NCBI RefSeq assembly: GCF_000264455.2 | Contig: NC_017958.1 | Location: forward strand, 496,001-560,000 | DNA length: 64,000 nt | Source: Tistrella mobilis KA081020-065 | GTDB taxonomy: Bacteria > Pseudomonadota > Alphaproteobacteria > Tistrellales > Tistrellaceae | Direction: 5' to 3' | Shown here: positions 1-64,000 of the stretch, piece after piece | Layout: every line of letters begins with the position of its first letter | How positions within the stretch are numbered: position 1 is the first letter of the stretch | Translations under genes and position numbers: made by a program | The notes under the pieces: generated by a model | Seen by the model: the letters and a program-made list of their open reading frames with translations, nothing else | What the model was told of the DNA's origin: nothing | Databases searched by the model: none

Positions 1-1071
1 TATGGCCAGGGCGACATCCAGTCCAACCCCGCCAACCTGAAGCCGGTCGGCTCGGGCCCCTTCATGTTCGAGGAATACAAGCAGGGCGAATACTATAAGC
101 TGAAGAAGAATCCGAACTTCTTCATCAAGGGCCGCCCCTATCTGGACGAGGTGATCGTCCAGATCATCGGCGACCCGACCAGCATGGTGCTGTCGATGCG
201 CCGGGGTGATCTGGACCTGGTGCCCTATGTCTCGGCCGTCCGCGACATCCAGATGCTGCAGAAGACCGAGGGGCTGACCGTCTCGGACAAGGGCTCCGAC
301 GGCTTCGGCGCGCTCAACTGGCTGGCCTTCAACACGAAGAAGCCGCCCTTCGACAACCCGGATGTGCGCCGCGCCATCGGCTATGCCATCGACAAGAAAT
401 TCATCCTGGAGCGCCTGCTCGGCGGCGTCGCCCAGCGGGCCTATGGGCCGATCGTGCCCTCCTCGCCGCTCGCCACCGATCAGGTCGAGCACTACGACCT
501 CGATCTCGCCAAGGCGAAAGAGCTGCTCGACAAGGCCGGCCTCAAGCCCGGTGCCGATGGCGTGCGCCTGAAGATGACCGCCGACTACATCCCCGGCTTC
601 ACCGATCAGGGCCGCAACATCGTTGAATATCTGCGCACCCAGCTCCGCCAGGTCGGCATCGAGGTCGAAGTCCGTAACTCGCCCGACTTCCCGACCTGGG
701 CACAGCGCATCTCGAACTATGATTTCGACGTCACCGAAGACAACGTCTACAACTGGGGCGACCCGGTCATCGGCGTGAACCGCACCTATCTGTCGTCGAA
801 CATCCGCAAGGGTGTGATCTGGTCCAACACCCAGCAGTACAGCAACCCGGAAGTCGACCGCATTCTGGAACAGGCCGGCCAGGAGATGGATCCGGCGAAG
901 CGCGCGGCGCTCTATGCCGAGTTCCAGAAGATCGTCGTCGACGACGCGCCGATCCTGTTCCTGAACGTCACGCCGTTCAACACGGTCTACAAATCCAACC
1001 TGAAGAACCCGCCGCTCACCATCTGGGGTGCCGCCTCGCCCATGGACGAGGTCTACTGGGACAAGAAGTAA
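1..1071 (+). CDS. Peptide ABC transporter substrate-binding protein (family 5), 5'-truncated
   Basis: The reading frame is open from base 1, so the signal peptide and roughly the first third of the protein lie outside the window; 356 residues are visible. The KPVGSGPF stretch near the start of the visible part is the signature of family 5 solute-binding proteins (DppA/OppA/NikA type), which are normally about 500-560 residues. These periplasmic lipoproteins or secreted proteins deliver di- or oligopeptides to a membrane permease. The two permeases and two ATPases that follow on the same strand complete the system. The ligand cannot be told from sequence. Confidence 0.93.
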   Translation, partial: YGQGDIQSNPANLKPVGSGPFMFEEYKQGEYYKLKKNPNFFIKGRPYLDEVIVQIIGDPTSMVLSMRRGDLDLVPYVSAVRDIQMLQKTEGLTVSDKGSDGFGALNWLAFNTKKPPFDNPDVRRAIGYAIDKKFILERLLGGVAQRAYGPIVPSSPLATDQVEHYDLDLAKAKELLDKAGLKPGADGVRLKMTADYIPGFTDQGRNIVEYLRTQLRQVGIEVEVRNSPDFPTWAQRISNYDFDVTEDNVYNWGDPVIGVNRTYLSSNIRKGVIWSNTQQYSNPEVDRILEQAGQEMDPAKRAALYAEFQKIVVDDAPILFLNVTPFNTVYKSNLKNPPLTIWGAASPMDEVYWDKK

Positions 1072-1177
1072 CCGTCTCTGCCGGCGCGTGGGTGGTGCGG
1101 CCTGCCCGGGCCGCATCCACCCCCATCCATTCCCCCGCGCCCGCCCGTCCCACCCGATCCACGAGCCGGGGCACGAC

Positions 1178-2197
1178 ATGAAACGCCTGCTTCCCCTTTT
1201 CAGCCGCCTGGCATCGACCCTCGGCCTGCTGCTGGCGGTGGTGGTGCTGAACTTCCTGCTGATCCAGATGGCGCCGGGTGATCCGGTCTCGGTCATCGTC
1301 GGCGAGATGGGCGGCGCCTCGGAAGAGCTGATCGCCCGCATGCGGGCGGAATACGGGCTCGACCAGCCGCTGCACGTCCAGCTCGGGGTCTATGTCTGGA
1401 AGATCCTCCACGGCGATTTCGGCTTCTCCTATTATTTCAAGGAACCGGTGCTGTCGCTGATCCTCCAGCGGCTGCCGGCCACCATCCTGCTGGTGGTGAC
1501 GGCACTTGCGGTCGCGGTGCTGGTCGGCACCCTGCTCGGCATCTTCTCCGCCCGCCGGCCGCGCGGCCCGCTCAACTATCTGGTGACGCTGGTCTCTCTC
1601 GCCGGGTATTCGGCGCCGGTGTTCTGGACCGGGCTGATGCTGGTCATCCTGTTCTCGTCGATCCTGCCGCTGTTCCCGGTCTCAGGCATGGCCGATGTCC
1701 GCGGCGCCGAAACCTTCCTCGGCAGCGTGGCCGATGTCGCCCACCATCTGGTGCTGCCGGCGGTGACGCTCGCCTCGATCTACATCGCGATCTATTCCCG
1801 GCTGTCGCGCGCCACCATGCTCGACGTGCTGGGGGCCGATTACATCCGCACCGCCCGCGCCAAAGGGTTGAGCGAGCGTCGCGTGGTCTATGGCCATGCG
1901 CTGCGCAATGCGCTGATCCCGGTGGTGACCATGGTCGGGCTGCAATTCGGCCAGCTCTTCGCCGGCGCCGTGCTGGTCGAGACGGTGTTCAACTGGCCGG
2001 GCCTCGGCCGGCTCGCCTTCGAAAGCATCCTGCGCCGCGACTACCCAACCCTGCTCGGGATCCTGTTCTTCTCGGCGATCCTGGTGGTGGTGGCCAACAT
2101 CCTCACCGACATCGCCTATGGCCTCGTCGATCCGCGCATCCGCACCCGCAAGCCCGCTGCCGCGCGCAAGCCCAAAGCCACCGGAGCCCCGCGATGA
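1178..2197 (+). CDS. Dipeptide/oligopeptide ABC transporter permease, DppB type
   Basis: This 339-residue inner-membrane protein has an N-terminal helix at about residues 10-30, then MAPGDP, and a cluster of helices from residue 100 onward. The EAA cytoplasmic loop (DYIRTARAKGLSERRV to NALIPVV, residues 221-250) that docks on the ATPase is intact. Length and motifs match the DppB/OppB family. The ATG at 1178 was chosen because MKRLLPLFSRL starts the usual DppB N-terminus; the frame stays open further upstream without similarity. It overlaps the next permease by 4 bases (ATGA), so translation is probably coupled. Confidence 0.94.
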   Translation: MKRLLPLFSRLASTLGLLLAVVVLNFLLIQMAPGDPVSVIVGEMGGASEELIARMRAEYGLDQPLHVQLGVYVWKILHGDFGFSYYFKEPVLSLILQRLPATILLVVTALAVAVLVGTLLGIFSARRPRGPLNYLVTLVSLAGYSAPVFWTGLMLVILFSSILPLFPVSGMADVRGAETFLGSVADVAHHLVLPAVTLASIYIAIYSRLSRATMLDVLGADYIRTARAKGLSERRVVYGHALRNALIPVVTMVGLQFGQLFAGAVLVETVFNWPGLGRLAFESILRRDYPTLLGILFFSAILVVVANILTDIAYGLVDPRIRTRKPAAARKPKATGAPR

Positions 2198-3108
2198 CCG
2201 ACCAGACCGCCACCGCCGCAGGCGTCACCGCGCCCGCCGCCGACCCGGCCCTGGACGCACCGCGCCCGGTGCATCCGGCCGTCGAGTTCTTCCGCGCCTT
2301 CGCCCGCAACCAGTCGGCCATCCTCGGCATTCTGCTGCTGGCCCTGGTGCTGCTTGCAACCTTCCTCGGGCCGGTTCTCTACCCGGTCGATCCCTATTCG
2401 ATGGTCGACGTGCCCTTCACCCCGCCTTTGGGCGACTACGCGCCCTTCGGCACCGATTATCTGGGCCGCGACATCCTGGCCGGCATCATCGCCGGCGGCC
2501 GGGCGACGCTTGCGGTCGGCGGCACCGCCGCCGCCATCTCGGTGGGGATCGGCATTCTGATCGGCTCGCTCGCCGGCTATTTCGGCGGCGTCATGGATGC
2601 GGCGCTGATGAAGGTGACGGAATTCTTCCAGATCCTGCCGCCGCTGCTGCTGGCCATGGTACTGGTCACCATCTTCGGCGCCTCGCTGCCGATCATCACC
2701 GTCGCGATCGGCGCGGTCGCCTGGCCGCAGGTGGCCCGCCTTGCCCGGGCGGAATTCCTGCGCATCCGCAAGCTCGACTATGTCGCCGCCGCCCGCACCT
2801 CGGGCGCCCGCGACGCCTATCTGATCTTCCGGGTGATCCTGCCGGGGGCCCTGCCGCCGCTGGTGGTGGCGGCGGGCCTTGCCGTCGGCACCGCCATCCT
2901 GTTCGAAGCGGGGTTGAGCTTCCTGGGGCTCGGCGATCCCAACACCATGTCCTGGGGGCTGATCATCGGCCAGAACCGCAACTACCTGCTTGATGCCTGG
3001 TGGACCGTCACCCTGCCGGGTGTGGCGATCTTCATCACCGTCCTGGCGATCAGCCTGGTCGGCGACGGCATCAATGATGCGCTGAACCCCAAGCTGAGGA
3101 AGCGGTGA
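2194..3108 (+). CDS. Dipeptide/oligopeptide ABC transporter permease, DppC type
   Basis: This 304-residue permease has the DppC/OppC layout: a cytoplasmic N-terminus, one helix at about residues 45-65, a periplasmic segment, and five helices with the EAA loop (LDYVAAARTSGARDAYLIFR) in the second half. SFLGLGDPNTMSWG near residue 245 is a family hallmark. It forms the heterodimeric channel with the preceding permease. The start overlaps the upstream stop by 4 bases, and the stop overlaps the ATPase start by one base (TGATG). Confidence 0.94.
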   Translation: MTDQTATAAGVTAPAADPALDAPRPVHPAVEFFRAFARNQSAILGILLLALVLLATFLGPVLYPVDPYSMVDVPFTPPLGDYAPFGTDYLGRDILAGIIAGGRATLAVGGTAAAISVGIGILIGSLAGYFGGVMDAALMKVTEFFQILPPLLLAMVLVTIFGASLPIITVAIGAVAWPQVARLARAEFLRIRKLDYVAAARTSGARDAYLIFRVILPGALPPLVVAAGLAVGTAILFEAGLSFLGLGDPNTMSWGLIIGQNRNYLLDAWWTVTLPGVAIFITVLAISLVGDGINDALNPKLRKR

Positions 3109-4118
3109 TGGCCGATCCGATCCTCTCCATCCGCGATCTGAAGGTCGAGGTCGACATCGGCGGCCGGTCGCTCTCGGTCCTCGACGGGGTCTCGCTCGAC
3201 CTTTATGCCGGGCGCACGCTGGCCGTGGTCGGAGAAAGCGGCTGCGGCAAGTCGATGACCGCACTCGCCACCATGGGTCTGCTGCCCGAACGTTTCGCCG
3301 TCACCGGCGGCGAGATCCTGTTTGACGGCGAAGACCTGACCCGCCTTGCCGCCCCGCGGCTGCGCCAGCTGCGCGGCAACGCCATCTCGATGATCTTTCA
3401 GGAGCCGATGACCTCGCTCAACCCGGTGATGACCGTGGGACGGCAGATCGCCGAAGTGGTCGAACTGCACCAGGGCCGCAGCCGGGCGGAAGCGCGCGAG
3501 ATCGCGCTGGAAATGCTGCGCGCGGTCCACATCCCCGGCCCCGAACAGCGGCTCGACGCCTATCCGCACGAGCTGTCGGGCGGCATGCGCCAGCGGGTGA
3601 TGATCGCCATCGCGCTGGCCTGCCGGCCACGGGTGATCATCGCCGACGAGCCGACCACTGCGCTCGACGTCACCGTCCAGGCGCAGATCTTCAGGCTGCT
3701 GCGCGAACTCCAGATGGACACCGGCACCGCCATCCTGCTGATCACCCATGATCTGGGGGCGGTCGCCGACATGGCCGACGAGGTCGCGGTGCTCTATGCC
3801 GGCAAATGCGTCGAGCGCGGCCCGGTCGATGCCATCCTGGGCGCGCCCTCGCATCCCTATACCCGCGGCCTGATGTCCTGCACGCCACGGCTCCGCCTGG
3901 GGGCCGCCGCCCTTCAGCCGGACCCGCGCGGCCTGGGCGAGATCCCGGGCATGGTGCCGCCGCTCGGCCGCTTCCCGCGTGCCTGCCGCTTCGGTCCGCG
4001 CTGCGGCCTGGCCGATGCCCGCTGCCATGCCGAGGCGCCGCCGCTGGTGCCGACCGGCCCCGCCCATACGGCACTCTGCTGGCACGTCCCCCCCCATTCC
4101 GCGGAGGCGCGGCCATGA
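3108..4118 (+). CDS. Peptide ABC transporter ATP-binding protein, DppD type
   Basis: The 336-residue ATPase shows Walker A (GESGCGKS), the Q-loop ([11 protein letters not shown]), the ABC signature (LSGGMRQRV), Walker B ([12 protein letters not shown]) and the H-loop (LITHDLG). It ends in the oligopeptide-transporter C-terminal extension with cysteines ([16 protein letters not shown]), which in some homologues binds an iron-sulfur cluster. I chose the ATG at 3108, in TGATG overlap with the previous stop, over the GTG at 3105. It energises the two upstream permeases together with its partner ATPase. Confidence 0.94.
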
Positions 4119-5104
4119 GCCTGTTTTCGGTCGAAGACCTCAAGGTCCATTTTCCCCTGCCCTCGGGCAAGACCGTGCATGCGGTCGACGGGGTCAGCTT
4201 CCAGGTCGCAGAGGGGGAATGCTTCGGCATCGTCGGCGAAAGCGGCTCGGGCAAATCCACCACCGCCCGCGCCCTGATGCGTCTGGTCGATCCGGTCGAG
4301 GGTCACATCCGCCTCGACGGCCATGATCTCGGCACCGCCGCGGGCGAGGCGCTGCGCCGGCTCCGCCCGATGATCCAGATGGTGTTTCAGGACCCGTTCT
4401 CGTCGCTGAACCCGCGGCTGCGCGCCGGGGCCGCCGTGCGCGAGCCGCTGGACCTGATGAATCTGGGCGCGAAATCCGACCGCGACGCCCGGGTCGACGC
4501 CATGTTCCGGCAGGTGGGGCTGCACCCCGATGCCCGCCGGCTGTTCCCGCACCAGTTCTCGGGCGGCCAGCGCCAGCGGCTGTGCATCGCGCGGGCCATG
4601 GTCACCAGCCCGAAACTGGTGGTCTGCGACGAGCCGGTCTCGGCGCTGGACGTCGCCATCCAGGCCCAGATCCTGAACCTGCTCAAGGGCCTGCAGCGCG
4701 ATCGCGGCCTCACTTACGTCTTCATCTCGCACGATCTGGCGGTGGTGCAGCACATCTGCACCCGGGTGGCGGTGATGTATCTGGGCGAATTCGTCGAACA
4801 GGCCCCGACCGGCCGGCTCTTCGCCAGTGCCCGCCATCCCTATACCTGGTCGCTGATGGCCTCGGCGCTGTCGCCGGAACGTCATGCCGGCGGGGCGCCT
4901 GCGGACCGCTTCACCATCACCGGCGAACCGCCGAGCCCGATCGACCCGCCCCCGGGCTGCCGCTTCGCCGGCCGCTGCCCCTTCGCCACCGACCGCTGCC
5001 GCACCGAAAAACCGGCCCTGCGCCGCTTCCCCGACGACCACCAGGTCGCCTGCCACTATGCCGGAGAGCTGGAACCGCCGATCCCGGAACTCAGGGCGGC
5101 GTGA
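4115..5104 (+). CDS. Peptide ABC transporter ATP-binding protein, DppF type
   Basis: The 329-residue second ATPase of the operon has Walker A (GESGSGKS), signature (FSGGQRQRL), Walker B (LVVCDEPVSALD) and H-loop (ISHDLA), plus the C-terminal oligopeptide extension (GCRFAGRCPFATDRC). The ATG at 4115 overlaps the upstream stop (ATGA) and has a GGAGG about 8 bases upstream. The longer open frame from 3806 lies inside dppD and is not coding. It is the last gene of the peptide operon. Confidence 0.94.
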   Translation: MSLFSVEDLKVHFPLPSGKTVHAVDGVSFQVAEGECFGIVGESGSGKSTTARALMRLVDPVEGHIRLDGHDLGTAAGEALRRLRPMIQMVFQDPFSSLNPRLRAGAAVREPLDLMNLGAKSDRDARVDAMFRQVGLHPDARRLFPHQFSGGQRQRLCIARAMVTSPKLVVCDEPVSALDVAIQAQILNLLKGLQRDRGLTYVFISHDLAVVQHICTRVAVMYLGEFVEQAPTGRLFASARHPYTWSLMASALSPERHAGGAPADRFTITGEPPSPIDPPPGCRFAGRCPFATDRCRTEKPALRRFPDDHQVACHYAGELEPPIPELRAA

Positions 5105-5108
5105 GATG

Positions 5109-5150
5109 CGGGGGCAGCCGACCGTCAGATGATCGACGGTGCCGCCCCCG
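5109..5150. terminator. Hairpin between convergent peptide-transport operon and acdS
   Basis: CGGGGGC at 5109-5115 pairs with GCCCCCG at 5144-5150, and ACCGTC at 5121-5126 pairs with GACGGT at 5135-5140. A small internal loop separates the two stems. The hairpin sits between two convergent genes and probably terminates both. Confidence 0.55.
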
Positions 5151-5158
5151 GCTGATCC

Positions 5159-6175
5159 TCAACCGTTGCGATACTGGAAGCTGTAGGCGTTGATCGCCGG
5201 TACCCCGCCCAGATGGGCATAGAGCACATTGGCGCCCTTCGGGATCCGGCCGCTGCGGATCAGATCGATCATCCCCTGCATGGATTTGCCCTCATAGACC
5301 GGGTCGGTGATCATGCCCTCGGTGCGGGCCGCCAGCCGGATCGCGTCATTGGTCCCGGCCGAGGGCACGCCATAGGACGGGTAGGCATAGCCGCGCTCCA
5401 GCACCACGTCGTCGGCCGTGATCGGCCGGCCCAGCCCGACCAGATCGGCGGTGCGCTCTGCGATCCGCAGGATCTGGGCATGGGTCTCGTCGGGGGTGGC
5501 GGAGGCGTCGATGCCGATCACCTGTTGCGCACGGCCGTCGGCGGCGAAACCCACCACCATGCCGGCCTGGGTGCTGCCGGTCACCGAACAGACGATGACA
5601 TGGTCGAAGTGCACGCCCAGCTCGCGTTCCTGCGCTCGCACCTCTTCGGCAAAGCCCACGAAGCCCAGCCCGCCCAGGCGATGATCCGACGCCCCGGCCG
5701 GGATGGCATAGGGCCGGCCGCCGCGGCGGCGGACATCGTCGAGCGCCTGTTCCCAGCTTTCCTTGAACGAGATGCCGAAGCCGGCATCGACCAGCTCGAC
5801 CTCCGCGCCCATGATCCGGCTCATCAGGATATTGCCGACCCGGTCATAGACCGCATCGTGATAATCGACCCAGTTTTCCTGCACCAGCCGGCAGCGCAGC
5901 CCCAACTTCGCCGCCACCGCCGCCACCTGGCGGGTGTGGTTGGACTGGATGCCGCCGATGGTGACCAGCGTGTCGGCCCCCTGGGCCAGGGCCTCGGGCA
6001 CCAGATATTCCAGCTTGCGCAGCTTGTTGCCGCCGAAGGCCAGGCCCGAATTGCAGTCCTCGCGCTTGGCCCAGATGGTGACGTGCCCGCCCAGCGCCGC
6101 CGACAGCCGGTCCAGCCGCTCGATCGGGGTCGGGCCGAAGGTCAGGCGATGGCGCGCGAAACGATCCAGATGCAT
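5159..6175 (-). CDS. acdS: 1-aminocyclopropane-1-carboxylate (ACC) deaminase
   Basis: This 338-residue PLP enzyme of the tryptophan synthase beta family cleaves ACC, the ethylene precursor of plants, to 2-oxobutyrate and ammonia. Lys51 in [11 protein letters not shown] is the PLP lysine and Ser78 lies in GIQSNHTRQ. The two residues used to tell true ACC deaminase from D-cysteine desulfhydrase, Glu295 (DPVYEGKSM) and Leu322 (YAHLGGVPA), are both present at the canonical positions. The ATG at 6175 has a GGGAGGT ribosome site. The Lrp-type gene divergent from it is the usual regulator. Its presence suggests life with plants or on plant-derived ACC or D-amino acids. Confidence 0.95.
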
Positions 6176-6282
6176 GGTCGCAACCTCCCTCGAAAGTTGT
6201 GGGCGGCTCCCTCCGTCCACCCTGGAATCCTGTTGCGGGCCCAAGCTTCAGGCAAATGCGTTATCGGGCCACATTCTCGAAG

Positions 6283-6305
6283 AATTGGTCTCGATCTCGA
6301 CAATT
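6283..6305. promoter_or_regulatory. Inverted repeat in acdS-acdR intergenic region
   Basis: AATTG (6283-6287) and CAATT (6301-6305) form an inverted repeat separated by 13 bases in the AT-richer gap between the divergent acdS and acdR genes. Lrp-family regulators bind loosely conserved palindromes, so this is a candidate AcdR site. The motif is short and could be chance. Confidence 0.3.
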
Positions 6306-6372
6306 TATTGCGCCTGATTGCATCATTTACGGTAATCACGCAGTTTTTCTGCGTCAGCCGAAGGGGCCCGAC

Positions 6373-6843
6373 ATGGAAGAGGATCACAGCCTGGACCGCA
6401 TCGACCGCAACATCCTGCGCCAGTTGCAGCGCGATGCGGATCTGCCGAACACCGCGCTGGCCCAGAGGGTCCATCTCAGTGCCACCGCCTGCCTGCGCCG
6501 GGTGGAAAAGCTGAAGGCGCGCGGTATCATTCGCCGCACGGTCGCCATGATCGATCCGGAAGCGGTCGACATGACAACGCTGGTTTTCGTCGGCGTGGTG
6601 CTCGACCGCTCCACCCCCGAAAGCTTCGAAGATTTCGAAACCGCAGCCCGCAGCCTCAGCGGCTGCCTGGAATGCCATCTGGTGGCGGGCGAGGTGGACT
6701 ATTTCCTCCTGCTCCGCACCCGCGACCTCGCCCGCTTCAACAAGTTGCACGCTGGCGAAATTATCAAACTTCCTGGCGTGCGCCAGATCCGCACCTTTTT
6801 CGTGCTGAAAGAAATCCTGTCGACCACCGAACTGCCCGTGTGA
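6373..6843 (+). CDS. acdR: Lrp/AsnC-family regulator of ACC deaminase
   Basis: The 156-residue protein has an N-terminal helix-turn-helix (residues about 8-60, DRIDRNILRQLQRDADL to LKARGIIRR) and a C-terminal RAM/AsnC ligand-binding domain. It is divergent from acdS, the arrangement known for AcdR, which senses ACC and activates acdS. The ATG at 6373 gives the normal family length; the longer open frame to 6199 covers the intergenic control region. The name rests on this context, since Lrp paralogues are hard to separate by sequence. Confidence 0.87.
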   Translation: MEEDHSLDRIDRNILRQLQRDADLPNTALAQRVHLSATACLRRVEKLKARGIIRRTVAMIDPEAVDMTTLVFVGVVLDRSTPESFEDFETAARSLSGCLECHLVAGEVDYFLLLRTRDLARFNKLHAGEIIKLPGVRQIRTFFVLKEILSTTELPV

Positions 6844-6863
6844 GGGGGCGGTCTGACGGGGGC

Positions 6864-8282
<1,419 letters not shown>

Positions 8283-8422
8283 GATCCGGCTCCTGCTGCT
8301 GTGGCGCACTATCATATGGGCAGACATCCCCCCATCCGCCACCCGAACCACGCCCCGGACCCGCGGGTTCCCCCTGCCCGGGCCCCCCGCGCATATCCCC
8401 CTTGCAAGCCACCCCACCCCCG

Positions 8423-8627
8423 GGCGATCATCCCTCCCTCAGCCCCGATCTCCGCGAACCCCAAGCACACGTAAAAACCCCGGGAGGTTCGCACGCCAGA
8501 TTCCCCTTATCTTTCAAACACCTGCATTTTGCAGTGACGTCACACACATACCACCGCATATCTCGCCCCGAGGTTCGCGCAAATCGGCTTTTTTCCGACG
8601 CTGAATCAGGATATTAAAAGGGGGTGA
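8423..8627 (+). promoter_or_regulatory. Probable CRISPR leader and ndh upstream region
   Basis: The gap 8283-8627 contains no convincing gene. Its right part is AT-richer than its surroundings and includes CTGCA-TTT-TGCAG (8522-8534), TGACGTCA (8535-8542) and a run of T at 8590-8594. The degenerate repeat lies at the other end of the array, so this side should be the leader that drives array transcription. The exact leader limits are not defined by the sequence. Confidence 0.45.
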
Positions 8628-9054
8628 GTCGCACCCCTTGCGGGTGCGTGGATTGAAACACCTTCGACGCGGTGTATGACGCGCCATCGACAGGTCGCAC
8701 CCCTTGCGGGTGCGTGGATTGAAACTCGATGACGACCGAGTGGAGTGCCCCGGGTGCCTCGTCGCACCCCTTGCGGGTGCGTGGATTGAAACCGCGGCGA
8801 TCCCCGCCAGCCCGCCGGGGTGTGCGTCGCACCCCTTGCGGGTGCGTGGATTGAAACCGAAAAAATCGAAACAAACCGCTTTACAGGGAGGTCGCACCCC
8901 TTGCGGGTGCGTGGATTGAAACCGCGGTGCTCGGTGCCGACACGCTCGGCATCGAGGTCGCACCCCTTGCGGGTGCGTGGATTGAAACCGCAGATGCCCG
9001 CACCGTTTTGATTTGTAATACGGTTGCACCCCTTGCGGGTGCGTGGATTAGTAA
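8628..9054 (+). CRISPR. Type I-C-like CRISPR array, 7 repeats and 6 spacers, no cas genes
   Basis: The 32-base repeat starts GTCGCACCCC, contains the inverted pair GCACCCC/GGGTGC and ends ATTGAAAC, the classic subtype I-C form. Repeats start at 8628, 8694, 8761, 8826, 8891, 8957 and 9023; the first six look identical. The last one has GTT for GTC and a scrambled 3' end, marking the leader-distal end. Spacers are 34, 35, 33, 33, 34 and 34 bases. No cas1, cas2, cas3, cas5, cas7 or cas8c gene occurs in this window, so the array must rely on a locus elsewhere or be a relic. Confidence 0.97.
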
Positions 9055-9112
9055 CAAAGCGCCGATCGACCGCTCCGGGACGCATGGACATCGCCGGATC
9101 AGGAGGTAGGAG

Positions 9113-9406
9113 ATGGCCACCACCAGCAGAATCTCCATCACTCTCGCACCGGAACTGACCGACGCCGTTCATGCCGCAGTCTCCTCCGGAGAGTATGCGA
9201 CCGCGGCCGATGTCGTGCAGGATGCCGTGCGGGAATGGAAGGAGCGGCGCGACCTGCCGGGCTACACGGTCGAAGAGCTGCGTGCAGCCGTGCAAGAGGG
9301 GCTTGAGAGCGGCCGCAGCACGCTTGCGACCATGGCGGAGGTCAAAGCCGAGGCACGGCGTCGGTTCCGGGCACCGGCCCCGACCATGCGGCCCCCACAA
9401 CGCTGA
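9113..9406 (+). CDS. ParD-like ribbon-helix-helix antitoxin, apparently orphan
   Basis: The 97-residue protein begins ATTSRISITLAPELTDAVHAAVSSGEYATAADVVQDAVREW, abbreviated here as RISITL, then SGEYATAADVVQDA, the typical ParD/CopG family DNA-binding fold. Such antitoxins repress their own promoter and neutralise a ParE toxin encoded just downstream. Here no ParE-like frame follows before the convergent chemoreceptor gene ends at 9490. AGGAGGTAGG about 6 bases before the ATG is a strong ribosome site. It lies 58 bases past the CRISPR array. Confidence 0.8.
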   Translation: MATTSRISITLAPELTDAVHAAVSSGEYATAADVVQDAVREWKERRDLPGYTVEELRAAVQEGLESGRSTLATMAEVKAEARRRFRAPAPTMRPPQR

Positions 9407-9428
9407 GGCGGCCCACCCCAAAGAAAAA

Positions 9429-9454
9429 CCGCCGGAGAGTCCCCTCCCCGGCGG
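9429..9454 (-). terminator. Rho-independent terminator of the PAS chemoreceptor
   Basis: CCGCCGG (9429-9435) pairs with CCGGCGG (9448-9454). On the minus strand the stem is followed by TTTTTCTTT, the expected U-tract, just after the chemoreceptor stop at 9490. Confidence 0.75.
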
Positions 9455-9489
9455 CATTCCGTCCGTTCCTGGCCGTCCGCCCCGTCCGC

Positions 9490-11010
9490 TCACCCGGCCC
9501 GAAGCTGCCGGGTCACCGCGCCGACATTTTCCGACACGTCGCCCACATCGCGGGCGACCTGAGTGATGCTGGCGGAAATCTCGCGCGCGGCCGCGTCCTG
9601 CTGGGCCACCGCCGAGGCGATCGAGGCCGAGATGGTCTGAACCTCGCCGATGGCGGCCGAGATCGCGTGGATCGCGTCCACCGTGCGGGCAGCCTCGCGC
9701 TGGACCGAGGCGATCTGTTCGACGATTTCGTCGGTGGCCGAGGCGGTCTGCTGGGCGAGGTTCTTCACCTCGCCGGCCACCACCGCGAAGCCCTTGCCGG
9801 CCTCGCCGGCGCGGGCGGCCTCGATGGTGGCGTTCAGCGCCAGAAGATTGGTCTGGCTGGCGATGTTGTTGATCAGCTTGATGACCACGCCGATCCGCTC
9901 GCCGGCCGCAACCAGGGCCTGCACCGTCTCGTTGGTGCGCGTCGCCTCGTTCGCCGCGGTGGCCGACGCATTGGCGGCCGCGCTGGAACGGGCGGCGATT
10001 TCGCCCACCGAGGCCGAAAGTTCCTCGGTCGCCGTCGCCACGACCTGGGTGTTGGCGGTCGCCCGATCGGCCGAGCTGCCGACCCGGGCCGAGAGCGTGT
10101 CGGCGATGTCGTGGATGCCCTTGCGGCGATTGGCCTCGGCGCGCTCGTTCTCAAGCTCCGCCAGCTTCTGGGCATGGATGTCGATCAGAGAGCCGCAGGC
10201 ACGCAGCGGGTTGCCCTTGGCGTCGCGGGCCACGCCGCCGATCGCCTTGAACCACCGGTAACTGCCGTCCTTCATCTTCAACCGATAGGCGACGTCATAG
10301 CCGGTGCGGCCGCTGCGATCGTTCAGGCAGGCACCGAAGGCGTCGAAAGTCGCTGCGGTGTCCTCGGGATGGATACGGTCGGACCAGGCGTTCACCTTGT
10401 CGGGGAAGCCGGTCAGATCGTCGGACCCGAAGCCCACCAGGCGACGGAATTCGCCCGAAAAACGCCACTGTGCCTTCGGATGCATGGCGTCGCCCTCGTA
10501 GAGCAGGGCATCCCAAAGACCGATACCGGCATGGCGCGCCAGCAGGGCCATGCGCTCGACATCGACCTTCTGGTCATGCACGTCGATCAGCGAGCCGCAG
10601 GCGCGCAGCGGGTTGCCCTGGGCGTCGCGGGCGACACCGCCCACGGCACGGAACCAGCGCCAGTTGCCGTCCTTCATCTTCAGCCGGTAGGTGACGTCAT
10701 AGCCGGTGCGGCCGCTCTTGTCGTTCAGGCAGGCGGCGAATGCCTCGAAGGTATAGCCGGAATCCTCCGGATGCAGCCGGTCGGACCAGGACTGGACCTT
10801 GTCGGGGAAACCCTGCCGGTCGCCATGGGCAAAGCCCACCAGCCGGCGGAACTCGTCCGAGAAGTGCCACGAGGCCTTGGCATGCATCGCGTCGCCCTGA
10901 TAGAGCACCGCGTCCCACAAGCCGACGCCTGCATACCGGCCGAGGAGTTCCATCTGACGGGCCGCTTCTCCGTCGGCCCCCTGCATACCGTCATTCTTCC
11001 GCCAGAACAT
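9490..11010 (-). CDS. Soluble methyl-accepting chemotaxis protein with two tandem PAS domains
   Basis: The 506-residue protein has no membrane helix or HAMP domain. Two PAS domains with PAC motifs occupy about residues 20-150 and 155-285. A receptor signalling domain follows, with the hairpin tip [20 protein letters not shown], which binds CheA/CheW. The PAS copies are nearly identical, each containing [20 protein letters not shown] and RACGSLID, so the second arose by recent internal duplication. PAS domains of this type often bind haem or flavin to sense redox state or oxygen, but no cofactor ligand can be assigned. The gene is followed by its own terminator. Confidence 0.9.
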
Positions 11011-11196
11011 GATGCGCGCCTGTTGATGGTGTGAACCTGCGCAGCATCTTCATGTGCGGGCGATGAAGAATACGTTAAGGGTGGGAACTTGCGACGAAGC
11101 GCCGCAACGCCTGCAGAATATTCAGGAAAGCTGTCCTATCTTGTCCGGATACGTGATTTTCTCTCGCTGGTTTCTTATGATAAACAGTCTTCGCGT

Positions 11197-11949
11197 TCAG
11201 TGCCCGCCGATGAACGCCGCCAGCTCCGGCGTACGCTGTGCAGCGAACAGTTCGGCAGGCGCACCACGCTCGTGAATCCGGCCCTGATGCATGAACACCA
11301 ACTCGTCGCAGACTTCGCGGGCGAAGCGCATCTCGTGGGTGACCATCACCAGGGTCATGCCCTCTTCGGCCAGACGGCGCACCACCGCCAGCACCTCGGC
11401 CACAAGCTCAGGATCGAGCGCCGAGGTGATCTCGTCGCAGAGCAGCACTCTGGGCCGCATCGCCAGCGCCCGGGCGATCGCCACGCGCTGCTGCTGGCCG
11501 CCCGACAGCTGATCGGGCGTGTGATCGAAGCGGTCGGCGAGGCCCACCTTGGCCAGCATCTCGCGCGCCACCGCCTCGGCCTCGGCCGTGCCCATCTTCT
11601 TCACCACCTTCAGCGACAGCATCACATTGCCGCCGGCCGAGAGATGCGGGAACAGGTTGAACTGCTGGAAGACCATGCCGACCTTCAGCCGCAGCGCCTT
11701 CAGCTCCCGCTCGCTTTCACGGCCGTCGGCGCGTTCGCCGTCCACCGTCACCACGCCGTCGGTCGGCCGTTCCAGGCCGTTGATGATCCGCAGCAAGGTG
11801 CTCTTGCCCGATCCGCTGCGGCCGATCAGCGCCACCACCCGGCCCTCTTCGACCGAGAGATCGACCCCCTTCAGCACCTCGACCAGGCCGAAACTCTTGC
11901 GGATACCGGCCAGTTCGACCAGCGGCCGCATCTGATCAGCGGGCGACAT
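11197..11949 (-). CDS. Polar amino-acid ABC transporter ATP-binding protein (GlnQ type)
   Basis: The 250-residue ATPase has Walker A (GRSGSGKS), Q-loop, signature (LSGGQQQRV), Walker B (VLLCDEITSALD) and H-loop (MVTHEM). Length and motifs fit the GlnQ/HisP/ArtP class. It overlaps the preceding permease gene by 14 bases and is the last gene of a leftward operon: binding protein, permease, permease, ATPase. Confidence 0.93.
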   Translation of the reverse strand: MSPADQMRPLVELAGIRKSFGLVEVLKGVDLSVEEGRVVALIGRSGSGKSTLLRIINGLERPTDGVVTVDGERADGRESERELKALRLKVGMVFQQFNLFPHLSAGGNVMLSLKVVKKMGTAEAEAVAREMLAKVGLADRFDHTPDQLSGGQQQRVAIARALAMRPRVLLCDEITSALDPELVAEVLAVVRRLAEEGMTLVMVTHEMRFAREVCDELVFMHQGRIHERGAPAELFAAQRTPELAAFIGGH

Positions 11950-12586
11950 GGAGCCTCCTTTCCAGCCGGCGGGCGGCGAATGACAGCGGGTAGCAGAGCG
12001 CGAAATAGATCAGCGCCACGAAACCATAAACGGTGAAGGGTTCGAAGGTGGCATTGGCGATCATCGTCCCGGCCTTGGCCAGTTCCACGAAACCGATGAT
12101 CGAGGTCAGCGCCGTCCCCTTGACCACCTGAACCGAGAAGCCGACCGTCGGCGGCACCGCGATCCGCATCGCCTGGGGCAGGATCACCCAGCGCATGCGC
12201 TCCACATAAGACATGGCCAGGGCCTGGGCGGCCTCGGACTGGCCCTTGGGCACCGCCTCCACGCAGCCGCGCCAGATCTCGGCCAGGAAGGCGCCGGTGA
12301 ACAGCACCAGCGACACGATCGCCGCCGTCCAGGCCGAGACCTCGATCCCCGCCAGCGGCAGGCCGAAGAAGATCAGGAACAGCTGCATCAGCAGCGGCGT
12401 GCCCTGGAAGGCTTCGACATAACCGCGCGCCAGCATCACCGGCAGGCGCCGGCCCGAGACCAGGGCGAACAGCGCCACCAGCCCGACCACGGCACCGCCG
12501 GCAAAGGCGATCACCGACAGCACCACGGTCCAGAGCGCGGCATCGATCAGGTTGCGCAGGATGTCGAGCGTACCGAACTCAACCAT
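11936..12586 (-). CDS. Polar amino-acid ABC transporter permease (second)
   Basis: This 216-residue permease of the HisM/GlnP family has about five helices and an EAA loop (EAAQALAMSYVERMRWVILPQA). I chose the ATG at 12586 because GGAGGT lies 7 bases upstream; a GTG at 12595 would place the start on top of that site. It overlaps the upstream permease gene by 8 bases. Confidence 0.92.
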   Translation of the reverse strand: MVEFGTLDILRNLIDAALWTVVLSVIAFAGGAVVGLVALFALVSGRRLPVMLARGYVEAFQGTPLLMQLFLIFFGLPLAGIEVSAWTAAIVSLVLFTGAFLAEIWRGCVEAVPKGQSEAAQALAMSYVERMRWVILPQAMRIAVPPTVGFSVQVVKGTALTSIIGFVELAKAGTMIANATFEPFTVYGFVALIYFALCYPLSFAARRLERRLHVAR

Positions 12587-13304
12587 GGACCGCACCTCCG
12601 GTGGCGGGCGCAGCCCGGCCGGCGCTCAGGGCCGCACGGCGTGATGCCCTGTAGAGCAGCCGGTCGCCCAGCCGGCGCAGGATCATCCGGGTCAGGATGG
12701 CGAGGGCCAGATAGATCGCGGTCGCCGCCAGATAGGCCTCGAAAGCGCGGAAGCTGCGCGACTGGATGAAATTGGCGGCGAAGCTCAACTCTTCGGCCGC
12801 GATCTGCGAGCAGACCGACGAGCCCAGCATCACGATGACGATCTGGCTGGACAGCGCCGGCCAGATCTTGCGCAGCGCCGGCACCAGCACGACATGGCGG
12901 AAGCATTCCGCCCGGGTCATGCCCAGGCTCGCCGCCGCCTCCCACTGCCCCCTGGGTACGGCCTGAATGCCGGCGCGGATGATCTCGGCCGAATAGGCGC
13001 CGAGATTGACCACCATGGCGATCATCGCCGCCTCCACCTCGCCCAGCCGCACACCCGCCGCGGGCAGGCCGAAGAAGATGAAGAACAGCTGCACGATGAA
13101 CGGCGTGTTGCGGATCAGCTCGACATAGGCGGCCACGATCCCCGCCGCCACCGGTATCCGCTCCGATCGCGCCCAGGCACACAGAATGCCCAGAAACACG
13201 CCGAAAATGCCGCCGACCAGGATCAGCTCCACCGTCAGCACCACCCCGCGGAGCAGCACGTCGGAATAGGTCAGGATCGGCGTAAAATCAAACTGATAGG
13301 CCAT
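12579..13304 (-). CDS. Polar amino-acid ABC transporter permease (first)
   Basis: The 241-residue permease has the His/Glu/Gln/Arg/opine family layout with an N-terminal membrane region, NTPFIVQLFFIFFGLP, and the EAA loop (EAAASLGMTRAECFRHVVLVPA). It pairs with the following permease. The gene starts 85 bases after the binding-protein gene, past a strong hairpin that probably reduces its expression relative to the binding protein. Confidence 0.92.
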   Translation of the reverse strand: MAYQFDFTPILTYSDVLLRGVVLTVELILVGGIFGVFLGILCAWARSERIPVAAGIVAAYVELIRNTPFIVQLFFIFFGLPAAGVRLGEVEAAMIAMVVNLGAYSAEIIRAGIQAVPRGQWEAAASLGMTRAECFRHVVLVPALRKIWPALSSQIVIVMLGSSVCSQIAAEELSFAANFIQSRSFRAFEAYLAATAIYLALAILTRMILRRLGDRLLYRASRRAALSAGRAAPATGGAVHG

Positions 13305-13352
13305 GGACGACCCCTTCCGGGAACGGTGGGCCGATGGGGAGACCGCATGGCG

Positions 13353-13380
13353 CGGGGCAAGGGGGCGGCCCCTTGCCCCG
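13353..13380 (-). terminator. Intra-operon hairpin (partial terminator) after the binding-protein gene
   Basis: CGGGGCAAGGGG (13353-13364) and CCCCTTGCCCCG (13369-13380) form a perfect 12-bp stem with a four-base loop between the binding-protein stop and the first permease. There is no U-tract. Such hairpins commonly stabilise upstream mRNA and lower downstream expression, giving excess binding protein. Confidence 0.6.
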
Positions 13381-13389
13381 CCGGCCGCC

Positions 13390-14214
13390 TCAGAGATCCG
13401 CCGGCAGCGGTGCGCCCAGCCAGGTTTCCGAAATCTTCGACAGCCGGCCGTCGGCCTTGGCGGCGGCGATGATCTCGTTCACCTTTGCAACCAGTGCCGC
13501 CTCTCCCTTCGCGACGCCGATATAGCAGGGCGAGTTCTTGATCAGGAACTTGGGCTCCGGCCGGGTGCGCGGGTTGCGCTCCAGAATGGCGGCCGCAACC
13601 ACATTGCCGGTCGCCACCAGCTCCACCTGCCCCGACAGGAAGGCCTGGATGGTACCGTTATTGTCCTCGTAACGGCGGATGGTAGCCTCGGCGGGGGCGA
13701 TCTTGGTGAGTTCCAGATCCTCGATCGCACCGCGGGTGACACCCACCGTATGGCCGGCCAGATCGGCGGCGCCCGCGATCTTCAGATCGGCCGGGCCGAA
13801 AACGCCGTTGTAGAACGGCGCATAGGCATTGGTGAAGTCGATCACCGCCTCGCGCTCCGGGTTCTTGCCCAGGCTGGAGATCACCAGATCGACCTTGTCG
13901 GTGGTCAGGTACGGGATGCGGTTGGCGCTGGTCACCGGCACCAGCTCGGTCTTCACCCCCAGCGCATCGCCGATCAGCCGGGCCATGTCGACATCATAGC
14001 CGCGCGGCGCCATGTCGGGGCCGACGGAGCCGAAGGGCGGGAAATCCTGCGGGACCGCCACGCGCAGCACCCCCGCCTTCTGAATGGCATCCAGCCCCGC
14101 CGCCTCGGCCGTGATGCCGAAGCCGCCGGCGGCCGCCACCAGCACGGCAGCCGCCATCGCCCCCAGCACGCTGCGCCGCCGCAACCCGGTTCCGATCCGC
14201 CTGATCATCGCCAT
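13390..14214 (-). CDS. Polar amino-acid ABC transporter substrate-binding protein
   Basis: The 274-residue protein has a Tat-like or Sec signal (RRIGTGLRRRSVLGAMAA, ending near AEAA) and then the family 3 binding fold (GVLRVAVPQDFPPFG, GYDVDMARLIGDALG, DLVISSLGKNPERE). Family 3 proteins bind basic, acidic or neutral amino acids or opines; the ligand is not evident. The ATG at 14214 has GGGGAG about 8 bases upstream. It is first in the operon with two permeases and an ATPase, and is divergent from the allantoin-type operon, so it might bring in a related nitrogen source. Confidence 0.92.
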   Translation of the reverse strand: MAMIRRIGTGLRRRSVLGAMAAAVLVAAAGGFGITAEAAGLDAIQKAGVLRVAVPQDFPPFGSVGPDMAPRGYDVDMARLIGDALGVKTELVPVTSANRIPYLTTDKVDLVISSLGKNPEREAVIDFTNAYAPFYNGVFGPADLKIAGAADLAGHTVGVTRGAIEDLELTKIAPAEATIRRYEDNNGTIQAFLSGQVELVATGNVVAAAILERNPRTRPEPKFLIKNSPCYIGVAKGEAALVAKVNEIIAAAKADGRLSKISETWLGAPLPADL

Positions 14215-14444
14215 TCCCCGCACTCCCCGCTTGTTGACGCCTCGCCCTGATCGCCCGGCCCCGACCCCCGGTCGGGACGGCCGGATCCGGCACATCCCGC
14301 GGCCCCCTGTTGCCGCTGCTCATGTTTTAAGCGTGCCCATTGTTTAAGCATGAGTCAACGCCGTTTTTTGCCTTACCCCAGCATGCCACCCCTGGCATCC
14401 GCTTGCAAACCCATAGAAATCCGGCCATGCTTCCGGAAATCCAG

Positions 14445-14466
14445 CCGGTCCAACTGGTCTGACCGG
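14445..14466. promoter_or_regulatory. Candidate operator for the GntR-family regulator
   Basis: CCGGTC (14445-14450) and GACCGG (14461-14466) form a perfect inverted repeat 21 bases before the GntR start codon. Inside it, TGGTCTGACCG resembles the TNGTNNNACNA core bound by many FadR-subfamily repressors. The intergenic gap also serves the divergent amino-acid transporter. Confidence 0.5.
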
Positions 14467-14486
14467 TCTAGCCGAAGGAGCCGGAT

Positions 14487-15170
14487 TTGGCCGGAGACAG
14501 CGTCCCCGAATACGTTGCCGAGCGCCTGCAGCGCATGATCCTGGCGGGTGAGCTTGCCCCCGGCGAGGCGCTGCCGGCCCAGCGCACGCTTGCCGAACGT
14601 CTGGGTGTCAGCCGTACATCGCTCAGGGAAGCGCTGACCGTGCTCGAAACCCTGGGCCTGGTGCGGGTGCGGGCCGGCAAGGGCGTCTTCGTCTCAGACC
14701 CGTCCGCCGACGACACCGCCCCGGGGCCGCGTGGCGACCGCTACACCCATGCCGCCCGGGTCTATCAGCTGCGGCTGGCGATCGAGCCCTTCGTCTCGGG
14801 GCTGGTCGCGATCACCGCCGCCGATGCCGAAATCGACCGGCTGGCCGAGACGGTGGCCGAGATGCGCGCGGCGCTTGCCGAGGGCGATCTGGTACGCGCC
14901 GCCCAGGCGGACGGGGACTTCCACCAGCGGTTACTGGTCGCGGCCGGCAACCCGCTCTTCCCGGCGGCGATGCGCCCGGCCGGGCCGATGCTGGCCGAAA
15001 CCCGGCGCATTCCCTTCGCCAACCGCGAAAGCGTGCGCGCGCCGCTGGACGAACATGAACGCATCCTGGCGCAGATCCGTGCCCGCAGCCCGCAGGGCGC
15101 GCGCGATGCCATGCACCGCCACATCCTGTCCGCCGCCAGCCGCGCCGGTGTCGGCGTGCTGCGGCCCTGA
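14487..15170 (+). CDS. GntR-family (FadR/FCD subfamily) transcriptional regulator
   Basis: The 227-residue protein has an N-terminal winged helix (VAERLQRMILAGELAPGEALPAQ region, then LAERLGVSRTSLREALTVLE) and a helical FCD ligand-binding domain from about residue 90. FCD domains bind a metal plus a carboxylate metabolite. The TTG at 14487 is used as start because AAGGAG lies 6 bases before it. It is followed by allantoicase and ureidoglycolate lyase genes, so it probably controls ureide catabolism in response to an intermediate such as allantoate or glyoxylate. Confidence 0.9.
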   Translation: MAGDSVPEYVAERLQRMILAGELAPGEALPAQRTLAERLGVSRTSLREALTVLETLGLVRVRAGKGVFVSDPSADDTAPGPRGDRYTHAARVYQLRLAIEPFVSGLVAITAADAEIDRLAETVAEMRAALAEGDLVRAAQADGDFHQRLLVAAGNPLFPAAMRPAGPMLAETRRIPFANRESVRAPLDEHERILAQIRARSPQGARDAMHRHILSAASRAGVGVLRP

Positions 15171-15187
15171 TCGTGCTTTCAGCCCCC

Positions 15188-16225
15188 ATGAACGAAACGG
15201 ACATCAGATCCATGCCGAGCTTTGCCCCCACCGCCGCCGTCAACCTCGCCTCCCGCGCGCTGGGTGCGCGCACGCTCAGCTGTTCCGACCAGTTCTTCGG
15301 GGCGCTGGAGCGGCTGATCGACGATGCCGCCCCGGTCTTCATCCCCGGCAGATACGACGAGGCCGGCAAGTGGATGGATGGCTGGGAAACCCGCCGCCGG
15401 CGCGATGACGGCCATGACTGGTGCGTGCTGGCGCTGGCCGCCCCCGGCTGGATCGACGCGATCGAGATCGACACCCGCCATTTCACCGGCAACTATCCCG
15501 CCGCCGCCGGTCTGTGGGCGCTGGCCGCAGCCGACCTGGCCGAGACCCCCGCTGCCGATGATCCGCGCTGGCAGCCGATCCTGGCCCCCGTGCCGCTTCA
15601 GGGCGATGCCCCCAACGCCTTCCTGCCCGATCCGGCGGTGCGCACGGCGGAGGGGCAGCCCTGGACACATCTGAAGCTCGACATCTTCCCTGATGGCGGG
15701 GTTGCGCGGCTGCGCATTCTGGGCCGCCCGGCCGGCCTGCCGGCGCCGCGCGCCGACGGGCTGGTGGAGCTGTCCTCGGCCCTGGGCGGCGCCCGGGTGA
15801 TCGCCTGGAACGATGCTCATTACGGCGACCCGCGCAACCTGCTGCTGCCCGGCCTTGCGCCACGCATGGAGGATGGCTGGGAAACCCGGCGGCGGCGCGA
15901 ACCCGGCCACGACTGGTGCATCATTCGTCTGGCGACGCCGGGCAGGGTTGCATTTATCGAAATCGACACGCGTGAGTTCAAGGGTAATTATCCCGACACC
16001 TGCTCGGTTCAGGGCGTGATGGCGCCCGATGCCGCGGATGCGGCCACCGTGCCGCAAAGCCTGTTCTGGGCAGAGATCCTGACCTCCCGCAAGCTCGGAC
16101 CAGATGCGCCGCACGGCTTTACGCCCGATGCGGATCGCGTGGTGTCCCACATCCGCTTCAACATCTTCCCCGACGGCGGCGTCAACCGGCTGCGCATCTT
16201 CGGTGTGCCCGGCGCCATGGAGTGA
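15188..16225 (+). CDS. alc: Allantoicase
   Basis: The 345-residue enzyme hydrolyses allantoate to ureidoglycolate and urea. It consists of two similar allantoicase (galactose-binding-like) modules, each with the family signature MDGWETRRRR or EDGWETRRRR, then HDWC, EIDTR-F-GNYP and NIFPDGGV/DIFPDGGV toward its end. Length is normal for bacterial allantoicase. The ATG at 15188 is preferred over a GTG at 15173. It lies 17 bases after the GntR gene, and its stop overlaps the next start (GTGA). Confidence 0.93.
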   Translation: MNETDIRSMPSFAPTAAVNLASRALGARTLSCSDQFFGALERLIDDAAPVFIPGRYDEAGKWMDGWETRRRRDDGHDWCVLALAAPGWIDAIEIDTRHFTGNYPAAAGLWALAAADLAETPAADDPRWQPILAPVPLQGDAPNAFLPDPAVRTAEGQPWTHLKLDIFPDGGVARLRILGRPAGLPAPRADGLVELSSALGGARVIAWNDAHYGDPRNLLLPGLAPRMEDGWETRRRREPGHDWCIIRLATPGRVAFIEIDTREFKGNYPDTCSVQGVMAPDAADAATVPQSLFWAEILTSRKLGPDAPHGFTPDADRVVSHIRFNIFPDGGVNRLRIFGVPGAME

Positions 16226-16761
16226 GCGTCCAGATGCAGGCTTATCCCCGCACCATCTTAAGGCCGCGGCACCTGACCCGCGCGGCCTTCGCCCCCTTCG
16301 GCGAGGTTCTCGACGCCGCCGATCCCGGCCGCGCGCCGATCGCGATCAATGGCGGCACGACGCTGCGCTATGATCAGCTCGCGCGGGTGGAGACGGATGA
16401 CGAGGGCTATGGTGCGATCAGCCTGTTTCAGGCCCATGAAGCGGTCTCGCTGCCGCTGGTGATCGAGGTGATGGAACGTCACCCCCTCGGCAGCCAGGCC
16501 TTCATGCCGCTCACCCGCTGCCGCTTCGTAATCGTGGTGGCGCCGGCCGCCAGCCGCCAGCCCGATCCGGCAAACATGCAGGCCTTCGTCACCGACGGCC
16601 GCCAGGGCGTCAGCTATCGCCGCGGCACCTGGCACCTGCCGCTCACGGTGCTGGACATGGCCCATCTTCTGGTCGTCGACCGCAAGGGCCCCGGCTGCAA
16701 CCTCAACGAACACGTCTTCGCCCCCGGCACCGGCCCGCTGCTGCTGCCGCAGGAGGTTTGA
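16222..16761 (+). CDS. allA: Ureidoglycolate lyase
   Basis: The 179-residue cupin-fold enzyme releases urea from ureidoglycolate and yields glyoxylate, completing the pathway started by allantoicase. Family motifs are FAPFGEV near residue 25, YRRGTWHLPL and the C-terminal NLNEHV. The GTG at 16222 overlaps the allantoicase stop; an ATG at 16234 is an alternative. The last 110 bases before the final codons are repeated perfectly at 21922-22031, and the second copy ends in different codons (QDL instead of QEV). The 3' end of this gene is therefore the integration site of the island that follows. Confidence 0.93.
   Translation: MSVQMQAYPRTILRPRHLTRAAFAPFGEVLDAADPGRAPIAINGGTTLRYDQLARVETDDEGYGAISLFQAHEAVSLPLVIEVMERHPLGSQAFMPLTRCRFVIVVAPAASRQPDPANMQAFVTDGRQGVSYRRGTWHLPLTVLDMAHLLVVDRKGPGCNLNEHVFAPGTGPLLLPQEV
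16645..16754 (+). repeat. 110-bp direct repeat, left copy (allA 3' end; putative attL)
   Basis: Bases 16645-16754 are identical to 21922-22031 by direct comparison. This copy forms the functional 3' end of allA, with GGTTTGA after the repeat. The element to its right is AT-richer, so the arrangement looks like gene-3'-end integration that restores the target gene. Confidence 0.9.
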
Positions 16762-16828
16762 CGCCTCCCGCGGGCTCGGCGCCAGGGGGCACCACAATAG
16801 TCAAAGGCCCTTCATTGTAATTAACTTG

Positions 16829-16850
16829 AAGAATATGATCTAATATTCTT
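16829..16850. terminator. AT-rich hairpin at the island's left edge
   Basis: AAGAATAT (16829-16836) and ATATTCTT (16843-16850) form a perfect 8-bp stem around GATCTA. It overlaps the stop of the leftward TIR-like gene and separates it from the convergent allA. Its low G+C makes it a weak terminator at best. Confidence 0.4.
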
Positions 16851-18441
16851 AAATAAATCCTCGCAATTTGAGGTAAATTTCCAATTCAAGAGGAAATCGT
16901 TCGTTCGGCCAGCTGGATATAAGTTGCTTTTCATAAAGTATCTGACACGCACGCACATAGGCCATCTGGTCGAATGCACAGAGGCTGCGCGCCATCCAAG
17001 CCATCACGGTATCAAGTAAGCTGAGGCGGCCGTCCACAGTTTCTCGCACAAACGGGTACATTACAAAGGCAGACTCGTTGGAGGGTGGCTCGACCCCCTC
17101 TTCGACGAGAGTAAGAAGATCACCTTTGGAAATTCGTCTTATTCTATGATTCAAATAGCCAAGCTCATGTACAACACTCGATCTTGTGTAGTATATAGTT
17201 TTTCGTTTATTTTCGATAAATCGACGAGTGACGATATCCTTGGTTAATAGAACGATTGCGTAGGTAGCTTCATTGAGGGCCTGATAAATTGCATCCGGGA
17301 TCCTCTCACCGACCTCCGCCATGACATACTTCGGCTGCACGGTAAAGGAGACCTCACTCAAGCCTTCATCAGTTGAAGCTGATTTTGAGAATACACGGCT
17401 AATGAAATCGTGGATGTCTTGTGCCACCTGATTGGGCTTCTTCCAGCCAATTGAGCTAACCTCCCAACTACAGGCGATAAATACCTGCGCATCTTGACTG
17501 AGACCATCATGAATGCGGACTGAATTTCTGAAGAAATGCTTCGAAAGATGCTTAACAGACGCCCGCAATCCGGGAGAACTCGTACGAGAATCAATCAGGC
17601 GGAACTTGTCTCGATGATCGACATTCTCCGGTGGGCGGATTTTTCCCTTATCTACTGCATCACCATACAATAAAGTTGCAGCATGATACCAAATATACTC
17701 AAAATCCTGACTCAATGTTTTGAAATACCCTTCCCTCTTTGCTTCCTGCTCGAGATTCTGCACGCAAATCACAGGTAATTGGCTAGCAACTGCCGGCCAC
17801 ATGTTCTCCAACTTAGAATATGTATATATATCATAATATATACACCGATTTAGAAACACGCCTCGATAGTTGAGCGGGACAGGCGTGAAACGCAGTTCAA
17901 TCTGATTGTAAGTGAGGCTTACTTGACTCCGACGAATACGCTCACGCAGATAATCAAATTGCTGCAACGTTTTACTCTGGAACTGCACGAACATTTCCTG
18001 ATGCTCGCCGTTTGTGGTCCCAAAATCGAGCTCGCCAAATTCGACATCGTCTCGATCGAAGATGTCCCAGACCGGCTTCTGCTGCTCTTTCTCTCGCATC
18101 ATCAACCGCATCGCATAATCTGAAAAGGGGTAAGCTAGTATAAACCGGAGGGATAATGAGATTTTCCTACGGTTCAATTCAACAATCGCATTCATGAGCT
18201 TGTCAAATTCGTCGAGAAAGGCCTGAGAGGCTCTGTGGGCCTTGTCTCCATAACCTATGACGGGCTTGAAGAAGGTGGAGCAGGAAACCCCCATGGAGGC
18301 GATCCGGATCTGGCCCTTGCAATCGTCGCGGCCCTGTACTGCCACCACCTCGTCAGAGGCTAGCCGTAACCTTTCAGTCATATGCTCGAAATATTCCGGG
18401 GCAAACCTACTCTTGAAAAAAATAGGATTTTCATCAATCAA
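16849..18441 (-). CDS. Unknown N-terminal domain fused to a TIR-like domain (possible immune effector)
   Basis: The 530-residue protein is the last gene of the island operon. Residues about 318-430 show the pattern of TIR-like nucleotide-binding domains: QVFIACSW at the first strand, ATYAIVLLTKD, and SSVVHELGYLNHRI with Glu426 where NAD-cleaving relatives place the catalytic glutamate. The N-terminal 300 residues match nothing I recognise; they include a helical start (FAPEYFEHMTERLRLA) and LSLRFILAYPFSDYAMRL. The start is TTG at 18441, with a G-rich GGGGAG site 5 bases upstream. NAD degradation on sensing infection is a plausible role, inferred only from the fold. Confidence 0.72.
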   Translation of the reverse strand: MIDENPIFFKSRFAPEYFEHMTERLRLASDEVVAVQGRDDCKGQIRIASMGVSCSTFFKPVIGYGDKAHRASQAFLDEFDKLMNAIVELNRRKISLSLRFILAYPFSDYAMRLMMREKEQQKPVWDIFDRDDVEFGELDFGTTNGEHQEMFVQFQSKTLQQFDYLRERIRRSQVSLTYNQIELRFTPVPLNYRGVFLNRCIYYDIYTYSKLENMWPAVASQLPVICVQNLEQEAKREGYFKTLSQDFEYIWYHAATLLYGDAVDKGKIRPPENVDHRDKFRLIDSRTSSPGLRASVKHLSKHFFRNSVRIHDGLSQDAQVFIACSWEVSSIGWKKPNQVAQDIHDFISRVFSKSASTDEGLSEVSFTVQPKYVMAEVGERIPDAIYQALNEATYAIVLLTKDIVTRRFIENKRKTIYYTRSSVVHELGYLNHRIRRISKGDLLTLVEEGVEPPSNESAFVMYPFVRETVDGRLSLLDTVMAWMARSLCAFDQMAYVRACQILYEKQLISSWPNERFPLELEIYLKLRGFI

Positions 18442-18504
18442 CTTTGCTCCCCCCCCAACCTCCGCAAAATTCTATAGAGATAGAAGCCCTTGCGGTCATT
18501 TTGA

Positions 18505-19533
18505 TCACCCCAGTACTAAGCTACCAGGGACCTTAAGCACCCGGCTGGCCATCTGCGCCGCACGCGACAACGTCTCGCCGAGAGGCTTGTTGTTGATCGC
18601 ACCAACAAAAAAAACACCGGCAGCAGCATCCCCCGCCCCAGATGTGTTCACAATGTCCTCCGATCGGACGGGCACAGCGTCCGCCGCAGCGCTTACATTC
18701 CTCCAGTTTGCAACCATCCCCCCCTCACCCATTGTCAGCAATGAAAAGGGAACAAAATGCCGTATCGGGTGACTGGAAAAACCGAAATGCGTAAGATAAG
18801 ATTCAGACACATCAGGCATCAATGTACGATATTCAGCCAAGTTACCCGCAATCGCGAAGATACGGCCCATGCGGATATGGTCGAGAAGCCGGCGCAAGGT
18901 TCTTCCCACCAAGATCACATGATTGCCCAGCGACAATGCTATCCGGAAGCGACGCGCTTCGATGCACCGGTGGAGCATCTCGGCGAGATCACCCTGCTGA
19001 AGCTCATACGCATCAACAATCAGTAAATCAGGTGCCAGTGCGTCAAGATCCATTCCCGCGCTCGATCTCGATACTCCCGGATAAAATAATAGAATTTTTT
19101 CGGGGTTCCTCGTCCCAGCGACGACTAGCCCAGTGGGATTAACACCTTCGAGCAGAGGGCTGGAATGCATTATTCCCATGGCGCAGATTTCGCGAGCGAA
19201 AAAGCTAGCAACGGGAGTCAGCACACCGCCTCGTAACGCCAGGACGGACACATAGGTCGCGACACAGCGGATGGCAGGTTCAAGCGCAGCAAGCATCGAT
19301 AGAGTGCTTCCACCCGCAACCGCCGTGAAATGTGTCTGTGGTACCGTGAGCAGCTCTTCAAAATTAAGGACATCAAGCTCAGCGAGCAATCTCTCAAAAT
19401 TGTCCTCAGAGACAATCTCGCGCCACTCACCTGCAACTACGCCCGCAGTCTGGCAAAACCGTGTAAACCGAGCATCGGCTAAGGTCATGCTGATATCTAC
19501 AAGACTCGGACCGACTGCCACAACTTTACGCAT
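18505..19533 (-). CDS. PfkB-family (ribokinase/adenosine-kinase-like) sugar or nucleoside kinase
   Basis: The 342-residue protein has the PfkB C-terminal signature NTSGAGDAAAG (residues 296-306), with Asp302 as catalytic base; the usual D-T-x-GAGD begins with Asn here. An N-terminal GGSTLSMLAAL (about 74-84) corresponds to the substrate-binding GG motif. Family members phosphorylate ribose, fructose phosphates, adenosine or other nucleosides. Its start lies only 2 bases after the RNR-like stop, with GAGG inside that gene's end, so the two are co-translated. A nucleoside or nucleotide-sugar substrate fits the neighbours. Confidence 0.82.
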   Translation of the reverse strand: MRKVVAVGPSLVDISMTLADARFTRFCQTAGVVAGEWREIVSEDNFERLLAELDVLNFEELLTVPQTHFTAVAGGSTLSMLAALEPAIRCVATYVSVLALRGGVLTPVASFFAREICAMGIMHSSPLLEGVNPTGLVVAGTRNPEKILLFYPGVSRSSAGMDLDALAPDLLIVDAYELQQGDLAEMLHRCIEARRFRIALSLGNHVILVGRTLRRLLDHIRMGRIFAIAGNLAEYRTLMPDVSESYLTHFGFSSHPIRHFVPFSLLTMGEGGMVANWRNVSAAADAVPVRSEDIVNTSGAGDAAAGVFFVGAINNKPLGETLSRAAQMASRVLKVPGSLVLG

Positions 19534-19535
19534 TA

Positions 19536-21221
19536 TTATAACCTCGCATCGTCGCGATCGACCAAGCAGTTGTCACGAAAGACCGTTAGGCCCTTCACAC
19601 CACAGCGATAGGCATCACGAAAAAGCTCAAACACGGCATCCACGGTACAGTTCTGATCGAGGTTGATGGTTTTCGAAATGCCGTCGTCGAGAAAAGATTG
19701 AAATCTAGCTTGAACCATCAAATGAAATAGAGGCTTGATGTCCTGTGCCAGCGAGACAAACGGCAATTTCCGCAGTCGATCATCATACCTATTTTCATCA
19801 TCGTCTTTATCTTGCACCAATTTCAGATCTCGAAATACCTTAAACAGCATGCCGTCTCGATCACGCAATGAAATATACGGCTCCAAACTCTTCGAAATAC
19901 CAGCGATCTCACTGCTCGTACCGCTGGGAGGCATTGAGGTCGTCGACGCGTTGCGCACACCGTAGCGCATGATATCGTCAATCAGCGCATTCCACTGATC
20001 GCGGTCGATCCGGAGTAATTTGCCCTCAAGCTTGCGGGCCACCCAGGAGCGATCCCGAAACCGGCTTTCCGCAATGGCTGGAAAAGCACCGCGTTCTGCC
20101 GCCAGTGCCACTGAAGCGCGCTTCGTATGAAAGTCGAGCACTTCGGCGATCTCGGCGGCCAAAATCGCGGTCGCGTGGCTGTCATAAGGTAAATGTAGGT
20201 GCAGCAGAAGATCGGCGAATCCCGTGATGCCAATACCGATGCGCCGTTTCTGTGCGACCAGGGGAAGCGCATCGCTGCGGCCACGCACGGTCACTTCGGT
20301 CACCGCATCAAGCATGCGCACAAGAAGAGCGGCAACTTCTCCCAGCAATGCCATATCCAGCGCATCGCCCCGTACGAGATTACTAACGTTAATGTAGCTG
20401 AAATGACATGCATCGCCCTGCGCCATTGCCAGCTCCGCACAAGGAGCAGTACTGACATAGGGCCATTGCGGAGTCGGATTGTCACGTTCGAGGCGATCAC
20501 GGAACAACACACCCGGATCCCCGCAATAATGCGCCGAGACTGCGATCTCACGGAGCAAATCGCGCGCCGATAATATCTCGACCACATTTCCGGAGCAGTC
20601 ACGCAACTCCCAAGCCTTATCGACCTCGACCGCCTGAAAAAATGCATCTGAAGCCAACATTGAGATGTTGAGCCGCCATTCAGCAAAATCGACGTTGCGC
20701 TTGGCCCGCAGGAACGCCCTGATACGTGGATGATCGTCACGCAAGGTCGCCATGCCCGCCGCGGGGCGCTTATTTGCAGCCCGCAATTCGTGGTCCACTG
20801 CGACAAGGTGGGCATTGAGCTGCGGCAAGCATAAGTCGGGCCAAGCAAGCTCCGACAAGTCGAAGCCAACGCCGGTTGCCTCGGCCAGCAACGCTGCCGA
20901 CGTGCGCAGCAATTCCGAGTCCGGCTCAAGTTGGCTGTCACAACGCGGGCGCAATACAGTACAAGCCGCCGCGGAAGATATCTCTTGTGCGACATTCTGT
21001 AGAAGCGGCGTCCCCAACACCACTATGCCCTCGTGAATCAACGTTTCAAGCCGTGCGCCGAAGTCGGCTGTGTCCGCGCCGCCCAGCTCAGCATCGATTT
21101 GGCATAGTTTGTCTATGAGACGGCGAAACGCGCCAGCGACGCTTTGCCCCGGGATCAGTAGGCCGCGGTTTTCCATGATGAGGCGAGTTCGGCTGCCGAA
21201 AGCACTATCGAGATCAACCAT
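19536..21221 (-). CDS. Class II ribonucleotide-reductase-like protein, short form
   Basis: The 561-residue protein follows the reductase catalytic barrel throughout: AACTVLRP with Cys87, GVGFDLSEL, MATLRDDHPRI, GDPGVLF, TAPCAEL with Cys261 and Glu263, ACHFSYINVSNL with Cys272, RRIGIGITGFADLLL, RNASTTSMPPSGTSSEIAG, and GVKGLTVFRDNC at the end. This order matches adenosylcobalamin-dependent NrdJ. Two deviations stand out. The Asn expected two residues before the thiyl cysteine (NPCGE in NrdJ) is Ala259, and the C-terminal CxxC redox tail is missing. It may therefore act on an unusual substrate or do other radical chemistry. Confidence 0.82.
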   Translation of the reverse strand: MVDLDSAFGSRTRLIMENRGLLIPGQSVAGAFRRLIDKLCQIDAELGGADTADFGARLETLIHEGIVVLGTPLLQNVAQEISSAAACTVLRPRCDSQLEPDSELLRTSAALLAEATGVGFDLSELAWPDLCLPQLNAHLVAVDHELRAANKRPAAGMATLRDDHPRIRAFLRAKRNVDFAEWRLNISMLASDAFFQAVEVDKAWELRDCSGNVVEILSARDLLREIAVSAHYCGDPGVLFRDRLERDNPTPQWPYVSTAPCAELAMAQGDACHFSYINVSNLVRGDALDMALLGEVAALLVRMLDAVTEVTVRGRSDALPLVAQKRRIGIGITGFADLLLHLHLPYDSHATAILAAEIAEVLDFHTKRASVALAAERGAFPAIAESRFRDRSWVARKLEGKLLRIDRDQWNALIDDIMRYGVRNASTTSMPPSGTSSEIAGISKSLEPYISLRDRDGMLFKVFRDLKLVQDKDDDENRYDDRLRKLPFVSLAQDIKPLFHLMVQARFQSFLDDGISKTINLDQNCTVDAVFELFRDAYRCGVKGLTVFRDNCLVDRDDARL

Positions 21222-21282
21222 CTTCGCGCCCCCGCCAACGATGCCCTACGGCCCCTCAGTTGAAGCAAAAAGAATACGCCCC

Positions 21283-21786
21283 TTACGTCGACCGCGCCAG
21301 TTCGACCCAGTGTGGTTCCGACAGAATGGTTCCAGCGAAAATTCCGTCGAGCGCCACGGCGACGCGCGGCACCATGTTCTTGGGCAACTGGTCTATGTCA
21401 AACCATCTAATATCGTCACATTTATGCAGTTCACAGTTCGATATTTCGCCGGAAAAAATCGACGCTTTAAAGTAAAAATCAATCCGCTCTTGCCCTGGAG
21501 CATCTCCCGGCTCAGGCGGTGTATGTACAACGTGAATCAACTGTAGTGCCTCTTGAGCGATAAAAATACCTATCTCCTCTTCCGCCTCGCGCGCAATCGC
21601 ACGGCTCAGCGGTTCACCACCGTCGAGGTGACCGGCAACTAAGCTATAATAGCCGTCCATATAACCGGTACCTGCTCGACGGAGCATCAGCAGGCGCTTT
21701 CCTTCCATCAACACGAGATAAACCGCCGGAATGATCTGATGCCGAAAGGTCATGGGGAGGTAGACCTGCCAATGTGTGAGAGTCAT
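21283..21786 (-). CDS. NUDIX hydrolase, first gene of the island operon
   Basis: The 167-residue protein carries a complete NUDIX box at residues 52-74: Gly52, Glu58, then REAEEEIGI with the metal-binding Glu residues 67, 70 and 71. Such enzymes hydrolyse nucleoside diphosphates linked to another group. The start is placed at 21786; a second ATG eleven codons in is possible, and neither has a strong ribosome site. A gap of 61 bases separates it from the RNR-like gene, so the four island genes look like one operon with this gene first. Confidence 0.85.
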   Translation of the reverse strand: MTLTHWQVYLPMTFRHQIIPAVYLVLMEGKRLLMLRRAGTGYMDGYYSLVAGHLDGGEPLSRAIAREAEEEIGIFIAQEALQLIHVVHTPPEPGDAPGQERIDFYFKASIFSGEISNCELHKCDDIRWFDIDQLPKNMVPRVAVALDGIFAGTILSEPHWVELARST

Positions 21787-21801
21787 CGTATTTCATGATA
21801 C

Positions 21802-21817
21802 TTGGGCTAGCGCCCAA
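21802..21817. promoter_or_regulatory. Palindrome upstream of the island operon
   Basis: TTGGGC (21802-21807) and GCCCAA (21812-21817) form a 16-base inverted repeat around TAGC, 15 bases before the NUDIX start codon. It could be an operator or a 5' leader hairpin for the operon. No regulator gene lies inside the island. Confidence 0.4.
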
Positions 21818-21921
21818 TGGCGACGGGAATGATACCGGCCGGATTTCGAACTCAGATTAAAGCCGCTTACAGCTTGCTCAAAGCCATGTTTCTTCCAAAT
21901 TGCACCGATTTTATGCCGCCG

Positions 21922-22031
21922 ACGGTGCTGGACATGGCCCATCTTCTGGTCGTCGACCGCAAGGGCCCCGGCTGCAACCTCAACGAACACGTCTTCGCCC
22001 CCGGCACCGGCCCGCTGCTGCTGCCGCAGGA
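21922..22031 (+). repeat. 110-bp direct repeat, right copy (displaced allA 3' end; putative attR)
   Basis: This copy is identical to 16645-16754. It continues in frame to its own stop (TCTCTGA), so it keeps a complete ending LLLPQDL rather than LLLPQEV. This suggests it is the original chromosomal 3' end of allA, displaced by the island. It is not a gene on its own. Confidence 0.9.
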
Positions 22032-22042
22032 TCTCTGATCGC

Positions 22043-23443
22043 TCAGCCGGACGGATCCTTCAGAAACGCCCGCGCCCGCGGATCTGCCGCGGCGGCGATG
22101 TTGATCCGAAGCCACGGCCCCTCCTCCAGCCCTGGCCGGAACACCGCGCCGGAGACCAGGCCGATGCCGCGGGCGGCCGCCGCGTCGACCAGCAGGCGGG
22201 CATCGGCTGCGTCTTCATGCGCCGCCCAGACGAACATGCCACCGCGGGGTTCGGTGAACAGCCGCCAGCCGGCCCGGCGCAGCGCCGGCAGCAGGGCGGC
22301 GCGCTGGCGGGTCAGGCGCCGGGTCAGCGCTTCTGCCGTGCGCCGCAGGCCGCCGGTCTCGATCAGCACCGCCATCACCTGTTCGGCGAAGCGCGACGAG
22401 GCGACCGAGGACAGCATCTTCACATCGACCAGCCCGCGCATCCGCGATGGCGCCGCCGCCACATAGCCGACCCTGAGTGCGGATGAGAGCGGTTTCGAGA
22501 AACTGCCCACCATCACCACCCGGTCGAGCCCGTCCAGCGCCGCCAGCCTTATGGCCGGCACGCCCTCTTCGAAGTCGGCATAGATGTCGTCTTCGACGAT
22601 GGTCAGGTCGTGGCGCGCCGCAACCGTCAGCAGGCCATGGGCGATCTGGGGCGTGGTGGTCGATCCGGTCGGGTTGTGGAGCACGCCGTTGGTCACGAAC
22701 AGCCGGGCACCGCTTGCGGCCGCCGCCGCGTCCAGCGCCTGAAGATCCGGCCCGTCCGCCCGGCGCGGCACCGCCACCATCCGCACGCCCTGCAGGCGCA
22801 GCAAGCCGAACAGATTGTGATAGCCCGGATCTTCCACCAGCACCGCATCGCCCGGCCTGGTCAAGGCACGGATCACCACATCCAGCGCCTGGCTGGCGCC
22901 GGTGGTCAGCATCACCCGGTCTTCCGCCACCGGCACCGACAGCCGGGCCAGGCGCTGCGCCACCAGCCGGCGCAGCCGCGGCTCGCCCAAAGGCGTGCCA
23001 TAATCGATCAGCGCCCGCCCGCCCTCGCGCGTGACCCGGCGGATGGCGCGCGCCAGATCGGTGGTGTCGTGCCAGTCGTCGGGCAGTCGGCCGCCGCCCA
23101 GCCTGAGCAGCGCCGGCCGGTCGTCATAAAGCCGCCACACCCGGTCCGCCACCGCCGCCACCCCGCCCGGATCGGGGGCGGCCGGCGGCAGCGGTGCTGC
23201 AGGCGACGCCACCCGGAACCCCACCCCCGGCCGCGACAGGATGCGCCCCTCGGCCACCAGCCGGTCATAGGCCTCGACCACCGTGTTGCGGCTCACCCCC
23301 GTCTCTGCCGCCAGCCGGCGGATCGACGGCAGGGCCGCACCCGCAGCCGTCTCCGCCCCGCGCGCCTCGATCCAGGCGATCACGGCGGCGACCAGCTGAT
23401 CGGCCAGCGGTTCGGGGCGGCTGCGGTCGAGGGGGGCAATCAA
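22043..23443 (-). CDS. MocR-family regulator (GntR helix-turn-helix fused to aminotransferase-like domain)
   Basis: The protein of about 466 residues has a GntR winged helix (LPSIRRLAAETGVSRNTVVEAYDRL) followed by a fold-type I PLP domain. The PLP lysine is in MVGSFSKPLSSALRVGY and the Asp that binds the pyridine nitrogen is in TIVEDDIYADF. MocR proteins sense PLP or an amino-acid adduct and usually control a neighbouring gene. The TTG at 23443 is preferred since GGAGG lies 8 bases upstream; a TTG at 23476 would extend it by 11 residues. It is divergent from an MFS gene. Confidence 0.88.
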   Translation of the reverse strand: MIAPLDRSRPEPLADQLVAAVIAWIEARGAETAAGAALPSIRRLAAETGVSRNTVVEAYDRLVAEGRILSRPGVGFRVASPAAPLPPAAPDPGGVAAVADRVWRLYDDRPALLRLGGGRLPDDWHDTTDLARAIRRVTREGGRALIDYGTPLGEPRLRRLVAQRLARLSVPVAEDRVMLTTGASQALDVVIRALTRPGDAVLVEDPGYHNLFGLLRLQGVRMVAVPRRADGPDLQALDAAAAASGARLFVTNGVLHNPTGSTTTPQIAHGLLTVAARHDLTIVEDDIYADFEEGVPAIRLAALDGLDRVVMVGSFSKPLSSALRVGYVAAAPSRMRGLVDVKMLSSVASSRFAEQVMAVLIETGGLRRTAEALTRRLTRQRAALLPALRRAGWRLFTEPRGGMFVWAAHEDAADARLLVDAAAARGIGLVSGAVFRPGLEEGPWLRINIAAAADPRARAFLKDPSG

Positions 23444-23475
23444 ACTGCGGGCCTCCGATTGAACAGGGCGCGCCA

Positions 23476-23502
23476 ACCGTACCGCCAGTCAAGGGGTACG
23501 GT
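23476..23502. promoter_or_regulatory. Candidate MocR operator 1
   Basis: ACCGTACC (23476-23483) and GGTACGGT (23495-23502) form a perfect inverted repeat with an 11-base spacer in the gap between the mocR-type gene and the MFS gene. A related GTACC palindrome lies about 115 bases to the right. Confidence 0.55.
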
Positions 23503-23605
23503 CGAGCGGTCATGATGATCGCCGTTACCGGAAGCCGGGGCCGGAAATCTGTGCAACGACCGGTTCGACGAGGTCTGGGGCGGCCTCGTCCACAGGCATC
23601 CGCTG

Positions 23606-23633
23606 AACCGTACCTGTCGCTTCCAGGTACAGT
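23606..23633. promoter_or_regulatory. Candidate MocR operator 2
   Basis: GTACCTG (23610-23616) and CAGGTAC (23624-23630) are perfect arms; extending them gives ACCGTACCTG against CAGGTACAGT, with one mismatch. The shared CCGTACC core with the first palindrome suggests that one regulator binds both. Confidence 0.55.
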
Positions 23634-23729
23634 CTGGTCGTCTCCGGGACGCCCTGTCCCTGGCGAGGGGCGGGATCCCGCGGCAGCCTGACCGGCGCGG
23701 CATGTCCGCCGCGCCTGGGAAGCTGCCGG

Positions 23730-25019
23730 ATGACCACAGATCTCGACACCGCCGCACCACACCACGCCCGCACCGGCCGACCGGGGCGACTGGCCTTCGC
23801 CCTGCTCACCGTCACCACTGCCGGCAATCTGTTCACCCCGCTCAGCGCCCGGCTGGCGGAAGCCGATGGCCAGGGGACTGCCATGGCCGGGCTCGCCTTC
23901 GCGGCCTATGTCGGCGGCGCGCTGCCGGTGCTGCTGGCCGGCAGCGGCCTGCCCGATCGTCTGGGAGCGCTCAACACCGCGAGGCTCGCCCTCGGCCTTG
24001 CGCTCACCGCCAGTCTGGTCATGATCCTCTGGCCGGGCATTCTCATGCTCGGCCTGTCGCGCGCCCTGCTCGGCATCGCCGTCGCCGGCACCTCGACCCT
24101 CGCGCCCGCTCTGATGGCCGCGCAATGCCCGCCCGGCACCGATCCGCGGCGGATCGCGGCGCGGGTTTCGGTCGCGACCACCTTCGGCTTCGGTTTCGGT
24201 GCGGCGCTCACCGCGCTCTGCCTGCTGCTCGATCCGCAGTCCTGGATGCAACCCGTCAGCGGCCCGATCTGGATCGGCATGGCACTTCTGGCCCTCACCG
24301 GCCTGCACGGCCTGCCCGATGCACTGCGCCTCACCTCCGGGGGCACCGGCCTGCGCTGGCCCGCTTTCCCGCCCGGCACCCTGGTCTTCGGCGGCGCGAT
24401 CTGCATCGCCTGGGCCGTGGTCGGGCTGGTGATCGCGGTGCTGCCCGCCAGCCTCGCCCGGGCCGGGCTCGGCGCCCATGCCGGTTTCGCCACCTTCCTG
24501 GTGATCGTGCCCGGCATCCTGACGGTGCCGGTGGCCCGGCGCATGGCCCCGGAACGGGCAATCCGCCGTGGCCTGCTGGCGCTGGTGGCCAGCTATCCGC
24601 TCATCGCCTGGGGCGCCCTGTCGGGCAGCATCGCGGCGGTCTTCGTCGGCACGGCGCTGGCGGCCACCGCCTGCTACGGGCTGATCCATGCGGGCGGCCT
24701 CGCCGGCGTGCTGATGCGGGCCGGCGAGGCCGCCACCCGGGCGACCGCCGGCTTCTTCCTGCTCGCCTATACAGGCTTCAGTCTGCCGGTGATCCTGACC
24801 GGTGCCGCCGCCGACCAATGGGGACAGACGACGGCCCTGACGGGTTTCGGTGCCGTGCTCTGCCTTGCAGCGTTGATCCTGTGGCGTCATTCCACTATCT
24901 CTACCGGCCACAAAGACTTTCCGACGCGGCCTGCGGAGACCCCCGACCAAAATGCTGACCAACAAGGGCAAATACGGGCTCAAGGCCCTGGTACACCTGG
25001 CAGGCAAAGAGCCGGGTGA
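23730..25019 (+). CDS. MFS transporter
   Basis: The protein of up to 429 residues has about twelve hydrophobic helices from residue 20 to 390 (for example LAFALLTVTTAGNLF, ALPVLLAGSGL, VGLVIAVLPASLA). Major facilitator family proteins are proton-driven exporters or importers; the substrate is unknown. The MocR gene divergent from it is the probable regulator. The final 40 residues after WRHSTIS are polar and overlap the next gene by 68 bases, which is unusual. The true end could be shorter if a frameshift is present. Confidence 0.82.
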   Translation: MTTDLDTAAPHHARTGRPGRLAFALLTVTTAGNLFTPLSARLAEADGQGTAMAGLAFAAYVGGALPVLLAGSGLPDRLGALNTARLALGLALTASLVMILWPGILMLGLSRALLGIAVAGTSTLAPALMAAQCPPGTDPRRIAARVSVATTFGFGFGAALTALCLLLDPQSWMQPVSGPIWIGMALLALTGLHGLPDALRLTSGGTGLRWPAFPPGTLVFGGAICIAWAVVGLVIAVLPASLARAGLGAHAGFATFLVIVPGILTVPVARRMAPERAIRRGLLALVASYPLIAWGALSGSIAAVFVGTALAATACYGLIHAGGLAGVLMRAGEAATRATAGFFLLAYTGFSLPVILTGAAADQWGQTTALTGFGAVLCLAALILWRHSTISTGHKDFPTRPAETPDQNADQQGQIRAQGPGTPGRQRAG

Positions 25020-25401
25020 ATTGTCCCTGGTCTCCGACATCGCCGCCGAGAACGAGATCCCCAAGAAATTCCTCGACGCGATCCTGGGCGAGCTGCGCAA
25101 TGCCGGCTTCGTGCACAGCAAGAAGGGCAAGGGCGGCGGCTATACCCTCGCCCGCCCGGCATCCGACATCCGGATCGGTCATGTGATCCGGGTGCTCGAC
25201 GGCCCGCTCGCCCCGATCGCCTGCGCCAGCCGCCGTTCCTATCGCCGCTGCGAGGACTGCACCAACGAGGAACAGTGCGCCGTACGGCTGATGATGATGG
25301 ATGTCCGCAATGCCATCGCCGGCATCCTCGACAACCGCACGCTCGCCGAAATGCGCAATCTGTCGGATGCCGACCGCCAGACCCTGATGTACCACATCTG
25401 A
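24952..25401 (+). CDS. Rrf2-family regulator, probably iron-sulfur binding
   Basis: The 149-residue protein has the Rrf2 winged helix (GKYGLKALVHLA, LDAILGELRNAGFVHSKKG-KGGGYTL). A cysteine cluster at about residues 86-106 (CASRR, CEDC, EEQC) is typical of the [2Fe-2S] or [4Fe-4S] centre of IscR, NsrR and RirA. It could therefore respond to iron, redox or nitric oxide. Its stop overlaps the kinase-like gene by one base (TGATG), so it is likely co-transcribed with the downstream kinase, sulfotransferase and perhaps the peptide genes. Confidence 0.9.
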   Translation: MLTNKGKYGLKALVHLAGKEPGELSLVSDIAAENEIPKKFLDAILGELRNAGFVHSKKGKGGGYTLARPASDIRIGHVIRVLDGPLAPIACASRRSYRRCEDCTNEEQCAVRLMMMDVRNAIAGILDNRTLAEMRNLSDADRQTLMYHI

Positions 25402-26249
25402 TGGCAAGCGCAGCCGCCGCCGTCCCCGAGATCACCGTCACCGAAGGGCCGCTGCCGCCTTTGCCTGACGCGCCGCCGCTGGATGCCGGCCCGCTGATCC
25501 GGATCGAGGCCGACCGCAGCATCCGCCTCACCGGTCCCATCGGCGGTGCCTGCCATCTGGATGCCGCCGCCACCCGCGCGGTGCTCGACACCACCGGTGC
25601 CGCCGATCCCGCGGCCGCCCGGCTGCTGCTTGCGGAAGACATGCTCCCCGGCCTTGCCTGCCATATCCACGGCCTGCTGCCGGTTTCGGGCACGGCGGTG
25701 GTGATCGGCGGGCGGGCCGTGCTGCTCGCCGGTGCTTCCGGCAGCGGCAAATCCCTGCTTGCGGCCGAACTCCTCGCCCGTGGTCATCATCTGCTGGCCG
25801 ACGGCATCGTCGTGCTCTCGGGCCTGCCAGGGCCGGCCCTCATCCTGCCGGGCCCGGCCGGGCTCACCCTGCATGCCGATGCCGGCGCCCGCTATGCCGG
25901 CCGCATCAATGCCCCACCGCCGCGGATCCGGCGGGCGGGCGTGCCGCGATTGCGTCATCTGCCGACGGCGCAGCACACGACCTCCCTGCCGGTTCTGGCG
26001 ATCTTCCACCTCTGGCAGACCATCGGCGGCCGCGATCTGGAGGTGTTGCCGGCCCGTGGCCTCAAAGGCTTCCAGACCATGGAGGGCAACGTCCGCCAGC
26101 TTCACGAAGGCCGTATCCTGCGCGGGGCTCGTCCGATCTTCGCCGAGGTCGCGGCCCTGCTCGGCCGTGCGCCGCTCACTCTTCTGCGTCATCGCCGCGA
26201 CTGGCAGGCCCCGGCCCGGCTCGCCGATCATATCGAGGCCATGCCATGA
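25401..26249 (+). CDS. HPr-kinase-like P-loop protein (candidate RiPP precursor kinase)
   Basis: The 282-residue protein carries Walker A GASGSGKS in the HprK context (RAVLLAGASGSGKSLLAAEL, then RGHHLLADG), the second Asp of the usual ADD motif being Gly. It has no HPr or PTS neighbours. HprK-like proteins of this size are encoded in lasso peptide clusters, where characterised members phosphorylate the C-terminal serine of the precursor. Both short peptides encoded nearby end in serine. The start overlaps the Rrf2 stop, and the end overlaps the sulfotransferase start by 4 bases. The peptide-kinase role is inference. Confidence 0.8.
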   Translation: MASAAAAVPEITVTEGPLPPLPDAPPLDAGPLIRIEADRSIRLTGPIGGACHLDAAATRAVLDTTGAADPAAARLLLAEDMLPGLACHIHGLLPVSGTAVVIGGRAVLLAGASGSGKSLLAAELLARGHHLLADGIVVLSGLPGPALILPGPAGLTLHADAGARYAGRINAPPPRIRRAGVPRLRHLPTAQHTTSLPVLAIFHLWQTIGGRDLEVLPARGLKGFQTMEGNVRQLHEGRILRGARPIFAEVAALLGRAPLTLLRHRRDWQAPARLADHIEAMP

Positions 26250-27112
26250 CCGCGCACCACATCACGCCGGGCGACGGCTTCGTCTGGGTGACGGCCTATC
26301 CCAAATCCGGCAGCACCTGGCTCCGGCTGTCGCTGTGGAGCCTGAAGCATGGCGGCGCGGCGCCGGATTTCGACGTGCTCGATCAGGGCTGGCTCACCAT
26401 GGCCAGCAACCGGGCGCTTTTCGATCGCAGCCTCGGCCTCGACAGTGCCTGGTTCACCGATGACGAGGCCTCCAGCCTCCGCCCGGCCGCCTTCGCACGG
26501 CGGCTGACGGCGGAACCCGGCCTGCATCTCCATCGCACGCATGAGGCGTTCACCGCCACACCCGAGGGTCGACCGGTCTTCCCCGCCGCACTGACCCGCG
26601 GTGCCGTTTATCTGATCCGCGATCCGCGCGATCTTGCCGTTTCCAATGCCCATCACTGGGGCCTGTCGATCGATGCCGCGATCGATCTCCTGACGCAGCC
26701 CGACGCCGCCCTCGACACCGGCGGCGACGGTCTTTACGGCCAGCTCCGCCAGCCGCTCGGCAGCTGGTCGGCCCATGTCGACAGCTGGACCGCCGCCGCT
26801 TTGGGGTTTCCACGGCTGATCATCCGCTACGAGGACATGGTCGCCGATCCGCACCAGGCCTTCGCGCGCATCGCCGGTTTCCTCGGCTGGCCCGATGATC
26901 CGGCAACCGTCGCCGGTGCGGTCGCCGGCACCACATTCAGCCGCCTGCAACACCGCGAAGCCGAAACCGGCTTCACCAACGCCGCCGCCCCCGGCCGACG
27001 CTTCTTCCGCCAGGGCCGCGCCGCCGGCTGGCCGAGCGCGCTCACCCCCGCCCAGGCGGCCCGGATCGAAGCCGCCCATGGCACGGTGATGGCCCGGTTC
27101 GGCTATCGCTGA
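26246..27112 (+). CDS. PAPS-dependent sulfotransferase
   Basis: The 288-residue enzyme has the 5'-phosphosulfate loop YPKSGSTWLR near residue 18 and the 3'-phosphate motif YLIRDPRDLAVS near residue 117, as in cytosolic sulfotransferases. It transfers sulfate from PAPS to a hydroxyl or amine. Its translational coupling to the HprK-like gene and the tandem peptide genes after it suggest a peptide as acceptor, since sulfotransferases also accompany kinases in some lasso clusters. A small-molecule substrate is equally possible. Confidence 0.88.
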   Translation: MTAHHITPGDGFVWVTAYPKSGSTWLRLSLWSLKHGGAAPDFDVLDQGWLTMASNRALFDRSLGLDSAWFTDDEASSLRPAAFARRLTAEPGLHLHRTHEAFTATPEGRPVFPAALTRGAVYLIRDPRDLAVSNAHHWGLSIDAAIDLLTQPDAALDTGGDGLYGQLRQPLGSWSAHVDSWTAAALGFPRLIIRYEDMVADPHQAFARIAGFLGWPDDPATVAGAVAGTTFSRLQHREAETGFTNAAAPGRRFFRQGRAAGWPSALTPAQAARIEAAHGTVMARFGYR

Positions 27113-27247
27113 CTGATCCACACTCCTTTTACGATGAAGACCGGCTGTCGATCAGGCATCGCGGAGACCTCCCGGCTTGAATACAATCATTTTGAAGCTC
27201 CAAGCTGAGAGAATATGTTCTCTGCTCAAAATGAAAGCTGAAGTAAC

Positions 27248-27385
27248 ATGATGAAGAAGATCTGCAACCAGAAGATCTCCACCTCGCCTAAAGCCTGGCA
27301 CAAGCCCCAGCTGAGCCAGATCCGGACGTCAACGACGGCGTTTGCTCTCCGCTCCAGCGCCGACGGCAAAACCGCCGTCTCCTGA
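27248..27385 (+). CDS. Putative RiPP (lasso-like) precursor peptide 1, 45 aa
   Basis: The peptide begins MMKKICNQK, has the leader motif AWHKPQLS at residues 16-23, and a predicted core after Thr30-Ala31: FALRSSADGKTAVS. The W-x-x-P-x-L pattern resembles the lasso leader YxxPxL recognised by the precursor-binding protein, and the Thr sits at the penultimate leader position. The 14-residue core has Asp8, which would close an 8-residue ring, and a C-terminal Ser, which a HprK-like kinase could phosphorylate. It matches peptide 2 in length and leader. No lasso protease or cyclase gene lies within the window, so the class is tentative. Confidence 0.68.
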   Translation: MMKKICNQKISTSPKAWHKPQLSQIRTSTTAFALRSSADGKTAVS

Positions 27386-27417
27386 TCCGGCTCTCGCCGC
27401 GCCGGCAACCGCACCCG

Positions 27418-27462
27418 CCGGATCACCCCGCCGGCGCCTTGGGCACCGGCGGGGTGATCCGG
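27418..27462. terminator. Large hairpin after precursor 1
   Basis: A perfect 17-bp stem is formed by CCGGATCACCCCGCCGG (27418-27434) and its complement at 27446-27462, 32 bases after the precursor 1 stop. There is no U-tract. The right arm and what follows it recur 59 bases after precursor 2 (27893-27935), but the left arm there is degenerate. In the rest of 27386-27696 I see no gene, only the GAATAC...AATCAT element at about 27623 that also precedes precursor 1. Confidence 0.6.
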
Positions 27463-27696
27463 GCCACACAGCCCGGGGCGCCGCGCTGCCCCCGGCCCGC
27501 TTCGCCCGACTCGCGGCCGCCCATGGCGCGACAATCGCCCTGTCCGGCGGCTATCGACCGATCCGCACCCCATTCAGAAATGACGATCGACCGTCGACTT
27601 GGCAGATAGACATCTCGCGTGCGAATACTGTAATCATATTGCTGGCTTTAAGCCGAAAGTGTGATCCCTCTATCCAGCAATGAAAGCTGCCACCAC

Positions 27697-27834
27697 ATGG
27701 CTAAAAAGGTCGACAACCGGAAGGCCCTCCCCTCACGCCAAGCCTGGCGTAAGCCCAAGCTGAGCCTGAGCCCCGCATCAGAAACGGCGTTGGCCACCGG
27801 ACCATATTATGACAACGTCTCCGGCACATCCTGA
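27697..27834 (+). CDS. Putative RiPP (lasso-like) precursor peptide 2, 45 aa
   Basis: The peptide begins MAKKVDNRK, carries AWRKPKLS at residues 16-23 and, after Thr30-Ala31, the predicted core LATGPYYDNVSGTS. Like peptide 1 it has 45 residues, a 14-residue core, Asp at core position 8 and a terminal Ser. Core residues vary freely while the leader is conserved, as expected for paralogous RiPP precursors. The 5' DNA (GAATAC, AATCAT, ATGAAAGCTG) is also shared, so the promoter was duplicated with the gene. The two starts are 449 bases apart. The ribosome site is weak. Confidence 0.7.
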   Translation: MAKKVDNRKALPSRQAWRKPKLSLSPASETALATGPYYDNVSGTS

Positions 27835-27938
27835 TCCCTTTCAGTTTCCCCCCATCAACCGTCCAGCGTCATAGCCGCCGGCGCCCCGGATACCGGCGTG
27901 GTGATCCGGGTCAAACAGCCCGGCTCGCCGAATTGCTG

Positions 27939-27998
27939 ATGTCGGAAACCGCTATCGGTGGCATGACCAAGCTCGACAGCGACGACAACGTCTCCTGA
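27939..27998 (+). pseudogene. Remnant of a third precursor (leader end plus core)
   Basis: The frame 27939-27998 reads MSETA followed by IGGMTKLDSDDNVS. SETA matches the leader end of peptide 2. The following 14 residues again have Asp at position 8 and end in Ser before TGA, with GTCTCCTGA shared with peptide 1. The AW-KP-L leader is absent; upstream lies the copy of the sequence that follows precursor 1. It is therefore a leaderless fragment, unless it serves as a core donor by recombination. Confidence 0.45.
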
Positions 27999-28004
27999 CC
28001 ACGC

Positions 28005-29337
28005 TCACACCACCCCGTCGACCGCCCCGGCCAGCGCCTCGGGCACCGGCCCGCCAGTCAGCCAGTCGGCCAGTTCGACGGTATGAATGAAGCGGGCTTC
28101 GGGCATATGCGCGGCGATCTGGGTCAGGCAGCCCAGATTGCCCGCCGCCACCACCGCCGCCCCGGTGCGGCGCAGGTTCTGTGCCTTGCGGGCCCCCCAG
28201 CCGCCCGGCCAGTTCCGGCTGGAGCATGTTATAGGTGCCGGCAGAGCCGCAGCAGATATGGGGTTCGGCCGGCTCCAGCGGCGTGACGCCCAGCCGTTTC
28301 AGCACCTCTTTCGGCAGGTCGCGGATCTTCTGGCCGTGCTGCAATGAACAGGCAGCGTGATAGGCGACCGGCAGCCCGGCCGGCAGGCTGCGCACCGGCG
28401 TCAGATCCAGCCCCGCCAGCACCTCGGTCACGTCGCGGGCCAGCCCCGCCACCAGCCGGGCCCGATCGGCATAATAGGCGTCGCCCGCCAGAAGATGGCC
28501 GTAATCCTTGATCGGCGTGCCGCAGCCGGATGTCGTGACCACGATGGCGTCCAGCCCGCCCGGCTGGTCCGCCAGCGCCGCCCAGGCGGCGACATTGCGC
28601 CGGGCCTGGTCCCGCGCCTGCTCCATCAGCCCCATATGCTGCACCAGCGCACCGCAGCACCCGGCCTCGCGCGCCACCACCACATCGAAGCCATGGCGGG
28701 TCAGCACCCGGATGGTCGCGGCATTGATCCCCGGCGCCAGCACCTGCTGGGCGCAGCCGGCCAGCAGCGCCACCCGCCCCCGGCGGGTACCTTCGGCCGG
28801 CCAGAGCTGCGGCCGGTCGGTGGCAGCCGGTGCCGGCACCTCGTCGGGCATCAGCGCCATCATGGCCTTGAGTTCGGGCCTGAGGCCGCCCAGCCAGCGG
28901 TCGAGACCCAGCCGTTTCGCGATCCGCCCGCCGATCAGCGCCGCCCGGAACCGGCCCGGATAGGGCAGCAGCCGGGCCAGCAGGCCGCGCAGCAGCCGTT
29001 CGGGCAGTGGCCGGGTATAGGTCTCCGCCACCCGCGCCCGCGCCATGTCGGACAGGTGCATGTAATCCACGCCCGACGGGCAGGTGGTCATGCAGGCGAA
29101 GCAGCCCAGGCAGCGGTCGATATGGCGCACGACATCCGCCGTCGCCGGCTCGTCGCGCTCCAGCATACCCTTCATCATGTAGATCCGGCCGCGCGGGCTG
29201 TCGCGCTCGTCGCCCAGTTCCAGAAAGGTCGGGCAGGTGGCGGTGCAGAAGCCGCAATGCACGCAGCGCCGCAGGATCTGCTCGGCCTCGGCGATCGCGG
29301 GGTCGGCCAGGCGGTCGGGGGCGAAACTGGTCTTCAT
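28005..29337 (-). CDS. glcF: Glycolate oxidase iron-sulfur subunit, frameshifted near the 3' end
   Basis: GlcF passes electrons from the flavin subunits. Two ferredoxin motifs (RRCVHCGFCTATCPTF and RCLGCFACMTTCPSG) occupy the first 100 residues, and two CCG domains follow (ending EPHICCGSAGTYNM). After LAGRLG the frame breaks at a run of six C at 28193-28198. Removing one base restores the expected ending, LGARKAQN to the stop at 28005, whereas reading straight through gives a low-complexity tail to 27952. This is either a sequencing error or a real mutation affecting the last 60-odd residues. Its ATG overlaps the glcE stop. Confidence 0.88.
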
Positions 29338-30566
29338 GGGCGGGTCTCCTCGCCGCGCATGCGGCCGGGATTCAGCAGACGAAGCGGATCGAAACCCTGG
29401 CGCACCCGTTCCGACAGGGCCGCGAGCCCGGGCGCTTCGGGCTCGAACACCGGCACCCGCCGGCGCAGGGGCTCGGGGCCGCGCATCAGCGTGGCATGGC
29501 CGCCGCCATTGCGGGCGACCAGGGCCCGCAGCGCGGTCGCTCCCCCGTCGTCACCGGCCTCTGCCGGCACCGCCAGCCAGACCAGCCCGCCGCCCCAGTC
29601 GATGAAGCCGCGCGCGCCGACACCCGCCACCGCATCATAGAGCAGCGCCGCGCCTGCGGCCGGCGGCACCGACAGCCGCCAGACCACCTCCCGGGACTCC
29701 GGCGCCAGGATCGGCACAACCTCGGCAATCCAATTCCACAACTTTTGGCTGTGGGCCAGATCCAGCACCGCCGCGCAGCCGCCAAGCCCGCTCTCTTCCG
29801 CCCGGCCGACCCGGTCGGCCAGCGCGCCGTCGGGACCTTCGAAGCGCACCAGCAGCGCACCGTCCCGCGCATCCGGCAGATCGGCGGCCCGCGCCAGCGT
29901 CGACGGCAGCCAGGCCAGCGCCGTCGGCTCCAGCGGCCCGGCCTGCAGCCGGGCCATGGCGGCCACCGCCGGGGCCGCCGCCATCGGCAGCACCAGGGTG
30001 ACGGCATCTTCGGGCGCGGGCAGCACCTTCAATGTCATCTCGGTCATGATTGCCAGCGTGCCGAAGCTGCCGGCGATCAGCTTGGGCAGGTCATAGCCGG
30101 TGACGTTCTTGACGACCTTCGCCCCGGCCTTGAAGCGTTCGCCGCGACCGCTCACCGCTTCCAGCCCCAGAAGATGGTCGCGGGCGCTGCCGGCGCGGAT
30201 CCGCCGCGGGCCGGCCAGCCCCGCCGCAACCGTGCCGCCCAGCGTCGGCACGGCACCGGATGTGCCGCAAAGCGCGGCAAGGCCCGGCGGCTCGAAGGCC
30301 AGCATCTGGCCGCGCCCGGCCAGCAGGGCCGCCACCTCGGCCAGCGGCGTTGCCGGCCGCGCGGTCAGCATCAGCTCTTCCGGCTGATAGTCCACGATGC
30401 CGGTCAGCGCCCCCAGATCCAGCCGCGCCGCCGCCTCGACCGGCCGGCCCAGCCCGGCCTTGCTGCCGCCGGCCACCACGGCCAGACTGCCTCCGGCCGC
30501 GGCCGATGCGGCCACGATCTCCACCAGCTCAGCCGCATCGGCGGGCCTGAAGCTCTCTGTGGTCAT
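29334..30566 (-). CDS. glcE: Glycolate oxidase FAD-binding subunit
   Basis: The 410-residue subunit contains an N-terminal PCMH-type FAD-binding domain (SLAVVAGGSKAGLGRP, GTVAAGLAGPRRIRAGSARDHLLG as separate blocks, VKNVTGYDLPKLIAGSFG) and a shorter C-terminal half than GlcD, as usual. With GlcD and GlcF it oxidises glycolate to glyoxylate. The ATG at 30566 follows a GAGG site; the open frame upstream overlaps glcD. The gene is the middle of glcDEF, 4 bases from glcD. Confidence 0.92.
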   Translation of the reverse strand: MTTESFRPADAAELVEIVAASAAAGGSLAVVAGGSKAGLGRPVEAAARLDLGALTGIVDYQPEELMLTARPATPLAEVAALLAGRGQMLAFEPPGLAALCGTSGAVPTLGGTVAAGLAGPRRIRAGSARDHLLGLEAVSGRGERFKAGAKVVKNVTGYDLPKLIAGSFGTLAIMTEMTLKVLPAPEDAVTLVLPMAAAPAVAAMARLQAGPLEPTALAWLPSTLARAADLPDARDGALLVRFEGPDGALADRVGRAEESGLGGCAAVLDLAHSQKLWNWIAEVVPILAPESREVVWRLSVPPAAGAALLYDAVAGVGARGFIDWGGGLVWLAVPAEAGDDGGATALRALVARNGGGHATLMRGPEPLRRRVPVFEPEAPGLAALSERVRQGFDPLRLLNPGRMRGEETRP

Positions 30567-30570
30567 CGGC

Positions 30571-32058
30571 TCAGAACCTCGGCAGATGGGCGTGGGGCAG
30601 CTGCCCGTGATGGACATGCATCCGGCCCAGCTCCGCGCACCGATGCAGGGTCGGGAACACCTTGCCCGGGTTCAGCAGCCCGTCGGGGTCGAAGGCGCAT
30701 TTCAGCCGCTGCTGATGGGCCAGGTCGGTTTCGGTGAACATCTCGCTCATCAGATCGCGCTTTTCGATACCGACGCCGTGTTCGCCGGTCAGCACGCCGC
30801 CCAGCCGCACGCAGGCCTTCAGGATTTCGGCGCCGAAGGCCTCGGCCCGCTCCAGCTCGCCGGGCGCATTGGCATCGTACAGGATCAGCGGATGCAGATT
30901 GCCGTCGCCGGCATGGAAGACATTGGCGCAGCGCAGCCCGTATTCGCGCGTCAGCCCGGAAATGATCCCCAGCATCTCGGGCAGCCGGCCGCGCGGGATG
31001 GTGCCGTCCATGCAGTAATAGTCGGGCGAGATCCGCCCCACGGCAGGGAAGGCCGCCTTGCGTCCGGCCCAGAAGCGCTGGCGTTCGGCCTCGTCGCGGC
31101 TTTCGCGCAGACTGGTGGCGCCGGCCGCGCGCGCAATGGCGGCGACGCGGGCGATCAGCGCCTCCACCTCGGGCCCCGGCCCGTCCAGTTCGGCGATCAG
31201 CAGCGCCTCCACATCCAGCGGATAGCCGGCATCGCAAAAGGCCTCCGCCGCATGGATCGCGTCGCGGTCCATCATCTCGAGGCCCGCGGGCACGATCCCG
31301 GCCCCGATGATTTCGGCGACGCAGGCGCCGGCATCGGCCACCTGCGGAAAGCCCATCAGCAGGGCGCGCACGGTTTCGGGCCGCGGCAGCAGCCGCACCG
31401 TCACCTCGGTCACCACCCCCAGCAGGCCTTCCGATCCGGTCAGCACGCCCATCAGATCATAGCCGCCGGCATCCATATGCCGGCCGCCCAGCCGGACCAC
31501 CGTGCCGTCGATCAGCACGATCTCCAGCCCCAGGATGTTGTTGGTGGTGACGCCATATTTCAGGCAATGCACCCCGCCGGCATTCTCGGCGACATTGCCG
31601 CCGATCGAACAGGCGATCTGGCTCGACGGATCGGGCGCGTAATACAGCCCATGTGCCGCGACCGCGGTGGTGATCGCCAGGTTCGGCACTCCCGGCTGCA
31701 CAACCGCACAGCGATTGGCGACGTCCACATCCAGAATACGGTTGAACCGCCCCAGGCCGAGCAGCACCCCGTCGGCCAGCGGCAGCGCACCGCCCGACAA
31801 AGAGGTCCCGGCCCCGCGCGGCACCACCCTTATGCCGCGCCGGGCGCAGATCTTCAGCACCCCTGCCACCTCGTCGGTCGTGGCCGGCAGCACCGCGACC
31901 ATCGGCTTCTGGGCATAGGCGGTCAGCCCGTCATTCTCGTAGACCTCCAGCCCGGTCTGGTCGGCGATCACGGCATCGCGTCCCAGCAGGGCGCGGAATT
32001 CGGCGATCAGCTCGTCTCTCTGGGCAAGGGCTGCGGCTTCGGGGGCGGGCATGCGCAT
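30571..32058 (-). CDS. glcD: Glycolate oxidase FAD-linked catalytic subunit
   Basis: The 495-residue flavoprotein oxidises glycolate (and often D-lactate). The PCMH FAD domain shows VPRGAGTSLSGGALP, SIGGNVAENAGG and YGVTTNNILGLEIVL; the C-terminal FAD-oxidase domain ends with the HAGDGNLHPLI and TGEHGVGIEK motifs. The ATG at 32058 has GGAG 8 bases upstream. It is the first gene of the leftward glcDEF operon. Glyoxylate from this operon and from the ureidoglycolate lyase feeds the same pool. Confidence 0.94.
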   Translation of the reverse strand: MRMPAPEAAALAQRDELIAEFRALLGRDAVIADQTGLEVYENDGLTAYAQKPMVAVLPATTDEVAGVLKICARRGIRVVPRGAGTSLSGGALPLADGVLLGLGRFNRILDVDVANRCAVVQPGVPNLAITTAVAAHGLYYAPDPSSQIACSIGGNVAENAGGVHCLKYGVTTNNILGLEIVLIDGTVVRLGGRHMDAGGYDLMGVLTGSEGLLGVVTEVTVRLLPRPETVRALLMGFPQVADAGACVAEIIGAGIVPAGLEMMDRDAIHAAEAFCDAGYPLDVEALLIAELDGPGPEVEALIARVAAIARAAGATSLRESRDEAERQRFWAGRKAAFPAVGRISPDYYCMDGTIPRGRLPEMLGIISGLTREYGLRCANVFHAGDGNLHPLILYDANAPGELERAEAFGAEILKACVRLGGVLTGEHGVGIEKRDLMSEMFTETDLAHQQRLKCAFDPDGLLNPGKVFPTLHRCAELGRMHVHHGQLPHAHLPRF

Positions 32059-32155
32059 CGGGTCGTCTCCTCGGGTCGCGCGGCGCGAGGTTGAACGCAG
32101 AGCAGACATCATATACCGCCCGACCGATCCGGAAACGCGAAACGCTTCAGACGCA

Positions 32156-32189
32156 AAACGGCCGCCGTCCCGAAGGACGGCGGCCGTTT
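32156..32189 (-). terminator. Rho-independent terminator of rpmJ
   Basis: A perfect 15-bp stem (AAACGGCCGCCGTCC at 32156-32170, complement at 32175-32189) with loop CGAA lies about 75 bases past the rpmJ stop. On the minus strand it continues into TTTTGCGT. It separates rpmJ from glcD. Confidence 0.85.
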
Positions 32190-32265
32190 CGAAAGCGTCC
32201 CCCGGGCACGATCTCCCGGGATCATCGCAAGTCCGGCGCCGAAGGCTGCCGGCCGATCCGATGGA

Positions 32266-32391
32266 TCAGCCCTGGCGGCACTTCATGCGCGGGTTGGACT
32301 TGTTGATGATGTAAACGCGGCCCTTGCGGCGCACGACGCGGCAGTTCTTGTCGCGCTTCTTGGCGCTCTTCAGGGAGTTGATCACCTTCAT
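32266..32391 (-). CDS. rpmJ: 50S ribosomal protein L36
   Basis: The 41-residue basic protein reads [13 protein letters not shown], then [19 protein letters not shown] and ends KCRQG. It is the zinc-independent (C-minus) form, lacking the first CxxC pair. Length and sequence are typical for alphaproteobacteria. It is a single-gene unit with its own terminator. Confidence 0.97.
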
Positions 32392-32618
32392 CGGTCTGGT
32401 CCTCGCGGGTTCACGCGCCCTCGGGCACTGCCCCGGGCTCCTCCTCAGGCGAAAAGTGCGCGGAGGATATCGATGCCCCCTGCGGCTGTCAACGCGGAAG
32501 CGCGGGGTTTTGATCATGTCCCGCGGCCGCATGCGGCCGCATCGTCGCCCCTGCCCCTGGCGGGCCGTTTCGGCCAGGATCGAGGCCATGTTCATCCAAA
32601 GCGTGGGAGCCCTGCCGA

Positions 32619-33317
32619 TTGACCGGGTCCGAGGTGGAACGCAGCGTCAGCCTCTGTTTGCGGGCCGCCCGGCTTGCCAGTGAAAACAGATGGCCGCAGC
32701 TGCGAACGGTTGCCCATCGCCACCGTGTGCTCCGCAAGGCGCGGCGACTGATCGTCGTCGGGCGCACCGTTGGCATTCTTCTGGACGACGAATGCCGGTC
32801 GAAGGGCTCGCGCGCCTCCGGGGCGGGAAAGTATCGCGCGGCAAAGTACCGGGCGGGCGCCCGCGAAAGAGCTTCCGAGGACATCGCGGCCGGCCGCGGG
32901 GAGGCCAGAGAGGATTGGCCGCCCTGGTATCCGCCGGAAAATCTGCTCTGTCATCCCGACCATCCGGACGAGGTCGTGCCACTCTCACGCCTGTCGCCCA
33001 TGGACTGGTACAGACACCCGGCAGAGCTGGTCATGCTTCACCGCTACTTCCTGTTCAACGGCTGGATCTATTCGGGCTGGCGCTATGTGATCTGCAGCCC
33101 GCTCGATCATCCGGGCAAGATCGCGATCGGCTATGACACGATGGCGCCGGTGAAGGACACGCGGAGCGAGGCCGGATGGTGGGCCCGGTGCCCGCTTGCA
33201 GCACCTGCATCCGAGGCCGTTCCCGATCAGATCCGCCCATCCGAACAGGAAGAGATACGTACCAGACCGGACGCTCAGCGCATCTCCGCAGGTCCTGTCG
33301 ACCGGACATGGCTCTAG
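32619..33317 (+). CDS. Hypothetical protein
   Basis: An open frame of 232 codons, beginning with TTG in this frame, gives a basic N-terminal half and a more protein-like middle ([45 protein letters not shown]) rich in Trp and Tyr. The third-position GC bias in that middle part agrees with coding. I recognise no domain. The start is uncertain, and the true gene may cover only the middle. It faces a convergent methyltransferase gene, overlapping it by 4 bases. Confidence 0.45.
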
Positions 33318-34285
33318 CGGCCGACCCGCCGGGCGTAAACGCGATACACCTTCAGATGGCCGCGTTCGATCAGCGTCGCGCGCGCCGCCCACATCTCGAT
33401 CTCTTTCAGCAGCGCCCGGCGGAAGCCGCGGGTCATGTTGCCGCCCTCCAGCCGTTTGGCGAAGTCCGCCCAGCCGCGGCGGATCATCCGGTGAACCAGT
33501 TCGCTGATGTCGTCGCGGATGCGCACATCCAGGCGCAGCGCCTCCATGGTCGCCAGCGCATCGTCCAGGCTCCAGGGATCCGGCATCACCGGCTCCACCG
33601 CCGCCCAGGTCCGGAGATCCGGGATCACATAGCCGCTGCTCGGCAGCATGTAATCGGTGAACAGCATCTGCCCGGTCTGCGGCTTCAGCGCACCGGCCAG
33701 GTTGCGGATCAGCTGTGGCTTGTCGGGCATGGTGAACAGCGCTTCCCGGCTGATCACCGCGTCATAGATGTTCTGCTTAAGCTTGCTTTCCCCGGCATCG
33801 AAGCGCTGCACCGGCGCCTTGCGGCCAAGTCCGGCCTTGGTCGAATACTCGTTGCCGCGTTCGGCCAGCAGCGGGTCGGGCTCGAAGGCGGTCACCCAGG
33901 CATCGGTTTGCCTGGTGATCGCACGCGCCACCCCGCCCAGCCCCGCGCCGATATCCAGCACCTGCATGGAATTGTCCAGGCTCAGCGGCCGGATCAGCTC
34001 GTCGACCAGCTCCGGGCCGCCGGGCTGGATGAAGCCTTCCCCCCACAGATGTTCGGCGACCGTGATCCGGTCCACCGTCCACAGCGGCCCCTTGCCCTTC
34101 TTGCCGATCACCTGATCGTCCGACGGCGGATCGGGGTCCACCCGGTTGATCAGATCCAGGATCGGCAAGGCCGGCGTCGGTGCCGGCAGGGCGAGCACCG
34201 GCTGATTGCGCCCGCGCCACCACGCCAGGAACCGCTGCCGCAATCCCGGCCGCGTGGGCTTCCGCCGCGCTGATTGTCGCGCCAT
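33314..34285 (-). CDS. Class I SAM-dependent methyltransferase
   Basis: The 323-residue protein has motif I VLDIGAGLGGVAR near residue 110 and the later strands of the Rossmann-fold methyltransferase (WVTAFEPDPLLAERG, YDAVISREALF, GQMLFTDYML). The general pattern resembles small-molecule or lipid methyltransferases (UbiE/phosphoethanolamine type). The N-terminal 45 residues are basic and proline-rich and could contact membranes. The substrate is unknown, and it stands alone. Confidence 0.82.
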   Translation of the reverse strand: MARQSARRKPTRPGLRQRFLAWWRGRNQPVLALPAPTPALPILDLINRVDPDPPSDDQVIGKKGKGPLWTVDRITVAEHLWGEGFIQPGGPELVDELIRPLSLDNSMQVLDIGAGLGGVARAITRQTDAWVTAFEPDPLLAERGNEYSTKAGLGRKAPVQRFDAGESKLKQNIYDAVISREALFTMPDKPQLIRNLAGALKPQTGQMLFTDYMLPSSGYVIPDLRTWAAVEPVMPDPWSLDDALATMEALRLDVRIRDDISELVHRMIRRGWADFAKRLEGGNMTRGFRRALLKEIEMWAARATLIERGHLKVYRVYARRVGR

Positions 34286-34362
34286 GCGTCGCGTGATCTC
34301 CGTGCCTGTCGTTCGCCCCGTCCCGGCCGCACCCGCGCGGCCCCGACAGCATAGACGGCGAA

Positions 34363-34390
34363 GGGCGGTCCGCTCAATCGCGGACCGCCC
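34363..34390 (-). terminator. Hairpin downstream of the acyl-CoA ligase and repeats
   Basis: GGGCGGTCCGC (34363-34373) and GCGGACCGCCC (34380-34390) form a perfect 11-bp stem with loop TCAATC. It lies between the ligase gene and the methyltransferase start on the minus strand, and probably ends the ligase transcript. Confidence 0.6.
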
Positions 34391-34469
34391 CGGAATGCAT
34401 CAGATGCAAGGTAACGGACCATCCCCCCGTCACAACACCCCGCGCCCGCCCCCTTCGTGCGGGCGCAAG

Positions 34470-34652
34470 CCGCCATTGAGGCGGCGGCCAAGGGCATGGA
34501 ATGCCCGCCCGGCGAGGGCCAAATAGACTCCCGCCATTGAAGCGGCGGCCAAGGCCACGGAGTGCCCGCCCGGCGAGGGCCAAATAGACTCCCGCCATTG
34601 AGGCGGCGGCCAAGGCCACGGAGTGCCCGCCCGGCGAGGGACTAAAGGACTC
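34470..34652. repeat. Three tandem copies of a 61-bp repeat
   Basis: Units start at 34470, 34531 and 34592 with CCGCCATTGA and contain GCGGCGGCCAAGG, GTGCCCGCCCGGCGAGGG and (C)AAATAGACTC. Copies 1-3 differ at a few bases, and a degraded partial unit follows to about 34695. 61 is not a multiple of three and the repeats lie after the stop of a gene, so they are non-coding. They may act as a minisatellite or as an extended transcript end. Confidence 0.85.
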
Positions 34653-34695
34653 CAAGGGCACGGCGGCACCCACCCGGCGAGGGGCTAACAAACCC

Positions 34696-36444
34696 TCACC
34701 CCAGGCTCTTCGCCAGCTCTTCCTTCTTCACCTTGCCGGTCGCCGTCATCGGCAGGGCGTCGACGATGCGGATCTCGGGCACCTTGTAGACCGCCATGGC
34801 CTTGCGGCACCAGGCGTCGAGCACATCAGCGGTGATGCCCTCTGCGCGGTCGGGATCGAGCCGGATGAAGGCGACCGGCACCTCGCCCTTGTCGGCATCG
34901 GGGCGGCCGATCACGGCGCTGCCGGCGATGGCCGGGTGCTGGCCCAGCAGCGTCTCGATTTCCGACGGGAAGACGCTCATGCCCTTGACCTTCAGCATCT
35001 CCTTGCGCCGGCCCAGATAGCGGAACGATCCGTCCTCTTCGATCACGCCGATATCGCCGGTGCGCAGCCAGCCGTCGACCAGCGCCTGTTCGGTGGCCTC
35101 GGGCTTGTTGAGATAGCCCTTGAGCAGAGACGGCGTGCGGATCAGCACCTCGCCCTCGGCGCCGAGCGGCTTCAGCTCTCCGGTCGCGAAATCGCAGATC
35201 TTGACCTCGGTGCCGGGGACCGGGAAGCCCACGAAGACCGGGGCGGATTTCAGGTCGTAATCATCCGTCTGCATGCCGGTGGTGAAGGTGTCCGAGGTGT
35301 GGGTCTCGGTCATGCCGTACGAGGTTTCGCGGAGCGTGAGGCCGGTCAATTCGTGCCAGCGGCGGCGGAATTCGGGGTTCAGCTTCTTCACGAACGAGAT
35401 CGTGGTCATGGACCGCAGCGACGAGAGATCGCGGGCGGTGATGTCGGGCCGGTCCATCAGTTCGACGATGTTGTCCATGATCATCGAACCGCGGCTGACC
35501 CTGTAGCGCTCGATCGCGGCCAGCACCGCATCGCCGTCCCAGCGCGCCAGCAGCACCATGGTCGAGCCGCTGAACACCGGCAGCAGCACGCCCAGATTCT
35601 CGCCCGCGATCCAGAACACCGGCAGGAAGTTCAGCAGCACGTCGGTCTCGTCGCCCGGCGACACGAAGCTCGCCGAGGCGGCCGAGGTATAGACCATGTC
35701 GCGCTGGGTGTGGATGCAGCCCTTGGGCATGCCGGTGGTGCCGCCGGTGTAGTTGATCGCGGCCCAGGCATCCAGATCGGCTTTGTGGTCGGGGCGCGGA
35801 CCGGTCTCCGCCGCCAGCACCTCCATGAAGCGGCCATCGGCGCCGGCGCAGTCGCGCGGAGCCGCGAACAGCCCGGCCGGCACCGGCAGGGTCGGCTCGC
35901 CCTCGGGCGCCATGTCGGCGAAGGCGGTGGTGTAGACCGTCTTCAGCGCTGTTTTGGCCCGCACCGCCTCGACCAGCGGATAAAGCTGGTCCAGCACCAC
36001 GATCACCTTGGCTTCGGTGTCGTTCAGCTCGTAGGCGAGTTCCAGTTCCTTGAACATCGGGTTGACCGGCACATGGATGCAGCCGGCCTTGAGGATGCCG
36101 TAAAAGGCGATCAGGAATTGCGGGCAGTTGGGCAGGAACACGGCGACCCGGTCGCCCGGCACCAGGCCGAGCGCGGCCAGATGGGCGGCGAAGCGGTCCG
36201 ACAGCCGGTCCAGATCGCTGAAGCTGATCTCGCGGCCATAGAAGATGATCGCGGTCTTGTCGGGGTTGGCGGCCGCGCGGCGGCTCAGATAGTCGGTGAT
36301 CGCGATCTCGCCCAGCGGGTAATGCGCCTGGCGCGGCAGCTCCGCCGGCCAGCGATCCTCGCGGAGCTTCGCCACATGGGCGAGATAGGCGGCTTCGTCA
36401 GCGAAGCCCGACGATGTGGCGGGCGCAGCGGCGGCGGTGGTCAT
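34696..36444 (-). CDS. AMP-dependent acyl-CoA synthetase/ligase
   Basis: The 582-residue enzyme activates a carboxylic acid to its acyl-CoA via acyl-AMP. The P-loop YTGGTTGMPKG, the A5 motif SYGMTETHTSD and GWLRTGDIGVIEEDGSFRYLGRRKEMLKVKG, the C-terminal hinge and lysine region, are present (here split by motif). It is similar to medium/long-chain ligases. The ATG at 36444 follows AGGAGA. It is divergent from an acyl-CoA carboxylase gene, so the two may act in one pathway of acid activation and carboxylation. Confidence 0.9.
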   Translation of the reverse strand: MTTAAAAPATSSGFADEAAYLAHVAKLREDRWPAELPRQAHYPLGEIAITDYLSRRAAANPDKTAIIFYGREISFSDLDRLSDRFAAHLAALGLVPGDRVAVFLPNCPQFLIAFYGILKAGCIHVPVNPMFKELELAYELNDTEAKVIVVLDQLYPLVEAVRAKTALKTVYTTAFADMAPEGEPTLPVPAGLFAAPRDCAGADGRFMEVLAAETGPRPDHKADLDAWAAINYTGGTTGMPKGCIHTQRDMVYTSAASASFVSPGDETDVLLNFLPVFWIAGENLGVLLPVFSGSTMVLLARWDGDAVLAAIERYRVSRGSMIMDNIVELMDRPDITARDLSSLRSMTTISFVKKLNPEFRRRWHELTGLTLRETSYGMTETHTSDTFTTGMQTDDYDLKSAPVFVGFPVPGTEVKICDFATGELKPLGAEGEVLIRTPSLLKGYLNKPEATEQALVDGWLRTGDIGVIEEDGSFRYLGRRKEMLKVKGMSVFPSEIETLLGQHPAIAGSAVIGRPDADKGEVPVAFIRLDPDRAEGITADVLDAWCRKAMAVYKVPEIRIVDALPMTATGKVKKEELAKSLG

Positions 36445-36573
36445 GGTCCGGGCGTCTCCTCTCTCGCGCGCGGGCCGCCCGCCGTCTCCCGCTGGGGCCT
36501 GCATGCCCCGGTCTTCGGCAGCGGATCCCTGCCCCGCGCATGATCCCAAGTGAAGCACCGGCCCCGGGCTAAT

Positions 36574-36589
36574 TCAAACGTTTATTTGA
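36574..36589. promoter_or_regulatory. Palindrome between divergent acyl-CoA genes
   Basis: TCAAACGTTTATTTGA at 36574-36589 has TCAAA/TTTGA arms around six bases, in a GC-rich gap of about 200 bp. TetR-type regulators of fatty-acid genes bind similar AT-rich palindromes. No regulator gene is adjacent. Confidence 0.4.
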
Positions 36590-36646
36590 TCGCCTCCGAT
36601 GCATCGCTCATACTTTGCGGACAACAAGAACGAGGAAACGTTCCAT

Positions 36647-38194
36647 ATGAGCTGGGAAGCCGATATCGAGGAACTGCGCCGTCGTCAGGCGATGACCGCG
36701 CGGATGGGTGGTGAAGAGAAGGTCGCGCGCCAGCATGCCAATGGCAAGCTGACGGTGCGGGAGCGCATCGACGCCCTGCTGGACCAGGGCAGTTTCCGCG
36801 AGATCGGCTCGGTCGCCGGCCGCGGCAGCTATGATGCCGAGGGCCAGCTGGTCGATCTGTCGCCGGCCAATTTCGTCTTCGGCCGCGGCCGGATCGACGG
36901 CCGGCCGGTGGTGGTGGGCGGCGACGATTTCACCGTCCGCGGCGGCGCCGCCGACGCCTCGATCCACGAAAAGCAGGTGCAGTGCGAAAAGCTCGCCGGG
37001 GAATACCGCCAGCCGCTGATCCGCCTGGTCGACGGCACCGGCGGCGGCGGGTCGGTGAAATCCTACGAGACCATCGGCCATACCTATGTGCCCGCCAATC
37101 CCGGCTGGGAGGTGGTGGTGCAGAACCTTGAGACCATCCCGGTCGTGGCGCTGGCGCTGGGCTCGGTGGCGGGGCTGGGCGCCGCCAAGACGGTGGCGAG
37201 CCATTATTCGCTGATGGTGAAGGATATCTCGCAGATGTTCATCGCCGGCCCCGCGGTGGTGGCGCGCGCCGGCGAAAGCCTGACCAAGGAAGAGCTGGGC
37301 GGGGCGATGATCCACGCCAAAGCCGGCGCGGTCGACGATGTGGTCGACAGCGAGGCCGAGGCGTTCGAGCGCGCCCGCCGCTTCCTCTCTTACCTGCCGT
37401 CCTCGGTGGACGAACTGCCGCCCCGGATCGCGCCGACCGATGATCCCGAGCGCCGCGACGACTGGCTGATCAAGGCGGTACCGAAGGAGCGCCGCCGGGT
37501 CTACGACATGCGCCGGGTCGTGAAATCGGTGGTCGACCAGGGCAGTTTCTTCGAGATGGGCAAGTGGTTCGGCCGCTCGGCCATCACCGGCCTCGCCCGG
37601 ATCGACGGCTGGCCGGTGGCGGTGCTGGCCAGCGACCCGCATTTCTACGGCGGCGGCTGGACGGCCGACACGGCGCAGAAGGTGGTGCGCTTCGTGGACC
37701 TTGCCGACACCTTCCATCTGCCGGTGGTGCATCTGGTCGACATCCCGGGCTTCCTGATCGGGCTGGATGCCGAGAAGACCGCCACCATCCGCCACGGCGC
37801 CCGGGCGCTGTCGGCGGTGTATCAGGCGCGGGTGCCCTGGTGCACGGTGGTCATCCGCCGCGCCTTCGGCGTGGCCGGCGCGGCGATGATGAACCATACT
37901 CGCGCGCGCTATCGCTTTGCCTGGCCCTCGGGCGACTGGGGCTCTCTGCCCATGGAAGGCGGCATCGAGGTGGCCTATCGCGCCGAACTGGACAAGGCGC
38001 CTGACCGCGAGGCGGCCATGGCCGAAATCACCGAACGCCTGGAAAAGGTCCGCTCCCCCTTCCGCAGCGCCGAGGCTTTTTCGATCGAGGAGATCATCGA
38101 CCCCCGCGACACCCGCCCGCTGCTCTGCGAATTCGCAAACCTCGCGGCGCCGCTGCGCAGGCCGGGCTTCAGGGCGGCCGGCTTCCGGCCCTGA
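36647..38194 (+). CDS. Acyl-CoA carboxylase, carboxyltransferase (beta) subunit
   Basis: The 515-residue protein resembles the beta subunit of propionyl-CoA, methylcrotonyl-CoA or geranyl-CoA carboxylase. It carries the two carboxyltransferase halves, with GSVAGLGAAKTVASHYSLMV in the first and VVHLVDIPGFLIGLDAE and RRAFGVAGAAMM in the second. The biotin-carrying alpha subunit that transfers CO2 must be encoded elsewhere, as none is in the window. The ATG at 36647 has GAGGAAA upstream. A hairpin follows the gene. Confidence 0.88.
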   Translation: MSWEADIEELRRRQAMTARMGGEEKVARQHANGKLTVRERIDALLDQGSFREIGSVAGRGSYDAEGQLVDLSPANFVFGRGRIDGRPVVVGGDDFTVRGGAADASIHEKQVQCEKLAGEYRQPLIRLVDGTGGGGSVKSYETIGHTYVPANPGWEVVVQNLETIPVVALALGSVAGLGAAKTVASHYSLMVKDISQMFIAGPAVVARAGESLTKEELGGAMIHAKAGAVDDVVDSEAEAFERARRFLSYLPSSVDELPPRIAPTDDPERRDDWLIKAVPKERRRVYDMRRVVKSVVDQGSFFEMGKWFGRSAITGLARIDGWPVAVLASDPHFYGGGWTADTAQKVVRFVDLADTFHLPVVHLVDIPGFLIGLDAEKTATIRHGARALSAVYQARVPWCTVVIRRAFGVAGAAMMNHTRARYRFAWPSGDWGSLPMEGGIEVAYRAELDKAPDREAAMAEITERLEKVRSPFRSAEAFSIEEIIDPRDTRPLLCEFANLAAPLRRPGFRAAGFRP

Positions 38195-38213
38195 GCCCAC
38201 GGGCCGATCCGCC

Positions 38214-38245
38214 ACGGAAGCCCCGCCGGGCGGTGGGGCTTCCGT
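38214..38245 (+). terminator. Hairpin after the carboxylase gene; remainder of gap empty
   Basis: ACGGAAGCCCC (38214-38224) and GGGGCTTCCGT (38235-38245) form an 11-bp stem 20 bases past the stop. In the rest of 38195-38569 I see no gene; the last part holds the ribosome site of the desaturase. Confidence 0.65.
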
Positions 38246-38569
38246 CCATCGGAGTGTTCCGGAATATTTGCGCAATTCGCGCCGGGATGCTGTTGTCCGG
38301 TGGATGTCTTTTGGTATCGCGAAGAAGAATGAGGTCATTGTCCGCCACCATCCAGAGCCCCATATATTTAAGACCGGCCCCCGAAAGACGGGACAGATGA
38401 CTTGCCGGCAGTCCGGGTGATTTCAGTGACGCGTGAAGCCGCCACCCCCGGTGGAAAGCGATGACGCCGGCGGCCGGCGATGCCGGCGGACACGGCCTTC
38501 ACATCCCCAGGGCGGCCCTTGCGACGCAGAGCCTTTGCCGATCCCTGAATCCGATCACGGGAGAGACGC

Positions 38570-39637
38570 ATGGGCGACGGTGCAGAGCTGAGACTGGACG
38601 TAAGACGCTTCCAGGCGCCCATTTTGCGCAAAAGCCTCTTCCAGGCCATCACCTCGTTCGGCGGCTTCGGGGTGACCGCGGCCGCGATGTATCTGTCAGC
38701 CGGCGTGTCCTACTGGCTTTCCCTGGCACTGGCACCGCTTGCCGCGGGTTTTCTGGTGCGCATCTTCATCATTCAGCATGATTGCGGCCATCGGGCGTTC
38801 TTTCACCATCGCCGTGCCAATGATCTTCTGGGCTTTGCCTGCAGCCTGCTCACCCTGGCCCCCTACGCCTCGTGGCGCCATCAGCATGCCGGCCATCACG
38901 GGGTGTGGAACAATCTCGATCGCCGGGAAAGCGGTGCCGACATCTATTCATCCTGTCTCACCGTCGCCGAATATCACGAATTGAGCCCGCGGCGGCGCTG
39001 GTGGCACCGCACGACCCGCCACCCGATCGTGGCGAACATTCTTCTGCCGCCGCTGGTCTTCCTGGGGCTCTACAGGGTGCCCTTCGACACCCCGCGGGCC
39101 TGGCGGCGCGAGCGCAGGGCCGTCTATGTCACCGACATCGTCCTGGTCGCCCTGTTCGGCGGGCTCGGCCTGCTGCTCGGCTTCGGCGAGGTCGCGAGCG
39201 TGCAGCTTCCGATCATGATATTCGCATCCATCATCGGCGTATGGTTGTTCTCCGTCCAGCATCGGGCCGCAACGACGCGGTGGGCACGCCAGGATGACTG
39301 GGATGCCGTCTCGGCATCGCTCCAGGGATCGACCTATCTGCGTCTGCCGGCTGTTCTTCAGTGGTTCACCGGGAATATCGGCTACCACCACATCCACCAC
39401 CTGAACCCGCGCATTCCGAACTACCGGCTTCAGGAATGCCATGAGTCGATCCCCCGGCTGCGCGACGTGCCGACCCTCTCCCTCAGAGACGGCCTCAGCG
39501 CCCTGCGCTATGCGCTGTGGGACGAGGACCACGGCCGGATGGTGATGTTCCGGGAGGCCGATCACATCCCCGCCACGCCAATGCCGGCGGCCGGCCCCGC
39601 CCCCGCAACAGCCCGGATCGCGCAGAGCGGGGACTGA
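38570..39637 (+). CDS. Membrane fatty acid desaturase
   Basis: The 355-residue integral membrane di-iron enzyme has the three histidine boxes HDCGH (about residue 70), HQHAGHH (about 105) and HHIHH (about 268), in the spacing of acyl-lipid omega-6/delta-12-type desaturases. Hydrophobic segments separate the boxes. It introduces a double bond into membrane lipid acyl chains, an oxygen-dependent adaptation often linked to cold. The start has GGGAGAGACGC just upstream. It appears monocistronic. Confidence 0.9.
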   Translation: MGDGAELRLDVRRFQAPILRKSLFQAITSFGGFGVTAAAMYLSAGVSYWLSLALAPLAAGFLVRIFIIQHDCGHRAFFHHRRANDLLGFACSLLTLAPYASWRHQHAGHHGVWNNLDRRESGADIYSSCLTVAEYHELSPRRRWWHRTTRHPIVANILLPPLVFLGLYRVPFDTPRAWRRERRAVYVTDIVLVALFGGLGLLLGFGEVASVQLPIMIFASIIGVWLFSVQHRAATTRWARQDDWDAVSASLQGSTYLRLPAVLQWFTGNIGYHHIHHLNPRIPNYRLQECHESIPRLRDVPTLSLRDGLSALRYALWDEDHGRMVMFREADHIPATPMPAAGPAPATARIAQSGD

Positions 39638-39884
39638 TCAGCCGGGATCTCCTCCACAGTCAGACGCGGCATCTTGCGACGGAAGGTACGGATCCGGTCA
39701 TGCACTGCGCGGACACCCTCGCGACGCCCCGGAACCTCCACCGCAGCCCCCCATCCGGCGTAAGCCTGCCCACCGTCTTCAGCTGCCGCATCGGAATATC
39801 CGGACCATCGTCCCCGCTTTGCTGCCATTGTTCGGTGTGAATCTGAAGGTTCCGGGTCGGTGGGGGCGATGTGATCGCAGAATG

Positions 39885-40547
39885 TCAGGGTCTGTTCGAT
39901 ATCAGGGCAAGAACCCCCTGCTTGCGGTTCACCCAGCGGGCAGCTACCGGGCTCCGCCAGGCGATCAGCTCACGCACCATCTCATAATCCGCCACGGTAT
40001 CCCTGGTGAAAATCGGTTCATGGTGCGCGATTCGGTTGCGAAGGGCGCGGATCGCCCGCAAATCGTCATATGCTTTCGCGCGAGCACCGGCCACGCCGAG
40101 AGCAGGAGGCGCGCCAGGAAAGGATGTCGTAAAGTGTGCTTTCCAGATGCGGCTATCCTGCCCGGCCGTGAAAATCTTCTCCCAGAACGCAAACTTCAGT
40201 TCAGCCACCACTTTGCCGACCGTCGGTTGCCGCGCAGCCACGGCCCGAAGGTCCGATTCCGGATTATAGTCAGATGCCCGTTTGGGACGCGGCAGGCTCC
40301 GTAAGAAGCCGTTCGACCAGGGCCATGTGGCACCGTGGACCTTCTCGATGGCTTCGGCCACGCCGTTACGCACGGCGACCTCACAAATCTGGAGTGGCAC
40401 GATGAATGCGGCTGACAGGTCCAGATTCCATTCATAGAGCGCGAGCGCCCGTGCCCGATCGTTTCCAGTGGCCTGCAGATAGGTTGCAAAGCGCGGCGCT
40501 GATATGACACCCGGCAAGTCATGCAGTTCGGCAGGCGTGAAGACCAT
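39885..40547 (-). CDS. Abi family protein (AbiD/F-like HEPN domain)
   Basis: The 220-residue protein matches the abortive-infection Abi_2 type: FATYLQATGNDRARALALYEWNLDLSAAFI early on (family YxxWN-like region) and ALRNRIAHHEPI near residue 178. The latter contains the R-x4-H motif of HEPN ribonucleases. Such proteins are implicated in phage exclusion, probably by RNA cleavage. The ATG at 40547 follows AAGGGG. A perfect 21-base palindrome lies 74-94 bases upstream and resembles a sequence upstream of the next gene, an XRE regulator, so expression may be repressed by it. Confidence 0.82.
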   Translation of the reverse strand: MVFTPAELHDLPGVISAPRFATYLQATGNDRARALALYEWNLDLSAAFIVPLQICEVAVRNGVAEAIEKVHGATWPWSNGFLRSLPRPKRASDYNPESDLRAVAARQPTVGKVVAELKFAFWEKIFTAGQDSRIWKAHFTTSFPGAPPALGVAGARAKAYDDLRAIRALRNRIAHHEPIFTRDTVADYEMVRELIAWRSPVAARWVNRKQGVLALISNRP

Positions 40548-40620
40548 GGCAGGCCCCTTCTTGTTCTTGCAGTCCGGAGGAGCGTAGCCTGACCACCGGT
40601 CCATTGACTTTTGGTATCTA

Positions 40621-40641
40621 ATGTCCTAAATTTTAGGACAT
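40621..40641. promoter_or_regulatory. Perfect palindrome upstream of the Abi gene
   Basis: ATGTCCTAAA (40621-40630) and TTTAGGACAT (40632-40641) are perfect 10-base arms around one T. TTTTAGGA-AT recurs upstream of the XRE gene at 41325-41335, at a comparable distance from its start codon. Confidence 0.65.
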
Positions 40642-40695
40642 CGGCTTTGAGAATGCGGGCGAAAGCCCCCCCTCATCGTCAATGGCTTACGATCC

Positions 40696-40721
40696 AAAAC
40701 CCGCCTTACATGGCGGGTTTT
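40696..40721. terminator. Bidirectional rho-independent terminator
   Basis: AAAACCCGCC (40696-40705) and GGCGGGTTTT (40712-40721) surround TTACAT. Both strands end the stem in a T run. It lies after the leftward XRE gene and before the Abi gene. In the rest of 40548-40911 I see no gene beyond the palindrome at 40621. Confidence 0.8.
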
Positions 40722-40911
40722 GTGATTCCTGCCTGAAGGAAAGGCGGGTATCTGCGTTTTCGGAACATCCGGCCCCATGGTTGCGGTCATGATGGTGCGC
40801 GCAATATAACCATGGATAGATTTATCGCATAAAATCTGACACCTGTCTCAGTCGTCTATCCAGCACTCTTTCGGAATTCAGCACGGCGGTACCGGTCTTC
40901 GAACACGCTTT

Positions 40912-41253
40912 TCAGCGCCGCCGCCGCTCCATCACCCCCACAATCCCCGCCAGCAGTTCCACATCTTCTTCCGGCAACAGCTTCACCCCGTTGAGAACCT
41001 TCAGGGCGCTGTCGGACAGCGTCTGCAGTTCGCCGGGGGCGGGCAGGGTGTCGAGGAAGAAGTCGGCGATCCGCACGTTCAGGATGCGGGCGAGCTGGTC
41101 GAGCGTGCGGATGCTGGTGATCACCCGGCCGCGTTCGAAATTTGAGATGGTTTCGACGTTCTTGCGCATCAATTGGGCAAGCTGCGCCTGCGTCAGACCG
41201 CGGGCTTCGCGGAACGCTCTGATGCGTGTGCCGATGTGAATGCCGATGTCCAT
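40912..41253 (-). CDS. XRE-family helix-turn-helix regulator
   Basis: The 113-residue protein has a Cro/CI-type DNA-binding domain at residues 8-66 (RIRAFREARGLTQAQLAQ, NVETISNFERGR, LDQLARILNV) and a short C-terminal part. It resembles lambda-repressor-like regulators of phage, plasmid or conflict genes. Inverted repeats just upstream (41305-41335) suggest autoregulation. Confidence 0.88.
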   Translation of the reverse strand: MDIGIHIGTRIRAFREARGLTQAQLAQLMRKNVETISNFERGRVITSIRTLDQLARILNVRIADFFLDTLPAPGELQTLSDSALKVLNGVKLLPEEDVELLAGIVGVMERRRR

Positions 41254-41304
41254 GGGCCCGATCCTGCGGACAAAGCCATCGGCTGACCATCTGCGTAATT
41301 CACG

Positions 41305-41335
41305 GGGTATTTTACCCTATGTAATTTTAGGATAT
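41305..41335. promoter_or_regulatory. Operator-like elements upstream of the XRE gene
   Basis: GGGTA-TTT-TACCC (41305-41317) is a perfect inverted repeat. TTTTAGGATAT (41325-41335) differs by one base from the half-site TTTTAGGACAT of the palindrome before the Abi gene. Confidence 0.5.
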
Positions 41336-41391
41336 GGGTGGCGTCCGGCGTGTGGTGGCCGAACGGATCAACTGGGGATGGGGCTGGGGGC

Positions 41392-41951
41392 ATGGCGACA
41401 GGAAATCCGCAGGGCGAACGCAGATCGGGCAGGTGGTTGGTAGCCATGGCGGCGGCGGGGATCGCCCTCACCCTCCCACCCCCCGCCCATGCCGCCTGGC
41501 AGCGTCTGCCGACTGAACTTGTCCCTTTCGACCCGGCGCCGCCGGGCGGTGGTGCGGGGGGTGCGGCGCGGCCGGTCTGGTATCTGGCGGCCGAGGGGCG
41601 GGAGAGTGTGCTGGTCGCCAGCTGCCGCGCCGGCGGCGGGCCGGTGCTGTATTGGGTGGCACTGGCCGGCGCCGCCCGCGCCGGTGGGCGGGTGCCGCCG
41701 GGGGTGGCGGCGCTGGAGGTGGTGTGGCGGGTGGGGGATGGGCCCGCCCAGAACGGCATCTGTTGGGCCGGCCCCACGCCCGACATGCTGCGCCCCGAAG
41801 GCGAGAGCGGCTGGCCGGCGAGACGCGGTTCGAGATGCATGGCGCCCGGCTGCCCGTGCAGCGTTTCGACGTCACCGGCACCGCGAGCGTGGTCACCGAT
41901 GTGGTGACGGCCTGCCTGCCGGTTCGCGCCGCCCCGCCTGTATCCGATTGA
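41392..41951 (+). CDS. Hypothetical secreted protein, probably frameshifted
   Basis: MATGNPQGERRSGRWLVAMA and the following hydrophobic stretch ending AHA form a clear signal peptide. The mature part contains WYLAAEGRESVLVASC and WRVGDGPAQNGICWAG. Near base 41815 the frame becomes unlike protein, while the neighbouring frame gives a natural ending (FEMHGARLPVQRFDVTG to the stop at 41951). The unshifted frame would stop at 41907. One missing base would join the two. The function is unknown; the location would be periplasmic. Confidence 0.6.
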
Positions 41952-41971
41952 GGGAGGGAGCGTGGCCGGGG

Positions 41972-43165
41972 TCAGCCCTGGCCCGCCCGTCCCGCCCAGA
42001 ATTCCGCCCCCGGAAACCGCCCCGCCGCCTGGGCGTAATAGGCGGCAAGGCGGCCGCGATACACGGCGCGCAGGCGCGCCTGCGCCGTCACCACCTGAGG
42101 AATGGCGCTGCTGTCGCCGCCCAGCGCCGCATCCACCGCGCGCGCCGCCTGGCGCCCGGCATGCAGGGCCGAGAGCAGGCCCTGGGCCGAGAGCGGATCA
42201 TAGGCCTGGGCGGCATCGCCGGCTGCGATCCAGCCGGGACCCGCCAGCCGGTCCAGCGCCGTGCCGCCGGCATCGCAGGCCGCCACCTGATCGAGAGCCG
42301 CACCGGCATCGGCATGGCCGGTCAGGCGGGCCAGATGGGGGGCGGCCAGTCGGGCCGCATGCCAGCGCGGCCGGTCGGCCAGAATGCGCGCCGCCGTGGC
42401 CGGGCTGGTGTGCAGCGCCGCCATCACCGCGCCCGACGGCAGCCGTGCCGCATACCACCAGCCTTCAGGCACCGCCTCGATCACCGTGCGGTCGAAGCCC
42501 GGATCGGCCATCGGCCCCTCGGTGACGGAGAGCCGCGCGAAGATCGCGATCAGCCGGTCGTCGCGCAGCCGGCCGGCGCCCAGTTGGCGGGCCAGCGCCG
42601 CCCGCCGTCCGGTGGCGTCGATCAGCCAGCGCGCCCGCACCGGCGGCCCGCGATCGGAGAAATCGACCCGCCAGAGGGGGGCCGTATCCGGCGCCGCATC
42701 CCCGCTCTCCCGCCGGACCGCCACCACCCGCGCCCGGCGTCGGCCGGCGCCGGCATCGATCGCCGCCTGGCGCAGCGCCGCGTCGAAGGCCGGCCGGTCC
42801 AGCCGCCAGCCGGGGCCGTCGGGGCTGCGCAGGAAATCGGTCGCCTCCAGCTCCGCCGTGGCCCAGGCCGACCAGCTGCCACGGACGTGGGTGTGCCGTT
42901 CCGGATCGGGCGGCGGCAGGCCGGCGGCGCGAAAGAAGCCGGCCGCCGCCCCGGGCAGGGCCTCGCCGATCTTCGTATCATGCGCATCGGCATGCGGGCG
43001 GCCCGGATCGGCGATCATCGCCCGGCGCCCGGCCATGGCCAGCGCATGGGCCGCCACCGCGCCCGCCGGGCCGCCGCCCGCGATCAGCACATCGACCACG
43101 CGGCCGGCGGGTGCGGCCGGCCGTGCGGGATGGCCGTCAGCGGCGTCTGTCGGTGTGGCGGACAC
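41972..43165 (-). CDS. LodB-like FAD-dependent oxidoreductase (quinoprotein maturation)
   Basis: The protein of about 397 residues has the FAD-binding GGGPAGAVAAHALA near its start and the GWIAAGDAAQAYDPLSAQG motif of the group that includes tryptophan halogenases and geranylgeranyl reductases. It follows and overlaps a LodA-like gene. In characterised pairs (LodA/LodB, GoxA/GoxB) this flavoprotein is needed to form the cysteine tryptophylquinone cofactor of its partner. The GTG at 43165 is chosen with GGAGGAG upstream. The open frame continues into lodA without similarity. Confidence 0.8.
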   Translation of the reverse strand: MSATPTDAADGHPARPAAPAGRVVDVLIAGGGPAGAVAAHALAMAGRRAMIADPGRPHADAHDTKIGEALPGAAAGFFRAAGLPPPDPERHTHVRGSWSAWATAELEATDFLRSPDGPGWRLDRPAFDAALRQAAIDAGAGRRRARVVAVRRESGDAAPDTAPLWRVDFSDRGPPVRARWLIDATGRRAALARQLGAGRLRDDRLIAIFARLSVTEGPMADPGFDRTVIEAVPEGWWYAARLPSGAVMAALHTSPATAARILADRPRWHAARLAAPHLARLTGHADAGAALDQVAACDAGGTALDRLAGPGWIAAGDAAQAYDPLSAQGLLSALHAGRQAARAVDAALGGDSSAIPQVVTAQARLRAVYRGRLAAYYAQAAGRFPGAEFWAGRAGQG

Positions 43166-45083
43166 GGATCGACCGGAACTCCTCCATCTGGGCCTCGCTT
43201 TCCCAGCCGGCACGGCGGGCGTCGCTGTCGGGCCCCATCGCCGGGGCGGCAGCGGCAAAAGCGGCCTTCATCAGCGCGGCCCCGCGGCTTTCCACGAAGA
43301 TCACCGGTGGCAGATCGGGATCATCCTGCACGCCCGGGCGCGCCTCGACAATGCCCTGGGCGCCGAAGCGGGCGATCATCTGGTCCATCACATCGGCAAC
43401 GCTGCCGGTGAAACCGCGCATCCAGCTGGCCCGGCGCTGGAAGGCCGCCACCCGCTGGCCATGCGGCAGGTCTTCGTTCATCACGGTCTGATAGTCTTCC
43501 GCCGTCAGCACCTGGTTCGGCACCCGCGCCGGCCAGAAGGACGGCAGATACGGGTCGTAGGCGGCATCATAGCCCGACCGGCAGAAGGCCGTGTCGCCCT
43601 GCCAGGGCAGCGCCATCCAGCGCGTCACATCCCCCGGCGCCTGGGCATAGACCGGCCCGCCGGGGCTGAGCGCCACCGCCTGGGTCAGTTCCTTGCCGTA
43701 ATCCTGCTCGGGCTGGCCGGCCGGGCGATGGCGCAGGCGATAGGGCGCCTGATACATGCTGCCATGGCGCATCGGCCAGGTGACCTCGCAGCCCGGATGG
43801 AAGGCATCGGCGATGCAGAAATGCAGGGCCGCCTTGTCGAGCATCGCCGGCTGGTCTTCCAGCGGCACCTGATCGATGACCTGCGGGGGCGGACCCGAGG
43901 GCCGGTCGTCGGTGAACCGCCCCTCGACCCACATTTCCATCAGCGCCGCCCGGGTGACCGACATCGGCAGATAGTTGTTCGGATCATCGGACTGGAACGA
44001 GCCGTAGGCGTCGCCATAGAGCCAGGGCCAGACGCTGGGCTCGCAGGCGATGGTGTGGGGCGCGCGGAAGGCGTTGTAGATGTTCCGCCGCAGCTCCATC
44101 CACGGGTCGTCGCCGCCCGCGGGCGGGGTCGCCAGCCTGTCGATCAGGGCGGGATCGGTGAAATCCATCGGCCCGCCGGCGCCGAACAGCCCGGCAAAGC
44201 CCTTGTTCACCCATTGCAGGCCGGTCAGCCGTTCCAGCACCGGCTGGATGTCGCGGGCGAAGGAGGCGATATCCGGCATCGGCAGCCGGCCGCTTTCGAT
44301 ATAGGTGTCGGTCAACAGGTCGTGGAGCGTGCGCCAGGAAATCACGTCCGGCGCATAATTCGGCGGCGCCACCACCACCCAGGCCGGTTCCACCGGCAGC
44401 GGCCGGCCATCCAGCACCACCGCCGCCGTCACCGGCCCGTCGGAGGTGTCGTCGTACCAGTCGTCGGCATTGTTGAAGCTGTTCGGATCCTCGGGCCGGT
44501 AGACCGGCGCCCCCGAGGGCGAGGCCGAGGCCCCGCGCCCGCCCAGGAACAGCAGCCGCCCGGCATCGTCGGTCCGGATCTCGCCCAGCGGCACCACCGT
44601 GTCCTTGAATTTGCCGGTGTCGAAGGCATGGTCGGCGCCGCCCGACACATCCGCGCCGGAAATGCTGCGCGGGCCGGGATCGATCACCAGGATGCCGCGC
44701 TGGGCAAAGGGCACGTCGGGGTTGCGGCGCGGCACCGCCATGGTCGCCGCCTCGGGGATGTCCAGCGCCGCCTGGAACTGGTACCAGGCCGCCTTGCGGT
44801 TCACCGGATGCACCGTCCAGGTGATGTCGGCATCCGCCGCGGTCAGCTCGCGCACCACCCGGCCCTCGGCGTCGAGGCCATAAATGCGGAACCGCGCCGC
44901 CTGCCGCTTCAGCGCGCCGGCCTCGTCGCGATAAAAACCGGGCTCTTCAGGCTGCGGTGTGGTCACTTCAGGGCCGATGTAATACGCCGTGGCGGCATCG
45001 CCGATTCGCGCCACCCCGATCGCCGGGTGGATCGCCGCGCGCACGATTTCACCGGGGACCGCGCCCCCACCGATTTCCGCCAT
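43137..45083 (-). CDS. LodA/GoxA-like cysteine tryptophylquinone-dependent amino-acid oxidase
   Basis: The 648-residue protein starts with the family block IHPAIGVARIGDA. It carries the two residues that crosslink into the cofactor at the expected spacing: Cys432 in FHPGCEVTWPMR and Trp494 in LPWQGDTAFCR. Relatives oxidise the epsilon-amine of lysine or glycine, producing hydrogen peroxide with antibacterial effect, and act outside the cell or in the periplasm without a classical signal peptide. No signal is seen here. The ATG at 45083 has GGAGG 8 bases upstream. Substrate is unknown. Confidence 0.85.
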   Translation of the reverse strand: MAEIGGGAVPGEIVRAAIHPAIGVARIGDAATAYYIGPEVTTPQPEEPGFYRDEAGALKRQAARFRIYGLDAEGRVVRELTAADADITWTVHPVNRKAAWYQFQAALDIPEAATMAVPRRNPDVPFAQRGILVIDPGPRSISGADVSGGADHAFDTGKFKDTVVPLGEIRTDDAGRLLFLGGRGASASPSGAPVYRPEDPNSFNNADDWYDDTSDGPVTAAVVLDGRPLPVEPAWVVVAPPNYAPDVISWRTLHDLLTDTYIESGRLPMPDIASFARDIQPVLERLTGLQWVNKGFAGLFGAGGPMDFTDPALIDRLATPPAGGDDPWMELRRNIYNAFRAPHTIACEPSVWPWLYGDAYGSFQSDDPNNYLPMSVTRAALMEMWVEGRFTDDRPSGPPPQVIDQVPLEDQPAMLDKAALHFCIADAFHPGCEVTWPMRHGSMYQAPYRLRHRPAGQPEQDYGKELTQAVALSPGGPVYAQAPGDVTRWMALPWQGDTAFCRSGYDAAYDPYLPSFWPARVPNQVLTAEDYQTVMNEDLPHGQRVAAFQRRASWMRGFTGSVADVMDQMIARFGAQGIVEARPGVQDDPDLPPVIFVESRGAALMKAAFAAAAPAMGPDSDARRAGWESEAQMEEFRSIRVRHTDRRR

Positions 45084-45222
45084 ATCCTCTGCCTCCCTCT
45101 CCGCCGGTCCCGCTCGCGAGACTTCTTCGGCACATGATGCCAGCGGCCCTCCCGGAATGCATCGGATACTTTCGTGAAGCGCGCACGAAGTCACAGCCAT
45201 GCAGCTTGCGGACGAAACGAAA

Positions 45223-45252
45223 ACCGCCGCAGCCGGGGCAGGCTGCGGCGGT
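45223..45252 (-). terminator. Rho-independent terminator of the aldehyde dehydrogenase operon
   Basis: A perfect 12-bp stem (ACCGCCGCAGCC at 45223-45234, complement at 45241-45252) around GGGGCA is followed on the minus strand by TTTTCGTTTCG, just past the stop at 45297. Confidence 0.85.
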
Positions 45253-45296
45253 CGAGTCGGCTATGACTGTATGTCCAGGGAGGAGAAGGCCGGACC

Positions 45297-46856
45297 TTAC
45301 ACGGGGGGGGCATAGCCGAAAGCGGGCACGGCGCTGGCGGCGGTCTCGACCCAGACGCTCTTCACCCGCACATATTCCAGCAGGCCTTCATAGCCGCTGG
45401 AGCGGCCATAGCCGCTCTCGCCGAAGCCGCCGAAGGGCGACATCACGCCGATGGTCTTGTAGCCGTTGATCCAGAAGGTGCCGGCCTTCACCGCCGCCGC
45501 CACCCGGTGCGCCCGGCCGACATCCTGCGTCCAGACCGCGCCGGCCAGGCCGAAACGGCTGTCATTGGCGATCGCCACCGCCTCGGCCTCGTCGTCGAAG
45601 GGGATCACCGAGACCACCGGCCCGAAGATCTCTTCGCGCGCCACCTCCATGCTGTTGGCGACGCCGGCCAGCACGGTCGGGGCATAGAAGAAACCGTCTT
45701 CCAGCCCGCCACCGGCAAGCCCCGCCGGCCGCCCGGCGCCGGCCGCGGCCTGCGCCCCTTCGGCCAGGCCGCGGGCGACCAGTTCACCGATCCGGGCATG
45801 CTGGGCACCACTCACGATCGGGCCGATCTGGGTTGCCGGGTCCAGCGGATCGCCGATCGGGATCCTGCCGGCCGCCTCGGCCAGCCGCGCCACCACCCGG
45901 TCATGCACCCGCCGGTCGACCAGCAGGCGCGAGCCCGCCACGCAGGACTGGCCGGCGCCCGAGAAGATCGCCGCCTGGGCGCCCAGAACCGCCCGGTCCA
46001 GATCGGCATCGGCGAAGACGATATTGGCTGACTTCCCGCCCAGTTCCAGAACGCAGGGCACCACCCGCGCCGCCGCCTGCGCCGCGATGCGGGCACCGGT
46101 TGCGGGCGAGCCCACGAACACCACCTTCGCACAGGCCGGGTGCGCGATCGCCGCTGCCCCGACGGTGTGGCCGGCGCCGATCAGCACGTTCACGGCCCCC
46201 GCCGGCACGCCGGCTTCGGTGATCACCGCCCCCAGCGCCACCGAGGTCAGCGGCGTCAGCTCCGACGGCTTCAGCAGCACGGCATTGCCCGTCGCCAGCG
46301 CCGGGGCCAGCTGCCAGCCGGCGGTGAAGATCGGCGCATTCCAGGGCGTGATCTGCACCACCACGCCATAGGGCTCGTAGCGGGTATAGTTCAGATGGCT
46401 GGTCGGCACGGGGATGACCGCGCCATGCAGCTTGTCGGCCCAGCCGGCATAATATTCGAACATCTCGGCGACCTTGGTCGCCTCGGCACGGGTGTCGCGC
46501 AGCGGCTTGCCGGCAGTCAGGCTTTCCAGCCGGGCGAAATCCTCGATCCGCGCCCGCACCGCCTGGGCCGCCGCCCAGAGCACCCGGCCGCGCGCGGCAT
46601 GGGTCAGGCCGGCCCAGGCGGCCTGACCGGCCGTGGCTGCGGCCGCCGCCTCGTCCACCAGTGCCGCACCGCCATCGGCCAGGCTCAGCACAAGGCGGCC
46701 GGTTGCGGGGTCGATCAGGGGCAGCGCCTCGCCTTCGCCATCGACCACCCGGCCGTCGACGAAGCTGCCGATCCGGTCGGAACCGGTCAGCCGGGCAAAG
46801 ATGGCGCGGATTTCGGCCGTGCTGTCGGCCGGGCGATGGGCAGTCATCTCGGTCAT
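45297..46856 (-). CDS. NAD(P)-dependent aldehyde dehydrogenase
   Basis: The 519-residue enzyme has the family motifs TPWNAPIFTAGWQLAPALA, FVGSPATG for NAD binding, the catalytic VLELGGKSANIVF (Glu) and SGAGQSCVAGSRLLV (Cys), and EEIFGPVVSV. It oxidises an aldehyde to the acid. The ATG at 46856 has GGGAG 8 bases upstream. It lies 17 bases after a hydroxyacid-dehydrogenase gene, so the two probably work in sequence on an alcohol or semialdehyde such as 3-hydroxyisobutyrate or a glyoxylate-family compound. Confidence 0.92.
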   Translation of the reverse strand: MTEMTAHRPADSTAEIRAIFARLTGSDRIGSFVDGRVVDGEGEALPLIDPATGRLVLSLADGGAALVDEAAAAATAGQAAWAGLTHAARGRVLWAAAQAVRARIEDFARLESLTAGKPLRDTRAEATKVAEMFEYYAGWADKLHGAVIPVPTSHLNYTRYEPYGVVVQITPWNAPIFTAGWQLAPALATGNAVLLKPSELTPLTSVALGAVITEAGVPAGAVNVLIGAGHTVGAAAIAHPACAKVVFVGSPATGARIAAQAAARVVPCVLELGGKSANIVFADADLDRAVLGAQAAIFSGAGQSCVAGSRLLVDRRVHDRVVARLAEAAGRIPIGDPLDPATQIGPIVSGAQHARIGELVARGLAEGAQAAAGAGRPAGLAGGGLEDGFFYAPTVLAGVANSMEVAREEIFGPVVSVIPFDDEAEAVAIANDSRFGLAGAVWTQDVGRAHRVAAAVKAGTFWINGYKTIGVMSPFGGFGESGYGRSSGYEGLLEYVRVKSVWVETAASAVPAFGYAPPV

Positions 46857-46872
46857 CTCTCGGGCTCCCGGG

Positions 46873-47742
46873 TCAGTCGAGTGCGGCGATGCGGTTGAAA
46901 TCCTCGCCATCGGCCAGGTCGGCGGCACTCTCGCGCCAGAGGCGGCCGGCCACTTCCAGAAGCGGCATGGCCTGGCCGGTCTCCGCCGCCAGCGCTTCGG
47001 CCAGGCGCACATCCTTGCGCATCAGCCCCATGGTGAAGCCGCTGTCGAAGCTGCCCGACAGGATCCAGCGCGGGAAGTTCACCTCCGACACGCCGGCCCG
47101 GCCCGATCCGGCATTCAGCGCACCGACCAGGGTTTCGGCATCGACACCGGCGGCGACGCCCATCCGCACCGCTTCCGACACGGTCAGCAGGTGCGCGGCG
47201 CAGAGCAGGTTGTTGACCAGCTTGACCACATGGCCGGCCCCCACCGCGCCACAGAGCGAGATCTTCGCCGACAGCGCTTCCAGCACCGGCCGGGCGCGGT
47301 CGATATCGGCCGCCGCACCGCCGACCATCATGGTCAGCGTGCCGGCCGCCGCCCCCGCCGGTCCGCCCGAGACCGGGGCGTCGACCAGGGCATGGCCGGC
47401 CGCCGCCAGTGCCGCCGCCAGCCGCCGGGTCACGGCGGGCTCGGACGTCGTGGTGTCGATCACCAGCCGGCCGGTCAGATCAGCGGCCGCCAGCAGGCCG
47501 CCCTCCCCCGCCAGCACCGCCTCCACATGCGCCGCCATCGGCAGCGACAGCACGGCGATGTCTGCGGCGGCAAAGGCCGCGGCCGGGCTCGCCGCCAGCG
47601 CGATGCCGGCCGCGCGGGCGCGGTCTCCGGCATCCGGCGCCGGATCATAGCCGGTGACCGCGAAGCCGGCCCTGGCCAGCGTGGCCGCCATGGCGGCGCC
47701 CATATTGCCGAGGCCGATGACGGCGACCCGTCGGTCGGTCAT
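46873..47742 (-). CDS. 3-hydroxyisobutyrate dehydrogenase-like NAD(P)-dependent oxidoreductase
   Basis: The 289-residue enzyme of the beta-hydroxyacid dehydrogenase family has the nucleotide motif VAVIGLGNMGAAMA, the substrate motif LVDAPVSGGPAGAAAG, and Lys in GAGHVVKLVNNLL as catalytic residue. Candidate substrates are 3-hydroxyisobutyrate, tartronate semialdehyde or related acids. It is first in an operon with an aldehyde dehydrogenase and divergent from a LysR gene that probably regulates it. Confidence 0.9.
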   Translation of the reverse strand: MTDRRVAVIGLGNMGAAMAATLARAGFAVTGYDPAPDAGDRARAAGIALAASPAAAFAAADIAVLSLPMAAHVEAVLAGEGGLLAAADLTGRLVIDTTTSEPAVTRRLAAALAAAGHALVDAPVSGGPAGAAAGTLTMMVGGAAADIDRARPVLEALSAKISLCGAVGAGHVVKLVNNLLCAAHLLTVSEAVRMGVAAGVDAETLVGALNAGSGRAGVSEVNFPRWILSGSFDSGFTMGLMRKDVRLAEALAAETGQAMPLLEVAGRLWRESAADLADGEDFNRIAALD

Positions 47743-47922
47743 GTCGTCACTCCTGAAATCTCGATGGCGGGGGAGAAGAACCGATGGCCGGGCCGGCCAT
47801 GACTTGGCCGGCCGGCCTCATGATCTTGCGCGGACATCCGGGCGGGGGATGTTTTCCGGCTGTCCGCCCCCCGAAAATGAGCGCGCGCCCGCCCCCGCTC
47901 AAGCGCTATTGCCGGAACGGCG

Positions 47923-47941
47923 CGTTGCCGTTATGGCAACG
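47923..47941. promoter_or_regulatory. Palindrome between the dehydrogenase operon and LysR
   Basis: CGTTGCC (47923-47929) and GGCAACG (47935-47941) form a perfect inverted repeat around GTTAT, in the spacing of a LysR-type site. The same GTTGCC-N5-GGCAAC core occurs at 54817-54833. Confidence 0.55.
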
Positions 47942-48014
47942 GATGGCGACGGGTTTCGTCACCCGGCCGGCAACCATGCATGCCGGTCGCGACAGGATCA
48001 GGAGAACGGGGATC

Positions 48015-48932
48015 ATGCTGCGGATCGACGACAAGCCGCTGCGCTATTTCCTGGCGGTGTTCGAAGCGGGCTCGATCCGGGCGGCCGCCGACGGTCTGCA
48101 CATCGCGCCCTCGGCGATCAGCCGTCAGGTGGCGGGGCTCGAAGCCGATCTGGGCGTGCTGCTGATGGAGCGCACCAAACAGGGCATCCGCTTCACCGAA
48201 GCCGGCCGCCTGGTCGCCGGCCATGCCCGCCGCCGGCTGGAACTCGACGACGGTTTCGCGGCCGAACTCGCCGCCGCCAAGGGCGGCATCGCCGGCCGGG
48301 TGCATGTCATCACCGGCGAGGGCTTCGTGGTCGACCTCATGCACCACGCGGTCTCGGCGCTGGCCCGCACCTATCCCGAGGTGCAGCTCTCGATCGATGT
48401 CGGCGGCACCGACCGGATGATGCAGGGCATCCTGAAGGACGCCTATGATATCGGCCTGGTCTTCAACCCGCCGCGCCTGCCCGAACTCGACGTGCTGGCC
48501 GAGGCCGACAAGCCGCTCTGCGTGCTGGTCCCGCCCGGCCACCCGCTTGCCGGCCGCGACAGCTGCCAGCTGGCCGAAACCCTCGATCAGCCGGCGGCAC
48601 TGCTCGCCGAAACCTTCGGCGTCCGCAAGCTGATCGCAGGCGCAGAGGCGGCCTCGGGCCTGCGCATCCGGCCCAAACTCGTCACCGACTCGATCAACGT
48701 CGCCATGCATTTCGTGCTCGGCGGCGCCGGCATCACCTATCTGCCGGCCTTCGCCGTCTCCCGCCAGCTCCGCCGCGGCGAGGTCCACGCCATCCCGCTC
48801 GCCGACGCCCCCCTCGCCCACGTCCCCTCGCGCATCGTCGTCCGCTCCGGCCGCCCCCGCACCGGCGCCGTCCGCGCCGTCGCCGACCTGATGGCCCGCC
48901 ACATGGAAGCCTTCGGGGCGGAAGCGGGGTGA
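48015..48932 (+). CDS. LysR-family transcriptional regulator
   Basis: The 305-residue protein has a helix-turn-helix at residues 6-65 (PLRYFLAVFEAGSIRAAADGL, SAISRQVAGLEADLG) and a periplasmic-binding-protein-like effector domain. The ATG at 48015 has AGGAG upstream; the frame is open further left without similarity. It is divergent from the hydroxyacid/aldehyde dehydrogenase operon, which is the likely target. Confidence 0.92.
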   Translation: MLRIDDKPLRYFLAVFEAGSIRAAADGLHIAPSAISRQVAGLEADLGVLLMERTKQGIRFTEAGRLVAGHARRRLELDDGFAAELAAAKGGIAGRVHVITGEGFVVDLMHHAVSALARTYPEVQLSIDVGGTDRMMQGILKDAYDIGLVFNPPRLPELDVLAEADKPLCVLVPPGHPLAGRDSCQLAETLDQPAALLAETFGVRKLIAGAEAASGLRIRPKLVTDSINVAMHFVLGGAGITYLPAFAVSRQLRRGEVHAIPLADAPLAHVPSRIVVRSGRPRTGAVRAVADLMARHMEAFGAEAG

Positions 48933-49004
48933 TGCCAGGGGCCTGCCGCAGATCCCCTGCTAAATCTCCCGACGGATACTCCTGGATGGCCTCATACGCT
49001 CGTG

Positions 49005-49133
49005 CTCACACCTGGACACGTGTCCGACATGGCCGGAGCGGATCTGCTGCTGCCCGGGATGCCGAAAACCCGCTACCTCATTGCGGACAAGGGCTATGAC
49101 GCCGAGGTGTGGCGGCACTTGATGGGCTCCTGA
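49005..49133 (+). pseudogene. Fragment of an IS5-family transposase
   Basis: The frame 49005-49133 reads LTPGHVSDMAGADLLL, then a few residues, then LIADKGYDAEVW. This is the DDE-domain segment around the second Asp of IS5/IS427-type transposases. No other part, inverted repeat or full element is present, so this is a decayed remnant beside a toxin-antitoxin locus. Confidence 0.75.
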
Positions 49134-49139
49134 AGCCTC

Positions 49140-49665
49140 TTATGCTTCAATCAACCTCCGTATCGTCGCCATCGGCAGGAACAGCCGCCGGCTCTCGCCC
49201 ATGAACGAGATGAACCCATACTTACGATAGAACGCGGCGGCAGCGTCGTCTTTCGCATCGACGACCACCGCGTGGACTGCAAGGGTCTGCGTCGCGAGCA
49301 GGATACGGTTCAGGGCATCCATGAGCAGGAAGGCTCCGAGACCCTTGCCCCTCATGCCGTCATCGACGGCCAGTCGGCCGAGCAGGGCAGCCGGTACGGG
49401 GTAACCTGGCAGGCGCTTCGCCTGGCCGGCCGGGAGGTTATCCCGTCGAAAGCTGGTGGCGCTCGGGCTGTAGTAGCCGCAGACCGTCAGCGTCCCGGCA
49501 GGCATGGCCACAAACAAAGACGCGGGCGACATCCCGCTTCACGTCCTGCGAAGCATGTTCGCGAATGTAACGGTCGCGTTCAGGAGCACCACACGAGAAG
49601 GCCGACCGATCGTGGCCCCTGCTATCGCGCGGCGCAATCTGCCATGGCGCATGGGCGTGCCTCAT
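49140..49665 (-). pseudogene. GNAT-type toxin (TacT-like), frameshifted
   Basis: TacT-like acetyltransferase toxins acetylate charged tRNA to stop translation. The N-terminal part (FSCGAPERDRYIREHA, DVKRDVARVFV) and the C-terminal part (VCGYYSPSATSF, GRLAVDDGMRGKGLGAFLL, AAAFYRKYGF) are in different frames. The break coincides with a CAAACAAA run (49511-49518, TTTGTTTG on the coding strand): removing one 4-base copy restores DVARVFVAMPAG. The start overlaps the antitoxin stop (ATGA). As sequenced, the toxin is inactive. Confidence 0.82.
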
Positions 49666-49949
49666 CCGGTCGCCTTCTTGTACCTGGCGAAGGCCTCGCG
49701 CAAGGCCGCATCAGGCGCCGGCGGGTTGGTCAGCGCGTCGTAGAACACCGTCCAATCCGGGCCGGACAGGGTGACGATCTCGTTCTCTCGGATGACTTTC
49801 CGGGCTTCCTCCAGCGCCGTCGCGAGGACGAACTGGCTGACTGTCTTGTGCCGGTAGCTGGCCGCGCGCTGGAGCAGGCTCTTCGACTCCGCGTCGAGGC
49901 GCAGCTGCAGCCGGTCATCCCCGGTGTCCGCCGCGCGGAGCATGGCCAT
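49662..49949 (-). CDS. DUF1778 antitoxin (TacA-like)
   Basis: The 95-residue protein has the DUF1778 ribbon-helix-helix N-terminus (DRLQLRLDAESKSLLQRAASY) and a C-terminal toxin-binding tail with WTVFYDALTNPPAP. It pairs with the overlapping GNAT gene and represses their common promoter. It remains intact although the toxin is broken. Confidence 0.88.
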   Translation of the reverse strand: MAMLRAADTGDDRLQLRLDAESKSLLQRAASYRHKTVSQFVLATALEEARKVIRENEIVTLSGPDWTVFYDALTNPPAPDAALREAFARYKKATG

Positions 49950-49989
49950 TCTCCTTATCCGAACGCTCCCTATACCGTGCTCACGAATG

Positions 49990-50013
49990 GAGCATATTTC
50001 AAAGGATATGTTC
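49990..50013. promoter_or_regulatory. Candidate operator of the toxin-antitoxin pair
   Basis: GAGCATAT (49990-49997) and ATATGTTC (50006-50013) are near-perfect inverted arms (7 of 8) with an 8-base spacer, 41 bases before the antitoxin start on the minus strand. Confidence 0.45.
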
Positions 50014-50078
50014 GGAGCAGCCGGCTATAGCTCGTCGTCCGCGCCGGCTCACTGTCGAAACGGTCTGCCCCCCAACCC

Positions 50079-50858
50079 TCACCCCCCCGCCACCCGCACC
50101 GCCTCGGCATGCATCAGCCCCAGGATCCGCTTCTTCCAGCCCATGAAGTCCCCCGTGGTCAGGGCGTCGATGCCGCGCGGGCGGGGCAGGTCGATCACCA
50201 TGGACGACCGGATGCGCCCGGGGCGCGCGCTCATCACATGGACCTCGTCGCCCAGCAGGATCGCTTCGTCGATGTCGTGGGTGATGAACAGCACGGTCTT
50301 GCGGCGCTGCTGCCAGATCTCCAGCAGCAGTTCCTGCATCACCTGGCGGGTCTGGCTGTCCAGCGCGCCGAAGGGTTCGTCCATCAGCAGGATGCGCGGG
50401 TCGTTGGCCAGCGCCCGGGCAAGCGCCACGCGCTGGCGCATGCCGCCCGACAGTTCCGTCGGATAGGCGTCGCCGAAGCCGGTCAGGTGCACCGCTTCGA
50501 TCAGCTCGTCGGCGATGGCGGCGCGGGCCGCGCGGGACATGCCGTCCAGCTTCGGCCCGAACATCACGTTCTCGCGCACCGTCAGCCAGGGGAACAGGGT
50601 ATAGCTCTGGAACACCATCCCCCGCTCCCGCGAGGGGCCGTCGATCGGGCGTCCGTCCAGGGTGATCCGGCCGTCATCCGGGCGTTCCAGCCCGGCCACC
50701 AATCTCAGCAGGGTGGATTTGCCGCAGCCCGAGGGGCCGACGATCACCGAGAAGGTATCCGGGCGCACGGTCAGCGACACATCGTCCAGCGCCACCACCG
50801 GGGGCTTGCCGCGGGTCTGGAAGCGGACGGACACATCCGCGATGTCAAGCAGGCTCAT
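50079..50858 (-). CDS. Nitrate/sulfonate/taurine-type ABC transporter ATP-binding protein
   Basis: The 259-residue ATPase has Walker A (GPSGCGKS), signature (LSGGMRQRV), Walker B (ILLMDEPFGALD) and H-loop (FITHDID), matching SsuB/TauB. The ATG at 50858 is preferred over a GTG at 50870. It ends an operon of binding protein, permease and ATPase, downstream of a ureohydrolase gene. Confidence 0.92.
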   Translation of the reverse strand: MSLLDIADVSVRFQTRGKPPVVALDDVSLTVRPDTFSVIVGPSGCGKSTLLRLVAGLERPDDGRITLDGRPIDGPSRERGMVFQSYTLFPWLTVRENVMFGPKLDGMSRAARAAIADELIEAVHLTGFGDAYPTELSGGMRQRVALARALANDPRILLMDEPFGALDSQTRQVMQELLLEIWQQRRKTVLFITHDIDEAILLGDEVHVMSARPGRIRSSMVIDLPRPRGIDALTTGDFMGWKKRILGLMHAEAVRVAGG

Positions 50859-50916
50859 AGGGGTCACCACCCGATCGGAAGCGCAGGAAGGGCCAGGTCG
50901 GCGGAAGGGGGCCGGG

Positions 50917-51711
50917 TCAGAGGCCGGCGGCCCAGGGCAGCAGGCGCCGGCGCAGCCATTTGAACAGGGCGTCGGTGATCAGCCCCAACAGCCCGATGGT
51001 CAGCACGCCCAGCAGGATCACATCGGTGAACAGGCCGCGCATGGCGTTCAGGATCATGTAGCCGAGCCCGCTATCGGCCGCGACCAGCTCGGCCACCACC
51101 AGATAGGTCCAGGCCCAGCCCATGGTGACGCGCAGATTGTCCATCACCCCGGGCAGGCAGGCGGGCACCAGCACCTGGCGCACCACCTGGCCGCGGCTGG
51201 CGCCCAGCGTATAGGCGCAGTCGACCAGATCCCGGCTCACCCGCGCCGAGACGTCCGAGATCAGGATCAGCTGCTGAAAGAAGGTGCCGAGGAAGATCAC
51301 CATGATCTTCTGCTCCACCCCGATGCCGATCCACAGAATCAGCAGCGGGATCAGGGCCGAGATCGGGATGTAGCGCATGAAGCCGGTCACCGGCTCTACC
51401 AGCGCCTGCACCGCCGGGAAACTGCCCATCAGAATGCCGATCGGCACCGCCAGCACCGAGGCCAGAAGGAAGCCCGCCAGAATCACCTGCAGGCTGGCGG
51501 CGATATGGCCGAACAGCGACAGGTTCAGGATCCGCTCCAGCCCCGCCCCCAGCACCTGGCCGGGGGTGGCCAGAAAGTCGGGCGGGGTCAACCCGCCATA
51601 GGTGAGCCCGCACCAGAGCCCGGCGATGGCCAGCACCGATGCGGTGCCGAGGCCCAGAGAGGTGCTGCGCGGCAGCGAAATCTTGGGCGAAAACAGCGTT
51701 CTGGTCCACAT
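50917..51711 (-). CDS. Nitrate/sulfonate/taurine-type ABC transporter permease
   Basis: The 264-residue permease of the SsuC/TauC family has six helices and the EAA loop (DLVDCAYTLGASRGQVVRQVLVPA). The ATG at 51711 has AAGGG upstream, while the GTG at 51732 lies directly behind the upstream stop. It forms the channel for the substrate supplied by the binding protein at 51735-52718. Confidence 0.92.
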   Translation of the reverse strand: MWTRTLFSPKISLPRSTSLGLGTASVLAIAGLWCGLTYGGLTPPDFLATPGQVLGAGLERILNLSLFGHIAASLQVILAGFLLASVLAVPIGILMGSFPAVQALVEPVTGFMRYIPISALIPLLILWIGIGVEQKIMVIFLGTFFQQLILISDVSARVSRDLVDCAYTLGASRGQVVRQVLVPACLPGVMDNLRVTMGWAWTYLVVAELVAADSGLGYMILNAMRGLFTDVILLGVLTIGLLGLITDALFKWLRRRLLPWAAGL

Positions 51712-51734
51712 GGGTACCGGCCCTTCGCTCACGC

Positions 51735-52718
51735 TCAGTCAACCACGCCGGTCGCGATCATCCGGGCCGGTTCGGCCGCCGCCCTGAACAGCCCCGCCGC
51801 CTCGCCCAGGCTCTTCGCCATGGTGATGGTGGCAAGAATGCCGTCCGGATTGGCCGGGTCCATGAAGCGGCGGTTCATGTCGGCATCGTAGAAGGCGATG
51901 CCGGCGCGGGTTTCGGCAAAGACCGCGGGGTCTTCCAGCCAGCCGCCCACACCTTTGGCCATGATCCGGTCGGCCTCGGCCTCGTGGGTCTTCTGCCAGT
52001 CGACCGCGGCAGTCCAGGCCCGATAGAGCGCCTGCAGCGCCGGCCGGCGCGCCTCCAGCGTCGGCACCGTGGTGACCATCACATCGGTGATCAGCCCCGG
52101 CCGGCTGGCGCTGTCCGCCAGCACCGCGCCATGGGGTGTCGCCTTGCCGCGGCTCAGCCACGGTTCCCAGGTCACCGCCGCATCCACCCGCCCGGCCACG
52201 AAGGCCGCCCCGGCATCGCCGGCGGTCATGTTGCGGCTGTCGATATCGGCCAGCGTCAGCCCGGCATCCTTCAGCAGCACGCTCAGGAAGAACTGCGACA
52301 CCGAGCCTTCGGTATAGGCGACCGTGCGCCCCTTCAGCCCGGCGACCGAGGTGATCTCGCGCCGGGCGACGATGCCGTCGCCGCCGCGGCTGTCGTCGAT
52401 CGCGAACAGATAGGTCAGCGGCCGTTCGGTCGTCGAAAAGCCCAGCACCGTGTCGATGGTGGTGACCGCGGCATCGACCCGGCCGGCGGCCAGCGCCGGC
52501 ATGCGGGTCTTCACGTCCTCCATCATCACCAGATCGACCTCCAGCCCTTCCTTCGCGAAGAAGCCCTGGTCGCGGGCGATGAACAGCGGGCCGTAACCGA
52601 CCCAGGTGGACAGCGCGAGTTTGAGCTTTTCAGCCGCGCCGGCCGGTGCGCCGGCACCGAAGACGAGCGCGAGGCCAAGAGCGGCGGCGCCGAGGCGGGA
52701 ACGGATCCGCATGGGCAT
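51735..52718 (-). CDS. ABC transporter substrate-binding protein (SsuA/TauA/THI5-like)
   Basis: The 327-residue periplasmic protein has a signal peptide ending near AGAPAGAAE and the NMT1/SsuA fold (LALSTWVGYGPLFIARDQGFF, AGRVDAAVTTID, DAAVTWEPWL). Ligands of this family include sulfonates, nitrate, thiamine precursors, urea-like and guanidine compounds. It starts 40 bases after the ureohydrolase stop on the same strand, so a guanidino compound or a related nitrogen source is plausible. Confidence 0.9.
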   Translation of the reverse strand: MPMRIRSRLGAAALGLALVFGAGAPAGAAEKLKLALSTWVGYGPLFIARDQGFFAKEGLEVDLVMMEDVKTRMPALAAGRVDAAVTTIDTVLGFSTTERPLTYLFAIDDSRGGDGIVARREITSVAGLKGRTVAYTEGSVSQFFLSVLLKDAGLTLADIDSRNMTAGDAGAAFVAGRVDAAVTWEPWLSRGKATPHGAVLADSASRPGLITDVMVTTVPTLEARRPALQALYRAWTAAVDWQKTHEAEADRIMAKGVGGWLEDPAVFAETRAGIAFYDADMNRRFMDPANPDGILATITMAKSLGEAAGLFRAAAEPARMIATGVVD

Positions 52719-52758
52719 GGGCGATCCTCCGGATCAGGGTGATGAGGGGCGCAGACGA

Positions 52759-53766
52759 TCAGCCGGCGCGGCCGCGGAGCGCGGGCGACACGGCAAGCAG
52801 ACAGAGCAGTTCGAACATCAGCGAGGCGCCGACCCAGGCGGTGCCGCCGGCCGGGTCGAAGGGCGGCGAGACCTCCACCAGATCCGCGCCGATCAGATTG
52901 AGCCCGGCGAGCGCGCGCAGCATGCGCTGCGCCTCTCGCGTGGTCAGGCCGCCGATTTCGGGCGTGCCGGTGCCGGGCGCGAAGGCGGGGTCCAGGCAGT
53001 CGATGTCGAAGGTCAGGTAAGTGGGGGCCGTGCCGGCGATCGCCCGGGCTTCGGCCATCACATCGTCCATGCCGCGGGCCTCGCACTCCTCGATGCGGAT
53101 GATCCGCACCCCCTGCGCCAGCCCCCAGGCAACGTCGGATCCGTCGTACATCGTGCCGCGGATGCCGATCTGCACCACCCGTTTCGGGTCGACCAGCCCC
53201 TCTTCGATGGCCCGGCGGAAGGGCGTGCCGTGGGTGTAGCGGAAGCCGCCGAAATAGTCGTGGAACAGGTCGGTATGGGCGTCGAAATGGATCAGCCCCA
53301 CCGGGCCGTCGGCGGCCAGCGCCTTCAGGATCGGATAGGACATCAGATGGTCGCCGCCGGCCGACAGCGGCAGGATGCCGCGCCGCTTCACCCGCTCATA
53401 GAAGCCGGTGATCCGCTGCAGCGTGTCCATCAGATCGGCCGGGTTGACCGGCACATCGCCCAGATCGGCCACCGCCGCCCGGGCATAGGGGTCGTCGCCT
53501 GTCGCCGGATGCAGGGGGCGCAGCATGCACGACAGGTCGCGCAGCTGACGGGGGCCGTGGCGGGCGCCCGGCCGGTTGGTGGTGCCGCCGTCCCAAGGCA
53601 CGCCCAGAATGCCGATCTCCACCGCCGCCGCCGCGGCCGCGTCGATATCGACCAGCGGCAGGCGCATGAAGCTGGCGGGGCCGGCATAGCGCGGCACGTC
53701 GAAGGCGGAGACGGGCCGGAAGGCGGGGGCAGGCGCGGGGGGCGCGGCGGGACTGGTATCGGGCAT
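52759..53766 (-). CDS. Agmatinase/ureohydrolase family protein
   Basis: The 335-residue enzyme has the binuclear Mn (or Ni) centre of the arginase family: SAGGDHLMSYP, HFDAHTDLF and TFDIDCLDPAFAPGTGTPE. It splits a guanidino compound into urea and an amine. Candidates are agmatine, guanidinobutyrate, guanidinopropionate or free guanidine, which residues alone do not settle. It leads an operon with an SsuABC-like importer and is divergent from a LysR regulator. Confidence 0.9.
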   Translation of the reverse strand: MPDTSPAAPPAPAPAFRPVSAFDVPRYAGPASFMRLPLVDIDAAAAAAVEIGILGVPWDGGTTNRPGARHGPRQLRDLSCMLRPLHPATGDDPYARAAVADLGDVPVNPADLMDTLQRITGFYERVKRRGILPLSAGGDHLMSYPILKALAADGPVGLIHFDAHTDLFHDYFGGFRYTHGTPFRRAIEEGLVDPKRVVQIGIRGTMYDGSDVAWGLAQGVRIIRIEECEARGMDDVMAEARAIAGTAPTYLTFDIDCLDPAFAPGTGTPEIGGLTTREAQRMLRALAGLNLIGADLVEVSPPFDPAGGTAWVGASLMFELLCLLAVSPALRGRAG

Positions 53767-53832
53767 GGAACGGGGCTCCGGAGAGGGGCTGCTCCGGTCA
53801 GGTTGTCATGGGGAGACACGTCCAATAAGATC

Positions 53833-53847
53833 GAAGTACAAAACTTC
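53833..53847. promoter_or_regulatory. Inverted repeat between ureohydrolase and LysR
   Basis: GAAGT (53833-53837) and ACTTC (53843-53847) flank five bases in the short divergent gap. This fits a LysR site overlapping both promoters, but the arms are short. Confidence 0.35.
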
Positions 53848-53870
53848 ACGTCCGGATTTTGCGACGCATC

Positions 53871-54782
53871 ATGTCCCTGCACGTTCCGCCGCTCAGCGAT
53901 GTCGATCTGCGCCAGCTGCGCATCTTCCGGTCTGTGGTCGAAAATGGCGGCTTCACGCCGGCGCAGGCCGAACTCGGCATCTCCCGCTCCACGATCAGCG
54001 CCCAGATGGCGGCATTGGAAACCCGGCTCGGTCTCACCCTCTGCCGGCGCGGCCGGTCGGGTTTCGCGCTCACCGACCACGGCCAGAAGGTCTATGCCGA
54101 AACGATCAAATGCTTTGCAGCCCTCGACAATTTCCGCAGCGAGGTGGGGGTGATGCGCGGCCGGCTGGTGGGCGAACTCCGCATCGGCACGGTCGATGCG
54201 GTGGTCGAAAACCCGCGCTGCGCGCTCGATGCCGCCATCGCCGCCTTCAACCAGGCGGTGCCCGACGTCCATGTCACCCTGACCGTGGTGTCGCCCAACC
54301 AGATCGAAAGCGCGCTGCTCAACCGGCAGATGGAAATCGCCATCGTGCCGAACCAGCCGATGAATGCTGCGGTGCAACTTCAGCAGCTTTTCCACGAGGA
54401 ACAGAACCTCTATTGCGGCGCCCGCCATCCGCTTTTCGGGGCAGAGGCGAAGCAGCTCACCCTCGACCGGCTGGGCGCCCAGGCTCATGCCCGGCGCGGC
54501 TACGCCATCGCCACCGGCTATGGCACGCTCTTCGCCGACCCGCCGGCCGCCACCGCCTATTCCATGGAAGGTCTGGCGCATCTGGTGTTGAGTGGCCGGT
54601 TCGTCAGCTTCCTGCCCCGCCATTATGCCGCGCAATGGGTGGACACCGGCCGCATGCGGGCGCTGCGCCCCGATCTGGTCAGTTTCGGCGTGGCACTCTG
54701 CGCCGCCCATTTCCCGGTGCCGGCGCTCTCCGAAATCGCCCGGGTCTTCCGCCAGCACCTGATCGAGGCCCATCGCGGGTGA
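53871..54782 (+). CDS. LysR-family transcriptional regulator
   Basis: The 303-residue protein has an N-terminal helix-turn-helix (LRQLRIFRSVVENGGFTPAQ, STISAQMAALETRLG) and an effector-binding domain. It is divergent from the ureohydrolase/ABC operon, which is its likely target. The ATG at 53871 is preferred over an in-frame TTG at 53859. Immediately after it lie two GTTGCCGTCCCGGCA palindromes in front of the DUF3100 operon, so it might act on that operon too. Confidence 0.92.
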   Translation: MSLHVPPLSDVDLRQLRIFRSVVENGGFTPAQAELGISRSTISAQMAALETRLGLTLCRRGRSGFALTDHGQKVYAETIKCFAALDNFRSEVGVMRGRLVGELRIGTVDAVVENPRCALDAAIAAFNQAVPDVHVTLTVVSPNQIESALLNRQMEIAIVPNQPMNAAVQLQQLFHEEQNLYCGARHPLFGAEAKQLTLDRLGAQAHARRGYAIATGYGTLFADPPAATAYSMEGLAHLVLSGRFVSFLPRHYAAQWVDTGRMRALRPDLVSFGVALCAAHFPVPALSEIARVFRQHLIEAHRG

Positions 54783-54790
54783 CATGCGCT

Positions 54791-54833
54791 GTTGCCGTCC
54801 CGGCAGGAGGTTCCCTGTTGCCGTCCCGGCAAC
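54791..54833. promoter_or_regulatory. Two GTTGCC palindromes before the DUF3100 operon
   Basis: GTTGCCGTCCCGGCA occurs at 54791-54805 and again at 54817-54831; the second continues to a perfect GTTGCCG-TCC-CGGCAAC palindrome. They lie 160-200 bases upstream of the permease start. The same core is found before the LysR gene at 48015. The rest of 54783-54992 shows no gene. Confidence 0.55.
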
Positions 54834-54992
54834 GGCAGCGTCTCTTTAAAGCGCTTGCCGCCACCGGCCACAGTTTTGATTCTGGCGGGATGAACGGGGG
54901 TCTGCGTCCGGGGAGTGGCGCCCCTCCGTCAAATAACGTGTCGACCTTGGGAAGGTTCACGTCTCACCTCCAGCCAATCGGGGGGACGCTTC

Positions 54993-55823
54993 ATGTCCGT
55001 CATCAAAGAAACGATGCAGCTCTGGCGGCTGCATCTTGCCGTGCTCGTGCTGGCGATCATCGCCGAGCTGATCGGCATCCAGCGCATCCCGATCGGGATC
55101 GGCGCGATCCTGCTGCTGCCGCTGCTCTACGCCTTCGTCATGGCGGCGCTCATGAACCCGAACATCGTGAAGCCGGCGGGCAAGCTGATCCGCTCGCGCG
55201 AGGTCAAGGCCGCCTCGCCGCTGATCGTGATCGCGATCATGCCGTTCATCGCCAAGTTCGGCACCACCATCGGCCCGGCGATCGACAAGATCATCGCGGC
55301 GGGCCCTGCCCTGCTGCTGCAGGAACTGGGCAATCTCGGCACCGTGCTGATCGCCTTCCCGATCGCGGTCTGGGTGCTGGGCCTCGGCCGCGAGGCGATC
55401 GGCGCCACCTTCTCGATCGCGCGCGAACCCAACATCGCGATCATCGCCGACCGCTACACGCTGAAATCCCCCGAAGGCACCGGCGTGATGGGCGTCTACG
55501 TCATCGGCACGCTGTTCGGCACCTTCGTCTTCGCGGTGCTGGCCTCGATCTTCGCCACCGCCGACATTTTTGATCCGCGCTCGCTCGCCATGGCCTGCGG
55601 CGTCGGTTCGGGCTCGATGATGGCCGCCTGCTCGGGCGCGCTTGCAACCGCGCTGCCCGAGATGAAGGACGAGCTGCTGGCCTTGGCCGGCGCCTCCAAC
55701 CTGCTCACCTATGCGACCGGCCTTTATGCCGGCCTGTTCATCGCCCTGCCGCTGGTCGAAAAGCTCTACAACGCGACCCGCGGCCGGCACGAAACCGCGG
55801 CCCGCGCCGCTGCCGGGGAGTAA
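54993..55823 (+). CDS. DUF3100 family membrane protein
   Basis: The 276-residue protein has about eight hydrophobic helices and matches the DUF3100 family, an uncharacterised integral membrane group with GVGSGSMMAACSGAL in the second half. It starts an operon with a second small membrane protein, serine dehydratase and an M20 amidohydrolase. The likely role is therefore uptake of an N-acylated or peptide-bound amino acid that those enzymes degrade. The ATG at 54993 has GGGGGA upstream. Confidence 0.78.
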   Translation: MSVIKETMQLWRLHLAVLVLAIIAELIGIQRIPIGIGAILLLPLLYAFVMAALMNPNIVKPAGKLIRSREVKAASPLIVIAIMPFIAKFGTTIGPAIDKIIAAGPALLLQELGNLGTVLIAFPIAVWVLGLGREAIGATFSIAREPNIAIIADRYTLKSPEGTGVMGVYVIGTLFGTFVFAVLASIFATADIFDPRSLAMACGVGSGSMMAACSGALATALPEMKDELLALAGASNLLTYATGLYAGLFIALPLVEKLYNATRGRHETAARAAAGE

Positions 55824-55828
55824 GGTCC

Positions 55829-56332
55829 ATGTCGAACACCGTCTACACCGACGGCACCCTCAACGTCCCGGCCGAGCCGGACGAGCGCAAGCTCAACCTT
55901 CTGGACCATGCCCTGGTCCTGATCGTGGTCTGCGCCATCGACCTGGTGGTCAACGCGGTCAATCACGAGGTCGGCTTCCTGCACAACCTCACCGGCATCG
56001 CGGTGCTTTATGCGATCTGCCTGGCGGGTCTGGTGCTGACCAAGATCATGCCCTTCTACCTGCCGAGCGTCGCCTGGATCTCGCTGGTCGGCATGGCCGT
56101 CACCCTGCCCTTCACCCCGGGTTCCGCCTGGGTTCTGGACCAAGTGAAGGCGATCGACTTCCTGGCGCTCACCACCCCCACCCTCGCCTATGCCGGCTTC
56201 GCCATCGCGCGCGAAGAGATCCTGACCGCGAAGAAATCCGGCTGGAAGCTGGCCCTGGTCGCGGTGCTGGTCTTCTTCGGCACCTATCTGGGCTCGGTGC
56301 TGGTTGCCGAGCTGATGCTCGCCTGGACCTGA
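55829..56332 (+). CDS. Small membrane protein, partner of DUF3100 protein
   Basis: The 167-residue protein has a polar N-terminus (residues 1-25) and four to five helices (LDHALVLIVVCAIDLVVNAV, LTGIAVLYAICLAGLVL and others). It starts 5 bases after the DUF3100 gene, so the two probably form a heteromeric permease. I recognise no characterised family. Confidence 0.75.
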   Translation: MSNTVYTDGTLNVPAEPDERKLNLLDHALVLIVVCAIDLVVNAVNHEVGFLHNLTGIAVLYAICLAGLVLTKIMPFYLPSVAWISLVGMAVTLPFTPGSAWVLDQVKAIDFLALTTPTLAYAGFAIAREEILTAKKSGWKLALVAVLVFFGTYLGSVLVAELMLAWT

Positions 56333-56432
56333 CCGGCCTCCCATATCCACCTGAACGACACGCCAAACCCGTGCGCGGTGCCTGGGGCATCCTCTCCCCG
56401 GCGCCGCGCCGTCCGGATGGACCAGCGCCCCC

Positions 56433-57821
56433 ATGTCGCTCAGCCTTTTCGACCTGTTCAAGATCGGTATCGGCCCCTCCAGCTCGCACACCGTCGGGCC
56501 GATGGTCGCCGCCCGCCGCTTCCTTTCCGGGCTCGATGCCGCCGGCCGCTTCGATGCGCTGGCCGCGGTCACGGTCGAGATCTACGGTTCGCTCGCCCTC
56601 ACCGGCCGCGGCCATGCCACCGACACCGCGATCATCCTGGGGCTTGCCGGCGAAACCCCCGATGGTGTGGAGCCCGATGCCATCACCGGCATCGTCGAAG
56701 GCGTGCGCCTGTCGAAGCGCCTCGCGGCACTCGGCCGCAGGCTGATCGCCTTCGATCCCGAGACCGATCTGGTCTGGCGCATGGGCGATACCCTGCCCCA
56801 CCACACCAACGGCCTGCACTTCACTGCCCGCGACGGCGCGGGTGCCGTGCTTGCGGCCGAAAGCTTCTATTCGATCGGCGGCGGTTTCGTGGTCTCGGGC
56901 GCCGAGACCGAGGCCCGGGCCGGCGATGCGCCCGTCCATGGCGACCGTGGCCCCCTGCCCCATCCCTTCACGACCGGCGCCGATCTGATCGCGCTCACCG
57001 AAGCGACCGGCCTCTCCATCGCCGACATCGTCCGGCAGAACGAGCACGCCCTCTGGGGGCCGGCCGAGACCACCCGCCGGCTTGAGGCGATCAAGGCCGC
57101 GATGCTGGGGGCGGTCGACCGCGGCCTTGCCACCGACGGTGCGCTGCCCGGCCGGCTGACCCGCCGCCGCGCCGCCGATCTCGCCCGCAGGCTCGCCGAG
57201 CGCGCCGGCGCCAACACGCTCCCCGCCCTCGACGGGTTCGAGCGGCTGTCGGCCTATGCGATCGCGGTCAATGAAGAGAATGCCGCCGGCGGCCGCATCG
57301 TCACCGCGCCCACCAATGGTGCCGCCGGCATCGTGCCGGCGGTGCTGGCCTGGCTGCTCCGCCATTCCGGCACCGGCAGCGAGGCCGCGGCCGACACCCT
57401 GCTCTTCACCGCCGCGGCGATCGGCATGCTCTACAAGCTCAACGCCTCGATCTCCGGCGCCGAGGTCGGCTGCCAGGGAGAGGTCGGCGTCGCCAGTTCC
57501 ATGGCCGCGGGCGGCCTTGCCGCCGCCCTCGGCGGCACGCCCGCACAGGTCGAGAACGCCGCTGAGATCGCCATGGAACACCATCTGGGCATGACCTGCG
57601 ATCCGGTCGCCGGCCTGGTCCAGATCCCCTGCATCGAACGCAACGCCATGGGGGCCGTCAAGGCGGTGAACGCCGCCCTTCTGGCGCTCGCCGGCGACGG
57701 CCGCCACGTGGTCTCGCTCGACACGGTGATCCGGACCATGAAAGAGACCGGCCACGACATGCAGAGCAAATACAAGGAAACCAGCCTGGGCGGCCTGGCC
57801 GTCAACGTGCCGGTCTGCTGA
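56433..57821 (+). CDS. sdaA: L-serine ammonia-lyase, iron-sulfur type
   Basis: The 462-residue single-chain enzyme converts L-serine to pyruvate and ammonia with a [4Fe-4S] cluster. The beta domain begins [20 protein letters not shown] and [10 protein letters not shown]; the alpha domain has [16 protein letters not shown]. Three cysteines in [15 protein letters not shown] and IPCIERNA fit the cluster ligands. It lies in the DUF3100 operon, so serine may be released by the amidohydrolase that follows. Confidence 0.94.
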
Positions 57822-57878
57822 CCAGCGGACGGATGCCTCCCCAACGCGGGCCACAAAAACCAGAGGACGCCGATCCAG

Positions 57879-59078
57879 ATGCCGGACAACAATGCTCCCC
57901 GCAACGACGTCGCCATCGATCCCGCCGTTGCGGCCATCGCCGCCGAGATGCGCGGCTGGCGCCACCATCTCCACGCCCATCCCGAAACCGCCTTCGAAGA
58001 GCACGAGACCGCGGCTTTCGTCGCGGGCAAGCTTGCCGGGTTCGGCATCGAGGTTACGACCGGCATCGGCCGCACCGGTGTGGTCGGCACCATTCATGGT
58101 CGCCAGGGTGCCGGCCCCGCGATTGCGCTCCGCGCCGACATGGATGCGCTGCACGTGACCGAGGTCAACGACTTCGCCCACCGCTCGCGTCATCCCGGCC
58201 GCATGCATGCCTGCGGTCATGACGGCCACACCGCCATGCTGCTGGGTGCTGCCAAAGTGCTGGCGGCGGATCCCGATTTCGCCGGCACCGTCCATCTGAT
58301 CTTCCAGCCCGCGGAAGAGAACGAGGGCGGCGGCCGGGCGATGGTCGAAGACGGGCTCTTCACCCGCTTCCCGGCCGACATGGTCTTCGGCATGCACAAC
58401 TGGCCGGGCCTGGCGCTCGGCCGGATGGCGATGGCGCCGGGGCCGATGATGGCCGGGTTCGACATTTTCGAAATCACCATCCGCGGCCGCGGCTGCCATG
58501 CCGCCATGCCCGATCTGGGCCGCGATGCGGTGACGGCGGCGGCCCATCTGGTCACCCAGCTGCAGACCATTCCGGGCCGGTCGATCAACCCGCTCGACGG
58601 CGCGGTGGTCTCTGTCACCCAGATCCATGGCGGCGACACCTGGAACGTGATCCCCGAGACGATCGTGATCCGCGGCACCGCGCGCAGCTTCCGGCCCGAG
58701 GTTCAGGCGGTGATCGAACGCCGCCTCGCCACCCTGGTGGAACATTCGGCCGCCGCGCACGAGTGCACGGGCGAGCTGCGCTATGAGCGCCGCTATCCCG
58801 CCACCATCAACACCGCCACCGAAACCGCGCTCGCGGCAACCGCCGCGGCGAGGGTGGTCGGCGAGGCCGCCATCGACCACAGCCCCACCCCCTCAATGGC
58901 CTCGGAAGACTTCGCCTTCATGCTGGGCGAAAAGCCCGGCTGCTATGTCTGGCTCGGCAACGGCCCGACCGAGGGCGGCTGCCTGCTCCACAACCCGGCC
59001 TACGACTTCAACGACGATGCCGCCCCGATCGGCGCCAGCTGGTGGGTGCAGCTGGTCCGCACCGTGCTCGCCGGCTGA
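57879..59078 (+). CDS. M20-family amidohydrolase (hippurate-hydrolase-like)
   Basis: The 399-residue cytosolic metalloenzyme hydrolyses N-acyl amino acids. It shows ADMDALHV, HACGHDGHTAML, the FQPAEENEGGGRAM acid pair and SMASEDFAFML, the two-metal ligands of the HipO/AmaA/IAA-amino-acid hydrolase group. Being in an operon with serine dehydratase and a membrane pair suggests an N-acylserine or a Ser-containing conjugate as substrate, but this is inference. Confidence 0.9.
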   Translation: MPDNNAPRNDVAIDPAVAAIAAEMRGWRHHLHAHPETAFEEHETAAFVAGKLAGFGIEVTTGIGRTGVVGTIHGRQGAGPAIALRADMDALHVTEVNDFAHRSRHPGRMHACGHDGHTAMLLGAAKVLAADPDFAGTVHLIFQPAEENEGGGRAMVEDGLFTRFPADMVFGMHNWPGLALGRMAMAPGPMMAGFDIFEITIRGRGCHAAMPDLGRDAVTAAAHLVTQLQTIPGRSINPLDGAVVSVTQIHGGDTWNVIPETIVIRGTARSFRPEVQAVIERRLATLVEHSAAAHECTGELRYERRYPATINTATETALAATAAARVVGEAAIDHSPTPSMASEDFAFMLGEKPGCYVWLGNGPTEGGCLLHNPAYDFNDDAAPIGASWWVQLVRTVLAG

Positions 59079-59092
59079 AGACCCGTCCGGGC

Positions 59093-59974
59093 CTACCCCG
59101 CCGCCTCCCCCCGGCCCCGCTCCAACTCGCGGATCACGTATTCGCGCAGCCGCTGGGCCGGGGGGCCGATATCGGCGGCCACCAGCAGCGCCATCTCAGT
59201 ATCGGCCAAGGCCGGCAGCCCGGCCTCTTCATCCAGCATCACCAGATCCGCCGGCACCATGTCCTTGGGCAGCACCGTCACCCCCAGCCCGGCGCGCACC
59301 GCGGCATGGGTGCCGGTCAGCGCGCCGCAGGTATAGGCGATCCGCCAGGGCCGGCCCGCCGTATCCAGCGCATCGGTCGCGCGCTTGCGATAGACGCAGG
59401 GCGCCGGCGACACCGCCAGCGGCAGGGGCCCCTGGCGCATCGCCACCCCGCGTTCGGCCGCCACCCAGACCAGCGGCTCGCGCCAGACCCGGGTGCCGAG
59501 CAGCGGCGCGCTCGGCTCGCGCTTCACCAGGGCCAGATCCAGATCGCCGGCCGCGAAGCGGTCGAACAGGTTCAGCGTCAGATCGCAGGTGACCTCCAGC
59601 CCCACCGCCGGATGTTCCTGGGCAAAGCGCGCCAGCACCCCGGGCAGATGGCTGGTCGCGAAATCCTCGGGCGCCCCCAGCCGTACCAGGCCCGCAATCT
59701 CGGGCTGGCGCACCCGGTCCATCAGTTCGTCGTTCAGCGCCAGGATCCGGCGGGCATAGTCGACGATCACCTGGCCTTCGCCGGTCAGCCGCACATGGCG
59801 GGGGCCGCGCTCCAGCAGCACCGCTCCCACCCTCTCTTCCAGCCGCTTGATCTGCAGCGAAATGGTGGACTGGTTGCGCAGCAGCCGGTCGGCGGCGCGG
59901 GAAAACCCGCCCGCATCGGCCACGGTCACCAGCGTGCGCAGCAGGTCGACATCCAGGTTTACGGGTGCAGCCAT
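59093..59974 (-). CDS. LysR-family transcriptional regulator
   Basis: The 293-residue protein has a helix-turn-helix (LLRTLVTVADAGGFSRAA, STISLQIKRLEERVG) and an effector domain. The ATG at 59974 has GAGG 6 bases upstream; alternative starts at 59980 and 59986 sit on that site. It is convergent with the M20 gene and divergent from the isopropylmalate-dehydrogenase-like gene, which may be its target. Confidence 0.9.
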   Translation of the reverse strand: MAAPVNLDVDLLRTLVTVADAGGFSRAADRLLRNQSTISLQIKRLEERVGAVLLERGPRHVRLTGEGQVIVDYARRILALNDELMDRVRQPEIAGLVRLGAPEDFATSHLPGVLARFAQEHPAVGLEVTCDLTLNLFDRFAAGDLDLALVKREPSAPLLGTRVWREPLVWVAAERGVAMRQGPLPLAVSPAPCVYRKRATDALDTAGRPWRIAYTCGALTGTHAAVRAGLGVTVLPKDMVPADLVMLDEEAGLPALADTEMALLVAADIGPPAQRLREYVIRELERGRGEAAG

Positions 59975-60110
59975 TGCCATCCTCAATATTTACCATCGCA
60001 ATGGAAAGGCATCGAATTATCAATTTCTCAAAAGACATGGTGCGGGGCAGCATAGGGTCAAGCCGGCATCATCCGGGCCGGCGACGCCTGAGCGGAGCGG
60101 AGGCGCGCCC

Positions 60111-61196
60111 ATGACTGACCAGACCCCCCATCGGCCCCGACCCGGCCCCCGGCATGGTTGGACCAACCAGCCGATCAGCATCGTTTTCGGCGACGGCATC
60201 GGCCCCGAGGTGATGCAGGCGAGCCTCAGGATCCTGCTTGCGGCCGGCGCGCGCATCGCGGTGGAACCGGTGGATCTGAGCGGCCGCCCCGGGGATGCGG
60301 AGGAAGATCATGCCCGGCTGCTCTCGGCCGCCCGGCAGAGCCTGCGCCGCACCGGCGTGCTCTACCGCGCCCCGGTCACCACGCCGCCGGCCGGGGTGGC
60401 CTGCCCGGTGCAGGTGCTCAGCCGCGATGCCGATCTCTTCGCCACCACCCGCCCCTGCCGGGCCATGGCGCCGGCCATCGCCACCCGCCACCCGGCGATG
60501 GATCTGATCATCGTTCACGACCTGCCCGGGGCGGCCCGGGGCGATGCCCGGCAGATGCGGGCCGAGCGGCTTCTGCACCATGCCTTTGCGGTGGCGCGCC
60601 GGCAGGGGCTTCGCCGGCTCGATGCCTTCGTCGAACATCCGGATGCGCTGACGGCAGAGCTGTTCGATGCCGTCGCCGGCCATTATCCCGACATCGCCGC
60701 CGGCCGCCGGCGCCTTGAAACCGGTCTGGCCGGGCTGGTCGATCGTCCGAACGGCTTTGGTGTCGTGGTCGTGCCGGGCCGCCATGGCGATCTGGTGGCG
60801 ACGCTCGCCGCCCGCCTTGCCGGCGGCGTGGGGCTTGCCCCCTCGGCCGCGCTCGGCACCGATTGCGCCATGTTCTCAACCGTGCACGGCACGGCGCCAC
60901 AGCTGGCCGGGCGCGACCGGGCCAACCCGTCGGCCATGCTGCTCGCGGGCGTGATGATGCTGCACCATATCGGCCAGCATCGGGTTGCAGAATGCGTCCA
61001 CGATGCCTGGCTCGCCACCATCGAAGACGGCATCCACACTGCCGACATGATCAATCCGGGCACCACCCGCCTGCGCCCGGGCACCCGCGGCTTCGCCGAT
61101 GCGGTGATCACCCGCCTGGGTCAGGCCCCGCGGATGCTCCGCCCGGCGGCGGCGGCGAGCCCGCACCACAACCAAAACATTATGATGAAGGCCTGA
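60111..61196 (+). CDS. Isocitrate/isopropylmalate dehydrogenase-like protein
   Basis: The 361-residue protein belongs to the beta-decarboxylating dehydrogenase family. It starts ISIVFGDGIGPEVMQASL and contains the hallmark TVHGTAPQLAGRDRANPSAM. The substrate Arg region (ADLFATTRPCR) remains recognisable. The metal motif usually written GDILSD reads GDLVAT, losing the second Asp, so the catalytic centre is altered. Length is normal. It may act on another 2-hydroxyacid (tartrate or homoisocitrate type) or be inactive. GGAGG precedes the ATG at 60111. Confidence 0.8.
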   Translation: MTDQTPHRPRPGPRHGWTNQPISIVFGDGIGPEVMQASLRILLAAGARIAVEPVDLSGRPGDAEEDHARLLSAARQSLRRTGVLYRAPVTTPPAGVACPVQVLSRDADLFATTRPCRAMAPAIATRHPAMDLIIVHDLPGAARGDARQMRAERLLHHAFAVARRQGLRRLDAFVEHPDALTAELFDAVAGHYPDIAAGRRRLETGLAGLVDRPNGFGVVVVPGRHGDLVATLAARLAGGVGLAPSAALGTDCAMFSTVHGTAPQLAGRDRANPSAMLLAGVMMLHHIGQHRVAECVHDAWLATIEDGIHTADMINPGTTRLRPGTRGFADAVITRLGQAPRMLRPAAAASPHHNQNIMMKA

Positions 61197-61265
61197 TCAT
61201 CACCCATTGATGGCATTTTGGGACAGTGCCATTCTGGTCACCATCGACCAGACGGGGGAAGGCCC

Positions 61266-61913
61266 ATGCTCGATCCGATGAAGGTGCCGCAAGGCGGCTA
61301 CAACCAGGAATACCGTCAGCATCCCAAATTCCCCGGCGGCTACATATACAGCCATGCCGGCGGCGATTACGATGCCTGGATGAACGCGGTCTATCCACTG
61401 CTGCCCGATCGGGTCGCCTTCGGCGATCCCGATGCGCCCGCAGCCCTGGTGAAGGATGAACCCGGCACCAATGGCGTGCCGCAGACGGCGGTGCTCTACC
61501 CCTATCCCGGCACGCCCCAGGCGGGTACGCCCTGGGCCTTCACCCTGATGGCAGGGCGGGCTGCGATCGATTTTCTGCTCATCGCCCGCATCCTGTTCAT
61601 TCAGCCGGTTTTGAACCCCGACGGCACGGCCAGCGCCTGGTCGTCGGGGCTGATCGAGCGTCACACCGAAACCACGCTGCTGGCCGGCAACACACTCACC
61701 GAACTGGTCGGCGACCAGGGCGATCGCTACGCCCTGGTCGCCTCCTTTCCCGGCGCCGACATCGACGATCTGCCGCCGCCCCCGCCCGGCTACAGCTATG
61801 ATAAGAAGCCGCTGGACCAGGATTTCACCCTGGTCTGCCGCCGCTTCGCCCATATCCTGATCACCGACGGCTACAACTTCCAGCGCTGGGACCAGGGCAA
61901 CGCGCCGGATTGA
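61266..61913 (+). CDS. Hypothetical protein
   Basis: The 215-residue soluble protein lacks a signal peptide or membrane helix. Features are GGYNQEYRQHPKFPGGYIYSHAG (abbreviated here as YNQEYRQHPKFPGG) near the start, a Pro-rich loop DDLPPPPPGYSYD and FQRWDQG near the end. I recognise no family. GGGGGAAGG lies just before the ATG at 61266. It stands alone between the dehydrogenase-like gene and a convergent chemoreceptor. Confidence 0.75.
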   Translation: MLDPMKVPQGGYNQEYRQHPKFPGGYIYSHAGGDYDAWMNAVYPLLPDRVAFGDPDAPAALVKDEPGTNGVPQTAVLYPYPGTPQAGTPWAFTLMAGRAAIDFLLIARILFIQPVLNPDGTASAWSSGLIERHTETTLLAGNTLTELVGDQGDRYALVASFPGADIDDLPPPPPGYSYDKKPLDQDFTLVCRRFAHILITDGYNFQRWDQGNAPD

Positions 61914-61918
61914 CCGGC

Positions 61919-63595
61919 TCAGACGCGAGCGATCGCCGCGACATACTCGTCCACCACCTGCTTCAGCGCCCGGGTCTGGCCGGCCAGCTCGCCAGCGGCG
62001 GTGTTCATCTCCGCCGCTGCATGGCCGGTCTGGCCGGCGGCATCGGCGATGCCCGAGATCGCGCGCAGCACTTCCGACGTGCCGGCCGATGCCTGCTGAG
62101 TGTTGCGGGCGATTTCCGCGGTCGCCGATACCTGTTCCTCCACAGCCGAGGCCACAGCGGTGGTCAGCGCCCCCACCTTGCCGATCGTGCCGGAAATCGA
62201 CCGGATGGCATCCACCGTTCGCCCGGTGGCACTGGTCGCCGCATCGATCTGAACCTGGATCTCTTCGGTTGCGCGCGCGGTCTGATTGGCCAGGTTCTTC
62301 ACCTCGGCCGCCACCACGGCGAAGCCCTTGCCGGCTTCGCCCGCACGTGCGGCCTCGATGGTGGCGTTCAGCGCCAGAAGATTGGTCTGGGCGGCGATCT
62401 GCTGGATCAGCTCGATCACGTCGCCGATCTTCTGGGCGTTCGTCGCCAGGTCCTGCACCGTATTGTCGGTGGTGCCGGCCTCGTCCACCGCAGCACGGCT
62501 CACATCCGCGGTCTCGGCCGTCCGGGCCCCCACCTCGCGCACCGATGCCGACAGCTCTTCCGCCGCCGTCGCCACGGTCTGGACATTGGCGGTCGCTTGT
62601 TCCGCCGCGGCCGCCACCGCCGTGCTGCGGCCGCTCTGCTCCTCTGCCGTGCGCGACAGGGCATCGGCGCTGCCGCGCACCTGTTCGGCCGCCCCCGACA
62701 GCGTCGAGACGATGCCGGCCACCCGGTTCACGAAGCCCTGGGTCAGCGCCTCGCGCCGCGCACGCTCGGCCTCCTGCGTCGCCTGCGCCTGCACCTGTTC
62801 GGCCGCCAGCCGGTCGGCCTCGATCAGCCCGGCACGGAAGGTCTCGACCGATTTGGCCATGGCGCCGATCTCGTCGCCACGATCGGCACCGGGGATGGTG
62901 ATGCCCGTCTCACGCGCCGCAAGCCGGTTCATCGCCTCGGTCATCCGCCGGATGGGCGTGGACACGCTGCGCATCATCAGCAGGGTCGCCGCGATCGCCA
63001 GCACAAGGCCGCCCCCCAGCGCCGCGATCAGCACGGTCATGCCGTTTTCGGCCGCACGCCTGGTCTGTTCGCCCGACCCAGCCGCGGCGGCCGAGTTGAA
63101 CTCGATCAGATCGTCGAGTTCACGGATCAGCAGCGTGCGGTTGGCCGCCGCGAACAATCCCCGCGCCCCATCCTGATCACCGGCACGAAGATCCGCCACC
63201 AGCGGCTCGTTGCGGGCAAGATAATCCGCCCAGGCGACCTTGACGCCCTCGAAGTGGCCGCGCTCCTCCTCGTTGGTAACCAAAGGCTCGTAGGCGGTCA
63301 GAAGCCCGCCGACCTGCTCGGCGGCTTTGGCCGCATCCGCAAGCCGATCCTTCACGTCCGCGTCTTCGGTAGCGATGATCGCCCCGGAAATATTGATGCG
63401 ATGTTCCGAGACCGCATTCTGCAGCCGCGCGATCAGCTTCAGGCTCGGCACGCGATTGTCCCGCAGATCGCCCGCCGCCTGGTCCAGAACCGACAACTGA
63501 GCAATACCCGACACACTCGTCGCGGCAATGACAAGCGTCAACGCCACGAACGCGACGATCAGCCTGGCGCCGATCGTCCATTTCGATGTCTTCAT
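61919..63595 (-). CDS. Membrane methyl-accepting chemotaxis protein (4HB sensor, HAMP)
   Basis: The 558-residue receptor has a first membrane helix (residues about 8-33), a periplasmic four-helix-bundle sensor (34-190), a second helix ([20 protein letters not shown]), a HAMP domain and a methyl-accepting signalling domain with the tip [21 protein letters not shown]. The unknown ligand would be sensed in the periplasm. It lies next to a second receptor of the same orientation, cut by the window end. Confidence 0.92.
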
Positions 63596-63752
63596 AAATA
63601 CTCGCTTATCTGGGGAGAAGCTCTGCGACGTACGTGCGCGGGCAGACACTCTTAAAAATAGACTCATTCAACAGTGTGGTTCAACATTTAAATCCGCGGA
63701 AATCTTCGGGCGAAATATTGTCAGGCGGCCCGATCTGGCCCAAAAAGAAACT

Positions 63753-63777
63753 GGCGGGCCTTATCGCAGGGCCCGCC
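63753..63777 (-). terminator. Rho-independent terminator of the partial chemoreceptor gene
   Basis: GGCGGGCC (63753-63760) and GGCCCGCC (63770-63777) form an 8-bp stem. On the minus strand it is followed by TTTCTTTTTGG. A separate perfect repeat GACGCAA-AC-TTGCGTC lies at 63812-63827, nearer the stop. No gene is seen in 63596-63839. Confidence 0.75.
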
Positions 63778-63839
63778 GGATCCGGAATCGAAGATATTCA
63801 TCGATACGACTGACGCAAACTTGCGTCGATTCAGCAATC

Positions 63840-64000
63840 TCAGACCTTGGCCACCTCGTCGACATAGCGGTCGACCACGTCTTTCAACTCGCGGGTCTTG
63901 CCGGCCAGGGCGCGCGATGCCCCGCTCATTTCCTCGGCCGACCGCCCGGTCAGCCCGGCGGCCGATGCGATGCCGGCAATCGATTCCAGCACTTCCGACG
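63840..64000 (-). CDS. Methyl-accepting chemotaxis protein, C-terminal end (partial)
   Basis: The last 53 codons are visible: EVLESIAGIASAAGL, EEMSGASRALAGK and ending VVDRYVDEVAKV. They correspond closely to the C-terminal end of the neighbouring receptor ([16 protein letters not shown] to [12 protein letters not shown]), so the two are paralogues. The sensor and membrane parts are outside the window. Confidence 0.9.
   Translation of the reverse strand, partial: SEVLESIAGIASAAGLTGRSAEEMSGASRALAGKTRELKDVVDRYVDEVAKV

Follow-up and report, generated by a model that had tools for sequence, protein, structure and literature searches.

The window, by which we mean the whole 64-kb stretch of DNA analysed here (bases 496001-560000 of the 1.13-Mb contig C4, in a genome of 6.5 Mb and five contigs), carries two short tandem frames of 45 codons plus stop. 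They lie downstream of genes for an Rrf2-family regulator, an HprK-like kinase homologue (K) and a PAPS-type sulfotransferase (ST) (Table 1). A preliminary description had read the two frames, here called copies A and B, as precursor genes of a lasso-type RiPP, and the frames themselves were confirmed. Copy B has an alternative in-frame GTG start at 27661.

Table 1. Features of the precursor locus (positions in the window)
Feature	Position	Strand	Remarks
Rrf2-family regulator	24952..25401	+	NCBIfam rrf2_super, 116 bits (cut-off 73)
HprK-like kinase homologue (K)	25401..26249	+	Pfam Hpr_kinase_C (PF07475), 33.9 bits (cut-off 33.3)
PAPS-type sulfotransferase (ST)	26246..27112	+	Pfam Sulfotransfer_1 (PF00685), 86 bits (cut-off 22)
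Precursor copy A	27248..27385	+	45 aa; leader 1-31, predicted core FALRSSADGKTAVS
RNA hairpin (inverted repeat) after copy A	27418..27462	+	-64.4 kcal/mol for 27386-27480, z -4.8
ST 3'-end remnant between A and B	27480..27600	+	self-alignment; brought along by tandem duplication
Precursor copy B	27697..27834	+	45 aa; leader 1-31, predicted core LATGPYYDNVSGTS
Eroded third precursor end, SETA-IGGMTKLDSDDNVS	27939..27998	+	without W-x-x-P-x-L leader

The regulator stop and the kinase start overlap by 1 base and the kinase and ST genes by 4 bases, which suggests that the three genes form one unit, and the 1-base overlap makes the regulator probably its first gene. The next-best model for the regulator was CymR (92 bits, below its cut-off of 195); a CymR-like regulator of cysteine metabolism heading the unit would make sense as a sulfur-supply link to the PAPS-using ST. 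The downstream gene on the opposite strand presumably encodes a glycolate-oxidase iron-sulfur subunit. Scanning 27000-28000 for sigma-70 sites gave no promoter-like match. The hairpin following copy A lacks a T run and was for that reason not called a terminator. One of its arms recurs, with one mismatch, after copy B at 27893-27909. Self-alignment of 27037-27483 with 27482-27930 gave 66% over 464 columns, and the duplicated unit consists of the 3' end of the ST gene, the upstream stretch and the precursor. New precursor copies would arise by local duplication of this unit of about 445 bp (ST tail, upstream region, precursor).

Copies A and B share 15 of 31 leader residues and 3 of 14 core residues (Ala33, Asp39 and Ser45). 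The shared leader residues include Lys3-Lys4, Ala16-Trp17, Lys19-Pro20, Leu22-Ser23 and Thr30-Ala31. Thus, both peptides contain the [YW]xxPxL leader motif (Trp17-x-Lys-Pro-x-Leu22) with Thr30 at position -2, and both have Asp8 in the predicted core, within the range of core positions 7 to 9 where lasso precursors carry an acid. The common leader motif, Thr30-Ala31, Asp8 and Ser14 of the preliminary description were all borne out by this comparison. Gly or another small residue at core position 1 is common, not absolute, in lasso precursors; the residue here is Phe or Leu. Neither peptide matched an NCBIfam model (E up to 10) or any in PADLOC. Megablast of window bases 25000-28000 gave no match in plasmid records, from which records very near the source genome were possibly excluded.

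We compared the locus with those of two other genomes of the genus, G001 and G041. The order regulator, kinase homologue, ST and precursors is kept in both. Identity to the window is 99% and 98% in the regulator, 94% and 89% in ST and, lowest of the three, 90% and 87% in the kinase homologue. Both relatives also carry the eroded third precursor end, differing from the window by one replacement there. A second copy-A gene is present in G041, and G001 has a run-on copy between the A and B genes. In copy B, 3 of 31 leader columns vary among the three genomes vs 9 of 14 core columns, and the unvarying core columns are Ala33, Gly35, Asp39, Gly43 and Ser45. Comparison of the window copy B with the relatives gave pN values of 0.01 and 0.04 for the leader and of 0.26 and 0.49 for the core. 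The core pS was also raised, to 0.28 and 0.43 vs 0.13 and 0.14 in the kinase gene; segment replacement may therefore contribute to core change in addition to point mutation. For copy A, the window and one of the G041 copies differ with a leader pN of 0.05 and a core pN of 0.39, yet an alignment of four rows shows no contrast, with variation in 17 of 31 leader columns and 8 of 14 core columns. The proposed pattern of conserved leader and variable core is therefore evident in copy B and less clear in copy A.

We used a strict pattern of a short frame with [WY]xxPx[LIVMQ], Thr/Gln, Asp/Glu 8-10 further on and a terminal Ser. It was run on 843,345 bases from the three genomes, in stretches chosen for hits or related enzymes, and gave 50 frames (20 in the source genome, 17 in G041 and 13 in G001), vs 0 in the same stretches reversed and 0, 0, 2, 1 and 0 in five local shuffles. 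Together with one precursor without the Thr (L036), the source genome has about 21 precursors, which occupy about a dozen sites distributed over contigs C1 to C4. Pro20, Leu22 and Ser45 are invariant in 18 aligned peptides of this genome, collected by a copy-B search and pattern scans which partly fixed Pro and the Leu-like residue and, in two scans, did not require Ser. Of 13 frames judged to be family members in a scan without the Ser requirement, 12 end in Ser. A profile built from the 18 peptides recovers its own seeds at E <=1.3e-9, which is circular for the seeds, and its further matches are weaker. Among 385 genomes surveyed from the class, at least eight (three from the genus, five from outside it) had a match at E 1e-4, a lower bound as at most 18 candidates per genome were scored; a smaller survey of 41 genomes gave matches in 3. 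The related short frames next to HprK-like genes that had been suggested as a check are thus present in related genomes.

The cores were parsed automatically by the Thr rule, which misplaces the core by one residue wherever two Thr stand side by side (copy A is such a case). Parsed in this way, cores are 13-15 residues long in 43 of the 50 peptides and tails after the acid 5-6 residues long in 40, which makes threading doubtful. The acid falls at core position 8 or 9 in 47 peptides and at 10 in 3, a range which the pattern itself in part imposes. The residue after the acid is Gly in 40 of the 50, and core residue 1 is Gly in 8.

No B1/RRE, B2 or C was found in the 64-kb window, so we assume that these functions are supplied in trans. 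All three are encoded in the genome, the cyclases being assigned by best profile at scores below the model cut-off. This agrees with the preliminary description, which had named lasso B and C genes elsewhere in the genome as a test: a lasso B2 homologue, stand-alone RREs and cyclase-like enzymes are all present. A single B2 homologue exceeds the curated cut-off in each of the three genus genomes (at C3:654.7 kb in the source genome), with the same two neighbours throughout, which we take to be 2-isopropylmalate synthase and a histidine kinase. A single B2 in the same setting in these genomes fits one peptidase for all precursors. B2 is also present in all five of the more distant genomes with precursor matches. 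In one of these genomes, G040, it lies on a different contig from a cluster of precursor, cyclase, ST, kinase and RRE.

The source genome has ten PqqD-type RREs. One adjoins a PqqA-like frame and is probably for PQQ, and the other nine are not tied to PQQ. Six AsnB-like frames lie by an RRE or a precursor (L035, L037, L038, L042, L044 and L045), and L043 was found by profile alone. All three RREs tested scored best with lasso_PqqD_Bac and five of six cyclases tested with lass_lactam_cya, in both cases below the NCBIfam lasso cut-offs; the L042 cyclase scores best as an ordinary asparagine synthase. The L035 stretch (G000:C4:1010000-1029999) contains at 3091-11072 a lasso-type cluster with a precursor, a JmjC-type gene, two RREs, a cyclase, a kinase homologue and ST, and no B2 was detected in it.

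The window kinase homologue has the features of the HprK-like P-loop family, with its Walker A/P-loop kept as GASGSGKS. According to passages of PMC8498205 and PMC9266682, lasso kinases act on the precursor at its C-terminal Ser. Their His-Lys-Asp-Asp residues are essential according to a passage of PMC9266682, and parts of PMC10368454 also describe them as needed. The window protein does not have this set, which is found in the tailoring kinases PadeK, ThcoK and BsfK. It and both of its orthologs carry S-K-D-G in place of H-K-D-D, so that the His and the second Asp are replaced, and alignment to solved HPr kinases gave the same two replacements. Judged by these residues, the window kinase homologue looks CATALYTICALLY changed and has probably lost its chemistry. 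Other ST-paired homologues of the genus have Gln-Lys-Asp-Asp or His-Lys-Asp-Glu (the His by alignment). In this comparison the catalytic set is intact in all 12 unpaired homologues (several of them mutual orthologs) and, outside the genus, in all five homologues paired with ST. The changed homologues occupy four places in a tree; the clearest case is that of L035, which is sister to the intact one of L109 with support 96/95. The residue losses are therefore probably separate, with weak support for the deep forks.

We considered whether pairing with ST generally goes with loss of the kinase residues, and rejected such a rule. Of 75 paired kinases among the loci of the best 80 of 560 ST relatives plus two plasmid loci, 64 keep His and Asp-Asp, His being allowed within two positions; for 3 of the remaining 11, the scored frame lacked a Walker A. 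Some unpaired homologues are changed too (by eye: L212, L222, L257 and L267), which also argues against it. An anti-phage reading was likewise dropped, as PADLOC gave only two weak matches, both to the kinase homologue. Used as a query against genome contigs, the kinase homologue found no relative.

The best solved relatives of the window ST are Teg12 and Teg14, followed by SULTs and StaL. Teg12, Teg14 and StaL are its closest solved relatives among natural-product enzymes, and they act on non-ribosomal glycopeptides. The ST has the features of PAPS sulfotransferases: its YPKSGSTW loop aligns with Teg12 and its RDPRD loop with paralogs, and we take the two loops to be the PAPS-binding residues. 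By its sequence the ST looks intact beside the changed kinase.

The kinase-ST pair also accompanies lasso-type genes elsewhere. Three clusters of other genera (L184, L185 and L186) contain the pair together with a precursor, B1/RRE, B2 and C, and three more contain all of these without B2 (L183 and L109 from other genera, L103 from the same genus). The complete lasso sets of other genera carry Ser-ending precursors with a W- or Y-leader, and the W form of the leader is common in kinase-ST loci elsewhere. We then took 82 loci, the best 80 of 560 ST relatives in named genomes and two from plasmid records, and searched them with purpose-built profiles at E 1e-5. Among these best 80 of 560 plus two, a kinase homologue is present in 79 and is directly adjacent on the same strand in 73. 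Counted with ordinary AsnB included and with some loci cut by contig ends, a cyclase is found in 58 of the 82 loci (best 80 of 560 plus two), an RRE in 59 and B2 in 44; 70 have at least one of the three, and 33 have all four with the kinase. Their record titles, for the same best 80 of 560 plus two, name Proteobacteria, Bacteroidetes, Chloroflexi, Acidobacteria and others. A precursor pattern without the Ser requirement gave 42 frames in 38 of the 82 loci (best 80 of 560 plus two), 32 of them Ser-ending, vs 1 in reversed and 2, 1, 1, 4 and 1 in shuffled controls. The kinase-ST pair thus commonly goes with lasso-type genes, and this gives the window genes a firm place among them. Since most of the paired kinases are intact, the simplest chemistry for most of these clusters would be phosphorylation and sulfation both.

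Exact-phrase searches gave no paper on sulfated lasso peptides or a lasso sulfotransferase, and no description of the product of the kinase-ST pair was found in the literature searched, which was mostly outside subscription journals. A putative sulfotransferase gene is mentioned for Firmicutes lasso clusters in a passage of PMC8498205, and the passages of PMC8776678 do not link lasso peptides with a sulfotransferase. Two further loci deserve mention here. L040 (G000:C2:601000-620999) contains at 7848-12184 a kinase-ST pair, two Cys-containing precursors and an NTP_transf_6 nucleotidyltransferase; a nucleotidyltransferase is also part of the pseudomycoidin cluster (passage of PMC8498205). L240, on a contig titled Rhodospirillaceae, has eight ST genes in a row, and no other profile matched there.

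The wider class of lasso-type RiPPs is already known, and the nearest parallels to the window are phosphorylated lasso peptides. The paeninodin leader is of the YxxPxL type. Paeninodin (PadeA/K), ThcoA/K, SyanA/K and pseudomycoidin share with the window an HprK-like gene and a Ser-ending precursor, as far as passages of PMC8498205 and PMC9266682 describe them. The window differs from them in having Trp instead of Tyr in the leader, in B1, B2 and C lying outside the locus, and in a kinase without the His and second Asp which is followed by an ST. The Bradymonadales lasso peptides (BsfA, BsfK, BsfB1, BsfB2) resemble it in a discrete RRE, a kinase, a YxxPxL leader and an Asp8 ring, but have Gly1, Ile at -2, phosphorylation at Ser3 and one compact cluster (passages of PMC10368454). 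On a plasmid of Thalassobaculum sp. OXR-137 (NZ_CP139716.1) an HprK-like gene is followed by ST, and genes annotated as lasso B2, lasso PqqD and asparagine synthase lie nearby. Its ST-paired kinase is changed too (Q-K-D-G) and the unpaired kinase of the same cluster is intact; unlike in the window, the cluster is compact. A pattern scan of a 12.8-kb stretch of this plasmid gave no W-x-x-P-x-L precursor that was convincing. Lasso clusters with multiple precursors, such as those of the caulosegnins, likewise combine several precursors with one enzyme set (passage of PMC13352647), but the source genome has about 21 precursors in about a dozen places on four contigs, several cyclases and one B2.

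Taken as a whole, the data are best explained if both frames are precursors of a lasso-type RiPP pathway, and we hold this with good confidence. The window would contribute only precursors and tailoring genes, and RRE, B2 and C would come from elsewhere in the genome, where the single B2 presumably serves all of the approximately 21 precursors. If the frames are expressed, leader residues 1-31 would offer W-x-K-P-x-L for RRE binding and, at -2, the Thr for the peptidase. In the predicted core 32-45, an AsnB-like cyclase would then link the N terminus to Asp8, and the remaining six residues would form a tail with Ser at its end. The HprK-like protein and ST would tailor this tail, most likely at the C-terminal Ser. 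For the window product we lean towards sulfation alone, with the kinase relic as a substrate-presenting partner.

The same enzymes could yield an unthreaded branched-cyclic (lariat) or linear peptide modified at the C-terminal Ser, and we regard this as a serious, though less probable, alternative. The short cores and tails and the varying first residue of the family favour it, as does L186, a complete cluster of another genus with the same short core form. On the other hand, complete lasso gene sets accompany such precursors, and reported lasso core lengths start at 13 according to a passage of PMC13352647. Of the earlier lasso reading we keep the lasso-type RiPP precursors; a threaded lasso is doubtful with predicted cores of 14 residues which begin with Phe or Leu. 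It is improbable that the AsnB-like enzymes form no ring at all and instead amidate or activate a carboxylate, at Asp8 or at the C terminus. C-terminal amidation or nitrilation by AsnB-like RiPP enzymes is known, but about 3,500 of about 3,800 RiPP-linked AsnB homologues are lasso-related (both from passages of PMC13060819); the L042 enzyme, with its best score as asparagine synthase, would fit amidation, and the co-occurrence of B2 and RREs in the source genome speaks against it.

That the locus is a decayed or orphan remnant would explain why local enzymes are absent, the kinase has lost residues and is less conserved than its neighbours, the third copy is eroded and the G001 copy runs on. 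However, the copy B leader is nearly constant in three genomes while its core changes, G041 has a further copy and the ST has stayed similar in the relatives with its window loops kept, so we give this explanation little weight, slightly less even than amidation. Short frames in GC-rich DNA which match no NCBIfam or PADLOC model may also arise by chance. We consider this practically negligible here, because the frames are conserved in relatives and because the controls, both in the genus and in the loci of other organisms, refute it as far as the family goes.

Compared with the preliminary description, the present analysis adds the eroded third copy, the genome-wide family, the ST partner, the changed kinase and B1, B2 and C outside the window. 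What is new is the dispersed layout of many precursors with one peptidase, and a kinase with two of four catalytic residues lost beside an intact-looking ST. The pathway genes appear to be dispersed through the genome and not gathered in one cluster. In a more far-reaching version, which we consider unlikely as it stands, about 20 precursors on four contigs, one peptidase and several RRE/cyclase modules would form a decentralised factory; at its kinase-ST loci the HprK-like protein would be losing kinase activity in separate lineages and docking the C-terminal Ser to ST, with sulfated tails replacing phosphorylated ones. The changed unpaired homologues make this version slightly less probable. 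The kinase-ST pair occurs repeatedly in lasso-type loci from many phyla, and the window, with a kinase half probably without chemistry and an intact-looking ST, would separate the two activities. One peptidase for many leaders would also make leader choice testable in a natural setting. Genome searches for lasso peptides generally set out from B and C genes and the clusters surrounding them, and genomes with precursors detached from these genes would be undercounted. One such group of precursors in the source genome lies in L029 (G000:C2:455001-475000) at 11971-17290 and in L030 at 1145-1270, where no cyclase or RRE was detected in these stretches and G041 has a similar arrangement. Its six precursors surround GDSL/SGNH and MBOAT acyltransferase genes, and O-acylated products are possible for them.
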